Assembly (NCBI RefSeq): GCF_016861975.1
Contig: NZ_BOMB01000019.1
Location: forward strand, 1 to 64,000
Source: Actinocatenispora rupis
GTDB lineage: Bacteria > Actinomycetota > Actinomycetes > Mycobacteriales > Micromonosporaceae
Direction: 5' to 3'
DNA: 64,000 nucleotides
Part shown: positions 1 through 64,000 of the stretch, one piece after another
Layout: every line of letters begins with the position of its first letter
Position numbering within the stretch: the stretch's first letter is position 1
Program-made: the position numbers and the translations under genes
Notes under the pieces: generated by a model
Databases searched by the model: none
What the model was told of the DNA's origin: nothing
What the model saw: only the letters and a program-made list of their open reading frames with translations

Positions 1-1088
1 GGCGGGTACCGGCGGTCGGACCTGGTCCGCCCGCGCCGACGGTTCCTGGCGCCCGGGGTGCGGATGCTGCGTGGCGAGGTCGAGCGCGTCGCGCCGGCGG
101 ACAACGTGGTGCGGCTGGCCGGCGGACAGCTGCTGCCGTACACCTACCTGGTGATCGCGACCGGGACCGCGCCGCGGCCGGAGCAGACACCCGGACTGCT
201 CGGCCTCCGGTGGGGTCGCACCGTGCACGAGTTCTACACGCTGGCCGGCGCGGAACGGCTCGCCGGGGCGCTGCAACGGTTCCGGGGCGGCCGGGTCGTG
301 GTCGACGTGGTCGACATGCCGATCAAATGCCCGGTGGCTCCGCTGGAGCTCACCTTCCTGCTTGACGCCGCGCTGCGGCACCGCGGGCTGCGGGACCGCA
401 CCGAACTAACCTACGCGACGCCGCTGCCGGGCGCCTTCACCCGGCCCATCGCCTCGCATCTGCTGGGCTCGATGCCAGCGACCGGAACGTCGCGGTCGAA
501 CCCGACTTCATGGTCGAGCGGGTCACCGAGTACGCCGTCGTCTCCTACGACGACCGCCGGATCGGCTACGACCTGCTGGTGACCGTTCCGCTCAACATGG
601 GGGCCGACTACGTCGCCGCGTCCGGCCTCGGCGACGAGCTCAACCACGTACCCGTCGACCGCAACACCCTGCGCGCCAACGGGTACGACAACATCTTCGC
701 ACTGGGCGACGCGAACGACGTACCGACGTCGAAGGCCGGATCGGTGGCGCACGTCGAGGCGGAACTGTTCGCCGACGCCCTCGCCGCCCGGCTCCACGGC
801 CGGCCGGCGCGGGTCGACTTCGACGGGCACGCGAACTGCTTCGTCGAGTGCGGCGACGGCCGGGCGCTGCTGATCGACTTCAACTACGACACCGAACCGC
901 TGCCGGGCCGCTACCCGCTGCCAGGGCTCGGCCCGTTCAGCCTGCTGCGGCCGACCCGGCTCAACCACTGGGGAAAGCGCGCTTTCCGCTGGGTCTACTG
1001 GCACGCCCTGCTGCCCGGCCGGCCGCTGCCGGTACCCGCCCGGATGTCCATGGCCGGCAAGCACGTGCCGGAGGAGGTCGCATCATGA
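1..1088 (+). pseudogene. Sulfide:quinone oxidoreductase-like flavoprotein, frameshifted, 5' end outside window
   Basis: The reading frame is open from base 1. It carries the middle of a two-dinucleotide-binding-domain flavoprotein of the sulfide:quinone oxidoreductase/type II NADH dehydrogenase group, with an ATGTAPRP-like strand and a cysteine in IKCPVAPLE. Near 462-475 the frame is lost. The continuation is in another frame, where translation resumes as DARDRNVAVEPDFMVERV-like sequence and runs to 1088 with the second FAD-site motif IFALGDANDVPTSK. A single one-base indel explains this. The FAD-binding N-terminus lies left of the window. A DsrC/TusE stump follows with a four-base overlap, which supports a sulfur-oxidation role for the ancestor. 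A sequencing error at the indel cannot be excluded. Confidence 0.75.
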
Positions 1089-1200
1089 GCGTCGCCACGA
1101 TCGCCGGACACCAGGTGCACGTCGACGGGGAGGGTTTCCTCACCGAGTACGACGAGTGGGACGAGGCGCTCGCCGACCAGCTCACCGTCGCCGGGAACCC
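1085..1200 (+). pseudogene. DsrC/TusE-family sulfur relay protein, 3'-truncated
   Basis: The ATG at 1085 overlaps the stop of the flavoprotein gene (ATGA). About 38 residues match the start of the DsrC/TusE sulfur-carrier family, with the HVDGEGFLTEYDEWDE type of opening beta hairpin. Homology then stops near 1200. The rest of the roughly 110-residue family, including the C-terminal sulfur-carrying cysteine, is missing. The frame runs on into a universal stress protein fragment. This looks like a deletion or rearrangement scar, and the stump cannot carry sulfur. Confidence 0.65.
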
Positions 1201-1255
1201 TCGACGCTGTACGACCTTTCCGACGCCCGGCACCGTGGATTCGGGGGTGGTGACC

Positions 1256-1495
1256 ATGACGAGTCCGGTACTTGTGGGTTTCGACGGGGTCGGCCGGCAG
1301 CCGGCGCGCCATGAGGTGATGCAGGCCGCGGTGCTGCGCCACCGGCCGCTTCGCATCGTCGCCGCGTTCCACCAGCCGATCGAGCCGTACACCGTAGAGC
1401 CACAGGGAACGACCCCTGGCGCAGTCGGCGAGCTGTCGCGCCAGATGTTCGACGAGCAGGTCGAGGCAATCCGCGCTGAGTACCCCGTCGATCCG
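1256..1495 (+). pseudogene. Universal stress protein (UspA) N-terminal fragment
   Basis: From the ATG at 1256 the translation opens with SPVLVGFDG, the first beta strand of Usp domains. It continues with LRHRPLRIVAAFH and an amphipathic helix ending EAIRAEYP. The family match ends around 1490, well before the ATP-binding G-rich motif of the second half of the domain. Opposite-strand transposase remnants follow at once, so the element or a later deletion probably removed the rest. The piece shares a frame with the DsrC stump but belongs to a different family, so the apparent long frame is an accident of the joins. Confidence 0.55.
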
Positions 1496-2251
1496 GCCCG
1501 CGGCCAACACATCGTAGAGCCCGCCGTGGCCCCGCCGATGCACCCCGGCAAGGTCCGGGACTGCATGTGCGCGAAGGTGTGCTCGATGCGGGCTCTGACT
1601 CTGTGGTTGGTGGTGTTGAGGTCCTGTTTCCAGCCCGACAGCGGCGGTTCGCCCTCACGCGGGTTTGCGGTAGGGCATGATCACCGACCGGTTGCCCTGG
1701 TAGCCGCCGTCAGGCATGACCGCCGCGCCCTGACACTGCTGGTCGATGCCGGAGTCAGTGAACGCCCGGCAGTCGTTTCGGTTACCGGGCAGCGGATCCC
1801 CGACCGCGCCGTCAGCCGGGTGTCGGCGTCGATGACGACCTGCAGGTTGGTGGAGTACCGGTGTCCTTCGACCGGGCCGACACCTGCCGATCCCTGGTCG
1901 CAACCAGCGCGCCGTCCATGATCAACACCGTGCCCGGCCGATGCCGGCGGCGACTCGGCGTCAGCACCAAATGCTGCGCCAGATGATCGACGATCCGGCC
2001 CGCGGCCGATTTCGACATTTCGGACAGCGGAGCGACCTGCCGCACGTCAGGTTCGTCCGGTGGTACACCGCGACCAACAACACCCGATCAGTCAGCGGCA
2101 GGCCCCACGGGCGACCCGCACACGTCTGCCCCGCCGCCTCGACCAGCCGCGATGCCCACCAGCCGCCGGAACTGCCGCTGCGACAGGCCCGTGAACACCG
2201 GGATCCACTGCGGCTGATCGGATCTGAAAGCCTGCGCCACACCAAGATCAA
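1496..2251 (-). mobile_element. Degenerate IS5-type transposase (DDE_Tnp_4), several frameshifts
   Basis: Read on the minus strand, a DDE_Tnp_4 transposase can be assembled from at least four frames. The pieces are VFTGLSQRQFRRLVG (about 2216), TDRVLLVAVYHRTNLTC with PLSEMSKSAAGRIVDHLAQH (about 2090-1950), then RPGTVLIMDGALVATRDRQ. These are followed by PLPGNRNDCRAFTDSGID with DGGYQGN (about 1790-1680) and NHRVRARIEHTFAHM (about 1600-1565). At least three frameshifts break the gene, so it is dead. The first catalytic aspartate region (LIMDGALV) and the NDC/DGGYQG block remain recognisable. No clear terminal inverted repeats could be defined. Confidence 0.7.
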
Positions 2252-2538
2252 CGACCGAACCGACCACCGATGCGGGACAGTCTTTAGCCTGGGTCAAGGC
2301 CGCAGCTGCGCATACCCTTCCGCGTACTGCTGAGATCAGAGCCCACAGAACTTGGCCAGGCGACGATGAGCGGGGCCGGCCCATCCCCAAGCTCGCGGAA
2401 GTGTTCTTCTGCATTGCGCCCCGCGGCTGGGTAGCGGATTCTCCGCGTTGACTGATCACCGACGTGCGCGCGTGCAGTCATTTGTCGCCCTCCGCTAGGG
2501 TCTGATTGCTCGAAGTCAGACATCTGGGGAGGTATCAC

Positions 2539-2799
2539 GTGGCGTCCATCGCCGAGGTAAAGGCGCAGATCGAGCAAGCGAAGCAGTCGTCCCAGCAGGC
2601 CATGCGGGCCGTGCAGATGCTCAACAACCAGCTCGACCAGGCGATCCAGCAGATCACCGCGGCATCGCAGGGCACCCAGCACCCGAAAGTGCAGCAGTCG
2701 CTGGTGGCGCTTCAACAGGCCAAGCAGAAGGCGAGCGAGGTACAGGCGTCGATCGCCGGCGGCGTGCGGTCTGCCACCGAGTACGCCGCACAGCTCTGA
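2539..2799 (+). CDS. Small helical protein, first gene of a coupled three-gene cassette
   Basis: This 86-residue protein is unrecognised. I chose GTG 2539 because GGGGAGG lies a few bases upstream; an earlier in-frame start at 2506 lacks such a site. The whole chain is predicted helical: Gln- and Ala-rich heptads (QIEQAKQSSQQAM, LNNQLDQAIQQI, LQQAKQKASEVQ) suggest a coiled coil or helical hairpin. Size and composition resemble WXG100-like or other small helical export partners of actinobacteria, but no WXG motif is seen. Its stop overlaps the start of the next gene (TGATG), so the two are translationally coupled. IS remnants flank the cassette on both sides. Confidence 0.7.
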   Translation: MASIAEVKAQIEQAKQSSQQAMRAVQMLNNQLDQAIQQITAASQGTQHPKVQQSLVALQQAKQKASEVQASIAGGVRSATEYAAQL

Positions 2800-3449
2800 T
2801 GAGCACCGGCGAGGTCGCTGCACGCGTCCGCGCGGCCTATGCACTCCTCAACGCCAGCCCCGCACTCGGCCAAGCCCGGCAGCGCAGCGCCGAAGCCGCA
2901 GACGTCTTCGACCACACCGTCGATGGCACCACGAACGCGACGGCCAAGGCGACAGCCGCGTTGTTGGCATCGGTGCCCGACCTACTCGACGAGATCGCGG
3001 CTGCGATCGGCCAGGGCAACCAGGCCGCGCGGGACTACCTGTCCGCGATCGGCGCGGACGGCGGTACCCCCATCGTCGGGGACCAGGTGGTCGACCCGGG
3101 CGAGCGAGCCGGGACGCAGACGCTCGACGCTGACGAGAATGGCAGCGAGGGATGGGAACGGCGAGAGCGTCGGCGTCGCCGTGCCGCGAAGTTCGTCGAC
3201 AAGAGCACCGAGGCCGCCGACGAACTCGCCGAGGCAGCGAAGACACGCGCCGAAGACGTGATCAACATCCTGTCCCGCCCAGCCGGACACGCGACGAGCG
3301 AAGTCGACGTATCCCGCCCCACCGACGACCAGGTGAACGTGCCGGAGATGGTGTCGTCGCTGACGGCCGTGGGCGTGTTGACCGCCAAAGTGATCATGAC
3401 CGCTGTGGAAAGATGGCGGACCCGAGGGAAGGACGACGATGGCCACTGA
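2799..3449 (+). CDS. Hypothetical helical protein, second gene of the cassette
   Basis: This 216-residue protein is of unknown function. The ATG shares a base with the stop of the upstream gene and shows no good ribosome site, which fits translational coupling. It is Ala-rich and helical. A charged stretch (WERRERRRRRAAKFVDKS) lies near residues 115-130, followed by an acidic/alanine helix. A moderately hydrophobic C-terminal helix (SSLTAVGVLTAKVIMTAVERW) could be amphipathic or membrane-associated. No catalytic motif is visible. The 3' end overlaps the next gene by 11 bases, so all three genes should be made together. Confidence 0.7.
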   Translation: MSTGEVAARVRAAYALLNASPALGQARQRSAEAADVFDHTVDGTTNATAKATAALLASVPDLLDEIAAAIGQGNQAARDYLSAIGADGGTPIVGDQVVDPGERAGTQTLDADENGSEGWERRERRRRRAAKFVDKSTEAADELAEAAKTRAEDVINILSRPAGHATSEVDVSRPTDDQVNVPEMVSSLTAVGVLTAKVIMTAVERWRTRGKDDDGH

Positions 3450-3846
3450 CCCGTACGCCGCACTGGAAGCGTTCCTCCGGCGTGATTTCGACACCTACCG
3501 CACCCTGTCCGCCGAGGCGGACAACCGCGAGTTGGCTCGGGCACTGGCGTCGGTGTTCTTCGTCGCGATGGACGACAAGTTCGGCGCGGGCAGTACCTCG
3601 GCGGACATCATCGCGTTCGTCGCCTCGGCGCGTGCTCGGTTCGACGACACCGGCGACAAGGTAGACCCCGCCGTCGCCGAGAAGTTGATCCGGGCCGCCG
3701 CGTTCGACGAGGACCTTCCGGACGGCATCGACCCGCAGGCACAGGGCAGCGCCGAGACCGTCCTCCTGGCCGCGTTGGCCGACCAGGACGGGTGGACCGA
3801 TGAACACGCCATCAAGCTCATCGCTGAGGCACGGAACCTCGCCTAA
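3439..3846 (+). CDS. Hypothetical protein, third gene of the cassette
   Basis: This 135-residue acidic protein is of unknown function. The ATG at 3439 is preceded by GAGGGAAGG inside the end of the upstream gene. The sequence is compact and mostly helical, with an aromatic/acidic core (FFVAMDDKFG, RFDDTGDKVDP) and no membrane segment or signal peptide. It looks like a small soluble cytosolic protein, possibly an immunity or chaperone partner of the two helical proteins before it. That role is only an inference from operon order. It ends about 120 bases before the next IS fragment. Confidence 0.7.
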   Translation: MATDPYAALEAFLRRDFDTYRTLSAEADNRELARALASVFFVAMDDKFGAGSTSADIIAFVASARARFDDTGDKVDPAVAEKLIRAAAFDEDLPDGIDPQAQGSAETVLLAALADQDGWTDEHAIKLIAEARNLA

Positions 3847-3965
3847 CGCGGCTCGTCTTCCTCATCCTCAACGTCCCGCTCCGTCAGATCCGGCAACTCG
3901 CCGACATTTGAGGTTGGCTCGTTCATGATCATGTGTCTGATGTGGAGCGTTGATGTCCAGACTCG

Positions 3966-4270
3966 TTGTGGCGGTTGGCCGAGCGGCTGATCCCGCCGGC
4001 TCCGATCCGTTGGCAGGGCGGCGGTAGGCGCAGGACCGGTGATCGGGCGGTGCTGGCGGTGATCTTGTTCCAGGCCAAGGCGGGTTGTTCGTGGTGGACG
4101 CTGCCTGCGCACCTGTTCGGTACCACGCGGGCCACGGCGCATCGACGGTTCAGCGAGTGGACCGCCGCCGGGCTGTGGGAGCGGCTGCACCAGGCGGTGT
4201 TGGATCAGGTTCGTTGGCACGGCGGGTTGGACCTCGAGCGCGCGATCGTCGATTCGGTGCAGGTGCGGCC
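3966..4270 (+). mobile_element. IS5-family transposase N-terminal fragment
   Basis: The translation gives about 100 residues of an IS5-type transposase: WRLAERLIPP, then RTGDRAVLAVILFQAKAGCSWWTLP, TTRATAHRRFSEWTAAGLWERLHQAVL and LERAIVDSVQVR. This is the helix-turn-helix/DUF4096 start, ending at the first catalytic aspartate (VDSVQVR). The remaining two thirds of the gene are absent. It differs from the DDE_Tnp_4 remnant at 1.5-2.25 kb, so two separate insertions bracket the three-gene cassette. Confidence 0.65.
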
Positions 4271-4464
4271 GGACCCATTGCCGTCCACGCTGTCCGGAGC
4301 CTGGGTGGAGTCGTGCCGCCCGGGCTGCGTCCTCGCCGACCGATGAACCTCGTGGCCATGGCCGCCGGTCAGGTCGACCTCGCCGGTGGCGGGCCGGCCA
4401 ACACCGGGCCGCCTCGGCCGATCAGGAGCCGCGCCGGCGTGCCGGGCTGGCTTAGGATCCGGGC

Positions 4465-6480
4465 GTGTCGGACACGGATCAGGTCCTGAGTATCGATTAC
4501 GGCACGTCGAACACGGTCGCGGTACTGCGGGGTCGGGACGGGCGGCCGGAGCCGCTGCTGTTCGACGGATCGCCGTTGCTGGCGTCCGGGGTGTGGCTCG
4601 ACGACGCGGGCGGGTTGTTGACCGGCCGGGACGCGCTGCATTCGGCCGGGCTGGACCCGGCCCGGTTCGAACCGAACCCGAAACGCCGTATCGACGACGG
4701 GCAGCTGCTGCTGGGATCGAGCGTCGTTCCGGTGGTGGACGCGATCTCGGCGGTACTGGCGCGCGTCGCCGACGAGGCGACCCGCACCGCGGGCCGGGTG
4801 CCAGGACGGCTGCGGATGACGCATCCGGCCGGGTGGGGCGGGCCGCGCCGGCAGGCACTGCTGGACGCCGCGGCGAGGGCCGGCCTGCCGGCACCGGAGC
4901 TGGTGGCCGAACCCGTCGCCGCTGCCATCTACTTCACCGAGGTACTCGACAGTCCCGTCCGGATCGGGGACCACGTCGTCGTGTACGACCTGGGCGGCGG
5001 CACCCTCGATGTGGCGGTCGTGGCCCGCACCGCCACCGGGTGGGACGTCGTCGCCGTCGACGGGCTGGACGATCTCGGCGGGCTGGACATCGACGCGATG
5101 GTCGTCAGCTGCCTCGCAGCCGGCCTGCCACCCGAGTCCGCCGGGCCGTGGGCCCAGCTGATGCAGCCCCGTACGCCGCAACACCGGCGCGCGGCGCGCA
5201 CGCTGTGGCGGGACGCCACCGCGGTCAAAGAGATGCTGTCGCGTACCTCGACCGCCTCGATTCACCTGCCGCTGGTCGATCGCGACACGCACCTCACGCG
5301 GGGCGAGTTGGAGGCCGCGGCCCGCCCCCGCCTCGCCGAGGCGGCGCAGCTGACCCGCCGACTGCTCGACGGCGCCAAGGTCGGCCCGTTCGGTACCGGA
5401 CTGTTCCTGGTCGGCGGCTCGTCGCGCATCCCGCTGGCCGCGGCGACCCTGCTGGAGGCGACCCGGATCGCCCCGACCGTCCTGGACCGACCCGAGCAGG
5501 TCGTCGCCGTCGGCGCGCTCCACGCGACCCCGACCGCCTCAGTCCCGTCCACGGCCACCACAGTGGCCCAGAACCCGGAGGACCAGCCGTCGGTGGCAAC
5601 GGCACCCGTCGCGCAGACCGCCATCCTCGCCGCCTCGGACGCCCCGGAACGCGCGGAATCCATTGCCCTCGCCGCCTCGGAACGCAGCGGCGCGCAGGTC
5701 ACCGCCCTCGCCGCCTCGGACCCGTCAGAATCTGCGGCGGCCGCTGCCGTTGCCGTTTCGGACGCTGCGGTACGCCGCAGTCGGGTCCGTGGCGCCGGTA
5801 TCAGGATCGCGCCGGCGTTGCGGCGGACCGCAGGCGGCGACGCTTCGCCGGAACCGTCGGAAGATCCGCCGGCCGAGCCGCTGTCCGCCGGCCGCCGCCG
5901 ACGAACGGTCGTCGTCGCCGCTGTGGTCGTTGCCTGCCTGGCAGTTCTCGCCGCAACCAGCTACGGCCTCGGTGTGTTCACCTCCGCCGGCCGTTGGGAC
6001 GCCGCGCCGAACGCCTGCCAGACCACCCACGGGTCGAGGTTCCACAGCACCTTCGCCGCCGGGCACCGTGCCTCCACCTACACCGCGGCGTCCAGCACGT
6101 GCCACCTGACCTACCAGTCGGACCCCGACTCGCCGGAGATCACCGAGCAGCCCGAACGGCCGCGGCTCACCGTCAAGATCGAGAGGTTCGCCCACCACCG
6201 CACCAGCGACGGTCACACCGTCGCCCGCGATGCTCTCAGCGGTCGGAAGAGTGACGCCGCATCCCGCGGCATGGTGACCGCAGGCGGAATCCCCGCCACC
6301 GGGCAGGACGGGTACACCGTCACCTCCTACGACCAGCAGACCGACACCGCCGTCTGCTGCCTGGACAACCTGATCGTCACCGTGACCGTCGCGTACGCCC
6401 AGCGCCCCGGCGATCTCGGCACCAGCGCCGCCGCGAGCTACGCGGACGAGATCGTACGAGCCCTGCATCCGCCGTCCTGA
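4465..6480 (+). CDS. Membrane-anchored Hsp70-like ATPase with extracytoplasmic domain
   Basis: This is a 671-residue protein starting at GTG 4465. Residues 1 to about 360 form an actin/Hsp70-fold nucleotide-binding domain: phosphate-1 loop LSIDYGTSNTVAVL, phosphate-2 loop VYDLGGGTLDVAVV, adenosine motif LFLVGGSSRIPLA. No Hsp70 substrate-binding domain follows. Instead there is an Ala/Ser/Pro-rich linker with three copies of a LAAS(D/E) repeat and a single membrane segment near residues 480-503 (RRRTVVVAAVVVACLAVL). Last comes an exported domain of about 165 residues with four cysteines, including a CC pair. A cytoplasmic ATPase coupled through the membrane to a cell-surface sensor or lipid-interaction domain is plausible but inferred. 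The gene stands alone between decayed sequence. Confidence 0.8.
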   Translation: MSDTDQVLSIDYGTSNTVAVLRGRDGRPEPLLFDGSPLLASGVWLDDAGGLLTGRDALHSAGLDPARFEPNPKRRIDDGQLLLGSSVVPVVDAISAVLARVADEATRTAGRVPGRLRMTHPAGWGGPRRQALLDAAARAGLPAPELVAEPVAAAIYFTEVLDSPVRIGDHVVVYDLGGGTLDVAVVARTATGWDVVAVDGLDDLGGLDIDAMVVSCLAAGLPPESAGPWAQLMQPRTPQHRRAARTLWRDATAVKEMLSRTSTASIHLPLVDRDTHLTRGELEAAARPRLAEAAQLTRRLLDGAKVGPFGTGLFLVGGSSRIPLAAATLLEATRIAPTVLDRPEQVVAVGALHATPTASVPSTATTVAQNPEDQPSVATAPVAQTAILAASDAPERAESIALAASERSGAQVTALAASDPSESAAAAAVAVSDAAVRRSRVRGAGIRIAPALRRTAGGDASPEPSEDPPAEPLSAGRRRRTVVVAAVVVACLAVLAATSYGLGVFTSAGRWDAAPNACQTTHGSRFHSTFAAGHRASTYTAASSTCHLTYQSDPDSPEITEQPERPRLTVKIERFAHHRTSDGHTVARDALSGRKSDAASRGMVTAGGIPATGQDGYTVTSYDQQTDTAVCCLDNLIVTVTVAYAQRPGDLGTSAAASYADEIVRALHPPS

Positions 6481-6497
6481 CGGAACGACGCGGGGCT

Positions 6498-6660
6498 CAC
6501 CGCGCCGCATCGACGTGTGTTCGGTCGCCGCGGCTGCCCAGCGCGACCAGTCCGGGAATCCGGCCGCAGTCGACGTAGCGCGCCAGGGTGTCGTGCAGGC
6601 GGCGCAGACCTGCCTCGAAGAGAGCGTCGTGACGGGTGATGCGGTGCTCGACATCGCTGT
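6498..6660 (-). pseudogene. Serine hydrolase (beta-lactamase family) N-terminal remnant
   Basis: On the minus strand, one frame reads EHRITRHDALFEAG, then LRRLHDTLARYVDCGRIPGL and VALGSRGDRTHVDA. This matches the opening of class C-type serine hydrolases, just before the region that leads to the SxxK motif. The match ends at a stop near 6500. The ATG with a good ribosome site (GAAGGAG) at 6654 is in a different frame, so the stump is also frameshifted. It lies directly downstream of the DUF4097 stump and was probably its operon partner. Confidence 0.45.
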
Positions 6661-6690
6661 GGTCTCCTTCGAGGGGAGCGTCAGGGTTCT

Positions 6691-7119
6691 TCAGTTGCTG
6701 CGGGCGGTGATACCGCCGCTGGAGGTGGTGGCGTGCAGCGCGAGCGGCTCCCCGGAGCCAACGGCCGTGAGCTGGTTGCGGATCCGGCCGTGCGAGGTGC
6801 CGGCGTTCAGGGAGGCAAGCGTCCCGGCTGCGGCGCCGACGGTCATGTCGCCGGTGTCGGTACGCAACCTCACCGTGCCGCGTACCGCCTCGGTGACCGT
6901 GATGTCGCCCTTGCTGGTACGGATCTCGCCGGGGCCGGCCAGTCGACCGACCGCGACGTTCCCGCCGACGGTGGCCAGGCGGGCGCTCGCGGCCTCGTCG
7001 ACGCTGAAGTCGCCGTGCTCGCTGTCGACGGCCACGTCGCCGAACCAGCCCTCGGCCCGCAGCTCGACGCTAGCCGCCTCGATCCGGATCCCGGACGCGG
7101 TGGGCAGCTCGACGGTCAA
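6691..7119 (-). pseudogene. DUF4097 (putative adhesin-like beta-repeat) protein, 5'-truncated
   Basis: 142 residues consist of short repeated beta strands of the DUF4097 type: SGIRIEAASVELRAEG, GDVAVDSEHGDFSVDEA, GEIRTSKGDITVTEA, VRLRTDTGDMTVGAA and TSSGGITARSN. These form a right-handed beta-helix-like fold. The family is usually 200 or more residues, and the N-terminal part is missing. The only start is TTG 7119, with no recognisable leader upstream. It is probably a non-functional remnant, although a short protein could still be made. Confidence 0.65.
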
Positions 7120-7380
7120 TCGGCATGTGGGCGTTCGCCTGAGGTCTCGTCAGCCGGTGTGCTGAGTTCAGGGTCGAAGGGCACGCTGACGCCGACCGGT
7201 CACTGCCCTGACACGCCCGCCCCCTACCGGTGTGCCATAACTGCGGCGATGGCTTCACCAAACGCGGCGAAGAAGGCTCGTGATTCGGCAACGCCAGCAG
7301 CAGGATGATCACCGGCTCGGCCTGAAGCCAGGACCGCCTGGACGATCACCTCGGTGTTCGTCGCACGTCGAGGCAGTTGG

Positions 7381-8022
7381 TCACGCCGAGTCGGGCTCCC
7401 TCCCGTTCACCCGGTGCTCACCGGCCGAGGGTTGGAACCGGAACCGCACGAGACGCATGGACCGCTTCATGCCTGGCAGCAGGTTCATCAGGCGGTACAT
7501 GCGGCGTACGTTTGCGGGAGCCTTGTCCATCAGTACTGGCGAGTCGCTCATGGGTGCCTCGTCGACGTATTCGAGCCGTGGGTGCCAGTCGGCCAGTGCG
7601 GCCGGATCGCGGAAGCCGCAGTGGAACTGGGTGCCGTACTTGCGTAGCGTGGGATCCCATTTCGAGGTGCGCCACGCCCAGACCGACGCCGTATCGATCT
7701 GAATTTGGCCGGCGGGGAAGGTGTCGACGACGCGCGTCAGCAACCGCCGAACGGCGGTCTCGGTCAGGTAGGGCACCAGTCCCTCGGCGATCATCAGCAC
7801 CGGCCGACCGCGGGGGATACGATCCAGCCAGGTCAGATCGGTGACGGTGGATCCGATGAGGGTGTAGTGCTGGTGCGGCGGAAGGAGTTGTTTCCGCAGC
7901 CCGATGATCGTGGGGTAGTCCAGGTCGAACCATTCCACGGTGGCAGGCGGGTCGATCCGGTGCACCCTGTCGGCGACGCGTTGAGACTGACCTCTAGCGA
8001 CGGGGTGGTTTCCAGCGGTCAT
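7381..8022 (-). pseudogene. Leucine-carboxyl-methyltransferase-type SAM methyltransferase, 5'-truncated
   Basis: The translation from about residue 20 onward matches the LCM/TcmP-like O-methyltransferase family. It shows VHRIDPPATVEWFDLDYP, with the acidic ribose-binding residue, then LPPHQHYTLIGSTVTDLTWL, GRPVLMIAEGLVPYLTE and the C-terminal MNLLPGMKRSMRLVRFRF. The glycine-rich SAM-binding strand and about 70 residues before it are missing. In their place is an unrelated stretch next to the IS3-like remnant at 8030. Without that motif it should not bind SAM, so I call it a pseudogene. Confidence 0.7.
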
Positions 8023-8029
8023 CGCAACA

Positions 8030-8273
8030 CTGGGTGGTTCGGCGAGGTTAGCAGCGCGGTGAAGAGTGCGGCCGGCGGGCGGTGCCCGAGGATGGCCCGG
8101 GATCAGGCGACAACGCGATCGTTGCCTACATCGACGGCTGGGCCGACACCCGCCGTATCCAAGCCCGGCTCAGCAACAGCAGCCCGGACGATCACGAGGC
8201 CGCCTGGCACACCGAACACGCCACACCAGCCGAGCCAGTAACAGTGACGCCGGAGCCCTCCGAAGCCAGGTAA
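8030..8273 (+). mobile_element. IS3-like transposase C-terminal remnant
   Basis: The end of this stretch reads DNAIVAYIDGWADTRRIQARL, then SPDDHEAAWH. This resembles the C-terminal tail of IS3-family OrfB transposases (YI..WYN.RR...LG..SP..YE). A possible upstream piece, TGWFGEVSSAVK, is in another frame, implying a frameshift near 8100. Only the last 60-80 residues survive. It borders the truncated methyltransferase, so it may mark the event that removed that gene's 5' end. The assignment rests on a short match. Confidence 0.4.
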
Positions 8274-8459
8274 CCAGCTCTCCGCAGAAGCGGGGGACGC
8301 TCACGCTGCGTCGGCGGCAAGCCCATGGGAGTGGGGCCGGCCCGCTTAGCCACGAAGTGGATCCGGGAGCGGAAACGGGCCGGTGCCATGGATGTGTCAG
8401 CCGGCTGACGTAGGTCGTTTGCTGGGTCCAGTGGCGCGGCGGCGCGACCCGTCGGCTGG

Positions 8460-11400
8460 TTAGGGTTTCGGGGTCCACCTGTGCAGCAGTTCGTGCCGCG
8501 CCAGATCTGTGAAGTTCTTGTGTCGTGACCAGGCGTCGAAGTCGCCGATGACGATGAGGCGTCGACGGGCTCGCGTGACGGCGACGTTGAGGAGGTTGGG
8601 GCGTTGGGCCGCCCAGTTGCGGGAACCCACCTGGCCGGACCCGGTACCCAAGACGAGGATCACGATGTCGGCTTCCTTGCCCTGGGTGGTGTGCACCGTG
8701 CCGTAGCGCTTGTTGCTGAGCGTCTCGCCCACCACCTTGCCGAGTCCGTGGACGACGTCGCGGAACGGGCTGATGACGAACACGGCATCGTTCAGCCGTC
8801 GCGCTCGCTCTGCGGCGTGGTCAGAATCAGGCCCATCGGGGAACTCTAGGCCGGCAGGCGCACGCTCCCGCTCGATCGCCTCGTCGATCCGGGCGCGGAT
8901 CCGGTCGAGGGTCGTTTCCCGGGCTGTACCTTCCTCGGGGTTCCACTTCTCGTCACCCGGTAGGGCGCGAACGTCCCACCACACACTGCGCTGCACCAAC
9001 GCGAAGTCATCCTGGTCTCGGTTGACCCCGTAGACCATCAGTCCGCCGTAGGCGATCGCGTTGCTGACGTCGAACATGAGGCGATCGCAGCGCCGGTGCA
9101 CCCGTAGCGGTGAACCAACCCAGATGCTCTCGTCCGTACTGCCTTCGCCGTGCGTGTCGATCCAGGTCCCGTACGAGTTGAGCCGGTCGGCCAGGGTCTG
9201 TACGGAGGCTGCGGACGGGGCCCACTGGCGATCCACCGCGAAATGGCCGGCCAGACGCCGCTGGCCGGTCCACGGGAGGGTGACTACCGGCTCAAGCTGC
9301 AGCGGGTCACCGACGATGACCGCTCGGCGGGCACGCCACAACGCGCCGACCACCTCCTGCGGGGCGGCCTGGCCGGCCTCATCGACGAACAACCAGCCCA
9401 GCGTCTCGCCGCCCAGTTGCGCGAACATCCGGCCGATCGACGCGAACGTAGTCGACACCACGGGTACGACCAGGAACAACATCTGCCAGGCGGCCAGCAC
9501 CGTCCCGGCGTCGAGATCCGTGGGCGCCTGCCCCTTCACCACATCCATCACCGCCTGCAGGTTCCTGCGCATGAGCCCAGGCGCGTTGGCGAGCAGCGCG
9601 CGGTGCAGGTCCAGGGCGGCGAGAAAGAGGTCGGAGCGTGCCTCGGCGAAAGCGGCGTCCATCCAGGGAGCCGACAGTTCCCGGGTCTCCATCGCCTGGT
9701 TGTCGTCGGGGGCCGCCCGCCACTCGGCGCCCGGCACAGACCGCCCCCATTGCTGTGTGGCCGAGCGCAGGCGGCGTTGTTCGGCCTCCCGTTCGCGGCG
9801 GCGATGAGTCACCTGCTGGCCGGCCTCGGCGATGGTGGCGACCTGTTTCGCGCAAGCCCGCTCGTACGCGGACAGTCGGTCCTCGGCGCGCCGCACGGCG
9901 GCCAACGCCTGATCCAAGTCTTCCTGTGCGGCGCGTACCGCGGCATGCCGCTCGGCTCGCTTGGACTCCAGTTCAGCGAGCCGGTCATCCGCCGCCTCCA
10001 GAGCCAACTGGTACGGCCGTAGCCCGGCCTCCCACTGCCGCATCGGCTCGCGGGTGAACAGCCGTTTGATCATGCCGGGCCGTTCGGCGTCGTAGGCGTG
10101 CCGCGCCGCCTCCGCCGCCCGTACGCCATCCTCCGCGTGGCGGACGGCGGTTTCGGCCTGCCCGACGCGGATTCGCACGGCGGACAGCGCGTCCCGGCGC
10201 CGGGCGTGCTCCGCCCTGTGGCGGGCGAGTTCGACCTCCGCGCGGCGCCGTTCCTGTTGTATGCGCAGCACCGTGTCACGGGCGTTGGACTCCCGGGCCA
10301 GCAGATCGTCCAGGATGGCGTCGGGGCCGTCGATCCGGCTCAGCAGATCTGCGATCTCCTGCCGCTCCGCGGCCAAGGTAGCCACCCGATCGTGGGCCCG
10401 CGTGAAGCGTTCGACTGCTTGTGCCCAGGTCGTCCGGCCCAACGGCGCGGCCGCGTCGGGGCTGTTGGTCGTGCCCTCACCGTTCTCCCCGCCGCGAGGG
10501 CCGCCTTCCTGCAGTTGCAACATCTTGTGCAGGCCGATGATCCGGCCGCCGCCGTGTGCCTCCGGTTGTGATCCGCCGTTGTCCCGGTCATGCTCGCCCC
10601 ACCAGAAGCGCTCGACGAACTCGGATCGGTTGCTGCGTCGCCCCAGACGCGCGGCGATCGCACCCCAGGCTTCCGACTTCAGGGCCAGAGTGGCGGGACC
10701 GGCAAGATAGTCAGCTCGCCCCCGCCACGCGTCGCCGATCGCCCGCGCACCGGGCACCTCCAGGGTGACGTTCTCCACCGCTCCGTTATTGGAGGAGGCG
10801 ACCACGATCTCGAAGCCCGTGAGCGCGGGGATCAGCGGGCGGATGGTGCGCGGATACGGTGTCCCGGCCGTCTCCTCCGTGCGCCAGGTCAGCGGCGTAC
10901 GGGCGAACGCGTCCTCAGGCCGCTTCAGCGTGGCCAGCCGCTCGGCGCGCCGGACCACGAGCGCCGCGACCAGGTCACGCAGCATGGTCGTCTTGCCGGT
11001 TCCGGGAGGCCCGTTGACGGCGTAGATGCCGGTATCTTGCCCGAGACTGGCCAGAATGCGGTTGACCGCGAACTGCTGGCTGAGCACCAGTGGCTTGTCG
11101 GTGTCTGCCGGCCACCGACCCGGCGGCATGTCCGACGGCTGAACACCCGCCAACACGACCTCGGGCATCCGCCGAAGGTCGAACCGGTTCATCGCATCCA
11201 GGTCGGCGTCGTCGCGCAGGTAGTCCAGCAGTGCGGTACCGGCCTGCTCGGCTTCGAGGGCACCGGCGACCCGCTCCAGGTCGTCGGCGTAGAAGCTGTT
11301 GAGGAATGTGTCACCGCTCGCCTCGTCCGCGTGTCTGGCCGCGACCTGATAGCTCTTTACCCGGATCGCGTTGGGTTGCAGAACGTCGCCGACGCCGAGT

Positions 11401-12290
11401 TGCTCGGCCACCCACCGGGTAATGGCCGCGAGGTCGTGCACGTCCAGAACCTTCGTACCCACATCGGGCGGCGGTGCTGTCGGCTTCGCCTCGCTCTGCT
11501 GCGGACTGTCTTCGCTGGTGCCCGCCTCCGCGTCGCTGCCCGACACCCGGTCGGCGATCCGGGCCGCGGCGGAGTCGATCAGGTCGCCGCCAACCCGCTC
11601 GATCACCTTCGCCGCCACCGCACCCGCTACAGGACCCAAAGGGGCGCCCACCGCCCCAGCGGCCGCCCCGAGCCCGCCTTTTGCCGCGCTGACCACGAGG
11701 CGCGACATCAAGCCGGCGACCGGACCGAGCCCCGAGCCCTGCTGCGCGTCGCCGGCAGCGGAACCGCGATCGACCTCGATCTTCCCGTCCCCAAGGTCCA
11801 GCAACTGCTGCAACAAACCGGTGGCGTCCACGTCGAAGCTGGTCAGCCAACGGTCGCTGTGAGGCCCGGGGTGCAACGTCTGGCCGACCGCCCAGGCACA
11901 CGCGGACAGGGTGACACTGTCCTTGATCAACAAACCGTCCTGGTTCACCGTGAAGCAGAGCATGGCGCTGTCTCCGCCGATCCGGCCATCCAGGTTCTGC
12001 TCGGAATCCGGGGCACGGAACTTCTGCAGCAGGACGTCGCGTACCTTGTCGACGCCAAAAATCCCGGCGTACACGGTGTGCTGCCAGACAAGCCCGCGCC
12101 GGGACCGGTGTCGGCCGAGAGGTGAGCCGGGCTCCCAGGGCAACGGCCGGTTCGGTCCCACGGCGAAGACCTTCTTGCCGGGATTCACCGGATCGACCTT
12201 CGGCGGCGAGAAGTACTCAACGGCTCGCCAGTAGCGCAGGATCTGCGCACGCCGACGCCGCTGCGCCTTCGACCGGTCGCCGGTTTCCAT
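8460..12290 (-). CDS. Large superfamily 1 (COG1112/UPF1-like) helicase with internal coiled coil
   Basis: This 1276-residue protein starts at ATG 12290, just after GGGGGG; the frame is open further upstream but without a better start. Residues 1 to about 400 are an unrecognised N-terminal region with a Gly/Ala-rich segment. Helicase motif I is NGPPGTGKTT with Lys433, motif II is VDEAGQAAP with Asp970, and motif III is VIVGDPLQLEPV. Motif V is VHTTQGKEADIVI and motif VI is LNVAVTRARRRLIVIGD near 1230. Between motifs I and II lies a coiled coil of about 200 residues (about 635-830), like the stalk in some DNA2/UPF1-type enzymes. It probably unwinds RNA or DNA. It has no partner in an operon. 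A second helicase of the same broad class lies 1.4 kb away in the 13.67-kb operon. Confidence 0.85.
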   Translation of the reverse strand: METGDRSKAQRRRRAQILRYWRAVEYFSPPKVDPVNPGKKVFAVGPNRPLPWEPGSPLGRHRSRRGLVWQHTVYAGIFGVDKVRDVLLQKFRAPDSEQNLDGRIGGDSAMLCFTVNQDGLLIKDSVTLSACAWAVGQTLHPGPHSDRWLTSFDVDATGLLQQLLDLGDGKIEVDRGSAAGDAQQGSGLGPVAGLMSRLVVSAAKGGLGAAAGAVGAPLGPVAGAVAAKVIERVGGDLIDSAAARIADRVSGSDAEAGTSEDSPQQSEAKPTAPPPDVGTKVLDVHDLAAITRWVAEQLGVGDVLQPNAIRVKSYQVAARHADEASGDTFLNSFYADDLERVAGALEAEQAGTALLDYLRDDADLDAMNRFDLRRMPEVVLAGVQPSDMPPGRWPADTDKPLVLSQQFAVNRILASLGQDTGIYAVNGPPGTGKTTMLRDLVAALVVRRAERLATLKRPEDAFARTPLTWRTEETAGTPYPRTIRPLIPALTGFEIVVASSNNGAVENVTLEVPGARAIGDAWRGRADYLAGPATLALKSEAWGAIAARLGRRSNRSEFVERFWWGEHDRDNGGSQPEAHGGGRIIGLHKMLQLQEGGPRGGENGEGTTNSPDAAAPLGRTTWAQAVERFTRAHDRVATLAAERQEIADLLSRIDGPDAILDDLLARESNARDTVLRIQQERRRAEVELARHRAEHARRRDALSAVRIRVGQAETAVRHAEDGVRAAEAARHAYDAERPGMIKRLFTREPMRQWEAGLRPYQLALEAADDRLAELESKRAERHAAVRAAQEDLDQALAAVRRAEDRLSAYERACAKQVATIAEAGQQVTHRRREREAEQRRLRSATQQWGRSVPGAEWRAAPDDNQAMETRELSAPWMDAAFAEARSDLFLAALDLHRALLANAPGLMRRNLQAVMDVVKGQAPTDLDAGTVLAAWQMLFLVVPVVSTTFASIGRMFAQLGGETLGWLFVDEAGQAAPQEVVGALWRARRAVIVGDPLQLEPVVTLPWTGQRRLAGHFAVDRQWAPSAASVQTLADRLNSYGTWIDTHGEGSTDESIWVGSPLRVHRRCDRLMFDVSNAIAYGGLMVYGVNRDQDDFALVQRSVWWDVRALPGDEKWNPEEGTARETTLDRIRARIDEAIERERAPAGLEFPDGPDSDHAAERARRLNDAVFVISPFRDVVHGLGKVVGETLSNKRYGTVHTTQGKEADIVILVLGTGSGQVGSRNWAAQRPNLLNVAVTRARRRLIVIGDFDAWSRHKNFTDLARHELLHRWTPKP

Positions 12291-12581
12291 CCGCCCCCCT
12301 GTGATCTGTCCAGACACCGCAGAAAGGCAAGAATGCCTCACAGCGTCAAGTAAGGCGCGGACAGCAAACAGCGCCGCGATGTCACCCCATGCCGACCTAC
12401 ACCGCCGCAATCCTCCTCGTCCGCGGCGACCAGATCGTCGCAGTGTTCGACGGGGAAGGCGCACACGCCGGCGACGCCCGGTTCGATCTGGCCGGGCTGC
12501 GCATCCTGGTAACCCCTGCCAGACGACACCGGGCGGAGTGCCTGTTTCGAGGGCGCAGTGGGCGTCGGGTGCCTGCCGTTT

Positions 12582-12785
12582 TCAGCAGATGTTGTCGTCT
12601 GGTGTCGAGGGAGTGTCCGTGCCCTGTCTGATCAGGAGGACGAGTCGCTTTGCTTGAGCGGCGTCGGTGGTGGTCAGGGCGATCCCGTTGGCCAGGGCGG
12701 CGAGCAGTTCGGATGCGGTGAGGTCGGCGCGGACGTGCAGTCCCCACCAGAGGAGATGCCGCGTGCCGCAGGCAGCAGAGGACAC
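12582..12785 (-). pseudogene. TetR-family regulator C-terminal remnant
   Basis: The minus-strand translation reads LHVRADLTASELLAALANG, then IALTTTDAAQAKRLVLLI. This is the last two helices of a TetR ligand-binding domain. The DNA-binding N-terminus and most of the ligand domain are absent. It points away from the SnoaL-like fragment that starts at about 12812, and both lack their facing 5' ends. This suggests that one deletion removed a shared promoter and both starts. Confidence 0.5.
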
Positions 12786-12811
12786 CCGCGCACCCAGGGC
12801 CGGGAGAAATT

Positions 12812-13186
12812 CACCGGCGTTGCAGCGAGAGCTATGCGCAGATCCTGGAAGGTCAATTTGAGGACTCGCTGAAGCTGATCGACCCCGAGGTCGTCGACCA
12901 CCGGGGAGGCACCCAGGGTGATCACCATGGACGCGACGCCTGGCGACAGAAGTGGGAGCAGTTGGGCGCGGGCAGCGCGTTCCACGACGTCTCGCTGACG
13001 ATCGAGCAGAACGTCGTCTCCGGTGACACCTCCGTCAACCGGTACACCATGCGGGGCACCCACACCGACTCCGGCCGACGGTACGAGGTCCTCGTCATGG
13101 ACATGGTTCGCGTCCGCAACGGCCTCATCGTCGAGCACTGGGTCCTGCTCGACACCGACGCGATGCGCGACCAGTTAGGGCTGTGA
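12812..13186 (+). pseudogene. SnoaL-like/NTF2-fold protein, start missing
   Basis: The frame gives SESYAQILEGQFEDSLKLID, then PEVVDHRGG, VSLTIEQNVVSGDTSVNRYT, MRGTHTDSGRRYEVLVMDM and GLIVEHWVLLD. This is most of a SnoaL-like (NTF2-fold) domain. No usable start codon exists before ATG 12962, which would cut off the first helices and half the pocket. I therefore treat it as 5'-truncated. Such small proteins often sit divergent from a TetR gene, and a TetR stump lies just upstream in that orientation. Confidence 0.55.
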
Positions 13187-13224
13187 GAGAACCTCCTGCC
13201 GCTGGCGGCCAGATGCCGACCGCT

Positions 13225-13330
13225 GGGCCTACCGAGAACCCCGCCCGCTGGCAGGAGGCGTTCGAGAGTCTCATGGGCCGGGTCTGTAGGTCGGTTCGCC
13301 CGGGCCGAACCTCGGTGGCGGGGCCGCGCT
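13225..13330 (+). mobile_element. IS701-like transposase N-terminal fragment
   Basis: The translation ARWQEAFESLMGRV continues in a shifted frame as GRFARAEPRWRGR. This resembles the first 30 residues of IS701-family transposases (W...F..L..RIAGRFARVEPRRRAR). The family match ends there. It is a very short remnant, supported only by motif likeness and by the abundance of other IS pieces nearby. Confidence 0.35.
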
Positions 13331-13669
13331 CGGACAGCGGGGCCGGACACGAGCAGGACGTCGGCTGGCCGGACCGCCAGGCAGCACAGGTGCAGCGGCT
13401 GCGTCGCGTGCTCCGGCCACCGTAGCGGTGGCCCGCCCGCACGGCCACACATCTTCCCGGCACCGACCTGGCCCGGCCGGCTGTACCTACACGACACGTT
13501 TTCGCGGTGTACCTGGCGGCTGCGCGGGATGTTCAGCCGCGCCGAGGCGGCATCCCGTACGGCAGGGGCGACAGGTCGACAGGCGGACGCGAGGTGCGGT
13601 AGCGGACGGTGTTGTCGATCGGTTGTAGGGTGGCGGAAAACCGGCACCGGGCGATCTCGGGAGGCCGCA

Positions 13670-16600
13670 TTGCCGTCGGGTTCGCTGGAGCGGATCGTGC
13701 GGGAGCTGTTCATCGGTCCGCACTCGACATACGGGCCGTACGAAGTCCCCGGAGGCGGCGACCTCGTCGTGTCGGAGCGGCTGCCCGGCCTGCTCTATGC
13801 GATCGACCTGATGAGCGGCGACGGCCGGCGCGAGGCGGTGACGCTGCTGATCTACCGCGGGGTGACCGGCCTCGGCGGGCAGATGTGGGACCAGCAGGCC
13901 AAGGTGCTGATCCGTACCACCGCGCTGGAGCATCCCGCGCTTCCCCGGGTACGCGAGGGCGCGTTCGTGGATGCGGAGACGCTGAGCGCCAAAGGGCTCG
14001 GCGACGAGGGCTTCGCTTTCGTGGTCACCGAGGGCGGGCCGACCGCGCTGGCCGACGAGGAGTCGGCGCTGCCGGTGCTGCGCGCCCAGCCGGTGTACGC
14101 GGTCCAGCAGTTCCACCTGCTCGCGGACGCGCTGGCGACGCTGCACGGCATGGGCGTGCTGCACCGCAACGTGTGGCCGGGCACCGTCCTGGTGTACCCG
14201 ACGGAGCCGGCGCGGCTGGTGCTGGCCGGGTTCGAGATGAGCGTCGTGGTGGCGAACCTGCTGCGCGCCGCGGACCAGGACGCCGCCCGCCGCCGCGACC
14301 TGGCCATGACCGCCTACCTCGATCCGGGCCGCCGGTCGCTGCGGTACCAGCCGCCGGAGCGGGCCGCGCTGCTGTTCGGTACCGGCCCGGTCGAGGTGGT
14401 GGAGAACGACCGCACCGACGTGTACGGGCTGGGTGTGACCGTCGCCGAGTGGTTCCTGGACCTGCCCGAGCTCGATCCGGCGCTGCCGCCGACGGAGGCG
14501 GTGGGCCGGTTCGGGGAGGAGCTGCGCCGCCGGATCCGCACCGCGGCGGACCTGCCGCTGGCGCTGCGCGAGCTGCTGGAGCAGATGGTCGCGCCCACGC
14601 CGGAGTCGCGCCTGGGCGCCGGTGAGGTCGTCGACCGGATCAGCCGGCGGTACGAGGCGCTCACCAACGTCTGGACCGCGCCGGACGCGCGGGACCTGCC
14701 GCACCTGCTGACCTTCATGCCACTGGAGCCGGCGTACCGGCTGCTGTACGAGTGGCGGTTCATCAGCTTCGACCCGGTGACCGCCGAGGGGCAGAAGGAG
14801 CTAGTGGAGCTGATCGAGAGCGACCTGAAGCACGGCCAGCTCGCGCACGCGCCGAACGGCGCGGATCCGTACCTCGCCTCGGGTGACCCGGAGCGCAAGC
14901 GGCTGGCGCAGCACCTGCTGATGGGGGAGCGCGCGGCCTGGTTCTGCCAGAAGTACCAGCGACGCACCGGGCTCGGCGCCACGTCCGCGCCGATGGACGA
15001 CGTGCTCGTGGTCAAGTACGTGGTGCCGCTGAACAGCGGCCGCGGCAGCCGGATCCGGGCGTCGGTGGCCCGCGAGCAGATCCAGGAACTGCCGCCGATC
15101 GAGGCGTTCCCGTCGACACCCACCTCCCCGCCGGCCAGCGAGCTGTCCGCGATGCGGCAGGGCCGCCCGTCGTGGGTACCGCTGATCGAGGCGGTGTCCC
15201 GGGTGGGCCGCCCGGCCGGCGAGGACCTGACCTACGAGCAGGCGTACGACTGGCTGCTGGAGTATCTGGGCGTCGAGCTGCAGGCGCGGGAGTACGCGTA
15301 CCGGGTGGACGGCGACGCGGACGCGCCCGGCACCCGGCGGCTGGTGTGGGACCGGCAGCGCGACGACGACCGGAAGACCAACAGCGCCATGGCCACGCTG
15401 TACGCCACGGATCCGCGCCGCCGCCCCGACTTCGGCGACTTCTTCTCGCTGGCCGAGTCCGAGGACGGCACCGCCGGGAAGCTGGAGGTGCTGGAGGACG
15501 ACCGGGGCCAGCCGCGGCAGACGCGCAACGCGCCGACCGTGCGTCTGCGCCCGGGCCGGTACGGCGACGACGTGATCGAGGTGACCGCCGCAGGCAGGAT
15601 CCCGGCGGTCGGCTGGATTCGCCCGGCCGGCGAGTTCGGCAGCCGCGTCTCGCTGAACCGGCAGTTCGACGCGCGATGGGCGCTGATGGCCAACCGGCTG
15701 CTGGTCAACCAGCTCCGCCGCCCGACCGGCATCGCCGGCCTTCGGCACCGGTGGAACGGCGTCGCGGCCGACCTCGGCGACGCCGCCGCGACCGTGGTCG
15801 ACATGCTCACGTTCAACCCGATGTTCGTCCTGCAGGGACCGCCGGGTACGGGCAAGACCGAGGTGGCGGCGCGCGCGGTCGACGCGTACCTGCGCGACGA
15901 GGGGCGCGGCGGGCGCGTCCTGATCTCGGCGCAGTCCAACTACGCGCTGGACAACCTGGCCGCCCGCGTACTCGGCCGGTGCGGGCTGCTCGCCGACGGC
16001 AAGCCGACCAGTACCGACGGCGAGGTGGTCGCGCTGCGCGTCACCAGCACCAGCGGGCAGGACCGCGTGGACGAGGCGCTGCGCGCGTTCCAGCTCGACG
16101 CGGTCGTCGCCCGCCGCCAGGACGAGCTCCGGCGGTACGCGGATCGCAAACTGCGCGAGGACCTGGAGCCGGCGACCCGGTCGATCGTGGCCGAGTGGCG
16201 GGAACTCGTTCGCCGGATCGGGCCGGAGCTGACCGACCGGATCCGCCGCGCGGCGAACCTGGTGTTCGCCACCTGCGCGACGGCGACTCCGGAACTGCTG
16301 GGTTCGGGGGCGGCCGACGCGTTCGACTGGGTGATCATCGAGGAGGCGGCGAAGGCGTGGCCGACCGAGCTGGCCATCCCGATGACCCGCGGCGTGCGCT
16401 GGACGCTGATCGGCGACCACCGGCAGCTCGGCGCGCACCGCGCCGACGACGTGCAACGGTTCCTCGCCGAGTGTGCCCTGTCCGGCCTGCCCGACCTGGC
16501 CGTGCCGGCCGGTCGGGCCGAGCAGTACGGGCAGGTGTTCAACCTGTTCGGCAGCTTCTTCGCGGACCGCCGGACGGGCGGGTTGGAGCGTCCCGTACGG

Positions 16601-17269
16601 CGGCTGTCGCGGCAGTTCCGCATGCGGGAGAACATCTGCGAGGTGGTCAGCCGCGCGTTCTACCCGGACGAGGCACGGGACGCGGCACCCGACGGGTTCC
16701 CGCACGGCATACTGACCACAGGCCGCGCGGACCGGCCGCACGGGCTGCGCCACCCCCGGCACCTGGCCGACCGATCCGTTGTCTGGCTGGACACGTCCGA
16801 GCGGGACGGCTGCGAGGACGAGGAGGCCTGGCGCAACGACGGCGAGGCGCGGCTCGTCGAGACGCTGGTCGGCCGGTTCGAACCGCAGCCGGCGCCGGGA
16901 CGGCACGGCTTCTCCGACCAACCGCTCGCCATCCTCACCCCGTACAAGGCGCAGCTCGACCTGTTCAACCAGTCGGACGCCACCCGCGGGCTGGCCAGCA
17001 CGGTGCACGCGTACCAGGGGCGCGAGGCCGACATCGTGCTCGTGTCGCTGGTACGCAGCACCCGGCGCGGCCCGGAGACCTGGCACAACCTCGGGCACCT
17101 GGTGAAACCGGAGCTGGTGAACGTGATGCTGTCCCGGGCCAGGAACCTGCTGGTCCTCGTCGGCAACTACCCGCACTTCGCCGACAGCGGCCGGGGTACC
17201 TGCTGGGAGGCGGTGTGCGGCCTGCTCGCCGGGCACGTGCTGCCGATCGGGGAGGTGGTGGACGCGTGA
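13670..17269 (+). CDS. Pseudokinase-SF1 helicase fusion, MkoA-like
   Basis: This is a 1199-residue protein. I chose TTG 13670 because GGGAGG lies just upstream; GTG 13697 is the alternative. Residues about 30-330 form a Ser/Thr-kinase fold, but the catalytic loop HRD reads HRN (Asn167) and DFG reads GFE (187-189). The PPE and DVYGLGVTVAEW motifs of the C-lobe remain, so it is probably a pseudokinase. A SF1 (COG1112-type) helicase follows. Its motifs are QGPPGTGKTE (Lys729), VIIEEAAKAW (Glu891-Glu892), LIGDHRQLG, LSRQFRMRENI, TVHAYQGREADIVLVS and VNVMLSRARNLLVLVGN (about 1150). The kinase-helicase plan is that of MkoA in type I Mokosh defence. It overlaps the next gene by four bases (GTGA). 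Confidence 0.85.
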   Translation: MPSGSLERIVRELFIGPHSTYGPYEVPGGGDLVVSERLPGLLYAIDLMSGDGRREAVTLLIYRGVTGLGGQMWDQQAKVLIRTTALEHPALPRVREGAFVDAETLSAKGLGDEGFAFVVTEGGPTALADEESALPVLRAQPVYAVQQFHLLADALATLHGMGVLHRNVWPGTVLVYPTEPARLVLAGFEMSVVVANLLRAADQDAARRRDLAMTAYLDPGRRSLRYQPPERAALLFGTGPVEVVENDRTDVYGLGVTVAEWFLDLPELDPALPPTEAVGRFGEELRRRIRTAADLPLALRELLEQMVAPTPESRLGAGEVVDRISRRYEALTNVWTAPDARDLPHLLTFMPLEPAYRLLYEWRFISFDPVTAEGQKELVELIESDLKHGQLAHAPNGADPYLASGDPERKRLAQHLLMGERAAWFCQKYQRRTGLGATSAPMDDVLVVKYVVPLNSGRGSRIRASVAREQIQELPPIEAFPSTPTSPPASELSAMRQGRPSWVPLIEAVSRVGRPAGEDLTYEQAYDWLLEYLGVELQAREYAYRVDGDADAPGTRRLVWDRQRDDDRKTNSAMATLYATDPRRRPDFGDFFSLAESEDGTAGKLEVLEDDRGQPRQTRNAPTVRLRPGRYGDDVIEVTAAGRIPAVGWIRPAGEFGSRVSLNRQFDARWALMANRLLVNQLRRPTGIAGLRHRWNGVAADLGDAAATVVDMLTFNPMFVLQGPPGTGKTEVAARAVDAYLRDEGRGGRVLISAQSNYALDNLAARVLGRCGLLADGKPTSTDGEVVALRVTSTSGQDRVDEALRAFQLDAVVARRQDELRRYADRKLREDLEPATRSIVAEWRELVRRIGPELTDRIRRAANLVFATCATATPELLGSGAADAFDWVIIEEAAKAWPTELAIPMTRGVRWTLIGDHRQLGAHRADDVQRFLAECALSGLPDLAVPAGRAEQYGQVFNLFGSFFADRRTGGLERPVRRLSRQFRMRENICEVVSRAFYPDEARDAAPDGFPHGILTTGRADRPHGLRHPRHLADRSVVWLDTSERDGCEDEEAWRNDGEARLVETLVGRFEPQPAPGRHGFSDQPLAILTPYKAQLDLFNQSDATRGLASTVHAYQGREADIVLVSLVRSTRRGPETWHNLGHLVKPELVNVMLSRARNLLVLVGNYPHFADSGRGTCWEAVCGLLAGHVLPIGEVVDA

Positions 17270-20200
17270 GAGAAGCCACGGTGTACGTGCCGTGCGACGC
17301 GTTCAGCGTGCGGGTGCAGCTGGGCTACGGCGGGCTGTCGCCGATCGAGCAACTGGTACTGCGGGCGCTCGCCGCCGCCCCCGGCGCGGCCGGCGCCGAC
17401 GACATCGTCGGGCTCTTCGGCCTCGGCCGGCAGGTCACCGAGGGCGTCATCTTCGACCTGCTGCGGGCCCAACACGTGGTGGTCGACTTCGGTACCGGCA
17501 CGGTTCGCCTCACCGAGCAGACCCGGCGTCGCGTCGAGGCCGGCACTCTCGACACGCTGCCCGGCGCGGAGCTGATCGAGGACCGGTGCGAGATCATGAT
17601 CGACCGGCTGACCGGGCACGTGCTGCCGGTACGGTCCGGCCGCCCGGACGTACGGCTGGTGGTACCGGTCGCGGGCAGCGCGGTGCGGATCACCGACGCC
17701 AGCCAGGCCCAGCTGCTCGGCGCGGTGACCGCCGTACTGGAGCGCGACCTGCCCGACCCGGAACGCGACCGGCAGCGGTCGGGGCGACCCCGGCGGGCGC
17801 TGTCGGCATACCTGGCGCCGTCCGACCTGCAGCTGCTGGCGAGCCGACGCTGGCTGCCGCTGACCGTGCACCTCGGCTGGGACACCGACGCCGACCGCCT
17901 GCAGGTACGGGTGGAGGATCCGGTGCTGCCTGCCCGGCACCGGGAGCTTGCCGCGGCGCGGCTCGCGCAACTCGCCGACGACCGGCCGGAGGACGAGTTC
18001 GTCCGGCGGATCCGGTCGCTGGCGCGGGGCGGCGTGACCGCCGCGCCGACGTTCGACGAGTACCTGGACCAGCTCCGGCACCGGGTCGACCGGCTCGCCG
18101 ACACCCTGCCGGGCACGCGCCGGCAGACGCACACCGAGCTGCGCCGGATCGCCGAACGTGCCCGCGTACTGCTGGAACGACGGATCGAGACGGAGCTGAC
18201 CGTGACGCCGGTGCTCGGTACCGGCCGGCACGACGAAGTACTGCGCGAGCTGGTGGGCTCCGCGCAGCGCCAGGTGGTGATCGCCTCCCCGCACCTGGAC
18301 CGCGCCGGGCTCGGTGGCGCGCTGCCGTCGCTGCGTGACGCGCAGCAGCGCGGCGTGCAGGCAGCGATCCTGTGGGGGAGAACGCACCGGGACCGGCTCG
18401 AAGCTGCCGCGGCGAACGTGCTGACCGACCTCGGCGGCCGGCACAACGCTGGCCGCATGCTCTGGTACGACAGGTCCTGCAAGATCAACACGTCGATGGT
18501 GGTCTGCGACGACCGGCGGGCCCTGATCGCCGGCTGGGACCTGCTCAGCGGACGCGGCCGCGACACCGAACCGCTCGGCCTGCTGCTCGACGCGCCCGGC
18601 CCCGGCGCGTGCGCGCCGATCGAGTCGATGCTCGACTGGCTGGCCGTGTCGTTCCCCGACCACCGCATCGCCACGGCGCTCTACACCCGGCACACCGACT
18701 TCGGTACCGCCGACCGGCAGCCCGCGACGTCACCGCTCGCCGATCTGGCGACGATGCCGGAAACGCCGCGCGAGGACGAGGACGACTCCTTCGTGTTCTG
18801 GCAACAGGACTGGCAGCGCTACGCCGCCCGGCTCGACGAACTCGCCGCCGGCCGTACGCTGCCCGCGGTGCGCGTTGTGGCCGACGGCGAGCACCGAGCG
18901 CTGCTGTGGTCGGCGATCCGGGGCAGCGCCCGCCGGCTGGTCGTCGCCTCCCCACGACCCCGGGAGGCGGTCGTCACGCACGGGCTGGTCAACCAGCTCC
19001 GGGCGCGTGTCGCGGCCGGCGTCGCGGTGCGCATCGCCACCCCGGCGCGCGACGAGCCGGCCACCCAGACCCTGCGGCAACTCGCCGGCCAACTGCGTAC
19101 CGACCGGTTCAAGGTGCCGCGCCGCGTCCCGCTGGCCCGCGCCGTGATCGGCGACGACGACGTGGTCCTCGGCGGCTTCGACCCACTGTCCGACGGGCCC
19201 GGCATCGGCGGACGTGGCCCCCGCCGCTCCTTCCTCGGCGTACTGATCCGTGGCGCGGCGATCGCCGACGAGCTGGCCGCCACCCTGGAAGGCGCCGACG
19301 CCCCACCGCCACCGCCGCCACCGCCGGCATCCGGGGCGAGCGCGGATCCGGGCGCCGGGCTCGGCCTGGTGGGGCGGGCGCACCGCCTGCGCACCGCGTA
19401 CACCGACCATGCGGGGCGCGTCCCGATCGCCGTGCTCGACGCCGAGCTGACGTTGCCCGACCCGTGGCCGATCGTCGCCGAGCTGCGCGCCGGCGGGGCA
19501 CCGACCGCGCTGGTACGCCAAGCGGCGAGCCGATGCCTCGCGCGGTGCTCCACGTACGACGCGCCGGCCGTCGCCGGCCAGGTACGAGACCTGATCCGCG
19601 ACCTGTGGGACGACCAGGACTTCCTGCCCGCCGCGCTACTGCGCCCATTGGTCGCCGACCCAGACTGGCGGCCCCGGCCGGCCCTGTCCGCCGTCGCGGC
19701 GACCCGCCACGACGAGCAACTGCCCGACACGTTCACCGACGCGGCGCTCGACGGGCCGCTGCCGGCCGAATCCCGCGCCCTGGCTTGCGTCGGTGCCGCC
19801 GGCCTGCTGCTCGGTATCGACGGCGACCAGGCCGTACTGCGAGAGGCGCTGGAACTGCTCGACGACCTCGACGCACCGTGGGACGAGCTGGTCCGCGCCG
19901 CGCTCGACCACCCGGTCTCCGCAGCACCGCTGCCGATGTCGGCGATCCGCGCCCGGCTCGCCGACACCCGCCAGCACCGCCGTACCGACGCCGGCTGGGC
20001 CGGCCTGACCGCCGCGATCGAACACGCCCGGCAGTACCGGTTCGACTTCGACTCCGGGATCCGGACCCACCAGCACCTGTTCGCCGACGACGGTCCGTTG
20101 GGTCGGCTCGGCCGCATCGCCGCGACCCGCGCAGCCACCGACCTCGCCGCCTGGCTCGCCCGCCAGCCGTCCGACGTGGGCACCCTGCTCGACCGGGCGA

Positions 20201-20496
20201 CCCGCGCCGCCGGGCCCGGCACAGAACTGCTGCACAGCCGGCGCCGCGCGCGGTACCTGGACCGGCTGCGCGCCGTACTGACCGCCGCGCGCCGGGTCGC
20301 CTCCGCCGCCTCCGCCGCCGACTCCGACCCGGCGCTGGACCACCGGCTGCTCGCCGCCCGCACCACGGCGCTCCGGCTGTCCACGCACTGGCCGGCGCTG
20401 ACCTCGGCCGCCGACGCGCTCGACGCGCCCGAGGCGCCGCTGGCCCGCGCCGCGCTCGCCGATCTGTCCGTCGTCGTGGACTGGGGGATGCGATGA
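17266..20496 (+). CDS. Degenerate phospholipase-D-like protein, MkoB-like
   Basis: This 1076-residue protein starts at GTG 17266, inside the stop of the helicase gene. Two PLD-type repeats are visible. The first runs over residues about 325-440 (RQVVIASPHLDRAGLG then MVVCDDRRALIAGWDLLSG). The second is near 530-670 (RRLVVASPRPREAVV then AVIGDDDVVLGGFDPLS). The HxKxxxxD signatures read N408-T-S410-x4-D415 and L623-A-R625-x4-D630, so His and Lys are lost in both while the fold and Asp are kept. A poly-proline linker (about 678-690) separates a helical C-terminal region of about 380 residues. Catalysis by the usual PLD mechanism seems unlikely; nucleic acid binding or a scaffold role is inferred. 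Operon position matches the PLD partner of Mokosh helicases. Confidence 0.8.
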   Translation: MREATVYVPCDAFSVRVQLGYGGLSPIEQLVLRALAAAPGAAGADDIVGLFGLGRQVTEGVIFDLLRAQHVVVDFGTGTVRLTEQTRRRVEAGTLDTLPGAELIEDRCEIMIDRLTGHVLPVRSGRPDVRLVVPVAGSAVRITDASQAQLLGAVTAVLERDLPDPERDRQRSGRPRRALSAYLAPSDLQLLASRRWLPLTVHLGWDTDADRLQVRVEDPVLPARHRELAAARLAQLADDRPEDEFVRRIRSLARGGVTAAPTFDEYLDQLRHRVDRLADTLPGTRRQTHTELRRIAERARVLLERRIETELTVTPVLGTGRHDEVLRELVGSAQRQVVIASPHLDRAGLGGALPSLRDAQQRGVQAAILWGRTHRDRLEAAAANVLTDLGGRHNAGRMLWYDRSCKINTSMVVCDDRRALIAGWDLLSGRGRDTEPLGLLLDAPGPGACAPIESMLDWLAVSFPDHRIATALYTRHTDFGTADRQPATSPLADLATMPETPREDEDDSFVFWQQDWQRYAARLDELAAGRTLPAVRVVADGEHRALLWSAIRGSARRLVVASPRPREAVVTHGLVNQLRARVAAGVAVRIATPARDEPATQTLRQLAGQLRTDRFKVPRRVPLARAVIGDDDVVLGGFDPLSDGPGIGGRGPRRSFLGVLIRGAAIADELAATLEGADAPPPPPPPPASGASADPGAGLGLVGRAHRLRTAYTDHAGRVPIAVLDAELTLPDPWPIVAELRAGGAPTALVRQAASRCLARCSTYDAPAVAGQVRDLIRDLWDDQDFLPAALLRPLVADPDWRPRPALSAVAATRHDEQLPDTFTDAALDGPLPAESRALACVGAAGLLLGIDGDQAVLREALELLDDLDAPWDELVRAALDHPVSAAPLPMSAIRARLADTRQHRRTDAGWAGLTAAIEHARQYRFDFDSGIRTHQHLFADDGPLGRLGRIAATRAATDLAAWLARQPSDVGTLLDRATRAAGPGTELLHSRRRARYLDRLRAVLTAARRVASAASAADSDPALDHRLLAARTTALRLSTHWPALTSAADALDAPEAPLARAALADLSVVVDWGMR

Positions 20497-22946
20497 CCGA
20501 TCCGGTACGCTCCGCCGCCCTGCGCTGGCCGGACCGCTGGCGGCTGCCGGACCTGCTCACCGCGCTCGCCGGCGACCCACCGGACGACACCGAGCTGGCC
20601 CGCGCCGTGCTGGCCGGCTTGGCGGACCCGCCCGCCGCCCCCACCGACGCGGTACGCCGGCTCGCCGCCGCCGGCGAGTTCACCTGCGCCGAGACGCTCG
20701 ACGTCAACGCCGACGCGATCGACGAGGCCCGGCAGCGGTACCGGCGCGACACCCAGCACCGGATCGCGTTGCTGTCTGCCCGCGCCCACCAGGTCGGGTT
20801 GACCGAGCCGCCGCCACCAGGCATCCTCGCCGCCGCCGAGCGCCGCAGCGCCGACGCCGACCTCATGCTCGACGAATTGACGGCCCGCGTCGACGCCGCC
20901 GCCCGCGCCCAGGCCGAGCGGCTGACCACCGACGCGGCACGCCTCGCCGGTACCGACCACCCCGACTGGCTCGCCACCGTACGCGAATGCCTGGCAGCCG
21001 GTGAGATCGTCGCCGCGCAACGGATGGTCGCGCACGGCCCGTCCTCGACCGAGGCGCTCGACCCGCTGGCTGTGCCGCGCCCGAGCCCCTGGCCGTACGT
21101 CGGGCAGCCGCTGCCGCACGTCCTCGCCTGGTACGACGACCCGGACGAAGGCACCGCCGGCTTCCGCGACCGCTGGCTGCCGCCACCCGCCGACCGCGAC
21201 GGCTGGCGACTGGTCACGGCCCTGCGCGCGGTGGCCGACGAGGTCACCGCCGACACGGTGACAATCCTGGCCGGCGCGGTGGACGCGCTGTGCGGCGCCG
21301 ACGGGATCGCGCACCGGGCACGGCCGATGCCCGGCGGGTACCTCGCCTCGCTCGGCGGGCTCGTGGACGGGCGGCTGTCCCGCCTGGCGTTGCGGCGCAG
21401 CACCCTGCTGTGGGTGCCGACCGATCCCGGCCCGCTACCCGCCTCCGGCGACGAACTGATCCTTGTGTACGGACCGGCCCCCGCCGACCCGCCACTCGGC
21501 CGGCCGGTGGCGTACCTGCCGGAGACCGAGCTGTTGCGACTGGTCGCCCCGCACCGCGGCAGCGCGCCCTCCCCGCGGCACCGGCTGATCAACCTGCTGC
21601 GCATCGTGTACCGGCAGCTCCCGGTCGACACCGTCTGGCCGCGCCGGTCCCGATCGCGTGGCGAAGGGCTCGACCGGGCCCGCGACGACCTGCGCTGGAC
21701 GTTCGACCTGCTCGGCGGGTACGCGCCGAGCGCCGTCGTCGAGGGCCTGCTCCACGAGACGGCCGGCCACCCGGCGCTGCTGCTCGCCGCGCTGCGCACG
21801 CTGGTACCCGCGCCAGGCGAGCGGGCGCCGATCACCGCCGACGACCTGACCGACTGGCGTACCCGGCCGCAGAACCGGCACCGGCAGCGGGAAGCGCTCA
21901 CCGACCTGCTCCGCGGCGCACCCGACGCCCGCGTGCTGCTCGACGCCGTGGTCTGGGCGCACGGCGACGACCCGACCGCGATGTTCACCGCCGCCGGGGC
22001 GCGCGAGCTAGTCGCCGAACTGGTCGCGCCGACCGAACTTAGCCCCTCGTTCAACGTCGACGTGGCGCTGGCCGCGGCGGTCGCCACCGGCCTGATCCGC
22101 CGAACCACCCCGGACCGCTACGTCCTGGCCGGGCCTGGAGTCGCCAGCGCCGCGACCGCGCCGGGCATCGACCTGGTCGACGCGATACGCACCGAGGTGG
22201 ACACGCTGCGCGAGACCGCCGACCGGACCGAACACGCCGTCCGGGCCCGCGCGCAGGAGGCACTGATCCGGGGTCAGAGCCACCTGATCGCCAACTGGGT
22301 CGCGGCGCGCGCCGGCCTGCACCGCACCCTGCTTGAAGCCGGCGACGACCTACCCGACGACGTGCGCCGCCAGATCGACACCCGCATCGCCGAGCTCGAC
22401 GCCAAGCTCAACGACGAGCCGCCCTACTGGGACACCTCCGACGAGCGCTGGCTAACCCCCGACCGACACGACCTCGCCGCCGTGCTACGTGCCACGCACA
22501 GCCAGCACCAGGCCGCGTGCGGCTCCGCCGTCGACATCCGCCTCGACTGCCCCGACGACCCGCACCCGGTGTACCTGCCGGAGCACGTGCTGCGCATCGC
22601 ACTGGACAACCTGGTACGCAACGCGGTCGACGCGCTCGACGACCGGCCCAACGCGGCCCCCGTCGTGGAACTGCGCCTCACCCGGGAAGCCGCCAGCGAA
22701 CGGTTCCCGGACGGCGCGTTCGCGGTGCACGTCGAGGACGGCGGCGCCGGCATACCGGACGGGCACCGGGACCGACTCTGGTCGCCGATTCCCTTCAGTA
22801 CCAAGGGAACCACCGGGCAGGGGCTCACCGACGCGCGGTGGAGCGCCGAACACTGCGGCGGCACGCTGAGCCTCGCGGACGCACCCAGCCGGCACGGCGG
22901 CGCCCATTTCGTACTGCGGCTGTCGGCGTCACTGCTCGTCGACTAG
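20493..22946 (+). CDS. Soluble GHKL ATPase / histidine-kinase-like protein
   Basis: This 817-residue protein starts at ATG 20493, overlapping the previous stop (ATGA). It has no membrane segment. The N-terminal 560 residues are unrecognised, helical, and end in a winged-helix-like stretch (VALAAAVATGLIRRTTPDRYVL). A helical segment then carries RGQSHLIANWVAARAGL, where His597 could be a phospho-accepting histidine of a DHp hairpin. The C-terminus is a clear HATPase: N box LDNLVRNAVDAL from 704, G1 VEDGGAGIPDG near 748, then FSTKGTTGQGL and GGAHFVLRL. It likely signals to the receiver protein encoded convergently. The two genes overlap by 18 bases at their 3' ends. Both the signal and phosphotransfer are inferences. 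Confidence 0.8.
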   Translation: MTDPVRSAALRWPDRWRLPDLLTALAGDPPDDTELARAVLAGLADPPAAPTDAVRRLAAAGEFTCAETLDVNADAIDEARQRYRRDTQHRIALLSARAHQVGLTEPPPPGILAAAERRSADADLMLDELTARVDAAARAQAERLTTDAARLAGTDHPDWLATVRECLAAGEIVAAQRMVAHGPSSTEALDPLAVPRPSPWPYVGQPLPHVLAWYDDPDEGTAGFRDRWLPPPADRDGWRLVTALRAVADEVTADTVTILAGAVDALCGADGIAHRARPMPGGYLASLGGLVDGRLSRLALRRSTLLWVPTDPGPLPASGDELILVYGPAPADPPLGRPVAYLPETELLRLVAPHRGSAPSPRHRLINLLRIVYRQLPVDTVWPRRSRSRGEGLDRARDDLRWTFDLLGGYAPSAVVEGLLHETAGHPALLLAALRTLVPAPGERAPITADDLTDWRTRPQNRHRQREALTDLLRGAPDARVLLDAVVWAHGDDPTAMFTAAGARELVAELVAPTELSPSFNVDVALAAAVATGLIRRTTPDRYVLAGPGVASAATAPGIDLVDAIRTEVDTLRETADRTEHAVRARAQEALIRGQSHLIANWVAARAGLHRTLLEAGDDLPDDVRRQIDTRIAELDAKLNDEPPYWDTSDERWLTPDRHDLAAVLRATHSQHQAACGSAVDIRLDCPDDPHPVYLPEHVLRIALDNLVRNAVDALDDRPNAAPVVELRLTREAASERFPDGAFAVHVEDGGAGIPDGHRDRLWSPIPFSTKGTTGQGLTDARWSAEHCGGTLSLADAPSRHGGAHFVLRLSASLLVD

Positions 22947-23882
22947 CCGACGCACCGTGTCCAGTAGGTCCGACAGCGGCGCCCCACCGTCGTGCTTGTG
23001 GAACACGGTGGCCAGGTCGTATCGGTCGAGCAGGTCGGACATGTCGCCGGCCTGCCGGTCGGCGGTGATCAGCATCCGCGGAAACGGGCTGCCGCGCAGC
23101 GCGTCCAGGATCGCGAAGCCGCTCTCGTCGACGGCCGACCCGAGATGCCGGTCGACGATCGCCAAATCGAACCGCAGCGGCCCGGCCGCCCACAGCCGCT
23201 TCCACTCGGCGATGCCACGCACCACCGTGCAGTCGTACCGGAACAGCATCATCGCGATGTCGTCACCGTGCTCGTCATCGACCACCAGGATCCGCTTCGC
23301 CTCCGGCCGCGCGATTGGATCGGGCCCGGCCCGCAATGCGCCCAGCGCCGGGTCACCCGGGAACATGTCGAGGAAGTCGGGCAGCGCGCCGATCCGCGCC
23401 CGTACTGCGTCGGGCACCGCCGCGATCCGCTCCACCAGCGCGTCCCGCGCGCGGAACACCGGCTGCCAGAACCCCGCGTCAAGCCGGTCGTGGAGCACCC
23501 GCGGATCGTCGCGCCACAGCTCCAGCAGCGCGTGCGCCTCGTCCGCCGACACGTCCCCGCCCAGCTCACCAACCCGCTGCTGGAAGTACGCTGCGTCGAC
23601 ATCGTCCCCGGACATCCCGGCGAGCCAGTAGTAGCCGTCGTCGTGCCGGACGTCCAGGCCGCACTTGCGGAGCTTGCTCACCTGGCCCTGCACCGCGTTC
23701 CGCGTCACGCGGCCGTCCCACAGCATCCTGTGCAGCGCCGTCACGTGCCGGCGCCGACCGGCCGGCAAGGCCAGGATCGACAGCAACGCAGCCGGAACGC
23801 CCCGCACCGTGTGGAAGGTCGCCCCGTTGCGCACCTCGACCGGGCCCAGCAGACGGACCCGAAACCTCTCCCACGCCGGCAT
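22929..23882 (-). CDS. Inverted response regulator: winged helix/BTAD-like N-terminus, receiver C-terminus
   Basis: This is a 317-residue protein. Residues 1-85 look like a SARP/OmpR-type winged helix (VRLLGPVEVRNG, then NAVQGQVSKLRK and DDGYYWLAG). Residues 90-190 are helical and BTAD-like. Residues about 195-317 are a complete receiver: acidic pair in LVVDDEHGDD, phospho-acceptor Asp244 (LAIVDRHLG), Thr in MLITADR and Lys in VFHKHD. The order is opposite to usual response regulators. The ATG at 23882 follows GGGGG with no spacing, and a TAGATT box lies six bases upstream, so a leaderless transcript is possible. It is convergent with the GHKL gene and probably controls the operon. Confidence 0.8.
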   Translation of the reverse strand: MPAWERFRVRLLGPVEVRNGATFHTVRGVPAALLSILALPAGRRRHVTALHRMLWDGRVTRNAVQGQVSKLRKCGLDVRHDDGYYWLAGMSGDDVDAAYFQQRVGELGGDVSADEAHALLELWRDDPRVLHDRLDAGFWQPVFRARDALVERIAAVPDAVRARIGALPDFLDMFPGDPALGALRAGPDPIARPEAKRILVVDDEHGDDIAMMLFRYDCTVVRGIAEWKRLWAAGPLRFDLAIVDRHLGSAVDESGFAILDALRGSPFPRMLITADRQAGDMSDLLDRYDLATVFHKHDGGAPLSDLLDTVRRLVDEQ

Positions 23883-24219
23883 CCCCCAAATCTAGAGGCT
23901 CCGTCCAAGCCCCCGCTCCACCGCGACCGGCGCTCGTGGCAGGCGAAAACTCGGGTGGCGCCGCAGCCCGGCGCACGTGGCCGACGTGGTACGCACGCCG
24001 GCGGCGCCGGGGGCCGTGGCTTCGGCCCCGCCGACGTTCCCGGCTCGCTGACCGCGCGCTGAATCTGCGGTACGCAACGCCTGTCGACCCGCCGGTCCGG
24101 CCCGCGTACGTCAGCCGACGTTCAGCGCGCGACCCCGTTCCACCGTCAGCCGCGACGCCTTGACTGGAAGTCGAACGGGAACCACCCCGGATCCCGTCCG
24201 ACAGCGAGGGAAACCAGCC
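23883..24219. other. Intergenic region, no gene seen
   Basis: Nothing coding is convincing here. It contains the upstream region of the inverted response regulator (TAGATT just before its ATG) and a GGGGCC/GGCCCC hairpin at about 24010-24029. GCGAGGGAAACC before the next gene may serve as its ribosome site. Confidence 0.4.
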
Positions 24220-24426
24220 ATGACCCGACGCGACAGCACGCCCCGGCAGTCCGACGCCACGACCCGGACGCAGGGCCACCCGCCCCTCATCGAACCGCGT
24301 ACCCTGGTGATCGGACTCGCCGCCGCCGGCGACGCGATCCTCTACCACCACCAGGGCCCGCTGGCCACCACCATCGGCGTCGGCCTCGCCGCCGCATACC
24401 TCCTCCACCGCATCGTCGGCCGCTAA
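24220..24426 (+). CDS. Small membrane protein
   Basis: This is a 68-residue protein from ATG 24220. The first 27 residues are polar and Thr/Arg-rich. Two short hydrophobic stretches follow (TLVIGLAAAGDAILY and ATTIGVGLAAAYLLH), probably a membrane hairpin, with a His-rich turn (YHHQGP) between them. The family is unrecognised. A strong hairpin directly after the stop suggests that it is transcribed as a single-gene unit. Confidence 0.6.
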   Translation: MTRRDSTPRQSDATTRTQGHPPLIEPRTLVIGLAAAGDAILYHHQGPLATTIGVGLAAAYLLHRIVGR

Positions 24427-24430
24427 CCCC

Positions 24431-24466
24431 CACGGGCGAGGCCCCGTAGCCGGGGCCCCGCCCGTG
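24431..24466 (+). terminator. Strong GC-rich hairpin after the small membrane protein gene
   Basis: A 16-base arm (CACGGGCGAGGCCCCG) is followed by TAGC and the near-perfect complement CGGGGCCCCGCCCGTG, with one internal A/C mismatch. It starts five bases after the stop codon. There is no U tract, as is common for actinobacterial terminators. Confidence 0.7.
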
Positions 24467-24773
24467 GCGCCTGAGGTACCGCGTCGCACACGGCCGAGAC
24501 TGTCGGATGCCGGCGGTCCGCTGCGAGGCGGCCGCGCGCAGAAGCCGCTGTCACCGCGCCACCCTTGGGATCTACGCCGACGAACGCGTTGACCACTCCT
24601 CACCGAGCCGCCCGCCGGCCAAGGTTTGACGCGTGATCGGCGGGTCTGTCAAAGACTCGACCATGACCGCGGGACCGTGGCGTGCACGCTGGCGACCAGT
24701 GGCGTCCTCCTTGCGGAGGCATGCCGTATCGCCTCACGACTCACCGCAGGATGCCGCCGGTCGTACCGGCGCA
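24467..24773. other. Intergenic region, no gene seen
   Basis: About 300 bases without a credible gene lie between the terminator and the 3' end of the small minus-strand gene at 24774. Short frames on both strands have no start context or family likeness. Confidence 0.4.
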
Positions 24774-25055
24774 TCAGGGGCCGCTCGCGTCGAGGGAGTG
24801 GTAGTGGTCGTAGAGGCGGCAGGACACCGCGACCTCGTCCTGTGGCAGTAGGTGGGGCTCTACCGGAGCCGTGAACTCGGTGATGACGCGGGTGTCGCTG
24901 TCGATCTGGATGTCGGTGACGCCGCGCCAGAATGGTTCGGCCGGATCGACCGCGCGCATCTCGGTCAAGAGATCCAGGAGGCCCTGGGCGTTGGCCCCGG
25001 TGCGGATCGGTATCCGCCGGCCCGGCGTGTCCAGCTCGGCGAGGTGGCCGGTCAC
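24774..25055 (-). CDS. Small hypothetical protein coupled to the hydrolase-methyltransferase
   Basis: This 93-residue acidic protein is of unknown function. Its ATG at 25055 overlaps the stop of the upstream fusion gene (ATGA), so it is translationally coupled. The sequence has regular alternating beta-strand and helix character (RRIPIRTGANAQGLLDLL, then VTDIQIDSDTRVITEF and DEVAVSCRLYDHYH). It resembles a small soluble alpha/beta fold. No metal-binding or catalytic motif is obvious. Being last in the unit, it may help or regulate the fusion enzyme, but this is inference. Confidence 0.6.
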   Translation of the reverse strand: MTGHLAELDTPGRRIPIRTGANAQGLLDLLTEMRAVDPAEPFWRGVTDIQIDSDTRVITEFTAPVEPHLLPQDEVAVSCRLYDHYHSLDASGP

Positions 25056-26521
25056 CCCCGGCGGAACTCGGCGCGCCAGCGGTCACCGACCCGGTCCACC
25101 CGTACGGCCGTGAGCCCGCCGTCGGCGAACGCGTCGATCTCGGCGCGGGTCAGCGGCCACGGCGGGCCCGCCGGGTCGGGCTCGTCGGCCGCGGCGGAGA
25201 CGACGAGCAGGGTGCCGCCGGGCGCGACCAGCTCGCCGACCCGCCGGGTCGCCTCGGCCCGCACCGACCGCGGCAGCGCCTGCACCGTCACCACCTCCAC
25301 CACCAGCTCGTACGCCCCGCGCCAGGCCGCCGGGAGGTCGAACAGGTCGGCGTGCACGTACCGCACGACGGTGCCGGGGTGGCGTTCGCGGGCGAGCCGG
25401 ACCGCGGTGTCGGCCACGTCGAACGCGGTCGTCTCGTACCCGAGGGACGCCACGAACTCGGCGTCTGCACCGAGCCCGGCGCCGACCACCACCGCGCGCC
25501 GTCCGGTGCCGTCGCGGCCGGCGGCCCATTCGGCGAGCAGCGGCTGCGGCGAGTCCCGGTCCCAGGGCATCGCGACCGCGCCGTCGTCGGCCGCCGAGTA
25601 CAGCCGGTCGAACCAGGCCGTGGGCGCCTCCCCGTCCGCGCGCGCCTGCGCCGCCAGCCGGTCCGCCTGGTACGGCCAGCCGCCCGAGGTGTGCCGCAAC
25701 AGCGCCGGCACCAACCGGTCCCAGTACTCCCGGGGCGGGGTGCGGTGGCCGAGGCCGGGCATCGGCAGCAGCTCCGCGTCGTACCGCGCGGCCAGCGCCT
25801 CGCCGTGCGGGAACGGGAACAGCGGGTCCTCGGTGCCGTGCACGACCAGCGTCGGCACCGGCCCGGTCGGCCCCGCCGCCGGCTCGTCGTCGTCCACGAG
25901 CAGCCCGTGGTTCACCAGGCTCGCCGCCATGTCCCGGGTCCGGTCCACCACCCGCCCCGCGTACTCCCGGGTCGCGTCCACGTCCACCCCGCCGGACCCC
26001 TCGTACGCCGCGTGCAGGGCGACGAGGTGTTCGACCATCGCCGCGCGGTCGGCGGGATCCGGCGCGGACGGCGGATCGGCGAAGAACCGGCGCAGCTGTT
26101 CCGTCGGCGGCGGCAGCCCCGGCACGTGGTCGATCGGGCTCGTCGACAGCAACGTCAGCGACAGCACCCGGTCGGGCGCGAAACCGGCGATGCTCTGCGC
26201 CAGCCCGCCGCCCATCGAGATGCCGACCAGGTGCGCCCGCTCGATCCCCAGCGCGTCCAGCACGCCCAGCGCGTCGTTCGCCAGATCCCGCCCCGAGTAC
26301 GCCGGGGCGCCGGCCGGGTAGCTCGTGGACCGGCCCGTGTCGCGATGGTCGTAGCGCACCACGTACCGCAGGCCGTCGGCGAGTCGTACGCAGAGGTCGT
26401 CGTCCCAGGAGTCCATCGACGCGCCGGAGCCGGCGATGAGCAGGATCGCCGGATGCTTCGGCCGTCCGAAGGTCTCGACGCACAGCTCGACCGCGCCGAC
26501 CCGCACCATCCGTTCGCCCAT
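25052..26521 (-). CDS. Alpha/beta hydrolase-SAM methyltransferase fusion
   Basis: This 489-residue two-domain protein starts at ATG 26521 (MGERMVRVG). Residues 1 to about 285 are an alpha/beta hydrolase: oxyanion strand PAILLIAGSGASMDSW, nucleophile elbow GISMGGG (Ser), acid HGTEDPLFP and catalytic His in PGLGHRTPP. Residues about 300-489 are a class I methyltransferase: SAM loop AVVVGAGLGADAEF, acidic strand TAFDVADTAVRLAR, then VRYVHADLFDLP and GGTLLVVSAAADEPD. Separate genes for these two enzyme types are common; the fusion suggests sequential action on one ester-containing metabolite. The product and substrate are unknown. Confidence 0.85.
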   Translation of the reverse strand: MGERMVRVGAVELCVETFGRPKHPAILLIAGSGASMDSWDDDLCVRLADGLRYVVRYDHRDTGRSTSYPAGAPAYSGRDLANDALGVLDALGIERAHLVGISMGGGLAQSIAGFAPDRVLSLTLLSTSPIDHVPGLPPPTEQLRRFFADPPSAPDPADRAAMVEHLVALHAAYEGSGGVDVDATREYAGRVVDRTRDMAASLVNHGLLVDDDEPAAGPTGPVPTLVVHGTEDPLFPFPHGEALAARYDAELLPMPGLGHRTPPREYWDRLVPALLRHTSGGWPYQADRLAAQARADGEAPTAWFDRLYSAADDGAVAMPWDRDSPQPLLAEWAAGRDGTGRRAVVVGAGLGADAEFVASLGYETTAFDVADTAVRLARERHPGTVVRYVHADLFDLPAAWRGAYELVVEVVTVQALPRSVRAEATRRVGELVAPGGTLLVVSAAADEPDPAGPPWPLTRAEIDAFADGGLTAVRVDRVGDRWRAEFRRG

Positions 26522-26577
26522 CCGCCCAGCCTCGCACAGGGGTACGACAGCCACCGCCGCATCGCCGGGTCGGCGCG

Positions 26578-26985
26578 TCAGACGGACGGCGCGTCGAGGC
26601 CGAAGCTGAGGATGCGTTCGGGATGGATCCGGATGATCGCGCCGTCGAAGCCACCCGGACTCCCGGCACCCCAGGCGGAGTCGGTCGGTTCGGTGATCGC
26701 CTCGGCGTACCCGCGGATCTCGACGCAGCGCGGCCGCCACGGCTGGACCGAGGCGAGGTCGTCGACCACGAACGCGGCCTGCCCGTTCGCCGCCACGTTC
26801 CGGAACTTGCGGCTGTGCGACATCCGGTGCCCGGCGATGTCGATCGTGCCGGTGCCGGCGTTGTACCGGAAGCCGACGGGACTGACCTGCAACGTACCGC
26901 CGGGTTGTGCGGTGGCGAGCCGGCCGAGCCGCTGCCCGGCCAGGTACTCCAGTTCGGTCCCGCTGAAGGACGCGCTCTCGCTCAT
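26578..26985 (-). CDS. PPOX-class (F420-dependent type) oxidoreductase
   Basis: This is a 135-residue protein. ATG 26985 (MSESASFSG) is preceded by GAGGAGA; a longer frame to 27048 lacks that site. The fold is the pyridoxamine-phosphate-oxidase split barrel: LAGQRLGRLATAQPGG, LQVSPVGFRYNAGTGTIDI, HRMSHSRKFRNVAANGQAAF and VEIRGYAEAIT. The size and the SRKFRNV motif fit actinobacterial PPOX F420-dependent reductases, which reduce or bind flavin-like cofactors. It lies between the hydrolase-methyltransferase fusion and a TetR operon, with its own ribosome site. Confidence 0.8.
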   Translation of the reverse strand: MSESASFSGTELEYLAGQRLGRLATAQPGGTLQVSPVGFRYNAGTGTIDIAGHRMSHSRKFRNVAANGQAAFVVDDLASVQPWRPRCVEIRGYAEAITEPTDSAWGAGSPGGFDGAIIRIHPERILSFGLDAPSV

Positions 26986-27094
26986 GGATGTCTCCTCGGT
27001 CGTACGGGTGCCCGGGTCCACGTTCCCAGCGGCGCGCGCCGGGTGCACGTGCGCGCACCGCCGACCACCCGACGGTGGACGCGTCGTACCCGGG

Positions 27095-27733
27095 TCAGTG
27101 GGGGAGGGCGGCGAGCAGGGCGGTGAGGCCGAGGTCGAAGTGGTCGCCGGTCTCGGCCTGGTCCGCCGCGTACGCCAGCGCGTTGTACCCGGCGGAGTCC
27201 GGCCGCGGCTTCCGGCTGCGCCGCCGCGCGCCGAGCTGGAGTACGGCGAGGTTCAGGGCGTGGCCGACGGTGAACTCCCGCAGGCAGCGCAGGATCCGCA
27301 GCGCGTCGGCGGCGTCGATCCCGGCCGCGGTCAGCTGGCCGATCATCCGGGTGCCGGCGTCGATCGCGGCGGGCGACCGCAGCGGCCGGGTGGCGAAGAT
27401 GGTGACCGCGTGCGGGTGCGCGAGCAGCGTGTCCCGCAACCGCCGGTGGTACTGCCCGGCCATGTCGTGCCACGGCCCGTCCCAGGGCAGCGTGTCGACG
27501 TCGAGTTCGGTGAACAGGGCCTCGGCGATCCCGTCGAACAGCGCTTCCTGGTCGGGGAAGTAGCGGTAGACGGCCATCGGGTCGACGCCGAGTTCGGCGC
27601 CCAGCTTGCGCATGGAGAACCGGTCCCGGCCGATGTCGTCGACGAGCGCCAGCGCCACCGCCGCGATGTACGCACGGCTCAGCGTGGTCCGGGTCGGTGC
27701 GTCCGGCCGGGTACGTTTCGGGTCACGGGTCAT
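27095..27733 (-). CDS. TetR-family repressor of the downstream-type (TetR_C) class
   Basis: This 212-residue regulator has a helix-turn-helix in FSMRKLGAELGVDPMAVYRYFPDQEALFDGI split over residues about 38-68. The C-terminal domain (WHDMAGQYHRRLRDTLLAHP, then ATRPLRSPAAIDAGTRMIG) resembles the tetracycline-repressor-type ligand domain. The ATG at 27733 overlaps the stop of the preceding hydrolase gene (ATGA), so the repressor is made with the enzyme. A perfect 17-base palindrome at the start of that operon is the likely binding site, implying autoregulation released by the hydrolase substrate or a related compound. Confidence 0.85.
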   Translation of the reverse strand: MTRDPKRTRPDAPTRTTLSRAYIAAVALALVDDIGRDRFSMRKLGAELGVDPMAVYRYFPDQEALFDGIAEALFTELDVDTLPWDGPWHDMAGQYHRRLRDTLLAHPHAVTIFATRPLRSPAAIDAGTRMIGQLTAAGIDAADALRILRCLREFTVGHALNLAVLQLGARRRSRKPRPDSAGYNALAYAADQAETGDHFDLGLTALLAALPH

Positions 27734-28620
27734 GGTGCCAGGTGTCCGATCAGGCAGCGGGCGAACTCGTCCGGCCGTTGTTGGTAGACCGTGTGCCCGC
27801 CCGGGAATTCCACGCAGGGCACGCCGGTCCGCGCACCGATCAGGTGCGCGGGCCGATGGTACGGGCGCCCCACGCTGTCCGCGCCGGTCGCCAGCCGCCA
27901 GCGCAGTCCCGTCGCGGCGAGCGCGTCCAGGTCGGGCCGGTACTCGTAACAGAACGCGGGCAGTTCGCGGCGGAACAGGATCCCGGCGTTGCCGACCAGG
28001 CGCGTCATCCCGCCCGGCGGCCGCCCGGTCACCCGGGTACGCACCGCGCTGCCGGCCAGTACCAGCCGCATCGCCGCCGCGGTCAGCGCCCGTCCGGTCC
28101 GCGTGGTGAACGGCTTCGGCGGACGCGGCATCGTCATCGCGGCGAACGCGACGAACCCGCGCAACGGCCCCTCCGCATCGGCCGTACGCCGGAGGCCGTC
28201 CAGCTCGCGCTGCTCCGGGCTGTCCGGCAGCAGGCCGAGCATCGGCGGCGGTTCGTGCACGACGGCGCCGAGCAGCCGGTCGTGGTGTCGCGCCACCACG
28301 TCCAGCGCGACGATCGCGCCACTGCTGTTGCCGAACAGGTACGCCCGGTCGACGCCATGCTGGTCCAGTACGGCGATGGCGTCGTCGGCCTGGGTCGCGA
28401 CGTCCACCGGGGCGTCGGCGGCGTCGAGCGGGCTGCGCGAGTTGCCGCGCCGGTCGTACGTCAGCACCGTGAAGCGGTCCGCCAGCAGGGGCATGACCTC
28501 CGCGTACATCTCGGCGTCGCCGCCACCGCCGGGGATCAGCAGGAGCGCCGGCCCCGCACCGCCGACCTGCGTTCGCAACCGCGCCCCCGGCACCCGCACG
28601 GTGTCTACACCGTAGTCCAT
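27730..28620 (-). CDS. Alpha/beta hydrolase in TetR-controlled operon
   Basis: This is a 296-residue hydrolase if ATG 28620 is used. Motifs: ALLLIPGGGGDAEMYAEV (oxyanion region), TYDRRGNSRSP, nucleophile elbow GNSSGAI (Ser), and C-terminal catalytic His in EFPGGHTVYQ. The frame stays open to 28686, but ATG 28620 abuts a palindrome overlapping a TACACT -10-like box. A leaderless transcript starting at this ATG would explain the lack of a ribosome site. The coupled TetR gene follows. The substrate is unknown; epoxide-, ester- or haloalkane-type chemistry is possible. Confidence 0.8.
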   Translation of the reverse strand: MDYGVDTVRVPGARLRTQVGGAGPALLLIPGGGGDAEMYAEVMPLLADRFTVLTYDRRGNSRSPLDAADAPVDVATQADDAIAVLDQHGVDRAYLFGNSSGAIVALDVVARHHDRLLGAVVHEPPPMLGLLPDSPEQRELDGLRRTADAEGPLRGFVAFAAMTMPRPPKPFTTRTGRALTAAAMRLVLAGSAVRTRVTGRPPGGMTRLVGNAGILFRRELPAFCYEYRPDLDALAATGLRWRLATGADSVGRPYHRPAHLIGARTGVPCVEFPGGHTVYQQRPDEFARCLIGHLAP

Positions 28621-28636
28621 GTCTACAGTGTAGACA
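28599..28636 (-). promoter_or_regulatory. TetR-type operator pair over a possible leaderless promoter
   Basis: TGTCTACAGTGTAGACA at 28620-28636 is a perfect palindrome (eight-base arms, one central base). A second inverted repeat, CGGTGT-CT-ACACCG, lies at 28599-28612 inside the first codons. On the minus strand, TACACT sits six bases before the ATG and fits a -10 box. Repressor binding here would block transcription directly. Confidence 0.65.
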
Positions 28637-28818
28637 CGCCCGGCGGGCCCCAGTCGGCAGGCTCGGATCTGGCTCAACGGAGCCACCTGCGACCCGTCAC
28701 CGGCAGCTCCGGGTACGCCGGCACGTGCCCGGCTGCGGCGTACCGGATCGGGGCCGTCGGTCGGAACGGCGATCCGGGGCGACGCTGCCTGCTCCCGCAG
28801 CGTCGCGGCGGGCGCAGC

Positions 28819-29837
28819 TCACCGCCCGCCACCGGCCGCCACCGCGTTGCCCGTGTCGCGCGTCGGGACGGCGCCGGCGTCCGCGGTACCGCGGTGTGGT
28901 GCGGCGGGCAGGGGACAGCCGGACGCGTACGCGCCCGGTCTTCCGTCGTTCGGCGGGCGTTGGCCGTAGCGGGGCCGGATCGCCGGCACCGGGTCGTCGC
29001 CGTCGAGGTACGCGCGGAGCTGGGCGAGCGCGCTGGCGATGATGCGGGAGACGTGCATCTGCGAGATGCCGAGGCGCCGGCCGATCTCCGTCTGGCTCAG
29101 GTCGGCGACGAACCGCAGCGCGAGGACGGTGCGGTCGCGTTCGGGCAGCCGGGTGAGTGCGGCGGGCAGTGACACGCGGGCGGCGACGGCGTCCAGGTCC
29201 CGGTCGATCGAACCGACGACCTCCTCCAGCGACCGCGGCGGCCGGCCGTCGTCGTCGCGGTTGGTCGGCGCGTTCAGCGACATGGGGCGGTAGTTCTGTT
29301 CGGCGAGCAGGGTTTCGGTGATCTCGGCGGTGCCGACGCCCAGTACGGCGGCGAGGTCGGCGACGCCGGCGGAGCGGTGCAGCCGCTGGCTCAGTTGCTC
29401 TCGGCCGCCTGCATCCGCAACCGGAGCTCCTGTACTCCGCGCGGCGGCCGGATCGCCCACCCCCGGTCGCGGAAGTGTCTGCGCAGTTCGCCGCGGATGG
29501 TGGGGGTGGCGAACGCGAGGAAGCCGTGACCGGGGTGGTCGGGATCGTACCGGTCGACGGCCTCGATCAGCCCGATCGCGGCGACCTGTACGAGGTCGTC
29601 GAGGCTTTCCGCGCTGCCGGCGTACCGGCGGGCGAGTCGCGTGGCGAACGGCAGGAACGCCTCGATCACGCGGGTCCTCGTGTCGGCCCGGCGGGGATCG
29701 TCGGCGGGTAGCCGTGCCAGCAGATCCAACAGGTCCAGCGCGCGCCGGTCCACCGCCGTTCCGCGGCGCGGGCGGGTCTCGGTGCCGGTTTCGATGTCCC
29801 GGGGGAAGCTTGCGTGCAATGCGTGGAGGCAGGCCAT
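28819..29837 (-). pseudogene. SigB/F/G-type RNA polymerase sigma factor, one-base frameshift
   Basis: The first part (ATG 29837 to 29391) has region 2: ADTRTRVIEAFLPFATRLAR, ESLDDLVQVAAIGLIEAVDR, FATPTIRGELRRHFRDRGW, and the region 3 start RPPRGVQELRLR. Near 29395 the frame is lost at GCGGCC-GAGAGC; one missing C would restore AAREQLSQRL. The second frame then continues through region 3 (VADLAAVLGVGTAEITETL) and region 4 (LTRLPERDRTVLALRFV, SQTEIGRRLGISQMHVSRI), with a Pro-rich tail to 28819. Otherwise it is an intact stress-type sigma factor of the SigB/F/G subfamily. The defect could be real or a sequencing error. Many genes in the window have matching promoters. Confidence 0.8.
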
Positions 29838-30270
29838 CGCAGCCCTTTCGCCGCGTACGCCGCCGGCGTGTGGTACTGCGGAGCCGCCCCGGTGGGGGCT
29901 GGCCGCGGCAGCGGGCTCGTCGGCGACGCATCATGACGTCGACCGGTGCCCGGCTGCCTGAGCACCCGATCAGGAATCACCCAAAACGGGATGGCGCTTC
30001 GGTCGGTGCCGGTCCGGCCGGCTCCCTCGGACTGGAGAGCCGTACGGGTCCAGTGGCACCTCGCAGGAAGAGTAAGTCGGCGGCGCGCCCGTCGCAACAG
30101 AACGCGGGCTCGCGACGGCCCGGGTCGGGCGTCGGACGCGAGGGTCGGGGAAGCACGCTTTGCCGCCCACGGCAGGCGATCCGCGCCGTACGCGTCCGTC
30201 AGGTGGGAGAGTGTGGGGAGGGTGTGGACGCCGGGCCGGCGCCCGCCGAGCCCGGGACAGGGAGTACGTG
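29838..30270. other. Intergenic region between divergent sigma factor and GAF-ANTAR genes
   Basis: About 430 bases hold no convincing gene. It should contain the promoters of the two divergent regulators. GGGAG before ATG 30271 is the likely ribosome site of the ANTAR gene. No GGGTA-type -10 box was found in this stretch. Confidence 0.4.
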
Positions 30271-30975
30271 ATGACTGGTGGGGAGCAGGTCGATCTGGCC
30301 GCACTCTTCGCCGGCATGGCGCGCGACCTGCTCGCGCGGCACGGGGTCGAGGCGACCCTGGAGGAGACCTGCCGGCTGGCGGCGGCGACGATCGACGGCT
30401 GCGACTCGGCCGGCGTGTCGATGGTCCACCGGGACGGGCACATCGACACGCCCGCCGCGAGCAGCGAGGTCGCCGGGATCGCCCACGACATCCAGTACGA
30501 GCTGCACGAGGGGCCGTGCCTGGACACGATCTGGGAGCACGACACCGTACGCATCGACGACCTGGCGACCGAACGTCGCTGGCCGGCGTTCGCCGCGAAG
30601 GCGGTCGAGGTCGGGGTGGGCAGCATGATGTGCTTCCGGCTGTTCACCGAGCGCGACACGCTCGGCGCGCTGAACCTCTTCGCCGCCCGGCCGCGGGCGT
30701 TCGACGAGGAGTCCCGCGAGATCGGGTCGATCTTCGCCGCCCACGTGGCGGTGGCGCTGTCCGCGGAGCGTACGAAGGCCCAGCTCACCGAGGCGTTCTA
30801 CACGCGGCAGCGGATCGGGGAGGCCGCCGGCATCCTCGCCGAACGCCACCAGATGACCACCGCGGACGCGTTCCAGATGTTGGCCGAGGCGTCCCAGCAC
30901 CACAACATCAAGCTGCGCGACCTGGCGGAGCGGCTCGTGGCCGACGAGAACCGGGCCCGCGCACGCGGTACCTGA
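30271..30975 (+). CDS. GAF and ANTAR domain regulator
   Basis: This 234-residue protein starts at ATG 30271, with GGGAG upstream. Residues about 10-165 form a GAF domain (VEATLEETCRLAAATIDGCD, DSAGVSMVHRDG, LHEGPCLDTIWEHDTVRIDD, CFRLFTERDTLGALNLFA). Residues about 175-230 are an ANTAR RNA-binding domain (RQRIGEAAGILAERHQMTTA, DAFQMLAEASQHHNIKLRDL). Such proteins bind paired hairpins in nascent RNA and prevent termination when a ligand or partner is sensed. It is divergent from the sigma factor gene. Its RNA targets are not evident here. Confidence 0.9.
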   Translation: MTGGEQVDLAALFAGMARDLLARHGVEATLEETCRLAAATIDGCDSAGVSMVHRDGHIDTPAASSEVAGIAHDIQYELHEGPCLDTIWEHDTVRIDDLATERRWPAFAAKAVEVGVGSMMCFRLFTERDTLGALNLFAARPRAFDEESREIGSIFAAHVAVALSAERTKAQLTEAFYTRQRIGEAAGILAERHQMTTADAFQMLAEASQHHNIKLRDLAERLVADENRARARGT

Positions 30976-31006
30976 ACCCGCCCGTCGGGTGACCGCGCCG
31001 GCGCCG

Positions 31007-31486
31007 TCAACCCGCGTCGTCGAAGTGCAGGACCCGACCGGAACACCCCGTGTCCGGTACTCCCGCGTCGAGCGCCGTCCGCAGCGCGCGCTCCTCGTAC
31101 GCGAAGTGGGATTCGAGGATGGCGGTGAGTCCGTCGAGCTCGCGGCCGATCCGGGTGGGGTCGGCGGTGGGCGAGGTGGCGGAGCCGGCGAGCTCGGCGA
31201 CCCGGGCGAGGATGGCCGCGATCATCGTGTGGTCCTCGACGAGCTTGGCGACCGTACCGGTGAGGTCGGGGCGTTCGGCGAGCAGTTCGGTGAACAGGCC
31301 GGCGTCCTCGCCGCGGTGGTGCGTGGTCAGCGCGGAGCAGAACGCCAGGCAGTGCGTGCCGAGCGTCGGCGCGGGCTCGTCGTGCAGGTTCGCGCGCAGC
31401 TGCGCGAGGCGGTGGCGGAGCTGCTGGTGCGCATCGGCCAGCTGGCGGCTGAGCGTGACGGCGCGGCCGGTGTCGGGAGAGGCCAC
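31007..31486 (-). CDS. Hemerythrin-domain protein
   Basis: This 159-residue protein starts at GTG 31486, behind GAAGGGA; upstream in-frame starts are less well placed. It is a four-helix hemerythrin domain with iron-ligand motifs. These are His in LADAHQQLRH, HHRGEDAGLF (the HHxxE/D core), EDHTMIAAIL and the final HFAYEERAL. It probably binds a di-iron centre and senses O2, NO or iron, or acts in redox stress. The neighbours are a DinB-like protein and a GAF-ANTAR regulator, fitting a stress-response cluster. Confidence 0.85.
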   Translation of the reverse strand: MASPDTGRAVTLSRQLADAHQQLRHRLAQLRANLHDEPAPTLGTHCLAFCSALTTHHRGEDAGLFTELLAERPDLTGTVAKLVEDHTMIAAILARVAELAGSATSPTADPTRIGRELDGLTAILESHFAYEERALRTALDAGVPDTGCSGRVLHFDDAG

Positions 31487-31589
31487 GGACGGTGGTCCCT
31501 TCGGTTCGGCACCTCCATGCCTGACGCAGCCCGTCACCGGCACGCGATGCGCCGTCATCGGATCATGGCCGGCGCCCGCGGCGCAAGCG

Positions 31590-32144
31590 TCACACGCGGC
31601 GGCGGTACAGGTCGCGCAGCAGGGACAGTTCCGCGCCGTGGTGGATGACCTCGCGGTGGATGTGCAGCACGAGCGCGGCCATCGGCTCGTCGGCGTACCC
31701 GTGCTCGCCGCACGGTGCGGCGAGTCCCTCCGCGTCCAGCCCGCGCACGCCGTCCACCCACCGGGCGTACTCCCGGTCCAGCTGCGCGAGCGCGGCGCCG
31801 GCCGTACCGGCGTGGTCGAAGGTGTCGAAGTCGGTCGGCGGGCCACCGAAGTGCGTGGCGTTGCGCATCGCGAACACGCCCACGATCACGTGCGCGAGCC
31901 GCCACGCGATCGTCGTCACCGGCGCCGGATCCGGTGCCGGATAAGCGAAGTCCACCGTGTACGCCCCGGCGCCGCCCGGCATCGTCGCGCTTCCGGTGCC
32001 GCGCGGGCGAAGGGTCCACGCGTCCGCGACGGGCTCCCAGAAGTACTCGTCGTCGGTGAGGCCGTCGAGCCGGGGCCGCAGCTGGTGCTCCCAGTGCCAG
32101 GTGAGCTGGCCGAGCAGTTGGCCGGTCCAGTCCAGGGTCGTCAT
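31590..32144 (-). CDS. DinB-superfamily protein
   Basis: This is a 184-residue protein. I chose ATG 32144 (MTTLDWTGQLLGQL), seven codons inside the frame. It has the four-helix DinB/YfiT metalloenzyme fold: WHWEHQLRPRLDGLTDDEYFWEP, then TIAWRLAHVIVGVFAMRN (metal His) and MAALVLHIHREVIHHGAEL, which carries the C-terminal HxxxH-like ligands. The family includes thiol-dependent transferases using mycothiol or bacillithiol, but the substrate is not predictable. It is separated from the hemerythrin gene by about 100 bases on the same strand. Confidence 0.85.
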   Translation of the reverse strand: MTTLDWTGQLLGQLTWHWEHQLRPRLDGLTDDEYFWEPVADAWTLRPRGTGSATMPGGAGAYTVDFAYPAPDPAPVTTIAWRLAHVIVGVFAMRNATHFGGPPTDFDTFDHAGTAGAALAQLDREYARWVDGVRGLDAEGLAAPCGEHGYADEPMAALVLHIHREVIHHGAELSLLRDLYRRRV

Positions 32145-32279
32145 GGCCCTGAGGGTAGGCGGCACCGCGGTCGGTTCCGGTCCGGAACGACCAACGGGCG
32201 CAACGGTTCGGCCGGGGCGCGGCTGTCCCGGCTCGTGTCAGTCCACTGTGGACCGCCGCGAATCGTGGCGCCGATCCGG

Positions 32280-32612
32280 TCAGGACGCGCCGAGTGCCTT
32301 CTCCAGCTGCTTCTTGGTCATCGAGGAACGGCCGGCGATGTTGCGCTGCCGCGCCTCGTTGTACAGCTGGTCCTTGGTGCGTCCGCGCGGGCCGCCGCGG
32401 CCGGACCGTTCGCCGCCACGCTGCTGCGGCGACTTGTCCTGCACGGAACTCCGGCTCGCGGTACGCGTCTGGCCGGCCTGCGCGCGGTTCTTGTTGACCG
32501 TGCGGGCGGCGATCTCCTCCGCGCGCCGCTCCGACGTACCGCGGTCCTTGGCCGAGTCCTTCACGTGCTCGTACTGGCGTTCCTGTTTGTCGGTCCATTC
32601 CTGCCTGGGCAT
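32280..32612 (-). CDS. Small basic protein with C-terminal SAP/Rho-N-like motif, often called plasmid stabilisation protein
   Basis: This 110-residue, highly charged protein starts at ATG 32612. The N-terminus (WTDKQERQYEHVKDSAKDRG, RRAEEIAARTVNKNRAQAG) matches a small actinobacterial family usually labelled plasmid stabilisation protein. The C-terminal 35 residues (TKDQLYNEARQRNIAGRSSM, TKKQLEKALG) form a helix-extended-helix like SAP or Rho N-terminal domains and closely resemble the tail of Ku at 45.9 kb. DNA or RNA binding is likely. A SigB-type promoter lies 38 bases upstream, so it is probably made in stress. Confidence 0.75.
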   Translation of the reverse strand: MPRQEWTDKQERQYEHVKDSAKDRGTSERRAEEIAARTVNKNRAQAGQTRTASRSSVQDKSPQQRGGERSGRGGPRGRTKDQLYNEARQRNIAGRSSMTKKQLEKALGAS

Positions 32613-32649
32613 GACAACCGTCCCCCTCGCCTCGTGCTCTTCCGACCGG

Positions 32650-32674
32650 ATACCCGCGTCCCGGCGGACCATGC
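32650..32674 (-). promoter_or_regulatory. SigB-type promoter (GCAT-N15-GGGTAT)
   Basis: On the minus strand, GCAT (32671-32674), a 15-base spacer and GGGTAT (32650-32655) match the GNNT-N14-16-GGGTA pattern of actinobacterial SigB-like factors. It is placed to drive the small SAP-motif protein gene (ATG 32612). Confidence 0.5.
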
Positions 32675-32689
32675 ACGTCACCCGCCAAG

Positions 32690-32714
32690 GTGTACCGGCC
32701 GGGGTCGGGGGTAG
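32690..32714 (+). promoter_or_regulatory. SigB-type promoter (GTGT-N15-GGGTAG)
   Basis: GTGT (32690-32693), a 15-base spacer and GGGTAG (32709-32714) lie 34 bases before the pyruvate-oxidase-like ATG. It is divergent from the similar promoter at 32650-32674, so one factor could drive both directions. Confidence 0.5.
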
Positions 32715-32747
32715 CGCAGTCGGGAGCGAACGGAATCGGGAGGCGTG

Positions 32748-34556
32748 ATGTCCGCGACCGTCGGTGACTACTTGCTGGCGAGGCTGCGCGAGTGGGGTGT
32801 GGAGGACGTTTTCGGGTACGCCGGGGACGGCATCAACGGGCTGCTGGCGGCCTGGGAACGCGCCGGCAACGAACCCCGGTTCATCCAGGCGCGGCACGAG
32901 GAACTCGCCGCGTTCGAGGCGTGCGGGTACGCGAAGTTCGGCCGCCGGCTGGGCGTCTGTACCGCGACGTCCGGTCCCGGCGCGATCCACCTGTTGAACG
33001 GGCTGTACGACGCGAAGCTGGACCACGTACCGGTGGTGGCGATCGTCGGGCAGACCAACCGCAGCGCGATGGGCGGCTCGTACCAGCAGGAGGTGGACCT
33101 GCTGAGCCTGTACAAGGACGTGGCGAGCGAGTACGTGCAGATGGTGACCGTGCCGCAGCAGCTGCCGAACGTGCTGGACCGGGCGATCCGCATCGCCACC
33201 GCCCGGCGCACCGTGACCGCCGTGATCGTCCCGGCGGACGTCCAGGAGATGGCGTACGAGGCGCCGGAGCACGCGTTCAAGATGGTGCCCTCCAGCCTCG
33301 GCGCGTCCTGGTCGGCGCCGGTGCCGGACGAGGCGGACCTGCGCCGCGCCGCCGAGGTCCTCAACTCCGGCAGCCGCGCGGCGATCCTGGTGGGCCAGGG
33401 CGCGGCCGGCGCCGCCGCCGAGGTACGCGAGGTCGCCGACCTGCTCGGCGCCGGCGTGGCGAAGGCGTTGCTGGGCAAGGACGTGCTGCCCGACGACCTG
33501 CCGTACCTGACGGGTGCGATCGGGCTGCTCGGCACCCGCCCCAGCTACGAGCTGATGCAGGGCTGCGACACGCTGCTGACGGTCGGGTCGAGCTTCCCGT
33601 ACACGCAGTTCATGCCGGAGTTCGGGCAGGCGCGGGCGGTGCAGATCGACGCCGACCCGACGATGATCGGCATGCGCTACCCGTACGAGGTGAACCTGGT
33701 CGGGGACGCGGCGGCCACGCTGCGGGCGCTGATCCCGTTGCTGCACAAGGCGAAGGACCGGTCCTGGCGCGACGAGGTCGAGTCGAACGTGACGCGCTGG
33801 TGGGAGGTCATGGACCGGCGCGCGGCGGTCGACGCCGACCCGATCAACCCCGAGTACGTGTTCCACGAGCTGTCGCCGCTGCTGCCGGACGGCGCGATGA
33901 TCAGCTCCGACTCCGGCTCCGCGGCCAACTGGTACGCCCGGCACCTGAGGTTCCGCGAGGGCATGCGCGGCTCGCTGTCCGGCACGCTGGCCACCATGTG
34001 CCCGGGCCTGCCGTACGCGGTGGGTGCGAAGTTCGCGCACCCGGACCGGCCGGCGATCGCGCTCGTCGGCGACGGCGCCATGCAGATGAACGGCATCAAC
34101 GAGCTGATCACCGCCGGCATGTACCACGGGGAGTGGTCGGATCCGCGGCTGATCGTCGGCGTCCTCAACAACGGCGACCTCAACCAGGTCACCTGGGAAC
34201 TGCGCGCGATGGGCGGATCCCCGCAGTTCGAACCGTCGCAACGGCTGCCCGACTTCCCGTACGCGGCGTTCGCCGAGCTGATCGGCCTCCACGGCATCGA
34301 GGTACGCAAGCCCGAACAGGTGGCCGGCGCGTGGCAGCGGGCACTGGAGTCCGACCGGCCGTGCGTGGTCGAGTTCGTGACCGACCCGGCGGTACCGCCG
34401 ATCCCGCCGCACGCCACGTGGGACCAGATGGTCAAGGCGAGCGAGTCGATCGTGCGCGGTGACCCCGACCGGTGGAACGTCATCAAGCAGGGCGTCAAGA
34501 CGAAGATGCAGGAGATGCTGCCCGGCGACGCGGCCGGGAAGCGGCACGACCGATGA
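32748..34556 (+). CDS. Thiamine-diphosphate enzyme, pyruvate oxidase-like
   Basis: This 602-residue protein starts at ATG 32748, with CGGGAGG upstream; GTG 32745 is the alternative. It has the three-domain plan of pyruvate oxidase/acetolactate synthase enzymes. The N-terminal catalytic Glu is in QARHEELAAFEACG. A central FAD/nucleotide-type domain follows (RAAILVGQGAAGAAAEVREV, LGTRPSYELMQGCDTLLTVG). The C-terminal ThDP motif is GDGAMQMNGINELITAGMY with NNGDLN. It resembles PoxB-like and general-stress YdaP-like enzymes that convert pyruvate to acetate and CO2, although the exact reaction is uncertain. It overlaps the enolase-superfamily gene by four bases and sits behind a SigB-type promoter. 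Confidence 0.85.
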   Translation: MSATVGDYLLARLREWGVEDVFGYAGDGINGLLAAWERAGNEPRFIQARHEELAAFEACGYAKFGRRLGVCTATSGPGAIHLLNGLYDAKLDHVPVVAIVGQTNRSAMGGSYQQEVDLLSLYKDVASEYVQMVTVPQQLPNVLDRAIRIATARRTVTAVIVPADVQEMAYEAPEHAFKMVPSSLGASWSAPVPDEADLRRAAEVLNSGSRAAILVGQGAAGAAAEVREVADLLGAGVAKALLGKDVLPDDLPYLTGAIGLLGTRPSYELMQGCDTLLTVGSSFPYTQFMPEFGQARAVQIDADPTMIGMRYPYEVNLVGDAAATLRALIPLLHKAKDRSWRDEVESNVTRWWEVMDRRAAVDADPINPEYVFHELSPLLPDGAMISSDSGSAANWYARHLRFREGMRGSLSGTLATMCPGLPYAVGAKFAHPDRPAIALVGDGAMQMNGINELITAGMYHGEWSDPRLIVGVLNNGDLNQVTWELRAMGGSPQFEPSQRLPDFPYAAFAELIGLHGIEVRKPEQVAGAWQRALESDRPCVVEFVTDPAVPPIPPHATWDQMVKASESIVRGDPDRWNVIKQGVKTKMQEMLPGDAAGKRHDR

Positions 34557-35650
34557 CCGACGGGTACCCGGTCCGGGCCGTGGACGCGGCCGCGTACACG
34601 GTGCCGACCGGGGCTCCCGAGGCGGACGGCACGCTCGCCTGGAACTCGACCACCATCGTCGTCGTCGAGGTGTCCGCCGGACCGGTGACCGGACTCGGCT
34701 GGACGTACGCTCACGCGGCCTGCGTGCCGCTGATCACCGGCACGCTCGCCGGGCTCGTGTGCGACCGCGACGTCCGGGACGTACCGGCGGCCTGGGAGGC
34801 GATGCGGACCGGGGTGCGCAACCTCGGCCGGGTCGGCCTCGTGTCGTACGCGCTGTCGGCTGTGGAGACGGCGATGTGGGACGCCGCCGCCCGGCTCGTG
34901 GAGCTGCCGCTGGTCCGGCTGCTCGGCCGCGCCCGCGACACCGTCCCCGTGTACGGTTCCGGCGGCTTCACCACGGACGACGGGGAGCGGCTGGCCGAGC
35001 AGCTCGCCGGCTGGGTCGCCGATGGCATCCCGCGGGTGAAGATCAAGATCGGCGAGTCATTCGGCCGGTGCGAGGCCCGCGACCTGCGCCGGGTCGGCGC
35101 CGCCCGCGCCGCCGTCGGCCCCGACACCGAGCTGTACGTCGACGCCAACGGCGGATACCAACCGGCGCAGGCGATCCGGGTCGGCCGCCAACTGTCCACA
35201 TGGGACGTACGGTGGTTCGAGGAGCCGGTCACGTCCGACGATCCCGCCGGACTGCGCCAGGTACGCGACGCGGTCGACGCCGACGTGACGGCCGGCGAGT
35301 ACGGCACCGACCTGCCGTACTTCGCGCGCATGGTGGACTGCGTGGACTGCCTCCAGGTCGACGCGACCCGGTGCGGCGGGTACGCCGAGTGGCTGCGCGC
35401 CGCGGCGCTCGCCGCCGCCCGCGGCCGCGACGTCTCCGGGCACTGCGCGCCGAACCTCACCGCGCACGTCGCCGCCGCCACCCCGAACCTGCGCCACCTG
35501 GAGTGGTTCGCCGACCATGACCGGATCGAGCGGCTCCTCTTCGACGGCGTACTCGATCCGACCGGTGGTGTCCTCCGCCCGGACCTGACCGTACCGGGTC
35601 ACGGCCTGAGCCTGCGCCGCGCCGACGCCGAACCGTACCGGGTGGCGTGA
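34553..35650 (+). CDS. Enolase-superfamily (mandelate racemase/muconate lactonizing type) enzyme
   Basis: This 365-residue protein starts at ATG 34553, overlapping the ThDP enzyme stop (ATGA). It has the capping N-terminal domain and a beta/alpha barrel. Catalytic residues seen are Lys-x-Lys in VKIKIGES, metal-binding Asp in LYVDANGGY, Glu in WFEEPV, Glu in TAGEYGTD, and the His of GHCAPNL. This pattern fits a sugar-acid dehydratase or racemase of the MR group. Coupling to the pyruvate-oxidase-like enzyme suggests that an acid-sugar product is passed into 2-oxo acid metabolism. That link is inferred. Confidence 0.85.
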   Translation: MTDGYPVRAVDAAAYTVPTGAPEADGTLAWNSTTIVVVEVSAGPVTGLGWTYAHAACVPLITGTLAGLVCDRDVRDVPAAWEAMRTGVRNLGRVGLVSYALSAVETAMWDAAARLVELPLVRLLGRARDTVPVYGSGGFTTDDGERLAEQLAGWVADGIPRVKIKIGESFGRCEARDLRRVGAARAAVGPDTELYVDANGGYQPAQAIRVGRQLSTWDVRWFEEPVTSDDPAGLRQVRDAVDADVTAGEYGTDLPYFARMVDCVDCLQVDATRCGGYAEWLRAAALAAARGRDVSGHCAPNLTAHVAAATPNLRHLEWFADHDRIERLLFDGVLDPTGGVLRPDLTVPGHGLSLRRADAEPYRVA

Positions 35651-35660
35651 ACGCCGGATT

Positions 35661-35677
35661 CGGTTGCGCGCCAACCG
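35661..35677 (+). terminator. Short hairpin after the enolase-superfamily gene
   Basis: CGGTTG and CAACCG form a six-base stem with a CGCGC loop, ten bases after the stop codon. It is a weak terminator candidate without a U tract. Confidence 0.35.
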
Positions 35678-35854
35678 ATCTCGGGGTCAGTGATCTCAGG
35701 GTCATTGCCGGCGGGTGAGTCGATGCACAGCGGCGCCGACGGCGAGTGCCGTGCCGAGTACGACGACGGCGGTGGCCAGGCGGCTCTCCCGGGTCGACGG
35801 GGCGGACCGCGGCTGCGCGGCCAGTGGCGGGCCACCACCCGCCGGTGCCGCTGA

Positions 35855-36260
35855 TCAGCCCTCGGCGCTCGGGTGCGGGTTGGGGATCGGGCTGCCCGGC
35901 GGGGTGAACGCGGCGAGCAGGGTGGCGGTGACGGCGTACGGTGCGTCGGCCGATGACAGGCGCCCGGCCGTGATCTCGTCGGCCGCGCCGTGCAGGATCG
36001 CGTACAACGTGGCGACGAGCCAGGCCGTCGGCAGGTCGGTACGGAAGGCTCCGGTACGCCGGCCTCGGGTTACCAGGGCACGGACGCGGCGCATGGGCCG
36101 GTCGTGGTGGCCGCGGATCCGGTCGGGTGGCAGCGCGCGTTCGGCGGCGACCAGCAGCATCCGGTACTCGTCGATGATCCGCCAGGACGAGGCGACGAGC
36201 CGGGTGAGGGCGGCGACGGGATCGCCGCCGAGGTCGACGGCGTCGAGCCGTTCGTCGGCC
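35855..36260 (-). pseudogene. TetR-family regulator, DNA-binding end removed by IS256 remnant
   Basis: The minus-strand translation gives about 135 residues of a TetR ligand-binding domain: GDPVAALTRLVASSWRIIDE, MLLVAAERALPPDRIRGHHD and DLPTAWLVATLYAILHGAAD. The helix-turn-helix N-terminus is replaced by the transposase piece starting at about 36258. In the same frame after the TGA stop at 35855, translation continues to 35702 as a Pro/Ala linker and a membrane-like tail (RLATAVVVLGTALAVGAAVH, then RLTRRQ). The ancestor may therefore have been a membrane-tailed TetR protein that also gained a stop codon. Confidence 0.65.
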
Positions 36261-37064
36261 TGACGACTTCGTGCCCGCGCTGGAGCAGTTCCTGGGCGGC
36301 GCGGCCGGCCTGTTGTCGGCGACGGTGACCCGGCTGACGAAGCAGTGGCAAGACGACCACACTGCCTTCCAGCAGCGCGACCTCGCGGACCGCGACTTCG
36401 TCTACGTGTGGGCCGACGGCGTGCACCCGAAGGTTCGGCTCGGGCAGGCGCACTCGTGCGTCCTGGTGCTGCTCGGGGTTCGGCTGGACGGCACCAAGGA
36501 GCTGATCGCGCTCGCGGAGCATCGGCGACGGTGCGATGGGCCTGTGGAAGGCCCTGGCCGAGGTGTTTCCTGCTGCCCGCCAGCAGAGGTGTTGGGTTCA
36601 CAAGGCCCGGAATGTCATGAACTGTCTTCCGAAGTCCGCACAGCCGAGCGCGGCGAAGGCGATGCAGGAGATCTACAACGCCGAGGACCGTGCGCACGCC
36701 GAGAAGGCGATCGAAGCTTTCACGAAGACCTACGGGGGTGAAGTGGCCCAAGGCCGTCGCGAAGATCACCGAGGACCGGGAGGAACTGCTGGTCTTCTAC
36801 GACTTCCCGGCAGAGCACTGTACCCACCTGCGGACCACGAATCCGATCGAGTCCACGTTCTCCACGGTCAAGCTGCGGACCAAGGTCACTCGTGGGGCCG
36901 GCAGTCCGGCCGCGGCCCTGGCGATGGTGTTCAAGCTGGTCGAGTCCGCCCAGGAACGCTGGCGCGCGATCACCGGAGCCTCCCTCGTCGCCCTGGTCCG
37001 CTCCGGGGCCCGGTTCAAGAACGGCGTCCTGGTCGAGCGCGAGGAGGCCAGCGGGGCGGCATGA
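36258..37064 (+). mobile_element. IS256-family transposase remnant, deleted and frameshifted
   Basis: Three frames together give the middle and end of a mutator-type transposase. They read DDFVPALEQFLGG, FVYVWADGVHPKVRLGQ (first Asp) and KELIALAE; then GAMGLWKALAEVFP with QRCWVHKARNVMNCLP; then GVKWPKAVAKITEDREELL, TTNPIESTFSTVKLRTKVT and ERWRAITGASLVALV. The N-terminal part is missing. About 100 bases between LIALAE and DGAMGLW are deleted, removing part of the catalytic core, and another frameshift lies near 36735. It is inactive. It interrupts a TetR gene on its left side and borders an apparently acquired gene cluster on its right. Confidence 0.8.
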
Positions 37065-37134
37065 TGGGCCCTGCCCCAGCAGTCGGTCGATCAACGCGGC
37101 ACTGCAGACCGGCCAGGGCAACACCGCCGGGGGG

Positions 37135-37809
37135 TCAGCGGCCGCTCGCTGGGGCGAAGGGTCCGTCCAGGGCTGCCCATTGCAGGAGCAGGATGGTCTT
37201 GCCGTCGGTGATGCGTCCGTCGCGGGTCATGGAGAAGGCATCGGTGAACGGCAGTTCGAGGACCTCGATGTCCTCGCCGTCCTCCTCTAGTCCGCCGCCG
37301 GTACCGGTCCGGTCGGCCGGGGTGTAGGGGGCGGCGAAAAAGTGGAGGCGCTCGGTGACGGATCCGGGGCTCATGTAGGCGTCGAGGATGTGGGTGAGCG
37401 GGCCGAGGCTGACGCCGAGTTCTTCGACGCTCTCGCGTCGGATGGCGTCGGGCGGGTCGTCCGTGTCGAGCAGCCCTGCGGCGGCTTCGATGAGCATGCC
37501 GTCGGGGTGGTCGTTGACGTAGGCCGGGTAGCGGAACTGGCGGGTGAGGAGGACGCAGCCGCGTCCGGTGTCGTAGGGCAGGACGACGGCGCCGTTGCCG
37601 CGGTCGTAGGTCTCGCGCTGCTGGGTTTCCCAGTGTCCGTCGCGGCGGCGGTAGTCGAAGGTGGTGCGTCGCAGGACGTGCCATCCCTGGGAGGTGAGCT
37701 CGACGTCGCGGATCACGACGTCGGGGTTGCGGTCCAGGCCGCGTCCGGCCTGGTCGAGGCCGGTGCGGCCGCGGTGGTCAGGGGCGTTGATGCCGGGGCG
37801 GCTTGTCAC
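37135..37809 (-). CDS. NUDIX hydrolase
   Basis: This 224-residue protein starts at GTG 37809, overlapping the upstream stop (GTGA). It has a NUDIX domain like the ADP-sugar/GDP-mannose pyrophosphatases: GNGAVVLPYDTGRGCVLLTR, PDGMLIEAAAGLLD, and the NUDIX helix AIRRESVEELGV. The usual first glutamate of the box is replaced by Asp in TDDPPD. The C-terminal part carries SPGSVTERLHFFAAPYTP, another family mark. It likely cleaves a nucleoside diphosphate linked to a sugar or similar group. The coupled DUF4406 gene and the divergent DeoR gene suggest a sugar-nucleotide or nucleoside salvage unit. Confidence 0.85.
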   Translation of the reverse strand: MTSRPGINAPDHRGRTGLDQAGRGLDRNPDVVIRDVELTSQGWHVLRRTTFDYRRRDGHWETQQRETYDRGNGAVVLPYDTGRGCVLLTRQFRYPAYVNDHPDGMLIEAAAGLLDTDDPPDAIRRESVEELGVSLGPLTHILDAYMSPGSVTERLHFFAAPYTPADRTGTGGGLEEDGEDIEVLELPFTDAFSMTRDGRITDGKTILLLQWAALDGPFAPASGR

Positions 37810-38201
37810 GCGGTCTCCTGCGGGGTGCGGCGGGGGATCTCGGCCGCGTCGTGGTAGACGGGCAGGCCGCGGCGGCGGGCGGTGGCGACGTCTTGGTCGG
37901 CTCCCTCGGAGTCGCCGGGCAGGCGCAGCACGGCGTGACAGTGGGCGAGCAAGCGGTCGGCGGTCGGGTAGAGCACCTGGTCGGCGAGGGGGTCTGTGAG
38001 GCCCGCGCCGGCGGAGCGCAGGACGGGCAGGGCGATCCATTCCCCGATCACGGGGAGGTGGCCGGCGGCGAAGATGGGCCAGGCGGCGGCTTCGAGGCGG
38101 GCGAGGTTGGCGGCCATGGCCTGCGGGTCGCCGTCGGCACCGGAGCGGTAGGGGCCGGCGATCAGGATGAGCATGGGCTTGTCGGTCACGGGCGCTACCA
38201 T
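37806..38201 (-). CDS. DUF4406 / nucleoside deoxyribosyltransferase-like protein
   Basis: This 131-residue protein starts at ATG 38201; GTG 38189 is an alternative start. It opens with MLILIAGPYRSG, the phosphate-side loop of nucleoside 2-deoxyribosyltransferase-like folds. It continues with LEAAAWPIFAAGHLPVIGEW and CHAVLRLPGDSEGADQDVATAR, where the SEGADxDVA stretch matches the family pattern. It may act on nucleotide sugars or deoxynucleosides, but the substrate is unknown. It is the first gene of a two-gene unit with the NUDIX gene and is divergent from the DeoR-type regulator. Confidence 0.75.
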   Translation of the reverse strand: MVAPVTDKPMLILIAGPYRSGADGDPQAMAANLARLEAAAWPIFAAGHLPVIGEWIALPVLRSAGAGLTDPLADQVLYPTADRLLAHCHAVLRLPGDSEGADQDVATARRRGLPVYHDAAEIPRRTPQETA

Positions 38202-38203
38202 AC

Positions 38204-38219
38204 ATGCAGAAGCGTGCAA
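38204..38219. promoter_or_regulatory. Candidate operator in divergent DUF4406/DeoR region
   Basis: ATGCA-N6-TGCAA is a small inverted repeat in the 36-base gap between divergent start codons at 38201 and 38238. Its place suits a DeoR-type repressor controlling both sides. The repeat is short, so the call is tentative. Confidence 0.3.
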
Positions 38220-38237
38220 GAACAGGAGAGAGTGCGG

Positions 38238-38996
38238 ATGCTGGCTGCTGAACGGCGCGACCACCTGCTGGGTCTGCTCGCTCGCGAGGGCAAGATTGTC
38301 GCCAAGGACGTCGCCGCCGAACTGGGGATCTCCGGGGACAGCGTGCGGCGCGACCTGCGCGACCTCGCCGCCGAGGGACTGTGTCAGCGGGTCTATGGCG
38401 GCGCGCTGCCTGTCTCGCCCGCGGTCGTGGACTATGCCGCCCGGCAGACCGTGGCCCCGGACGGCAAGCGGAAGGTCGCTTCGGTGGCCGCCGGGCTGGT
38501 GCGGCCGGGCGGCGCACTGATCCTCGACGGCGGCACCACCGCCCTCGCCGTCGCTCACTCGCTCCCGCAGGATCTTGCGTGCACCGTGATCACCCACAGC
38601 CCCACGATCGCCGCGGCCCTGATCGACCATCCGCAGGCGGAGCTCTACCTGCTCGGCGGCCGCATCTTCAAGCACTCGGCGGTCGCCTGCGGCGCGGCCG
38701 CGGTCGAGGCAGCGCAGAACATCTCCGCCGACCTCTGCCTGCTCGGCGTCACCGGCGTGCACCCCGAAGTGGGACTGACCACCGCAGACGCCGAGGAGGC
38801 GGCGATGAAGCGCGCCCTGGCCGCACGAGCCGCGGACACCTACATCCTCGCCTCCTCCGAGAAGATCGGCACGGCTTCACGGTTCCGCGTCCTGCCCTGG
38901 GAGACGGTCAGCGGACTGATCACCGACACCGACCCCCACGACGCGGTCGTCGAACAGCTCAAGGCGCTCGGCCTGGAAGTCCTGGTAGCCGCCTGA
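38238..38996 (+). CDS. DeoR/GlpR-family repressor
   Basis: This is a 252-residue regulator. ATG 38238 is chosen because AGGAGAG lies seven bases upstream; GTG 38232 would be too close. The N-terminal helix-turn-helix is ERRDHLLGLLAREGKIVAKD, then VAAELGISGDSVRRDLRDLA and GLCQRVYGGALP, the classic DeoR signature. The C-terminal sugar-phosphate-binding domain has LILDGGTTALAVAHSLP, YLLGGRIFKHSAV and ADAEEAAMKRALAARA. It probably senses a sugar phosphate and controls the divergent NUDIX/DUF4406 pair as well as itself. Confidence 0.9.
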   Translation: MLAAERRDHLLGLLAREGKIVAKDVAAELGISGDSVRRDLRDLAAEGLCQRVYGGALPVSPAVVDYAARQTVAPDGKRKVASVAAGLVRPGGALILDGGTTALAVAHSLPQDLACTVITHSPTIAAALIDHPQAELYLLGGRIFKHSAVACGAAAVEAAQNISADLCLLGVTGVHPEVGLTTADAEEAAMKRALAARAADTYILASSEKIGTASRFRVLPWETVSGLITDTDPHDAVVEQLKALGLEVLVAA

Positions 38997-39150
38997 CAGC
39001 CGCGAGCCGAACACGGGATCGCCGACCCGGCTGGCACGTGTCCAGAGCACCAACCCGCCACCACCATGGTTTAGCCATCCACAGGAATTTGACAATTGCT
39101 CCCCGCGCGGTGGACTAGTCCCCGGGCATTGGTTCTCGGGAGGTGATCGC

Positions 39151-39666
39151 GTGACCCCGCGCGTTGCCACGGTCCACGATGCAGGCGCGGTCGCCGAACT
39201 GCTCGACGCCTTCAACCGCGAGTTCGCGACTCCCACGCCGGGTGTCGCAACCTTGACCGCACGCCTGGTCCGGCTACTGGCCGGCCCGGCGATGTTCGCC
39301 ATGCTCTGTGGTGAACCACCGGTGGCCGTTGCGCTCGTGTCGCTGCGACCCAACGTCTGGTACGAGGGGCCTGCCGCGCTACTCGATGAGCTTTACGTAG
39401 CGCCCGATCGGCGCAACCGCGGCATCGGCACCGAGCTACTGACATCGGTCGAGTCCGAGGCGCGTCGTCGCGGCGGCGAGGTGCTGGAGATCAATGTCGA
39501 CGGTCAGGACACGGACGCTCGCCGCTTCTACCGCCGTCACGGCTACACCGACACCGAGCCCGGCCAGAGCGAACCGAGCCTGTACTACTACAAGGAACTC
39601 GCCACGCCGACCGGCGAAACTCAGGGTCCGCCGTCGACGGATGCGCCGCCCCCGTCCGTCAGGTGA
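39151..39666 (+). CDS. GNAT-family N-acetyltransferase
   Basis: This 171-residue protein starts at GTG 39151, with GGGAGGTGA eight bases upstream. It has the GNAT fold: VAVALVSLRPNVWYEG, then LDELYVAPDRRNRGIGTELL with the acetyl-CoA-binding RNRGIG loop, ESEARRRGGEVLEINVDG, and ARRFYRRHGYTDTEP. A short Pro-rich tail follows. The substrate, an amine on a small molecule, antibiotic or protein, is not evident. It stands alone after the DeoR gene. Confidence 0.9.
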   Translation: MTPRVATVHDAGAVAELLDAFNREFATPTPGVATLTARLVRLLAGPAMFAMLCGEPPVAVALVSLRPNVWYEGPAALLDELYVAPDRRNRGIGTELLTSVESEARRRGGEVLEINVDGQDTDARRFYRRHGYTDTEPGQSEPSLYYYKELATPTGETQGPPSTDAPPPSVR

Positions 39667-40083
39667 TGCGCAACAGCGGTCTGGTTTCGGCCACCTTGAG
39701 CCCGACGTCTCCGCAGGGTGTCGGGATTCAACGTCGACCGCAGCGTACTCACCGGCCGTGCCCAGCGCGGATGGTGTTCGCCGCCGACCCGGCCGCGCCG
39801 ACGGGGCCGGCCGCGGCGGCTGACCACGCGCGACTGGCAGCGTCAGGCGTGGCCGGCCGAGCCACGCCCTGTTCCCCGTACCGCGGTCGGCCCGGCCACG
39901 GCAGGTTGCCCGGTGGCAGTCTGTCGCGGCGACCGCCCCTCGACCACGCCGGCTACGACGGCGACACCGTCACGATCGCCCGTCCTGCGTCAGCCGCCAT
40001 CGGGTCGACGTCGGCGGGATCAACGGCACAGCCGGTCGGGCGACGAGGGGCTCGGCTGGGCTCCGTCTCGCTAATGTGGCGTT
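39667..40083. other. Intergenic region, no gene seen
   Basis: About 420 bases without a convincing gene on either strand. Frames are open because of high GC but show no family likeness or ribosome sites. A functional promoter for the lipoprotein gene at 40084 is expected at its right edge. Confidence 0.4.
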
Positions 40084-40500
40084 ATGCGAAGGAGGGCCCT
40101 GTTCCTTGCTGTCCTGCCGGCCGCACTGTCCGGCTGCTCGGCGCTACCGGCGTCCAAGCCGACGGCGACGCCCCGTCCGGTGACTGCACAGGTGTTTTTC
40201 GACAGCGAAGCCACCCAAGACCAAGAGGCGGCTGTACGACACGCGATTCAGTCAGGGCACGGCGTGACCGCGGTGGAGTACGAGACGCGCGAGCAGGCGT
40301 ACCGGCGATTCAAGGAGACCTTCAAGGACGACCCGCACCTTGTCGCGACCGCCCGGCTGGAGGACTTCACCGACGACATCCGTTTCCGAGCCCGCACTGC
40401 GGCGTCCGCTCGCGCGCTGCTGGCTCGGGTACGGAAGATGGGTGGGGTGCGGAAGGTGCAGATCCTTCCGACGGCCAGCCCCTCCGCCAGCCCGCGATAG
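40084..40500 (+). CDS. Lipoprotein resembling the FtsX extracellular domain
   Basis: This 138-residue protein starts at ATG 40084. The N-terminus is a lipoprotein signal (RRRALFLAVLPAALSGC with an LSGC lipobox, Cys at about residue 18), then a Pro/Thr linker. The rest (VTAQVFFDSEATQDQEAAVR, YETREQAYRRFKETFKDDP, RFRARTAASARALLARV, then GGVRKVQI) closely resembles the extracellular domain of the cell division permease-like FtsX, without any membrane permease. FtsX activates peptidoglycan hydrolases. A free, lipid-anchored copy could compete with or support it. No ftsE-like gene lies nearby. Confidence 0.75.
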   Translation: MRRRALFLAVLPAALSGCSALPASKPTATPRPVTAQVFFDSEATQDQEAAVRHAIQSGHGVTAVEYETREQAYRRFKETFKDDPHLVATARLEDFTDDIRFRARTAASARALLARVRKMGGVRKVQILPTASPSASPR

Positions 40501-40645
40501 TTGGGCCGCCGGTAGGACCTGATGACTGCCGAGCAGAGCGCCGGGTGCGACGGCTGACAGCGTTCGGGTCCATCCGTGCGAGTCGCTGGCATGGCGAACG
40601 GCTCATCGGAAGGAAGGCCACAGAGCCTCGTCATCAGACCTCCGA

Positions 40646-43600
40646 TCAGCCGTATGCGTCACGCTGCGGCCGGTTGCGGAGCGTTCGACATGACGCTGAA
40701 CGCCTCTGCTTCGTCGAAGGTGCGGCTCGTTTGTGGGCAACGGCGACCGCCGCGGCGCCGGCCGCGCCGAGCAGGACCGCCGTGGCCAGCCGGCCGGCCC
40801 AGGGCGACGGGTCGGGCCGCGGCGCGGCCATCGTCTCCGGCCGGTGCACGGGGGAGTGACCCGCAAGTCCCTGCGCCAGCGCCTCCGCGAGGTGCATGGC
40901 CCGCCGTCCGGTGTCGGCTTGGTCGATCTGGGTACGGCAGCTGAAGCCGTCGGCGAGCACCAGCGCGTCCGGCGACGCGTCGCGTACCGCGGGGAGCAGG
41001 ACACGTTCGGCGCAGGCCATCGACACGTCGTGGTGGCCGCGTTCGAAGCCGAAGTTGCCGGCCAGCCCGCAGCACCCGGAGTCGAGTACGTCGGCGACGA
41101 TGTCGGCCCGCCGCATCAGTTCGGCATCCGGGTCGGTGCCGAGGACGGCATGTTGGTGGCAGTGCGTCTGCACGACCGCGTGCCGGGCGAGCCGCGGTGG
41201 CTCCCAGTCGTCGCGTACCAGCAGCTCCGACAGCGTGACGGTGGACTCCGCGAGCCGGGACACGTCCGCGTCGCCGGTGCCGAACAGTTCGGGCGCGTCG
41301 GTCCGGAACACCGCCGTGCAGGACGGTTCGAGCCCCACCACCGGGGTGCCGGCGTCGAGCCACGGCCGCAGCGTGTCGAGCGTACGGCGCAGGACGCGAC
41401 GCGCCGTGTCGAGCTGCCCGGTGGAGATCCACGTCAGCCCGCAGCACACGGCCCGTTCCGGTACGGCGACGCGGAACCCGGCCGCCTCCAGTACCTCGAC
41501 GGCGGCGCGCGCGACGTGCGGATGGAAGTGGTTGCTGAAGGTGTCCGGCCACAGCAGGACGGTGCGCGGATCGCCCAGCTGCGGTGGTTCGTCGTCGCGC
41601 CGGGCGTACCACTCGGCGAACGACTCCCGGGCGAACGGCGGCGCCTCGCGTTCGGCCGCCACCCCGGCGAGCCGCTTGCCGAGCGCGGCGACACCGGGCG
41701 CGTGCAGCACCGCGTTCGCCAGCCGCGGTACGGGGCGGGCCAGCCGCGCCCACAGCGGCAGCCAGCCCAGCGCGTAGTGCGCGGCGGGGCGCAGCCGGCC
41801 GGCGTAGTGGTGCGACAGGAACTCCGCCTTGTACGTGGCCATGTCCACCCCGACCGGGCAGTCCGACCTGCATCCCTTGCAGGCCAGGCAGAGATCCAGC
41901 GCGTCGCGTACCTCGGTGGAACGCCAGCCGTCCGTGATCGGCGAGTCGCCGTGCCCGTCGAGCATCTCGACCAGCAGTCGGGCCCGGCCTCGGGTGGAGT
42001 GCTCCTCCTCCCGCGTCGCCCGGTACGAGGGGCACATCACGCCGCCGTCGTCCGACCGGCAGTTGCCGATCCCGACGCAGCGCAGCGCCGCGGTGGTGAA
42101 GCTGCCGCCGTCGTGCGGGTACGCGAAGGCCGGGGTGGTGTCCGCGGGCCGCCAGTCGGCGCCGAGGCGCAGCTGCCCGTCCACCGGGTTCGGTGCGACG
42201 ACCTTGCCGGGGTTCATCAGGTCGTCCGGGTCGAACAGCGCCTTCAGTTCGCCGAACGCCGCGACCAGCCGCGGCCCGAACATCCGTACCAGCAGCTCGC
42301 CGCGCGCCTGCCCGTCGCCGTGCTCGCCGGACAGCGACCCGCCGTACGAGCAGACCAGGTCCGCCGCGCGCGTCAGGAACTCCCGGAACGTCGCGACACC
42401 GGACGCCGTACGCAGGTCGAACGGGATCCGGGTGTGCACGCAGCCGTGGCCGAAGTGCCCGTACAGGGCCGGATGGTCGTAGTCGAACTCGGTGAACAGC
42501 CGCTTCAGGTCCCGCAGGTAGTCGCCGAGCCGGTCCGGCGGTACGGCCGAGTCCTCCCAGCCCTCCCAGGTCTCCCGGTCGTCGGGCGGCCGGGCGGTGA
42601 CACCCAGCCCCGCCTCCCGCGCCTTGAGCAGTTCCTGCTCGCGGGCCGGGTTGTCCGACAGCCGTACCCGGGTGTCGTTGGTCGACCGGCCGATCGCGTC
42701 CAGCAGCCCGTACGCCTGCCGGTCGGTGTCGTCGGTGTCGTCCCCGGCGAACTGCACGACCAGCCAGCTGTTGCCGTCCGGGTACTGCCGCAGCGAGTCC
42801 AGGTAGGCGTGCTCCTCGCGCATCAGCTGGACCATCCGGTCGTCGATCGCCTCCACCTGCGTCGGCCCGCAGTGCGCCAGGATCCCGGGTACCGCGTCGG
42901 CGGCGGCGCAGATGTCGTCGTACCCGAGGATCAGAAGGGACTCGGCGGCCGGCACCGGCACCAGGTCGAGTTCGGCGCGCAGCACGGTGACCAGCGTGCC
43001 CTCGCTGCCCACCAGCGCCCGCGCCACGTCGAAGCCGCGTTCCGGCAGCAGCGAGTCGAGGTTGTACCCGGAGACCCGGCGCGGGATGTCCGGGTAGCCG
43101 CGGCGGATTTCGTCGCCGTAGCGCTCCGCGATGCCGCGCAGGCCCCGGTACAGCTCGGCGCGCGGGCCCCCGGCCGACACGATCCCCGCGTACTCCTCGC
43201 CCGAGGTCGGGCCGACCCAGCAGCTCACCCCGCCGACGGTACGGATCTCCAGCTGCCGCACGTTGTCCACGGTCTTCCCGTACGCCTGGGCGGAGGCGCC
43301 GCACGAGTTGTTGCCGATCATGCCGCCCAGCGCGCACTGCCCGTGCGTCGACGGCATCGGCCCGAACTGCAACCCGTGCCGCGCCAGCAGCCGGTTCAGC
43401 TCGTCCAGCACGATGCCCGGCTCGACCACGCAGGTACGTTGCGACGGGTTCACCGACAGCAGGCGGTGGCAGTACTTGGTCCAGTCGACGACGACGGCGA
43501 CGTTCGTGGACTGGCCGCCGAGGCTCGTACCGCCGCCGCGGGGCAGGATCGGCGCGCCGTGCTCGGCGCACACCTCGACCGCGACGGCGCCGGCCTCGAC

Positions 43601-43792
43601 CGTGCGCGGCAGCACCACGCCCAGCGGTACCTGGCGGTAGTTGGAGCCGTCGGTCGCGTACGCGCCGCGGCTGCCCGGGTCGAACCGCACCTCGCCGTCG
43701 ACCCGGTCACGCAGCGCGCGTTCGAGCGCCCGGACGTCCAGCCCGGCCAGGTCCGCCGGACGCAGGTCCCGGACCGGCGCACGTACCGCCAT
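40646..43792 (-). CDS. FAD/Fe-S oxidase (D-lactate/glycolate dehydrogenase type), GlcD-GlcF fusion
   Basis: This 1048-residue protein starts at ATG 43792, with GGAGGTGA upstream. Residues about 30-560 are a VAO-type FAD oxidase: ILPRGGGTSLGGQSTN, GGMIGNNSCGASAQAYGKTV, SLSGEHGDGQARGELL. An Fe-S segment follows with CVGIGNCR...CPSY and LDLCLACKGCRSDCPVG, then two cysteine-rich CCG domains (AVCCGLTW and SGCCGLAGNFGFE). The C-terminus carries a hydrophobic segment (GRLATAVLLGAAGAAAVAVA) before a basic tail, so it may be membrane-tethered. It likely oxidises a 2-hydroxy acid and passes electrons to the quinone pool. It starts seven bases past the SDR gene, sharing its SigB-type promoter. Confidence 0.9.
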   Translation of the reverse strand: MAVRAPVRDLRPADLAGLDVRALERALRDRVDGEVRFDPGSRGAYATDGSNYRQVPLGVVLPRTVEAGAVAVEVCAEHGAPILPRGGGTSLGGQSTNVAVVVDWTKYCHRLLSVNPSQRTCVVEPGIVLDELNRLLARHGLQFGPMPSTHGQCALGGMIGNNSCGASAQAYGKTVDNVRQLEIRTVGGVSCWVGPTSGEEYAGIVSAGGPRAELYRGLRGIAERYGDEIRRGYPDIPRRVSGYNLDSLLPERGFDVARALVGSEGTLVTVLRAELDLVPVPAAESLLILGYDDICAAADAVPGILAHCGPTQVEAIDDRMVQLMREEHAYLDSLRQYPDGNSWLVVQFAGDDTDDTDRQAYGLLDAIGRSTNDTRVRLSDNPAREQELLKAREAGLGVTARPPDDRETWEGWEDSAVPPDRLGDYLRDLKRLFTEFDYDHPALYGHFGHGCVHTRIPFDLRTASGVATFREFLTRAADLVCSYGGSLSGEHGDGQARGELLVRMFGPRLVAAFGELKALFDPDDLMNPGKVVAPNPVDGQLRLGADWRPADTTPAFAYPHDGGSFTTAALRCVGIGNCRSDDGGVMCPSYRATREEEHSTRGRARLLVEMLDGHGDSPITDGWRSTEVRDALDLCLACKGCRSDCPVGVDMATYKAEFLSHHYAGRLRPAAHYALGWLPLWARLARPVPRLANAVLHAPGVAALGKRLAGVAAEREAPPFARESFAEWYARRDDEPPQLGDPRTVLLWPDTFSNHFHPHVARAAVEVLEAAGFRVAVPERAVCCGLTWISTGQLDTARRVLRRTLDTLRPWLDAGTPVVGLEPSCTAVFRTDAPELFGTGDADVSRLAESTVTLSELLVRDDWEPPRLARHAVVQTHCHQHAVLGTDPDAELMRRADIVADVLDSGCCGLAGNFGFERGHHDVSMACAERVLLPAVRDASPDALVLADGFSCRTQIDQADTGRRAMHLAEALAQGLAGHSPVHRPETMAAPRPDPSPWAGRLATAVLLGAAGAAAVAVAHKRAAPSTKQRRSASCRTLRNRPQRDAYG

Positions 43793-43798
43793 CGTGGG

Positions 43799-44800
43799 TC
43801 ACCTCCGAAGTCGACGCAGCCCGGCGACCGCCGCGGCACCGGCGACGGCGAGCGCCGCCGCACCGAGTACGCCGTGGTGGCGGGACGCCCACTGCTGCGG
43901 GTCGCGGGCGTGCGCGGTGTCGTCGAACTCGCCGTGCGCGCCGAAGTCGGCCGACCGGTCCGCGGGCTGCCACAGGTTTGCCGGCCGGTCCCAGTCCGTC
44001 GGCTGGTCGGTCTGCTGCGAGCCGAAACCGGTCCGCGCCAGGTACCGGTCCAGCAGGCCCGGCGCGACCGCGTTCGCCAGCAGCGTCAGCACCGTACTGG
44101 TGCCCACCCAGTACTCCCGGCGGCGCGGTCGGTCGGCGGCGTGCAGCACCGCGCGGGCCGCGAGTTCCGGCTGGTAGATCGGCGGCACCGGTTGCGGGTG
44201 CCGGGGCAGCCGGGACAGTACCCAGGAGAACTGCGGGGTGTTCACCCCGGGCAGCTGCACCATCGTCACGTGCACGCCGCTGTGCTCGTGCAGCAGCTCG
44301 CAGCGCAGCGACTCGTGGAAGCCCTGGATCGCGTGCTTGGCCCCGCAGTACGCCGACTGCAACGGGATCCCCCGGTACGCCAGCGCCGAGCCGACCTGCA
44401 CCACCACACCCTCGTCGCGCGGCCGCATCAGCGCCAGCGCGGCCATCGTCCCGTACACGTAGCCCAGGTAGGTGACCGTCGTCGTCCGCTCGTACTCGGC
44501 CGGCCCGATCTTCTCGAACGGCGCGAACACCGAGGTGAACGCCGTGTTCACCCACACCTGTACCGGCCCCAGTTCCCGTTCGGCCGTCTCGGCGGCGGCG
44601 AACACCGCGTCCGGGTCCGCCACGTCCGTCGGGATGATCAAGGCTCGTCCACCGGCCTCCCGTACCTCCGCCGCGGCGGCGTCCAGCCCGGTTTTCCCGC
44701 GCGCCAGCAACGCCACCGAGGCGCCGCGCCGCCCGTACGCCCGGGCCACCGCGCGCCCCACGCCGCCGCTCGCGCCGGTCACCACGACCACCTGCGCCAT
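43799..44800 (-). CDS. Short-chain dehydrogenase with C-terminal membrane tail
   Basis: This 333-residue protein starts at ATG 44800. It is a classical SDR: cofactor loop [22 protein letters not shown] region, catalytic Ser in [10 protein letters not shown], and YCGAKHA (YxxxK). A region of about 90 residues follows ([19 protein letters not shown]), ending in a hydrophobic helix ([19 protein letters not shown]) and basic residues. A SigB-type promoter lies 30 bases upstream, and the FAD/Fe-S oxidase gene follows at once. Both carry similar membrane tails, hinting at a membrane-bound pair. Confidence 0.85.
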
Positions 44801-44829
44801 GCCGCACCCTCCGTCCCGTCGTTGCCCGG

Positions 44830-44854
44830 GTACCCGCCGCCGCGCCCGTCAACC
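44830..44854 (-). promoter_or_regulatory. SigB-type promoter (GGTT-N15-GGGTAC)
   Basis: On the minus strand, GGTT (44851-44854), a 15-base spacer and GGGTAC (44830-44835) lie 30 bases before the SDR ATG. Confidence 0.5.
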
Positions 44855-45487
44855 GTTGCCCCGCAACGCATCCGCCACGACCCGCAGATCCTCGACCAGC
44901 CCCCGGTACGCCTCGTCGCGCGCGTCGTCGCGCGCCCGCAGCACCGCCGACGGGTGCGTACTGATCACCGCGTGGCGCGGCCGGTCCCTCTCGTACGGCA
45001 GCAGCCGCCCGCGGTCGGCGGTGACCCGGTACCGCGGGCCGAGCAGCGCCCGTACGGCCGTGGCGCCGAGCGCGACCGCCACCTCGGGCCGCAACGCGGC
45101 GAGTTCGGCAGTCAGCCACGGCCGGCAGGCGGTCACGTGCGCGACGCCGGGCTTCTTGTGCAGCCGCGGCTTGTGCTCCCCTGCGGTGAAACGGAAGTGC
45201 TTCACCGCGTTGGTCAGGTAGCAGGCGGCCCGGTCGAGCCCGGCGTCGTCGAGCGCCCGGTCCAGCAGCCTCCCCGCGGGACCGGTGAACGGCTCGCCGC
45301 GCCGGTCCTCCACGTCGCCGGGCTGCTCGCCGACGAGGACGACGCGGGCATCCGGCGGCCCGTCCCCGAAGACCGTCTGCGTCGCGTCCCGGTACAGCTC
45401 GCAGCCCCGGCAGCCGGCCGCCGCCGCGGCGAGCCGGTCCAGATCCGCCCCCTCGGGTACGAAGTCGGCGGCGCCGCCGGCGGTCAC
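44849..45487 (-). CDS. udgX: UdgX-type uracil-DNA glycosylase
   Basis: This is a 212-residue protein. GTG 45487 (VTAGGAADFVPEG) is chosen, four bases after the preceding gene. It is a family 4-like uracil-DNA glycosylase with Fe-S cysteines (GCRGCELYRDATQTVFG), active-site GEQPGDVEDRRGEPFTGPAG and HPSAVLR. The insertion KPRLHKKP with His110 matches the KRRIH-type loop of mycobacterial UdgX, whose His forms a covalent bond to the abasic site after uracil removal. It lies in a repair block with Ku, Fpg/Nei and a LigD-type polymerase and is read from the promoter before 45833. Confidence 0.85.
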   Translation of the reverse strand: MTAGGAADFVPEGADLDRLAAAAAGCRGCELYRDATQTVFGDGPPDARVVLVGEQPGDVEDRRGEPFTGPAGRLLDRALDDAGLDRAACYLTNAVKHFRFTAGEHKPRLHKKPGVAHVTACRPWLTAELAALRPEVAVALGATAVRALLGPRYRVTADRGRLLPYERDRPRHAVISTHPSAVLRARDDARDEAYRGLVEDLRVVADALRGNG

Positions 45488-45491
45488 GGTG

Positions 45492-45833
45492 TCACTCGAC
45501 CGGCTCGTCGGCGTCCGGGCGCTCGGACACCTCGTCTTCCGTCGGACGGCCGGGCGTCGGTTCGCCCACGTCCGGCTCCTCCCGGGCCAACCGGCCGGCC
45601 AACGGTTCACCGTGCCGCTGCTCCGCCGCCGTCAGCCCGTACTCCTCGGTCGCCACCGGGTGGTCCGCCGGTACCGCCGCGCGCTGCGGATCGTCGACGC
45701 GGCGGTTGGCCGGCGACTCGTCGTCGGCGTACTCGGGCAGGCCGGCGCTCTCCGGGCTGGCGCCGGGATCGTCGCGCTCCGGCTCGCTGGTCGGCGCCTC
45801 CTGCTGTTCGGCCGCCGGGTTGATCTCACTCAT
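45492..45833 (-). CDS. Small acidic DUF5709-like protein
   Basis: This 113-residue, very acidic protein starts at ATG 45833 (MSEINPAAEQQ). It is Pro/Glu/Asp-rich and likely disordered. The segment GLTAAEQRHGEPLAGRLARE followed by EPDVGEP resembles the core of DUF5709 proteins. The function is unknown. It lies four bases before UdgX in the same direction, so the two are probably co-transcribed. Confidence 0.6.
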   Translation of the reverse strand: MSEINPAAEQQEAPTSEPERDDPGASPESAGLPEYADDESPANRRVDDPQRAAVPADHPVATEEYGLTAAEQRHGEPLAGRLAREEPDVGEPTPGRPTEDEVSERPDADEPVE

Positions 45834-45843
45834 GGCCTTCCGG

Positions 45844-45868
45844 GTACCCGCGCGCCGTACGGTCATGC
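45844..45868 (-). promoter_or_regulatory. SigB-type promoter (GCAT-N15-GGGTAC)
   Basis: On the minus strand, GCAT (45865-45868), a 15-base spacer and GGGTAC (45844-45849) precede ATG 45833 by ten bases. The resulting leader would be very short and overlaps a GGAAGG ribosome-like site, so this one is less certain. Confidence 0.4.
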
Positions 45869-45878
45869 GTCACCGGGG

Positions 45879-46973
45879 TCAGGACGCCCGGCGTACGGCA
45901 CGTTCCAGCTGATCGCGGGTCATGCCGGACCGCCCGGACACGTCGAGCTTCCGCGCCAGGTCCATCAGCTCCGACTTGGACGCGTCCGCCAGTTTCGCCC
46001 CGCCGTCCGCCTTCGTCCGTTTCGCCCGGCCACCGCCTGCCTTCCGGGCAGCGGCGGGCCGCCGCTCGCCGGATCCCCGCTCACCGCCGGACCGGCGCCG
46101 CCCGCCGGCGCCACCCGACCCGCGCCCACCGCCGGACCGTCGACGCCCGTCCGCGCTGCCGGAACCGCGCCGGCCGGTGCCGCCGGACGAGGACGAGCGG
46201 GCCCGGACGCTGTCGCGCAGCGCCGACATCAGGTCGGTGACCTTCGTGTCCTCCGGCGGCGCCGCCTCCTCGACCACCTCGCGGCCCGCACGCTTCGCCT
46301 CGATCAGCTCGTCCACCCGTTCCCGGTAGCTGTCGTGGTACTGCTCCGGTTGCCACCGCTCGGTCATGGACTCGATGAGCTGTTCGGCCACCTTGAGCTG
46401 CTTGTCGTCCGACCGCGTTCGCGGCGGCGGTTCGTCGCCGAGCGTCGCGTCCGGATCCCGTACCTCGTCGGCGAAGTGCACGGTCGACAGCGCCAGCACG
46501 TTCCGGTACGGCCGGACCGCGGCGAGATGTTCCTTGCCGCGCAACACGAACGTGGCGATGCCGACCCGGTCGCTCGCCCGCAGCGCGTCCCGCAGCAGCG
46601 CGTACGCCGTGGTCGACTCCTCGCCGCGTGGCGCCAGGTAGTACGTCGACTCGTACATGATCGGGTCGATGTCGGGGCCGGGCACGAAGTCGGTGATCTC
46701 CAGCGACCGGGACCGGCCGGGCGCCACCGCGTCCAGCTCGTCCTGCTCCAGCAGCACGTACTCGTCGCCACCGAGGTGCGCGCCGCGCACGATGTCGTCG
46801 TACTCCACGTCCTCGCCGGTACGTTCGTTGACCCGCCGGTACCGGATGCGGTCGCTCGTGCCCCGCTGGAACTGGTTGAACCGTGGACTGTGGTCCTCGG
46901 TCGCGGAGTACATCCGGACACCCACGTTGACCAGGCCGAAGCTCAACGACCCGGACCACATCGGCCGCGCCAT
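45879..46973 (-). CDS. ku: Ku DNA end-binding protein
   Basis: This 364-residue protein starts at ATG 46973 (MARPMWSGSLSFGLVNVGV), with GGGAGGTGGG upstream. The Ku core is complete: YSATEDHSPRFNQFQRGTSD, RIRYRRVNERTGEDVEYDDI, ELDAVAPGRSRSLEITDFV, DPIMYESTYYLAPRGEESTT and LRGKEHLAAVRPYRNVLAL. The tail is unusually long: a Ser/Gly/Arg-rich linker, then a SAP-like motif (ASKSELMDLARKLDVSGRSG, TRDQLERAV). Ku rings hold double-strand ends for non-homologous joining with the LigD polymerase and ligase. A SigB-type promoter lies 25 bases upstream. Confidence 0.95.
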   Translation of the reverse strand: MARPMWSGSLSFGLVNVGVRMYSATEDHSPRFNQFQRGTSDRIRYRRVNERTGEDVEYDDIVRGAHLGGDEYVLLEQDELDAVAPGRSRSLEITDFVPGPDIDPIMYESTYYLAPRGEESTTAYALLRDALRASDRVGIATFVLRGKEHLAAVRPYRNVLALSTVHFADEVRDPDATLGDEPPPRTRSDDKQLKVAEQLIESMTERWQPEQYHDSYRERVDELIEAKRAGREVVEEAAPPEDTKVTDLMSALRDSVRARSSSSGGTGRRGSGSADGRRRSGGGRGSGGAGGRRRSGGERGSGERRPAAARKAGGGRAKRTKADGGAKLADASKSELMDLARKLDVSGRSGMTRDQLERAVRRAS

Positions 46974-46997
46974 GTCGCCCACCTCCCCGCCGTGTCG

Positions 46998-47022
46998 CTA
47001 CCCGCCGCCCGGCAGCGGAAAC
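46998..47022 (-). promoter_or_regulatory. SigB-type promoter of ku (GTTT-N15-GGGTAG)
   Basis: On the minus strand, GTTT (47019-47022), exactly 15 bases and GGGTAG (46998-47003) precede the ku ATG by 25 bases. This is one of the two best matches in the window. Confidence 0.6.
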
Positions 47023-47033
47023 GCCGGCCGCAC

Positions 47034-47058
47034 GCATGACCGAGCCGCCCGGGGGTAC
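47034..47058 (+). promoter_or_regulatory. SigB-type promoter before the Fpg/Nei gene (GCAT-N15-GGGTAC)
   Basis: GCAT (47034-47037), a 15-base spacer and GGGTAC (47053-47058) lie 68 bases before GTG 47126. They are divergent from the ku promoter. Confidence 0.45.
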
Positions 47059-47125
47059 GCGGACGGGATGAACGACCCGAACCGGCCGAGTACGGCGCAC
47101 CGGCCCTCCGTACGGGCGCGTCGTC

Positions 47126-47890
47126 GTGCCTGAACTGCCGGACGTGGAGAGCTTCCGTCGGCTGCTGGCCGAGCGCGCCGAGCGACGCGTCCTGCGCGCC
47201 GTCGACGTGTGCGACCCGCGCGTCCTGCACGGCGGCACCCCGCGCGAGCTGAGCGGACTGGTCGGCCGCCGGTTCACGGCACCGCGGCGGCACGGCAAGT
47301 GGCTGGTGGTCGGCTTCGCCCCGGTGCGCCGGCCGCATCCGGCGCTGCTCATGCACTTCGGCATGACCGGTGCACTGGTCTGGGTGCCCGACGACGAGCC
47401 GCCCGGCCCGTACGACCTGGCCGACCTGGCGGTCACCGGCGGCCGGATCCGGTACCGCGACCAGCGCCGGCTCCAGGGCTGGTGGTGGGCGCCGGGGCCG
47501 GACGAGGTGGCCGCGGTCCTCGACGGCCTCGGGCCGGACGCCGCGGACGCCTCCGCCCGTACCGTCGCCGAACGGCTGACCGCGCACCGCCGCGGGGTCA
47601 AGTCGGCGCTGCTCGACCAGCGCGTCCTGGCCGGCCTGGGCAACCTGATGGCCGACGAGGTCCTGTGGCGGGCGCGGCTCGACCCGGCCCGCCCCACCAC
47701 CGACCTGTCCGGTACGCAGATCCGCACGCTGCACCGGGAACTGCGCCGCACGGTACGCGCCGCGAGCCGCGCCGGGCGCGTACCGGACCGGCCGGGGTGG
47801 CTCACCGGACACCGGGACGCACCGGACCCGCACTGTCCACGGTGCGGCGCGGCCCTGCGCCGCCGTCGCGTCGCGGGGCGCGGCACCTAG
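47126..47890 (+). CDS. Fpg/Nei-family DNA glycosylase, zinc finger cut by a stop codon
   Basis: This is a 254-residue protein from GTG 47126. It has the catalytic N-terminal PELPDVES (Pro2, Glu3), the H2TH region (AHRRGVKSALLDQRVLAGLG, NLMADEVLWRARLDP) and the first half of the zinc finger (HCPRCGAALRRRR). TAG at 47888-47890 ends the frame. Reading on in frame gives S-CPRC-QPA and a TGA at 47915. If TAG were TGG, the spacing would be exactly C-x2-C-x16-C-x2-C as in intact Fpg. The last eight residues after the TAG, with the second Cys pair, are therefore lost, which should weaken DNA binding. It may be a point mutation, a sequencing error or read-through. Confidence 0.85.
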   Translation: MPELPDVESFRRLLAERAERRVLRAVDVCDPRVLHGGTPRELSGLVGRRFTAPRRHGKWLVVGFAPVRRPHPALLMHFGMTGALVWVPDDEPPGPYDLADLAVTGGRIRYRDQRRLQGWWWAPGPDEVAAVLDGLGPDAADASARTVAERLTAHRRGVKSALLDQRVLAGLGNLMADEVLWRARLDPARPTTDLSGTQIRTLHRELRRTVRAASRAGRVPDRPGWLTGHRDAPDPHCPRCGAALRRRRVAGRGT

Positions 47891-47965
47891 TCCTGCCCGC
47901 GCTGCCAGCCCGCGTGACCCCGGCGTACCGGACCGGAACGTCCACAGTAGACGGAGGTGGCACCG

Positions 47966-48874
47966 ATGGCGGAGCTGACGATCGGGCGCCGGCACGTACC
48001 GCTCGGCAACCCGGGCAAGGCGCTGTTCACCGACCCGACGACCACCAAGTCCGACCTCGCCGGGTACTACCGGACCGTCGCCACGGTGATGCTGCCGCAC
48101 CTGCGGGAGCGACCGCTTGCGCTGCAACGGTTCCCGGACGGCATCGGATCGGCCGGGTTCTTCCAGAAGCGCCGCCCCGACAACGCGCCGGACTGGGTGC
48201 CGGGCGCCCGCGTTCCCCGCGAGGGCGAGGGCGACACCGTCGAGATGATCTGCTGCCCGGACGAGGCCACCCTCGTGTACCTCGCCGACCAGGCGGTCGT
48301 CACCGTGCATCCGTGGCTGAGCCGCGCGGACCGGCCGCGTCACCCCGTCCGGCTCGTCGTCGACCTCGACCCGCCCGGCGACGACTTCGACACCGTACGG
48401 TTCGCCGCCCTCGCGCTGCGCGACCTGCTCGGCGAACTCGGCCTGCCCGCGTACCCGATGACGACGGGCTCGCGCGGGATGCACGTCATGGTGCCGCTCG
48501 TCGGCCGGCAGGACGTCGACGAGGTGCGCCGGTTCGCCCGCGGCGTGGCCGACGTCCTGGCCGCGCGGCACCCGGACCGGCTCACCACCGAGATGCGCAA
48601 GGACCGGCGCGGCGGGCGGCTGCTGCTCGACGTCATGCGCAACGCGTACGCGCTGCACGCGGTCGCCCCGTACGCGCCTCGGCCGCTGCCGGGCGCCCCC
48701 GTGGCCACCCCGCTGGACTGGGACGAGGTGGACGACGCGGACCTCACCGCCCGCCGGTACACGGTCCGGTCCGTACCCGGGCGGATCGACCGGGTCGGCG
48801 ATCCGTGGGGTCGGGTCGACCGGCACGCCCGGATCCTGTCCACCGCGGCCCGGCGGCTGCGGTCGTGGCGCTGA
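47966..48874 (+). CDS. LigD-type DNA polymerase/primase domain protein
   Basis: This is a 302-residue protein. ATG 47966 follows GGAGGTGG; a GTG at 47957 is less likely. It is the stand-alone archaeo-eukaryotic-primase-type polymerase found as the N-terminal domain of LigD. Motifs: NPGKALFTDPTTTKSDLAGY, LALQRFPDGIGSAGFFQKR, metal-binding VVDLDPPGDDF, MTTGSRGMHVMVPL, and RLTTEMRKDRRGGRLLLDV. In end joining it fills gaps at Ku-bound ends. No ligase or nuclease domain is attached, and no ligase gene lies in the window. It is probably transcribed with the Fpg/Nei gene. Confidence 0.9.
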   Translation: MAELTIGRRHVPLGNPGKALFTDPTTTKSDLAGYYRTVATVMLPHLRERPLALQRFPDGIGSAGFFQKRRPDNAPDWVPGARVPREGEGDTVEMICCPDEATLVYLADQAVVTVHPWLSRADRPRHPVRLVVDLDPPGDDFDTVRFAALALRDLLGELGLPAYPMTTGSRGMHVMVPLVGRQDVDEVRRFARGVADVLAARHPDRLTTEMRKDRRGGRLLLDVMRNAYALHAVAPYAPRPLPGAPVATPLDWDEVDDADLTARRYTVRSVPGRIDRVGDPWGRVDRHARILSTAARRLRSWR

Positions 48875-48966
48875 GCGACCCGCGGGTGTTCCGGGCCACG
48901 CCGCGATGAGTTTCCGACCGCCGTACGGTCGGTCCCGGCAGCGTGGAAGCGGGAGAGGACGGACGC

Positions 48967-50109
48967 ATGGGTGAGCTGCGGAAGCTGCTGCAGGGGTACG
49001 TCGACGACGGGCTGATGCCGGGGGCCGTGGCGCTGCTCGCGTACGGCGACGACGTCGAGGTCGAGGCGGTCGGCTCGCTCGACGTCGACGGCGGCGCGCC
49101 GATGCGGCCGGACACGATCGTGCGCATCGCGTCGGTCACCAAGCCGATCGTCGCCGCCGCCCTGCTCACCCTGGTCGAGGAGGGGCGCCTCGGGATGGAC
49201 GACCCGGTCGACCCGTGGCTGCCGGAACTCGCCGACCCGGTCGTCGTCCGCACACCCACGAGCCCCGTCGACGACGTCGTACCGGCCGAGCGGGCGATCA
49301 CCGTACGGGACCTGCTCACCTCGTGCCCCGGGTACGGCTTCCCGTCGGACTTCGCGCTGCCGCAGCTCGAACGGCTGTTCACGGTGCAGGAGGACGGCCG
49401 CCACCCGCGCAGCTTCCCGCACCCGGACGAGTGGATGGCCGCGCTGGGCCGCATCCCGCTGCTGTACCAGCCGGGCCGCACCTGGCTCTACGACACCGCG
49501 TCGACCCTCCAGGGCGTCCTGATCTCCCGCGTCACCGGCGCTCCGCTGCCCGACGCCCTGGCCGAGCGGATCCTCGGCCCGCTCGGCATGGTCGACACCG
49601 CCTTCCACGTACCGGCGGGCAAGCTCGGGCGGTTCGCCAGCTACTACGAGCCGGCGCCGGACGGTCGGCTGCGGCTGGTCGATCGGCCGGACGGGGAGTG
49701 GAGTACGCCGCCGGTCTTCCCGCTCGGCAACGGCGGACTGGTCGGCACCGTCGGCGACTGGTACCGGTTCGCCCGGATGCTGCTGGGCGGCGGCGCGCTC
49801 GACGGCCGCCGGGTACTGTCGGCCGAGTCCGTCCGCGCCATGACCACCAACCAGCTCGGCCCCGGCCAGCTGGCCGAGAGCGGACTGTTCCTCGACGGTC
49901 AGGGCTGGGGCTTCGGCGGCTCCGTCGACATCCACCGCACACATCCGTGGAACGTACCCGGCCGGTACGGCTGGACCGGTGGTACGGGCACCTCGGCGCA
50001 CATCGTCCCGTCGACCGGATCGGTCGCCCTGCTGTACACCCAGGTCGGTGTCACCAGCCCGGTGAGTCCCGGCTGGCAGCTCGACTTCTGGCGCCACGCC
50101 GCCCGGTAG
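48967..50109 (+). CDS. Serine hydrolase (beta-lactamase/esterase family)
   Basis: This 380-residue protein starts at ATG 48967, with AGAGGA upstream. It is a class C beta-lactamase-like fold: LQGYVDDGLMPGAVALLAYG, SxxK in VRIASVTKPIVAAALL, the Tyr motif in WLYDTASTLQG, and a C-terminal WTGGTGTSAHIVP in place of KTG. No signal peptide is seen, so it is probably a cytosolic esterase or amidase rather than a secreted lactamase. The neighbouring repair genes are on the same strand but separated by about 90 bases. Confidence 0.85.
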   Translation: MGELRKLLQGYVDDGLMPGAVALLAYGDDVEVEAVGSLDVDGGAPMRPDTIVRIASVTKPIVAAALLTLVEEGRLGMDDPVDPWLPELADPVVVRTPTSPVDDVVPAERAITVRDLLTSCPGYGFPSDFALPQLERLFTVQEDGRHPRSFPHPDEWMAALGRIPLLYQPGRTWLYDTASTLQGVLISRVTGAPLPDALAERILGPLGMVDTAFHVPAGKLGRFASYYEPAPDGRLRLVDRPDGEWSTPPVFPLGNGGLVGTVGDWYRFARMLLGGGALDGRRVLSAESVRAMTTNQLGPGQLAESGLFLDGQGWGFGGSVDIHRTHPWNVPGRYGWTGGTGTSAHIVPSTGSVALLYTQVGVTSPVSPGWQLDFWRHAAR

Positions 50110-50118
50110 CGGGTCCGG

Positions 50119-50403
50119 TCACCGGTGGTGGCCGGGGCGGTCGGCGCCGAGCCCCCAGACCGCACCCACGAACGCCGGCGCCGCGAGCAGCAGACCGTAC
50201 GGCCGGCCGCGGACGACGAGCAGCGCGCAGACCGGGAGTACGAGGAGGAACAGGAGCCCGGCCAGGACCCGCAGCCGCCAGTGCCGGAACTCCTGCGGCA
50301 GTCGCGGCCGTCCGCGGCGCAGGCCGTCGGCGAACCGGTGGTCGGCGGCGGTCGCGGCGAGGTCGATCTCGTCGAGTACGCGCTGCTCCCGTTCGCTGAG
50401 CAC
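50119..50403 (-). CDS. DUF3040-type membrane protein
   Basis: This 94-residue protein starts at GTG 50403 (VLSEREQRVLDEIDLAATA), the usual start of DUF3040 proteins. A cytoplasmic helical N-terminus (RFADGLRRGRPRLP) is followed by two membrane segments (LRVLAGLLFLLVLPVCALLV and YGLLLAAPAFVGAVWGLG). Such small proteins are common in actinobacteria and often stress-regulated; their function is unknown. It is convergent with the serine hydrolase and divergent from the antiporter operon. Confidence 0.75.
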   Translation of the reverse strand: MLSEREQRVLDEIDLAATAADHRFADGLRRGRPRLPQEFRHWRLRVLAGLLFLLVLPVCALLVVRGRPYGLLLAAPAFVGAVWGLGADRPGHHR

Positions 50404-50561
50404 GTGCGTGGCGTACCCGTGGCGGGAGCGTTCAATCGCGGCGCCGGCCGCGGGGAACCGGAAACCGGGGTGCGCCGACGGCAACGGACGGGAAACCGGG
50501 CGGCCCGGTTACCCCTGGGCGCCGGGCCGCAACCGGCCGGCTCGCCACACACCGCCCGGGT

Positions 50562-50586
50562 TTACCCCCTGGGCGGCGGGGAACGC
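50562..50586 (-). promoter_or_regulatory. Weak SigB-like promoter candidate before the DUF3040 gene
   Basis: On the minus strand, GCGT-N15-GGGTAA spans 50562-50586, and a similar GGTT-N16-GGGTAA lies at 50509-50534. Both are far (over 100 bases) from GTG 50403. They overlap the leader of the divergent mnhE-like gene. Confidence 0.3.
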
Positions 50587-50587
50587 A

Positions 50588-51058
50588 GTGGCCGTGCGGA
50601 TCGTACTGGAGGCTGGCTCGTGGTGGGTCGTGCTGACCGCGGTGTGGTGGGCGACCCTCAGCTCCGCGGCGCCCGACGACATGGCCATCGGGGCCGGCGC
50701 GGCCGCCGTCGCCGCGGTACTCGCGGTGGCCGCGCGCCGCATCGTCGGGCACCACTGGCCGCGGGCCGGTCTGCGCTGGCGCGTGCTGGCGTACCTGTTC
50801 GTCGCGCTGGCCGCCGACACCGTACGGCTGTTCGTCGTGTGCCTGCCGCGGCTGGTCGCCGACCGTAGCCGGGACGGGCGGCTGGCCCGCGCCGCCGTCT
50901 CACCGGGCGGCGGGAACCCCAGCCACCGCGCCGCGGGCACGCTGCTGCTGTCCGCCGCGCCCCTGGCGTACGTGGTGGACTGGCCGGACGGGCGGCCACC
51001 GGTACTGCACCGGCTCGGCGCCGACCGCGGTGCGCTCGAACGGGAGGTACTGCGGTGA
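50588..51058 (+). CDS. mnhE: Mrp/Mnh antiporter subunit E-like protein
   Basis: This is a 156-residue protein from GTG 50588. Its two or three N-terminal membrane segments (SWWVVLTAVWWATLSSAAPD, AAAVAAVLAVAARRIVG, VLAYLFVALAADTVRLFVVC) and a soluble C-terminal part fit the MrpE/MnhE family. The C-terminal part includes RAAGTLLLSAAPLAYVVDW. It is the first of seven overlapping genes. As part of the multi-subunit Mrp-like complex it would support cation/proton exchange across the membrane. MrpE-type subunits are not themselves thought to be ion-translocating. Confidence 0.8.
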   Translation: MAVRIVLEAGSWWVVLTAVWWATLSSAAPDDMAIGAGAAAVAAVLAVAARRIVGHHWPRAGLRWRVLAYLFVALAADTVRLFVVCLPRLVADRSRDGRLARAAVSPGGGNPSHRAAGTLLLSAAPLAYVVDWPDGRPPVLHRLGADRGALEREVLR

Positions 51059-51306
51059 TCTGGTTGCTGGGCGCGGTGATCCTGATGTGCGCGGGGCTCG
51101 GCCCCGCGCTGTACCTGTCGTCCCGCGGCGACGGCATCGACCGGCTGGTGGGCCTGGAACTCACCGGCGCGATCGTCGTCCTGGTCGGTCTGCTGCTCGC
51201 GCAGGGCTTCGCCCAGCCGATGTACCTCATCGTGCCGCTGGTACTGGCGTTGCTGTCGTTCGCCGGGACGCTGGTGTTCACCCGCCTGCTGGGACCGCGG
51301 CCGTGA
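51055..51306 (+). CDS. mnhF: Mrp/Mnh antiporter subunit F-like protein
   Basis: This 83-residue protein starts at GTG 51055 inside the previous stop (GTGA). It has three membrane helices: WLLGAVILMCAGLGPALYLS, LTGAIVVLVGLLLAQ and MYLIVPLVLALLSFAGTLVF. The short loop DGIDRLVGLEL matches the conserved RLVGLxLTG-like stretch of MrpF. It is co-translated with E and G. Confidence 0.8.
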   Translation: MIWLLGAVILMCAGLGPALYLSSRGDGIDRLVGLELTGAIVVLVGLLLAQGFAQPMYLIVPLVLALLSFAGTLVFTRLLGPRP

Positions 51307-51605
51307 CCACCGTCGTCGGTGCCGTACTGGCCGGGCTTGGCGTGCTGGTCGTGGTCGCCGCCGCGCTCGGCGCGCTGCTGCCGCGGACCGCGCGCGGCCG
51401 CCTGCACTTCGTCACCCCGGTCACCTCGGTCGGTACGCCACTGGTCGGCGCCGGGCTGGCCGTCGCGACCGGCTGGCAGTTCGCCACCGCGACCATCGTG
51501 TGCACGGTCCTGCTGATGGCGGTCACCGGACCGGCCGTGTCGGCGGCCATCGGCCGGGTCTCCGCGCAGCGCGACGGTCGCATCGACGCGGGATCGCCGC
51601 AGTGA
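51303..51605 (+). CDS. mnhG: Mrp/Mnh antiporter subunit G-like protein
   Basis: This 100-residue protein starts at GTG 51303, overlapping the F stop (GTGA). It has three membrane segments, starting with VGAVLAGLGVLVVVAAALGA. The middle loop RLHFVTPVTSVGTPLVGAG matches the conserved R-H-x-T...T-x-G-x-x-L pattern of MrpG. The third segment, VCTVLLMAVTGPAVSAAIGR, resembles the LTxPxxAHxxxRA ending with the usual histidine missing. Confidence 0.8.
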   Translation: MTTVVGAVLAGLGVLVVVAAALGALLPRTARGRLHFVTPVTSVGTPLVGAGLAVATGWQFATATIVCTVLLMAVTGPAVSAAIGRVSAQRDGRIDAGSPQ

Positions 51606-51844
51606 ACGCCGTCCTGATCGGGGTCGCGCTGACGCTGGTGGCGGCGGCGGGCGCGGTCGTGGCGCTGACCGGCCGCCCCGGCCGCCAGGCCGTGACCCTG
51701 TCGGCGTACGGGCTGCTGCTGGCCCTGCTCTTCCTCGTACTCCAGGCGCCCGACGTGGCGCTGTCCCAGATCGCCGTCGGTACGGTCGTGGTGCCGTTGA
51801 TGGTGCTGCTGGCGGTACGCCGAATCCGGCGGGGCCGACGATGA
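51602..51844 (+). CDS. DUF4040 / MbhD-like antiporter subunit
   Basis: This 80-residue protein starts at GTG 51602, overlapping the G stop. It matches the DUF4040 module, which in other bacteria is the C-terminal part of MrpA or the MbhD subunit. Its features are a first helix (LIGVALTLVAAAGAVVALT) and the key stretch LQAPDVALSQIAVGTVVVPL, whose APDVALxxxAVG motif is diagnostic. Here it is a separate small protein, and no large MrpA partner gene follows. Confidence 0.8.
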   Translation: MNAVLIGVALTLVAAAGAVVALTGRPGRQAVTLSAYGLLLALLFLVLQAPDVALSQIAVGTVVVPLMVLLAVRRIRRGRR

Positions 51845-52575
51845 CCCGCACCGTACGGCTGGTCGTGTTCGGGCTCGGCGGCGCCGCGCTCGCGGTGCTG
51901 TTCGCCCTGGCGTTGCTGCGGATGCCGCCGTTCGGCACCGCCGACCACCCGTACCGGGACCTGGCGGTGGCGGCCGCGGCGGCGCACCAGACCGGCAACG
52001 CCGTCTCGTCGGTCAACTTCGACGTGCGCGGGCTCGACACCCTCGGTGAGGAGATCATCCTGCTCGGCTCGGTGGTCGGCGCCGCGACGCTGCTGCGTCC
52101 CGCGCGCGACGAGAGCGAACGCCGCGAACCACGCGGTGGCCGGGTCCTCGACAGCACCGCGCTGCTCTGCTGGGTACTGCTGGCCGTGACGACGCTGATC
52201 GGCATCGACGTGGTGGTGCACGGCCATCTCACCCCTGGCGGCGGCTTCCAGGGCGGCGTGGTCCTGGCCACCGGCCTGCACCTGCTGTACCTGGCGGGCA
52301 GCTACCCGGCGCTGCGCCGGCTGCGTCCGCTCTCCTGGTACCAGTGGGGCGAGGGGGTCGGGGCGGCGGGGTTCGCCGCGATCGGCGTCGCGGGCACCGT
52401 CGCCGGCGGCGCGTACCTGGCGAACGTGCTGCCGCTCGGCACGCTCGGCCACATCGCCTCCGCCGGTACGGTGCCGCTGCTCAGCCTCGCCGTCGGGGTG
52501 GCGGTGACGTGCGGGACGGTCGTCCTGCTGGCGCAGTTCCTGACCCAGGAACTGCGGATCACGCGACGGGAGTGA
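51841..52575 (+). CDS. mnhB: Mrp/Mnh antiporter subunit B-like protein
   Basis: This 244-residue membrane protein starts at ATG 51841 (ATGA overlap). The N-terminal part has one membrane helix and a soluble loop with NAVSSVNFDVRGLDTLGEEI, which is typical of the MrpA C-terminus/MbhE junction. The MnhB domain follows: LLCWVLLAVTTLIGIDVVVH, GHLTPGGGFQGGVVLATGL (the HxTPGGGFQGG hallmark), and four more helices ending in GTVVLLAQFLTQEL. Confidence 0.85.
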   Translation: MTRTVRLVVFGLGGAALAVLFALALLRMPPFGTADHPYRDLAVAAAAAHQTGNAVSSVNFDVRGLDTLGEEIILLGSVVGAATLLRPARDESERREPRGGRVLDSTALLCWVLLAVTTLIGIDVVVHGHLTPGGGFQGGVVLATGLHLLYLAGSYPALRRLRPLSWYQWGEGVGAAGFAAIGVAGTVAGGAYLANVLPLGTLGHIASAGTVPLLSLAVGVAVTCGTVVLLAQFLTQELRITRRE

Positions 52576-52928
52576 GCACCGTGCACGGTTACGCCTACGT
52601 CGTCGCCGGCTGGCTCGTACTGGTCGGCGCGCTCGGTATCGTCCGCAGCCGCCACCTGGTGCACGCGATCGTGTCGCTGTCGGTCGTACAGTCCGGCACG
52701 TACGTGTTCCTGCTCGCCGTCGGGTACCAGTGGAACGTGCCGGCGCCGATCTTCACCAGCCGCTCGGCGGTGACCCGCGCGGTGGTCGACCCGGTGGTAC
52801 AGGCGATGACGCTGACCGACATCGTGGTCTCGGCGATGGTGACGGCGCTGCTGCTGGCGCTGGCCGTCCAGATCGAGAAGACCCACGGCACGGTGGACCC
52901 GGACCGGCTCCGCGCGCTGCGGGGCTGA
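52572..52928 (+). CDS. mnhC: Mrp/Mnh antiporter subunit C-like protein (NuoK type)
   Basis: This is a 118-residue protein from GTG 52572 (GTGA overlap). It has three helices of the NuoK/MrpC fold: [39 protein letters not shown] and [20 protein letters not shown]. The last has the TDIVxxAxxTAL pattern of MrpC. The usual PQALVLTAIVI motif is partly kept as [14 protein letters not shown]. It lies next to the D subunit, its usual neighbour. Confidence 0.8.
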
Positions 52929-52929
52929 C

Positions 52930-54753
52930 GTGCCGGCCGGTGGGCTGAGCGCGCTGCCACCGCTCGCGGTGGTCGGCCCGATCCTGCTCGCCTGCCTGGT
53001 CCTGGTCGTCGGCCGGTGGCTGCCGCGGCCGGTGCCCGACGTCGTCGCGGTGGTGACCGCGGCCGCCGTCGCCGCCGTGACAGGCGTACTGGCCGTGGCG
53101 TCGTTGCACGGCCGGATCGTGTCGTACCTGGGCGGCTGGCCACCGCGGGGCGACCGTACGCCGGGGATCGTGCTGGTCGCCGACCCGCTCGGCGCCGGAC
53201 TCGGCTGCCTCGCCGCGCTGCTCACGCTCGCCGCCCTGGTGTACGGCTGGCGGTACTTCGAGGACGCCGAGGCCCACTACCACGTCCTGGTGCTGCTGTT
53301 CCTGGCCGGCATGGTCGGCTTCACACTCACCGGCGACCTGTTCACCATGTTCGTGTTCTTCGAACTCATGGGCGCGGTCGCGTACGCGCTGACCGGGTTC
53401 CGGATCGAGGAGCCGCAGTCGGTCCAGGGCGCGCTCACGTTCGGCGTGACGAACTCGGCCGGGGCGTACCTGTCGCTGATGGGCATCGGCATGCTCTACG
53501 CCCGCACCGGCCAGCTCGGCATGGCACCGGTCGGCGCGGCGCTCGCCGGCCGGCCCACCGACGCGCTCGTGGTCGTCGCCTTCGTCCTGTTGTGCTGCGG
53601 GCTGCTGGTGAAGGCGGCCATGGTGCCGCTGCACTTCTGGCTGGCCGACGCGCATGCCGTCGCCCCGACCCCGGTCTGCGTGCTGTTCTCCGGCGTCATG
53701 GTCGAACTCGGCGGTTACGCCGTCGTGCGGATCTGGTGGACGGTGTTCGCCGGCGCCCTGCCGGCCGCGCCCGCGCGTACCACGTTCCTGGTCTTCGGCA
53801 CGCTCACCGCGCTCCTCGGCGCGCTGATGTGCGTGACGCAGCGGCACCTCAAACGCCTGCTGGCGTACTCGACGGTCGCCCATGTCGGGCTGTTCCTGAC
53901 CGGGTTCGCGCTGCTGACCCGCGACGGCCTCACCGGCACCGCCGTGTACGTGGTCGGCCACGCCGGTACCAAGGGCGCGCTGTTCCTGCTCGCCGGCGTC
54001 CTGCTCAACCGGTACGGCAGCGTCGACGAGCGGCACCTGCACGGCCGGGCCGGCCACCGCAACGTCGCCTGCTGGGCGTACCTGGTGGCGGGGGTGGCGC
54101 TGGCCGGGATGCCGCCGTTCGGCCCCGGACTGGGCAAGGCGATCGGCGAGGAGGCCGCCACCACCGCCGGGTACCCGTGGCTCGTCGCGCTGTTCGTCGC
54201 GGTCTCCGCGGTGACCGCCGGTGCGGTACTACGCGCCGGCCTGCGGGTGTTCCTCGGTCTGGGGCGCCGACCGGGGCCCACCGCCGAGGAGACGACCGGG
54301 GAGCACGAGGACCCGGAGACCGGCCAGCCGCTGCGGCGTACGCCGGCGGCCATGCTGGCGGCCGTCCTGGCGCTGCTGGCCGGCAGCCTCGCGGTCGGCG
54401 TCGTACCGGGGTTCGCCGCCGCGGTGGGCCGGGCCGCCGCGTTCACCGTCGACGGCACCGGCTACCGCGCGCAGGTCCTGCACCACGCCGCGGCGCGCCT
54501 GCCCACCACCCTGCCCGCGTACTGGACCTGGTCGGGTGTCCTGCTCGGCCTGCTCTCCACCGCCCTCGCCGTACTGGTCGCCGCGGTGGCCGTCGCCGCT
54601 CCCGCCGCGCTGCGGCGACCCGCCCGTACGGTGCGCCCGGCGGTGGACGTCCTGCACCGGCTGCACTCCGGCCACGTCGGCGACTACGTGGCGTGGCTGT
54701 TCGCCGGACTCGCCGGCTTCGGCGTCCTGCTCGCCGCCGGATCCCTCGCCTGA
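52930..54753 (+). CDS. mnhD: Mrp/Mnh antiporter subunit D-like protein (NuoN/NuoM type)
   Basis: This 607-residue protein starts at GTG 52930, one base after the C stop. It has about 14 membrane helices of the proton-conducting NuoL/M/N family. The conserved Glu is in [19 protein letters not shown]. The central Lys is in [20 protein letters not shown], with the PxxxWL-xxA-xxAPxP pattern following. A further channel Lys/His region is [16 protein letters not shown] and [14 protein letters not shown]. An acidic cytoplasmic loop ([20 protein letters not shown]) is followed by C-terminal helices. It is the only large ion-conducting subunit present. Confidence 0.9.
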
Positions 54754-54810
54754 CCCGCCACGGCGGCGCCGATCCGCTCTCACCGCCGGGCATGTCCGGA
54801 AACGGTGGGC

Positions 54811-54836
54811 GTGTGCGACGGCCGCGTTCCGGGTAT
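54811..54836 (+). promoter_or_regulatory. SigB-type promoter (GTGT-N16-GGGTAT)
   Basis: GTGT (54811-54814), a 16-base spacer and GGGTAT (54831-54836) end ten bases before ATG 54846. This implies a very short leader. Confidence 0.45.
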
Positions 54837-54845
54837 CCGGTGGGC

Positions 54846-55013
54846 ATGGGACACGTCGCGACGAACCACACCGAGACCGAGCACGACACCTCCGACGTAC
54901 TCGCCGAGGACGAGGTGGTCCACGTGTCGACCGGCGCCGAGGAACTCGCCGACGGCCTCGACCGGCCCGCCACGTTCGCCCCCGACGTACCGAACTGGGA
55001 CAAGGACGACTGA
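54846..55013 (+). CDS. Small acidic hypothetical protein
   Basis: This 55-residue protein starts at ATG 54846 (MGHVATNHTETEHDTSDV). It is rich in Asp, Glu and Thr, without cysteines or membrane segments, and likely disordered. No family is recognised. The main support is its placement directly after a good SigB-type promoter and before a similarly controlled small gene and catalase. It could be a small stress protein; translation is unproven. Confidence 0.5.
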   Translation: MGHVATNHTETEHDTSDVLAEDEVVHVSTGAEELADGLDRPATFAPDVPNWDKDD

Positions 55014-55051
55014 CGCCGTTCGCCGCCGCCGCAACCGATGCGGCGTGCCAG

Positions 55052-55076
55052 GCATGACGCGGTGGTCGCCGGGTAC
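55052..55076 (+). promoter_or_regulatory. SigB-type promoter (GCAT-N15-GGGTAC)
   Basis: GCAT (55052-55055), a 15-base spacer and GGGTAC (55071-55076) lie 26 bases before ATG 55102. Confidence 0.5.
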
Positions 55077-55101
55077 CCCTGCTGCCGAGGGGGGAGTACC
55101 G

Positions 55102-55290
55102 ATGACGATCGCTGTCACTGCGCTACTTCGACTGGTGGACGCCAACGACGCCGACGTGGACAACGCGCGGCACCTGCTGTCCCACCACTATCCTGACGGG
55201 ACCGGCGTCTGCCCGCGCTGCCGCAGCCGCTATCCCTGTGTACCGCGGCGCATCGCCGAGACCCTCCTCCGCACCGCCGCGTCCCGCTGA
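55102..55290 (+). CDS. Small cysteine-containing hypothetical protein
   Basis: This 62-residue protein starts at ATG 55102, with GAGGGGGGAG just upstream. It has a helical start (TIAVTALLRLVDANDADVDN, then ARHLLSHHYP) and GVCPRCRSRYPC, a CxxC-x4-C group that may bind zinc or iron, or form a redox disulfide. A basic helix ends it (RRIAETLLRTAASR). Small proteins of this kind are common in actinobacteria. A strong hairpin follows four bases after the stop. Confidence 0.6.
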   Translation: MTIAVTALLRLVDANDADVDNARHLLSHHYPDGTGVCPRCRSRYPCVPRRIAETLLRTAASR

Positions 55291-55293
55291 GTA

Positions 55294-55328
55294 CTCCACA
55301 GTGGACGGTCACACCGTCCACTGTGGAG
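55294..55328 (+). terminator. Perfect 15-bp hairpin terminator
   Basis: CTCCACAGTGGACGG (55294-55308), loop TCACA, and the exact complement CCGTCCACTGTGGAG (55314-55328) follow the stop of the small cysteine protein by three bases. There is no U tract. It separates that gene from the catalase promoter. Confidence 0.75.
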
Positions 55329-55512
55329 GATTCGGGCCGAGTACCGCTGGGCTCAGCCGTGGCGGCGGACCCGTCAGTGCGGTGACCGTCCGCAGCGTAC
55401 GGGGCGCGGACCCGCTCCCGATCCGGCCCGCGCAACGCCGTCCACCCCCGCGGGCCGCTTCGCCCGCGTGCCGCGATCGGGTGTCGGTTGCCGCCGACGG
55501 GCGACCCGGCGG

Positions 55513-55537
55513 GTTTGCCCGATGCGGCAGGGGGTAG
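55513..55537 (+). promoter_or_regulatory. SigB-type promoter of the catalase gene (GTTT-N15-GGGTAG)
   Basis: GTTT (55513-55516), exactly 15 bases and GGGTAG (55532-55537) precede ATG 55563 by 25 bases. Together with the ku promoter, it is the closest match in the window. Confidence 0.6.
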
Positions 55538-55562
55538 CTGGCCGGCGAGCGAAGGGGAGGCC

Positions 55563-57644
55563 ATGGACGAGCGCAACACGGCACCGGATCGGGACAAGCA
55601 GCAGCGGATGGAGCAGGCGCGGCGTCGTCCGGACGGCACCCGCCTGACCACCCAACAGGGCGTACGGGTGGATCACACCGACGACTCGCTGAGCGCGGGC
55701 GCGCGCGGTCCCACGCTGATGGAGGACTTCCACGCGCGGGAGAAGATCACCCACTTCGACCACGAACGCATCCCGGAACGTGTCGTGCACGCCCGCGGCG
55801 CCGGCGCGTACGGCTACTTCGAGCCGTACCGGTCGATGGCGGAGTACACGACGGCGGACTTTCTGGCCGAGCCGGGGCGGCGGACCCCGGTGTTCGTCCG
55901 GTTCTCGACGGTCGCCGGCTCGCGCGGCTCCGCGGACACGGTGCGCGACGTACGGGGTTTCGCGACGAAGTTCTACACCCGGGCCGGCAACTACGACCTG
56001 GTCGGCAACAACATGCCGGTGTTCTTCATCCAGGACGGCATCAAGTTCCCCGACTTCGTCCACGCGGTGAAACCCGAACCCGACCGCGAGATCCCGCAGG
56101 CCGCCTCGGCGCACGACACGTTCTGGGACTTCGTGTCGCTGCAACCGGAAGCGATGCACACGGTGATGTGGCTGATGTCGGACCGGGCGATCCCGCGCAG
56201 CTACCGGATGATGCAGGGCTTCGGCGTGCACACGTTCCGGTTCGTCAACGCCGACGGCCGCGGCACGTTCGTGAAGTTCCACTGGAAGCCGAAGCTGGGG
56301 ACGCACTCGCTGGTGTGGGAGGAGGCGCAGACCTGCGCCGGCAAGGACCCCGACTTCAACCGGCGCGACCTCTGGGAGGCCATCGAGTCCGGCCACTTCC
56401 TCGAGTGGGAACTGGGCGTACAGCTGGTGCCGGAGTCCGACGAGTTCGCCTTCGACTTCGACCTGCTGGACGCCACGAAGATCATTCCCGAGGAGCAGGT
56501 GCCGGTGGAGCCGGTCGGCCGCATGGTGCTCGACCGTAACCCGGACAACTTCTTCGCCGAGACCGAGCAGGTCGCCTTCCACACCGCGAACGTGGTGCCC
56601 GGCATCGACTTCACCAACGATCCGCTGCTGCAGGCCCGGAACTTCTCGTACCTCGACACGCAGCTCATCCGGCTCGGCGGCCCGAACTTCGCGCAGCTGC
56701 CGGTGAACCGCCCGGTCGCCGAGGTCAGCACCAACCAGCGCGACGGGTACGGCCAGCAGGACGTGCACGTCGGCACCGCGGCGTACTCGCCGAACTCGCT
56801 GAACCCGGGCGGCTGCCCGGTCGTCGCCGACGACGGCGCGTACCGGCACCACGCGGAACGTGTCGACGGGGCGAAGATCCGGGCCCGCAGCGAAAGCTTC
56901 CAGGACTTCTACAGCCAGCCGACGCTGTTCTGGAACAGCATGTGCGACTGGGAACGCGAGCACATCGTCGCGGCGTTCCGGTTCGAGCTGGGCAAGGTCG
57001 AACACCGGCACGTACGGGAGCGCACCGTCGCGCGGCTCAACGCCATCGACCACGACCTCGCGGTCCAGGTGGCGGACGGCATCGGCGTCGCACCGCCCGA
57101 CCAGCCGGAGGTACCCAACCACGGCCGCAGCTCGCCGGCGCTGAGCATGGCGAACAGCCCGCGCGACTCCGTCGAGACCCGGAAGATCGCCGTACTCGCC
57201 GCCGACGGGATCGCCGCCGACGGCCTGCGCCGGGTACTCGCCGAACTGTCCGAGCGCGGCGCCGTACCCGAGGTACTGGGCGTCGTCGACGGCACGGTCA
57301 CCAGTACCGACGGCGACGACCTGCCCGTGGCCCGCCAGCACGGCACCGTCGACGCCGCCCTGTACGACGCGGTCCTGGTACCGGACGGCGCCGACGCGGT
57401 CGCGGCGCTCGCCGCCGACGGCGCCGCCAGCCGGTACGTTCTGACGGCGTTCAAGCACGGCAAGCCGGTCGGTGGCCTCGGCGCCGGGGCGGACCTCGTG
57501 TCCCGGTTGCTCGGCGACAGCCTGGACGGCGGCGACGACGGTGTCGTGCTCTCCGACGGTACCGACGGCTTCGCCGAACGGTTCGCCGCCGCGCTGGCCC
57601 GCCACCGGTGGTTCGAACGGCCGCTGGACCAGGTACCCGCCTGA
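55563..57644 (+). CDS. katE: Large-subunit monofunctional catalase (KatE/HPII type)
   Basis: This 693-residue protein starts at ATG 55563, with GGGGAGG upstream. The catalase core is intact: [20 protein letters not shown] with catalytic His near residue 75, [40 protein letters not shown] (distal Asn region), and proximal Tyr in [19 protein letters not shown] near 363. The extra C-terminal domain of about 150 residues ([36 protein letters not shown], then [11 protein letters not shown]) is the flavodoxin-like module of large catalases. It breaks down H2O2. A SigB-type promoter agrees with stress induction. Confidence 0.95.
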
Positions 57645-57965
57645 GCACCGGCCACGACGCTTCTCCGCGGCCGTCCAGCACACCGGTAGGCCCGCCGTTC
57701 CGGTGTACTGGCGCGGCGTGCGGGAGATGGCGCTGCGGACCAGACGGCTCCGAGCCGATCCGGTGTGTTGGCGCGGCGTGCGGGACGCGAACATGGCGCT
57801 CGTCCTGCGGAGCAGACGGCTCCGGGCCCATGGCGCTTGCGGATGGTCGGCCCGCGCGGGACGCCCGGATTCCAGGCCGCGTGCGCCGGTGCGGGCAGAT
57901 CCGGCCAGCCGCGGGCACGTACGCGGAGGCGTCGCGGTAACAGTACGAGCGTTATGCTATGCGTC
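57645..57965. other. Intergenic region with tandem repeat and possible promoter
   Basis: About 320 bases lie between catalase and the hydroxy-acid oxidase. It holds the tandem repeat at 57700-57830 and, at its right end, TATGCT nine bases before GTG 57966. That box could serve as a -10 for a near-leaderless transcript. No gene was recognised. Confidence 0.4.
57700..57830. repeat. Two-copy imperfect tandem repeat
   Basis: Copy 1 (57700-57759) and copy 2 (57760 to about 57830) both begin CCGGTGTNNTGGCGCGGCG and share TGCGGGA, ATGGCGCT, CTGCGGA and CAGACGGCTCCG in the same order. Copy 2 has about ten extra bases in the middle. It is a recent-looking duplication in non-coding DNA. Confidence 0.7.
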
Positions 57966-59006
57966 GTGACCGAGTCGATTTCCAGCCTGCGCGACCGGGC
58001 GGAGCAGGTGCTGCCGCCCGCCACCTGGGACTTCGTTGCCGCGGGTGCTGGCCGCGAGTCCACCGTGACCGGCAACGAGGCGGCCTGGGACCGGTGGTGG
58101 CTGCGGCCCCGGACGATGGTCGACGTCGGTACGGTCGACACCGCCACCACGGTGCTCGGCGGCCCCGTCGCCACGCCGGTACTGCTGGCGCCGGCGGGAC
58201 GGCAGCGGGCCCTGCATCCCGACGGCGAGGTCGCGGTGGCCGCCGCGGCCGGCGCCGCCGGCACCGTGTACTGCCTGGCCACCAGCGCCACCACCGACCT
58301 GCACGACCTCGCCGGGCTGCCCGGCCGCCGCTGGCTCCAGCTGTACGTCAGCGAGGACCGGGAGCAGACCCGCCGGGTGGTCGAGAACGCCGCGGCGGCC
58401 GGGTACGAACGGATCGTGCTCACCCTGGACCGGCCGGTCGAGGGGAACCGCCCGCGGTCCCGGCGGCACGGCACGCTCGGCCCGCTGCCGCCCGGCGCCG
58501 CCGTCACCACCCACCTGGGCGACGGATCGACGCGCGCGCACGTACCGAGCCGGTGGGACCGGTCGCTGACCTGGGCGGACCTGGACTGGCTGACCGCGCT
58601 GGGGTTACCCCTCACGGTCAAGGGCGTGCTGCGCGCCGACGACGCGGTCCGCGCGGCCGGGCACGGCGCCGACAGTATCGTCGTGTCCAACCACGGCGGA
58701 CGGCAACTCGACGGCACCGTACCGACGGCCGTCGCGCTGCCCGAGGTGGCCGCCGCCGTCGACGTCCCGGTACTGGTCGACGGCGGGATCCGTACCGGCG
58801 GCGCGGTGTTCCGGGCGCTCGCGCTCGGCGCCGACGCCGTCCTGGTCGGCCGGCCGTACCTGTGGGGGCTGGCCGCCGCGGGCGAGGCCGGCGTACGCGC
58901 GGTGCTCGACACGCTCACCGCGGAGCTGCGCGACACGATGACGCTGGCCGGCTGTCCCACGATCGCCGATATCACCGCCGACCTGCTCACCCCCGCCACC
59001 TGCTGA
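57966..59006 (+). CDS. FMN-dependent alpha-hydroxy acid oxidase
   Basis: This is a 346-residue protein. I chose GTG 57966 (VTESISSLRDRAEQVLPPA), the usual start of small actinobacterial members. It is a beta/alpha barrel of the LldD/glycolate oxidase family: VATPVLLAPAGRQRALHPDG, catalytic Lys in LPLTVKGVL, active-site His and Arg in SNHGGRQLDG near residue 243, and the FMN phosphate site VLVDGGIRTGG and AVLVGRPYLWG. It oxidises an L-2-hydroxy acid, possibly L-lactate or a mandelate-like acid, often producing H2O2. The catalase next door would handle that. Confidence 0.9.
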   Translation: MTESISSLRDRAEQVLPPATWDFVAAGAGRESTVTGNEAAWDRWWLRPRTMVDVGTVDTATTVLGGPVATPVLLAPAGRQRALHPDGEVAVAAAAGAAGTVYCLATSATTDLHDLAGLPGRRWLQLYVSEDREQTRRVVENAAAAGYERIVLTLDRPVEGNRPRSRRHGTLGPLPPGAAVTTHLGDGSTRAHVPSRWDRSLTWADLDWLTALGLPLTVKGVLRADDAVRAAGHGADSIVVSNHGGRQLDGTVPTAVALPEVAAAVDVPVLVDGGIRTGGAVFRALALGADAVLVGRPYLWGLAAAGEAGVRAVLDTLTAELRDTMTLAGCPTIADITADLLTPATC

Positions 59007-59541
59007 AACGGGGCCGGTGAATCCCGGCGGTCCCGCCGTGCGCGCGTGACCGCCAGGAGCTCGGCGCCGTTCTCCCCGCGGTACGCCACGCGCCGGCGCC
59101 GACCGCGACACGGCGGGCGGCAGCCGACGGATCCGTACCCGGTGGGTGGTCGTGGTCGGCGGCACCGCGTCCCGGGGCGCAGGTGACCGACGGTTGCTCC
59201 TCGCCGGTCTTGCGGATGGTTGTCCGTCCCACGGACGAGGGACGTTGTCACGATCGGTGAACCGCGGGGGAGACCCTGCCGCGGGCCGGGACGACGGTGT
59301 CGGTACGTTCGGGCCCTGGCCGCGTCCCCTCGTGCCTGTCGGCGTCGAACGGTCGCTCGGGCCGTACGTCCGCTTCGGCACGAGCGCCTGCCTGGGGCGA
59401 TCCCGTCGCGGGTCGCCCCGCGTACCCACCGGTCGGCGCTCCTGGACGCGACATCCCGGCGCGCGACGTGGAGCTGTCCAAAGGTCGGAGGGAACCGGCC
59501 GTGCGTCGGAACCCTCCCCTTACCGTCAGGTACTTAGGGTG
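59007..59541. other. Intergenic region, no gene seen
   Basis: About 535 bases without a convincing gene. Long frames exist on both strands because of the high GC but show no family likeness, start context or codon regularity. The promoter of the small gene at 59542 should lie at the right end. Confidence 0.4.
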
Positions 59542-59865
59542 ATGGGCATGGCGGCGCCGGACGGTTGGCTTCGGCTTCTGGAGGAGCTGCTGGAGGCGGA
59601 GCATCGGCAGGCCCGGGCCCTCCAGCGGCTCGCCGACGCGCGGCGTGAGTTGGCGGCGGACGGAAACGGCTCACCTGCCGCGGTCCGCCGGGTTCGGATC
59701 GCCGAAGCCGCCGTCGACCGCGCCGGCAGCTACGTCCGCCGGGTACGGAACGCGCTGGACGAGTACGGCGCCGGGCGAGGTGGTGGCGAGTCCGCGGGCG
59801 GGCACGGCGGCTCCAGCAACCCCGGGACTGGCCCGGACGGCCAGAAGTCGGCCGACGATCGGTGA
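59542..59865 (+). CDS. Small helical hypothetical protein
   Basis: This 107-residue protein starts at ATG 59542; ATG 59548 is an alternative, and the long upstream frame is non-coding in character. The first 75 residues are strongly helical and coiled-coil-like (GWLRLLEELLEAEHRQARAL, RLADARRELAADG, VRIAEAAVDRAGSYVRRVRN). A Gly/Ser-rich tail follows. It has no family that I recognise and stands alone before the convergent MocR gene. Confidence 0.55.
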   Translation: MGMAAPDGWLRLLEELLEAEHRQARALQRLADARRELAADGNGSPAAVRRVRIAEAAVDRAGSYVRRVRNALDEYGAGRGGGESAGGHGGSSNPGTGPDGQKSADDR

Positions 59866-60024
59866 GGCGCCTGCGGACGGGCCGGAGGCACGACGGTGGA
59901 CCGGAGCGGTCCCGGCGGTTGCCGCCACGGGCCATGCCGGGGCGGCCCGGAGCGGTGCCCCGTCGTACTCGTCTCGCGGACGGCAGGCGGACACCCGCGT
60001 CGGGCCCCGTGCGGGGGCGCAGGT

Positions 60025-61434
60025 TCAGCCCCGCAGCGGGCGGAGGGACGCGGCGAGGAGCGCGACGCCTTCGGTGATGGCGCGTTCGGAGAGCGTGGCG
60101 TAGCCGAAGATCAGGCCGCCGCGACCGCCGTGACCCAGCCGGTACTGCCCGACGCCGTGCAGGCGTACGCCGTGTGCCGCGGCGGCGGCCACGACCTCCG
60201 CCTCGTCGAGGTACGGCGGCAGCCAGGCCACCACGTGCTGGCCGGCCGCGACACCGACCGGTTCCAGGTCGGGCAGGTGCCTTCGCAGGGCGGCCAGCAG
60301 GACGTCCCGGCGGCGGCGGTACACGGGGCGCATGCGCCGCAGGTGCCGGTCGAACTCGCCGCGGTTGAGGAAGTCGGCGAAGGTCAGCTGGTCGATGACC
60401 GACGAGCCCCGGTCGGCGAGCAGCTTGGCGGCGGCGACGGCGTCGACCAGACCGGGCGGTACCAGCAGCCAGCCGAGGCGCAGGCCGGGCGCGAGGGTCT
60501 TGCTCGCCGTGCCGCAGTACACGACGCGGTCGGGTGCCAGGCCCTGGATCGCGCCGACGGCCGGCCGGTCGTAGCGGTACTCGGCGTCGTAGTCGTCCTC
60601 GATCACGTACGCGTCGTGCCGGCGCGCCCAGCCGATCACCCGGGCGCGGGCGTCGGCGGAGAGGCCGCCGCCGGTGGGCCACTGGTGCGACGGGGTGAGT
60701 ACGACGGCGTCCGCGTCCGCCGTGTCGAGGTCCTCGACCAGGATGCCGTCGCGGCCGACCGGGATGCCGACGAGCTCCAGTCCTGCGGTACGGGCGAGCG
60801 GGCGGGCGTCGTCGTTCGGCGAGGGGTCCTCGACGGCGAGCCGCCGGGCTCCGCGCGCCGCGAGTACCTGGATGAGCAGGCCGATGCCCTGGCCGTACCC
60901 GTTGCAGATCACGAGGTTCCCGGCCGCGGCGACGGTGCCACGGACGCGGTTGAGGTAGTCGGCGAGCGCCTCGCGCAGCTCGGGGACGCCGTTGCCGTCG
61001 AGGTACGCGAACCGCTCGTCGGGCGTGGTGGTGAGCACCGTACGGACCGAGCGCAGCCACGCCGCCCGGGGGAACGTGGAGACGTCGGTCCGGCCGTACC
61101 CGAAGTCGACGGTGAACGTCGAGGCGCGCTCGGTGCGCGGGCCGGCCGGCACGGGTGCGGACTCGGCCGCCACCTGCGTGTAGCCGCCGGACCGGCTGGT
61201 CAGGTAGCCCTCCGCGACGAGCTGCTGGTACGCCTCGACCACGACGCCGCGCGACACCCCGAGCGCGGCGGCGAGCGTACGGGTGGGCGGCAGCGAGGCG
61301 CCGCGCCGGAGCCGGCCGGACTGGACGCCGGTACGGATCGCGGCCTCGATCTGCCGGTGCAGCGGGGCGCCGGTGTGGTCGAGCTCGATGAGCAGGTCCT
61401 CGGCCGAGCTCGAATTGGTCCTCGTTCGGCCCAT
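60025..61434 (-). CDS. MocR-type regulator (GntR helix-turn-helix with aminotransferase domain)
   Basis: This 469-residue protein starts at ATG 61434. The N-terminal GntR winged helix spans about residues 20-90 (HRQIEAAIRTGVQSGRLRRG, LPPTRTLAAALGVSRGVVVE, QQLVAEGYLTSRSGGYT). The C-terminal domain is a type I PLP aminotransferase: VLTPSHQWPTGGGL, EDDYDAEYRYDRPAV, with PLP Lys in CGTASKTLAPGLRLGW. Such regulators bind PLP and control vitamin B6 or amine metabolism genes. It is divergent from the FAD oxidase with a 47-base gap and is probably its regulator. Confidence 0.9.
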   Translation of the reverse strand: MGRTRTNSSSAEDLLIELDHTGAPLHRQIEAAIRTGVQSGRLRRGASLPPTRTLAAALGVSRGVVVEAYQQLVAEGYLTSRSGGYTQVAAESAPVPAGPRTERASTFTVDFGYGRTDVSTFPRAAWLRSVRTVLTTTPDERFAYLDGNGVPELREALADYLNRVRGTVAAAGNLVICNGYGQGIGLLIQVLAARGARRLAVEDPSPNDDARPLARTAGLELVGIPVGRDGILVEDLDTADADAVVLTPSHQWPTGGGLSADARARVIGWARRHDAYVIEDDYDAEYRYDRPAVGAIQGLAPDRVVYCGTASKTLAPGLRLGWLLVPPGLVDAVAAAKLLADRGSSVIDQLTFADFLNRGEFDRHLRRMRPVYRRRRDVLLAALRRHLPDLEPVGVAAGQHVVAWLPPYLDEAEVVAAAAAHGVRLHGVGQYRLGHGGRGGLIFGYATLSERAITEGVALLAASLRPLRG

Positions 61435-61481
61435 GGAATTGGACCTTACCGCGGGTACCGATTCCCGTCAGGCTCGAAGGC

Positions 61482-62828
61482 ATGAACGCAGCGACCAGCA
61501 TCGACCTCGACGGACAGCTCCTCACACCGCGCGACGCCGGCTACGACGCCGCCCGTACCGTCTGGAACGCCATGATCGACCGGCGGCCCCGCATGATCGT
61601 GCGCGCCGCGAGCGTCGCCGACGTGGTGACCGCGGTACGCCTGGCCCGCGACCTCGACCTGGAACTCGGGGTGCGGTGCGGCGGGCACAACGTGACCGGG
61701 TGCGCCGTCCCCGACGGCGGCCTGATGATCGACCTGACCCCGCTGAACGAGGTGCGGGTCGACCCGCAGCGGCGGCGGGCCCGGGTGCAGGGCGGCGCGC
61801 TGCTCGGCGCGCTCGACCGGGCGACCCAGCCGTACGGCCTGGCCACGACCGCCGGCAACGTCTCGCACACCGGCGTCGGCGGTCTCACCCTCGGCGGCGG
61901 CATGGGATGGCTGGCCCGCCAGTACGGGCTCGCCTGCGACAACGTGGTGTCGTACACGGTGGTCACGGCCGACGGCGAGGTCGTGACCGCGAGCCGTACC
62001 GAGAACCCCGACCTGTTCTGGGGACTGCGCGGGGGTGGCGGCAACTTCGGCATCGTCACCGAGTTCGAGTTCCAGCTGCACCCCACCGGTACGCGGACGC
62101 TGGTCGCCGAGTTCGACGTCCGCGCCGAGGACGCCGTGCCCGTACTCGAAGGCTGGCGCGACCTCGCCGCCGTCGCGCCCCGCCAGGCCACCTTCACCGC
62201 CGGCGTCAGCAGCACGCCAGCGGGCCCGATCGCGACCGTCGGGTACGTCTGGGTCGGCGATCCGGCACAGGCCCGCCGCCTGCTGCCGGCGATGCGCGCG
62301 CTCGGCCGCCCCGTCGCCGCCCGGGTCACCACCCCGTCCTACCTCGAACTCCAGCGGCGCGACGACACGACCGGCGCCCACACCTTCCGCCGGTACTCCG
62401 CCGGCCGGTACCTGGCGGAGTTCCCGACCGCGGCGATCGAGGCGTTCCTGCTGCGCGGCGCGACCGACCTGCACGCCGGTACGTGGCTGCCCGGAGTCGG
62501 GCTGCAGGCGCACGGCGGCGCGATCGCCGACGTACCGGACGCCGACGCCGCGTTCGGCCACCGCGGCACCATGTTCGAGTACGGCGCCGGTACCCGCTGG
62601 ACCGACCCGGCCGAGGACGACGCGCGGATGAGCGCCGCACGCGACGCCGGAACCGCACTGGACCCGTACGCGAGCGGGGTGTACGTCAACTCGCTGACCG
62701 CCGACGACGGGCAGCGCGGGATCCGCCGGGCCTACCCGGCGGCGAAGCTGGCCCGGCTGGCCGCGCTGAAGACCGGGTGGGATCCGGCCAACGTCTTCCA
62801 CCTCAACCAGAACGTCAAGCCGGCCTGA
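61482..62828 (+). CDS. Berberine-bridge-type FAD-dependent oxidoreductase
   Basis: This 448-residue protein starts at ATG 61482. The VAO/PCMH FAD domain has the covalent-FAD His in GVRCGGHNVTGCAVPDGG (about residue 68), NVSHTGVGGLTLGGGMGWLA and LRGGGGNFGIVTEFEF. The C-terminal berberine-bridge motif is AYPAAKLARLAALKTGWDP followed by NVFHLNQNVKP. The second FAD-linking Cys of bicovalent members is absent (SHTGVGG instead), so a single covalent link is likely. It oxidises a sugar, alcohol or secondary metabolite. The divergent MocR gene probably controls it. Confidence 0.9.
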   Translation: MNAATSIDLDGQLLTPRDAGYDAARTVWNAMIDRRPRMIVRAASVADVVTAVRLARDLDLELGVRCGGHNVTGCAVPDGGLMIDLTPLNEVRVDPQRRRARVQGGALLGALDRATQPYGLATTAGNVSHTGVGGLTLGGGMGWLARQYGLACDNVVSYTVVTADGEVVTASRTENPDLFWGLRGGGGNFGIVTEFEFQLHPTGTRTLVAEFDVRAEDAVPVLEGWRDLAAVAPRQATFTAGVSSTPAGPIATVGYVWVGDPAQARRLLPAMRALGRPVAARVTTPSYLELQRRDDTTGAHTFRRYSAGRYLAEFPTAAIEAFLLRGATDLHAGTWLPGVGLQAHGGAIADVPDADAAFGHRGTMFEYGAGTRWTDPAEDDARMSAARDAGTALDPYASGVYVNSLTADDGQRGIRRAYPAAKLARLAALKTGWDPANVFHLNQNVKPA

Positions 62829-63002
62829 TCAGGTGCGCCGTCCGGCGGTCGGGCCGGCGGGTGTCGTCGGTGCGGTGCCTCCGGCGGCGACCGGCCGGGC
62901 GGACGGTCGCCGCCCACCGTACGATCGCCGCGCCGGCCGTCCCGCCACGAGCGCGGCAAGCGGGAACCGCCACCACACTGCCCGCTTGCCGCTACGCCGA
63001 AG

Positions 63003-63182
63003 TCACGAGTCGAGCGGGTCGGTCCCGTCACCGGGCGGGGTGGGAGCCTTCGCCGGCGGGCACACGCACAGCCCGTTGGCGACGATCAGTGCGGCACGTT
63101 CCACGGTGTACTCGCCGCGGTCTCGTACCACCACGGGCCGGTGGCAGCGCGGACACACGGCAACACTGGCCGACTCCGTCAT
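63003..63182 (-). CDS. Small zinc-ribbon-like protein
   Basis: This is a 59-residue protein. ATG 63182 (MTESASVAVCPRCHRPVVV) is chosen because GGGGGA precedes it. It has CxxC at the start and CVC near the end (ANGLCVCPPAK), a pattern that could bind one zinc. The tail is Pro/Gly-rich. Small proteins like this are frequent in actinobacteria and lack known roles. Confidence 0.6.
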   Translation of the reverse strand: MTESASVAVCPRCHRPVVVRDRGEYTVERAALIVANGLCVCPPAKAPTPPGDGTDPLDS

Positions 63183-63398
63183 GACGAATCCCCCGTGTGG
63201 CAGGCCGGTTTCCCGGTTCAACGCTGCCCGGCGCCCAGGGTTATTCGCTGCACCTTGCGGTGCGCTACCTGCGGATCGTCGGCTCGGGCGCACCGAGCGG
63301 CCGCGGTCTCGCGGCGACCGCGCTGGGTACGCCCGCGTCCACCTCGCGTTCGTCGCCCGACCACGTACGGGCGGGTCATGCCCGGTACCCGGCGGACG

Positions 63399-64000
63399 TC
63401 AGCCGGCGCTGGCCGCGCTGCGCATCGCCTCGATGGCGCGCTCGGCCGCGTCCGGGGTGTGGCGTCCCAGCCCGCAGGCCGTGGCCACCGCATGGGCGGG
63501 ACGGCCCGCGGCGGCCTCGAACTGCGCGAGGCTCTCCACGCCCGACTCCGGCTCGGCGGCCGAGGCGACGCCGGCGATCAGCGGCCACTCGTCGGCGAGC
63601 CCGGCCAACGGTCGGTAGAACGCGGGATCGGTGGGCGCGGGGTGCGCCCCGTACGCGCAGGGGACGTGCACGGGCACCAGGTCCCGGCCGCGCCGGTGCA
63701 GCGCCCGGCCCAGCGCGTTGAGCAGCCGTACCGCGGGGGCCAGGCTGGTCGGCGCCATCAACTCGGCGTGCTGGTAGTCGCCGTAGCACAGGTGCAGGAC
63801 CGGGTGCACGGTCGCGGGCAGCCGCGCCAGCAGGCCGGCGAGCTGCGCGGCCACCCGCCGCGCCAGCAGGTCCCGTACGCCGGGCAGGGAGTCGGTGCGG
63901 ACCATGCTCAGCAGCGCGATCGGCGACTCGATCTGCCACACCAGCTCGTCGGCGACGTCGCTCAACCCGGTGATCTCGTCGACCACCGCATCGGTGAACG
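63399..64000 (-). CDS. Cobalamin-independent methionine synthase-like protein, 5' end beyond window
   Basis: The frame is open to the window edge; about 200 C-terminal residues are seen. The fold matches the UROD/MetE-like superfamily, with HPVLHLCYGDYQHAELM and TACGLGRHTP. The HxC (His-Leu-Cys) and the later Cys correspond to zinc ligands of MetE. VESLAQFEAAAGRPAHAVAT lies between them. It is shorter and more divergent than true MetE, so it may be a methyl-transfer or carbon-sulfur enzyme of unknown substrate rather than methionine synthase itself. Confidence 0.55.
   Translation of the reverse strand, partial: FTDAVVDEITGLSDVADELVWQIESPIALLSMVRTDSLPGVRDLLARRVAAQLAGLLARLPATVHPVLHLCYGDYQHAELMAPTSLAPAVRLLNALGRALHRRGRDLVPVHVPCAYGAHPAPTDPAFYRPLAGLADEWPLIAGVASAAEPESGVESLAQFEAAAGRPAHAVATACGLGRHTPDAAERAIEAMRSAASAG

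Follow-up and report, generated by a model that had tools for sequence, protein, structure and literature searches.

A Mokosh-related helicase and PLD-like gene pair joined to a predicted His-Asp phosphorelay in Actinocatenispora rupis

Four neighbouring genes in the 64,000-nucleotide stretch of Actinocatenispora rupis DNA analysed here (the window) raise the question of what a helicase and a PLD-like protein resembling the Mokosh anti-phage pair may be doing beside two signalling genes. A sequence-only reading of this DNA had proposed a new regulated variant, or a related but distinct defence or RNA-surveillance system, and that proposal is supported by the sequence comparisons described below. 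In our preferred reading, to which we assign a probability of about 0.5, the locus is a variant related to Mokosh, with a helicase-pseudoenzyme sensor whose signal travels along a His-Asp relay. The genes, designated A to D, and their relevant parts are as follows.

13670..17269, forward strand: gene A, MkoA-like, N-terminal pseudokinase and UPF1-type SF1 helicase, 1199 amino acids (PADLOC, Pfam, structures)
14114..14635, forward strand: kinase-like region of A, residues 149-322 (Pkinase below cut-off; alignment)
15788..17167, forward strand: helicase core of A, residues about 707-1166 (Pfam, alignment)
17266..20496, forward strand: gene B, MkoB-like, 1076 amino acids (PADLOC PDLC03922)
18454..18510, forward strand: PLD motif region 1 of B, degenerate, with N/S in place of H/K (alignment)
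19099..19185, forward strand: PLD motif region 2 of B, degenerate, with L/R in place of H/K (alignment)
19288..20493, forward strand: extension at the C-terminus of B, residues about 675-1076 (not covered by the MkoB profile)
20493..22946, forward strand: gene C, histidine kinase of 817 amino acids in which no membrane or sensor domain was recognised (HATPase_c; profile-profile match)
22281..22283, forward strand: H-box histidine of C, His597 (aligned to the kinase H-box by hhalign)
22590..22925, forward strand: HATPase_c domain of C, residues 700-811 (Pfam, E 5.7e-11)
22929..23882, reverse strand: gene D, SARP-type winged helix/BTAD region and receiver, 317 amino acids (profiles, structures)
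22938..23297, reverse strand: receiver domain of D, residues about 196-315 (PDB receivers)
23151..23153, reverse strand: phosphoacceptor aspartate of D, Asp244 (invariant in 13/13)
23313..23861, reverse strand: SARP-type DNA-binding/BTAD region of D, residues about 8-190 (hhalign, AfsR structures)

Genes A, B and C had been described as overlapping, and four-base overlaps were indeed found between A and B (GTGA, 17266-17269) and between B and C (ATGA, 20493-20496). C and D are convergent and share 18 bases. Gene A starts with TTG at 13670, just after GGGAGG; an alternative in-frame ATG lies at 13529, yet the alignment of relatives begins at about 13670. The location had also been called a mobile-element-rich zone, for which the window offered little: Pfam identified one transposase domain (3966-4346; part of the window's genes scanned), and no tRNA was found in the window. 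A further transposase, at 36271-37064, was recognised by eye.

The defence HMMs of PADLOC assign A to MkoA and B to MkoB, in agreement with the type I Mokosh-like pair that had been proposed. A matched model PDLC03920 over residues 39-1177 (E 2.3e-230, 766 bits; five classic A proteins scored 661-819 bits), and B matched PDLC03922 over residues 5-674 (E 1.7e-119, 399 bits). The helicase assignment of A held throughout: Pfam reported AAA_11 (E 6e-29) and AAA_12 (E 8e-26), SMUBP-2/UPF1 structures were matched with a best E of 9.4e-19, and the motifs GPPGTGKT, EEAA, GDHRQL and SRAR are all present. The kinase fold claimed for the same protein is degenerate in the window, with Pkinase below cut-off (E 0.01), HRD changed to HRN and DFG to GFE, i.e. 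with the catalytic aspartates gone. In an alignment of nine classic A proteins and 21 from loci of the long type, to which the window belongs, both aspartates were lost in all 21 long-type proteins and both were kept in four of the nine classic ones.

B had been read as a two-repeat PLD-like protein, and its MkoB match agrees with this ancestry; its PLD motifs in the window are degenerate. PLDc_2 stayed below cut-off (0.089), and the B profile had no sequence match in the PDB. Long-type loci have in common an extension of B, about 400 residues past the MkoB profile. It might be supposed that the pair acts as plain Mokosh, A unwinding RNA and B cutting via non-HKD residues or together with another nuclease, and the intact helicase motifs of A as well as the six of 21 long-type loci with HKD intact in both repeats (five of them with D; L071 and L209 are among the six) would fit this. 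We nevertheless regard it as quite improbable, because B of the window keeps neither His nor Lys in either repeat, the PLD motifs are lost in 15/21 loci including the window, and the kinase aspartates are lost in every one. The missing catalytic residues of both domains in the window argue for a diverged clade rather than for Mokosh with an added switch, and the 21 long-type loci did form one clade apart from classic Mokosh (support 100/100). Judged from these residues, the enzyme domains of the clade have probably turned in part into scaffolds. A pair whose kinase site is gone and whose PLD site is often gone, which has kept its helicase and to which a relay is attached, would suggest a sensor and a scaffold.

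Gene C had been taken for a soluble GHKL ATPase. The HATPase_c domain is present, with N box, DGGAG and GQGL, but C is not only an ATPase: in a profile-profile comparison (hhalign) its alignment with histidine kinases spans 231 columns (E 4.5e-41) and places His on His. The H-box histidine, N box and glycine boxes of two-component kinases are all found. The H-box reads HxxxN in 10/13 loci with D, which is not its commonest form. The N-terminal region is large and of no recognised fold; no known sensor domain was recognised in the first 560 residues, and the predicted structure of C was poor (pLDDT 44). All 13 loci with D have the phosphoacceptor histidine, and it is absent from the seven D-less loci in which the ATPase persists; the coinciding losses of histidine and D represent a single evolutionary contrast. 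As these D-less relatives keep the ATPase, it must have some role besides phosphotransfer.

D faces the other three genes, as had been noted, and its receiver is borne out by fold and residues alike: target-normalised TM scores with PDB receivers reached 0.76, the acidic pair, phospho-Asp, Ser/Thr and Lys of receivers are found, and Asp203, Asp244 and Lys296 are invariant in 13/13. C and D bear the residue set of a His-Asp relay, in line with the claim that the Mokosh-like pair is joined to a signalling pair, and phosphotransfer from C to D is predicted from these relay residues. The window's D alone had no Pfam match, leaving its SARP/BTAD part unseen by Pfam. When 12 D proteins were compared with 12 BTAD proteins of the same genome, hhalign gave a probability of 99.3 (E 3.7e-19); the reversed control gave 0.06, and a shuffled control was also run. 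AfsR structures were matched by the N-terminus of D. In the AF2 model the SARP-type part was poor and only the receiver was usable. Further parts are carried by 4/13 D proteins, and no effector candidate was recognised next to D in the window.

Conservation of the four-gene order was examined in other actinobacteria, genomes being searched for B with the MkoB family model. Over all searches 21 long-type loci were gathered, 13 with D adjoining C and three with a fusion of B and C; D is convergent with the operon in 11 loci and lies downstream on the same strand in two (L073, L074). Recurrence in 13/21 loci makes the arrangement more than chance, and its presence in other actinobacteria gives it the look of a defence-type sensor that would report by phosphate transfer. 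In the 250-genome family sample, all six other long-MkoB loci carry C and D, and none of 12 comparison loci showed a C or D match (one of these, L216, spans only about 600 bases beyond B). Own genome included, long-type loci occurred in 7/250 family, 5/298 order and 4/394 class genomes; a second family contributed 10 among 249 genomes. The sample also contained three further genomes from the genus of the window, none of which had a full-length B or C. With the C profile, the only full-length match among 396 genomes across the phylum was the window itself, a weak negative given that at most two candidates were scored per genome; the remaining listed matches covered the kinase part only. Among the matches listed in a contig scan (80 loci), only L106 and L107 extend across the kinase-like part of A; the remaining 78 matched in the helicase alone and were excluded. 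No A match was found at 1e-20 among 50,697 phage records and no copy of A in plasmids, where 3/72,556 records matched 45% of the query and represented other helicases. The neighbouring helicase gene (8460-12464), considered as a conserved part of the system, was rejected after 20 other long-type loci had been tested.

Could C and D be an ordinary two-component switch that senses some other stress and sets the level of A and B, the latter defending alone as plain Mokosh? The SARP-type part of D and the four-base overlap of C with B, as in one operon, would be expected of such a switch, as would a word search hit common to the regions upstream of A and D:

13574..13585, forward strand: 12-mer GGTCGACAGGCG upstream of A, possible operator, weak (word search)
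24078..24089, reverse strand: second copy of GGTCGACAGGCG, upstream of D (word search)

These are the only window copies at up to one mismatch, and both are exact, against 2.2 expected by chance at that tolerance. An equally long word was shared in 24/300 shuffles; the 12-mer is not significant, and a shared operator is unsupported. Further evidence speaks against an ordinary switch. The extension of B runs on into C as one open frame in 3/21 loci (L071, L073, L074), C is kept in D-less relatives, and B of the window has no PLD active site. Moreover, D of locus L070 carries a Death-like domain (bDLD3, E 1.4e-14) in place of the DNA-binding part and has no DNA-binding match. An ordinary switch is therefore unlikely.

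The neighbours of L070 extend this point. A TCAD9 protein one gene away is the sole other bDLD3 match of that genome, and a D protein with bDLD3 and such a partner argues for D as an output adaptor and not merely an autoregulator. Death-like and TCAD neighbours were seen in L070 only, few neighbours of other loci having been examined. A receiver that has exchanged its DNA-binding part for a Death-like domain would link two-component signalling with bacterial immunity of the apoptosis-like kind. An S1 RNA-binding protein is the neighbour in six relatives, and a WD40-STAND protein lies beside seven loci that lost the relay; its start looked 'caspase-like' by eye, with no caspase model among the matches shown and no PDB match. 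Together with the UPF1-type helicase, the S1 neighbours would also suit a regulated pathway for RNA surveillance or stress in multicellular actinobacteria, outside defence. This we consider very unlikely, the system being rare and patchy and its neighbours including bDLD3/TCAD9 and WD40-STAND proteins, known from conflict systems.

In the preferred reading, A and B would form a complex of Mokosh ancestry that surveys nucleic acids, with the helicase motor of A intact. The kinase-like part of the former protein and the PLD-like part of the latter would serve as binding or scaffold modules rather than enzymes. C would be held by the C-terminal extension of B. Contact of the complex with foreign or abnormal nucleic acid would lead C to autophosphorylate on His597 and pass the phosphate to Asp244 of D, the signal presumably running from A and B to C rather than the reverse. 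Since D of the window has a SARP-type DNA-binding domain as its output, we propose that the alarm becomes transcription, of the own operon and/or of other genes; in other lineages it would be routed to other output modules. Phosphate on D would be a simple read-out for what Mokosh-type helicases detect. More tentatively, the loci may constitute a separate class of immune signalling instead of a Mokosh subtype: a sensor complex composed of a helicase-pseudokinase and a (pseudo-)PLD protein, to which a GHKL protein is bound, with interchangeable outputs, namely (i) a phosphorelay to a SARP-type factor (window); (ii) a phosphorelay whose target is a Death-like adaptor that pairs with another protein of that domain (L070); (iii) a phosphorelay with an S1-domain protein as neighbour (six loci); or (iv) a WD40-STAND protein with the relay lost (seven loci).

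Among known systems, type I Mokosh is alike in its PLD-like ancestry, in the near full-length matches of A, with an N-terminal kinase-like domain, and B to MkoA and MkoB, and in the position of B directly after A. The present locus differs by its longer B and the added C and D in place of a two-gene operon without signalling genes, and the catalytic kinase aspartates and, in the window, the HKD sites are lost. Type II is approached by the helicase part of A, which weakly matches MkoC (E 2.5e-14), whereas helicase and PLD are here separate proteins; the MkoC-like helicase next door is a different gene, its match confined to the helicase part of the model. The literature searched, which covered the subject in part, yielded no histidine-kinase partner of Mokosh. 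AfsR/SARP regulators resemble the N-terminus of D, with winged helix and BTAD region aligned by hhalign, and differ in that D adds a C-terminal receiver; we know of no named SARP with a BTAD part joined to such a receiver. Detocs combines a kinase/receiver layout with a receiver that carries a PNP-type effector and, to our knowledge, has neither helicase nor PLD protein. It shares with our locus a defence-type operon whose signalling step is a His-Asp relay, and differs from it in that the receiver here bears a SARP part or bDLD3. In the portions consulted, Detocs is described as a defensive two-component system (PMC11249213) and Mokosh proteins are likened to the eukaryotic piRNA pathway (PMC11291487). 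The consulted parts of two further reports (PMC7159879, PMC8195603) present receiver domains as effectors in bDLD3/TCAD conflict systems and describe them without histidine kinases. L070, where D and a neighbour both carry bDLD3, resembles these systems; unlike in them, a kinase partner is here encoded beside the receiver.

The system in the window consists of four genes, the first three forming one operon:

13670-17269, plus strand: gene A, MkoA-like helicase; TTG start preceded by GGGAGG
17266-20496, plus strand: gene B, MkoB match
20493-22946, plus strand: gene C, HATPase_c domain at the C-terminal end
22929-23882, minus strand: gene D, no Pfam match with the single sequence as query

Genes A and B overlap by GTGA, and B and C by ATGA. 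A encodes a UPF1/SMUBP-2-type SF1 helicase whose N-terminal region is kinase-like. In a search against the PADLOC defence models, the MkoA model of type I Mokosh covered residues 39-1177 of A (E 2.3e-230) and the MkoB model residues 5-674 of B (E 1.7e-119), with about 400 more residues of B lying beyond the model. Loci with this long B are referred to as long-type.

Among 250 genomes of the window's family, 146 gave some match to the MkoB model, mostly partial or weak, and seven, own genome counted, a full-length match of at least 300 bits. The other six full-length loci and eleven with lower scores were retrieved for comparison; A, B, C and D were all present in the six. Profiles built from the seven full-length loci were then used on further, overlapping and unevenly sampled sets, of which 5 of 298 genomes of the order and 4 of 394 of the class (own genome counted in both) and 11 of 249 of a second actinobacterial family (one with a short-type locus) were positive. 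A scan of genome contigs added, among the matches listed, L106 (Streptacidiphilus sp. ASG 303) and L107 (a MAG labelled Hyphomicrobiales); L207 was left out, as its genes are those of L106 and its contig is equally long. The final set comprised 21 long-type loci. D was present in 13 (window, L069-L074, L106, L193, L208-L211) and not found in eight (L107, L194-L196, L212-L215), so that conservation of the four-gene set in other actinobacteria, raised by the sequence-only reading, was borne out. Eleven of the 13 have D convergent to the operon, and the other two, L073 and L074, have it downstream in the operon's own orientation; B and C form one frame in L071, L073 and L074. No match to C or D was obtained in twelve comparison loci, i.e. 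ten short Mokosh-type loci (L075-L084), one locus with a helicase fragment (L085) and L216, which covers only about 600 bases past B. The set is accessory and patchily distributed: the three further genomes sampled from the window's genus lack both a full MkoB and a full C. Individual loci showed irregularities: (i) an additional frame of 582 aa that separates A from B in L210 (10995-12743, minus strand), absent from its near copy L208; (ii) a frameshift in A of L069 (about 6430-6480); (iii) a B split across two frames in L213 (about 7800-8040). The latter two reflect assembly error or decay.

In a tree of 30 A proteins, for which the tool warned of long branches meeting between two groups of classic proteins, the 21 long-type proteins formed one clade (support 100/100), and window A clustered with L069, L106 and L070 (100/99). 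The 13 D-bearing proteins lacked support as a clade: a branch separating them from all others occurred in 30% of bootstrap trees. They contain fewer independent lineages than their number implies, since L208 is nearly a copy of L210 and L073 a close relative of L074.

Alignment revealed that the helicase motifs are kept in window A and in the other D-bearing A proteins that extend to the motif positions; in five of the eight D-less proteins motif VI reads SRAK, SRAQ or SRGR, not SRAR. The aspartates of the kinase HRD and DFG motifs are both replaced in all 21 long-type proteins and both present in four of nine classic proteins compared (from the twelve comparison loci). The short-type MkoA proteins of L080, L081, L082 and L216 also lack them, and pseudokinase MkoA thus extends beyond the long clade. 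His and Lys of both PLD repeats are intact in six B proteins (L071-L074, L107, L209) and not in the remaining 15, including that of the window; L106 retains one of the four residues. At least four changes between the intact and the lost state are required on the A-protein tree. Given the kept helicase motifs and the lost kinase and PLD residues, the window pair is best seen as a presumably active helicase with two pseudoenzyme modules. The kinase-helicase and PLD pair proposed earlier stands as homology to MkoA and MkoB, without the catalytic residues of kinase and PLD in the window.

C, previously described as a GHKL ATPase, does carry the ATPase domain and is predicted to be more than that, namely a histidine kinase. 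Ordinary kinases matched the C profile mostly from position 560-600 onward, the region preceding the ATPase. When 13 C proteins were compared, profile against profile, with 12 kinases, 231 columns aligned (E 4.5e-41) and His597 of the window protein fell on the H-box histidine; the C profile had retrieved 18 kinase loci, of which the 12 with a canonical H-box by pattern search were used. This histidine is invariant in all 13 D-bearing loci, with Asn at +4 in ten. The seven D-less relatives with the ATPase domain have no conserved histidine in the H-box region; in L194 and L195, C was assigned from position and ATPase domain, not from the profile. The third gene of L107 (526 aa) gave no C-profile match and its sequence lacks the ATPase. 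Co-occurrence of histidine and D is perfect, yet amounts to one independent contrast on the tree.

D is predicted to be a response regulator of unusual build, in agreement with the receiver-containing regulator first suggested. In a model of moderate confidence its C-terminal part adopts a receiver fold that matches PDB receivers; Asp203, Asp244 and Lys296 are invariant in all 13 proteins, and each has Ser/Thr at the fourth strand (by eye). Pfam Response_reg was found in five of the 13 (E up to 0.5), and never above the Pfam cut-off among ten shown singly. In profile-profile comparison the N-terminal, SARP-type parts of 12 D proteins (L070 omitted) matched a set of 12 BTAD proteins of the same genome, taken from 17 BTAD matches (probability 99.3, E 3.7e-19). 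The score was 104, against 2.6 for the reversed control and 6.6 for the best of 20 column shuffles. The D profile matches AfsR and receiver structures alike.

The output of D is exchangeable. In L070 a bacterial Death-like domain, bDLD3, replaces the SARP part (E 1.4e-14; D at 5261-5998), and a TCAD9-bDLD3 protein is encoded one gene away (2889-4460); no other protein of that genome matches bDLD3 at E 0.01. An S1-domain protein adjoins the gene set in six loci that are exactly one 100/100 clade (Pfam S1 in five). In seven of the eight D-less loci (all but L107) a related large WD40-STAND-type gene lies directly upstream of A, and the A proteins of these seven are likewise a clade (100/100). 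All seven large genes share sequence similarity, and the two scanned gave Pfam WD40 and AAA/NACHT-type matches.

L071 2038-3537: S1-domain protein
L072 14511-15782: S1-domain protein
L208 14267-15682: S1-domain protein
L209 3741-5366: S1-domain protein
L210 2170-3549: S1-domain protein
L211 3960-5666: S1-domain protein
L194 559-4401: WD40-STAND-type gene
L195 15011-18862: WD40-STAND-type gene

By eye, the S1-domain protein resembles a nucleoside-deoxyribosyltransferase-type domain at its N-terminus, and the start of the WD40-STAND-type protein is caspase-like. An LCAT-like gene precedes the WD40-STAND gene in L214 (Pfam); L195 and the edge of L196 contain sequence similar to it. No such S1, bDLD3/TCAD9 or WD40-STAND neighbour was recognised among the frames scanned in the window, which contains the following:

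3966-4346: transposase remnant, IS4/5-type (Pfam)
4465-6480, plus strand: Hsp70-like protein (HSP70 E 1e-22)
8460-12464, minus strand: second UPF1-type helicase, 1334 aa, divergent from A
25052-27058, minus strand: alpha/beta-hydrolase and methyltransferase domains in one frame
36271-37064: transposase remnant, Mutator-like (by eye only)

Over residues 716-1318 the second helicase is MkoC-like (type II Mokosh; E 2.9e-58), the match being confined to the helicase part of the model. In none of the 20 other long-type loci was this gene found alongside. The Hsp70-like gene is not conserved with the system, and the three small genes preceding it had no PADLOC match.

The main rival reading takes C and D as an ordinary two-component system whose sole role is to regulate the expression of A and B. 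Against this as the whole story stand the fusions of B to C, the retention of C in D-less loci and the Death-like domain on D in L070. We consider a relay from helicase/pseudoenzyme sensing through C to D the most likely working scheme: the helicase and the two dead modules of A-B would bind or track nucleic acid, the B extension would hold C, and C would convert the nucleic-acid event into phosphate on D, whose output would be a transcription factor in the window and an adaptor in L070. Homology, motif states, the fusion of B to C and the domain swap in D can be read from the sequences; we infer sensing, phosphotransfer, this direction of the signal and a possible role in defence.

By enzymatic definition, Mokosh combines a Ser/Thr kinase with a PLD nuclease. 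Window A and B belong to the MkoA-MkoB family by homology and lack the residues of both enzymatic features; we therefore regard the system as a putative new variant related to Mokosh and not as an ordinary member. The earlier "new regulated variant" of Mokosh is supported in this sense. A PLD-like domain is listed for Mokosh I and II (PMC10952713), and one paper states that Mokosh degrades viral transcripts (PMC11291487). Our literature search found no paper on a histidine-kinase partner of Mokosh. The closest functional counterpart of the proposed relay is Detocs, a two-component system that acts in defence (PMC11249213).
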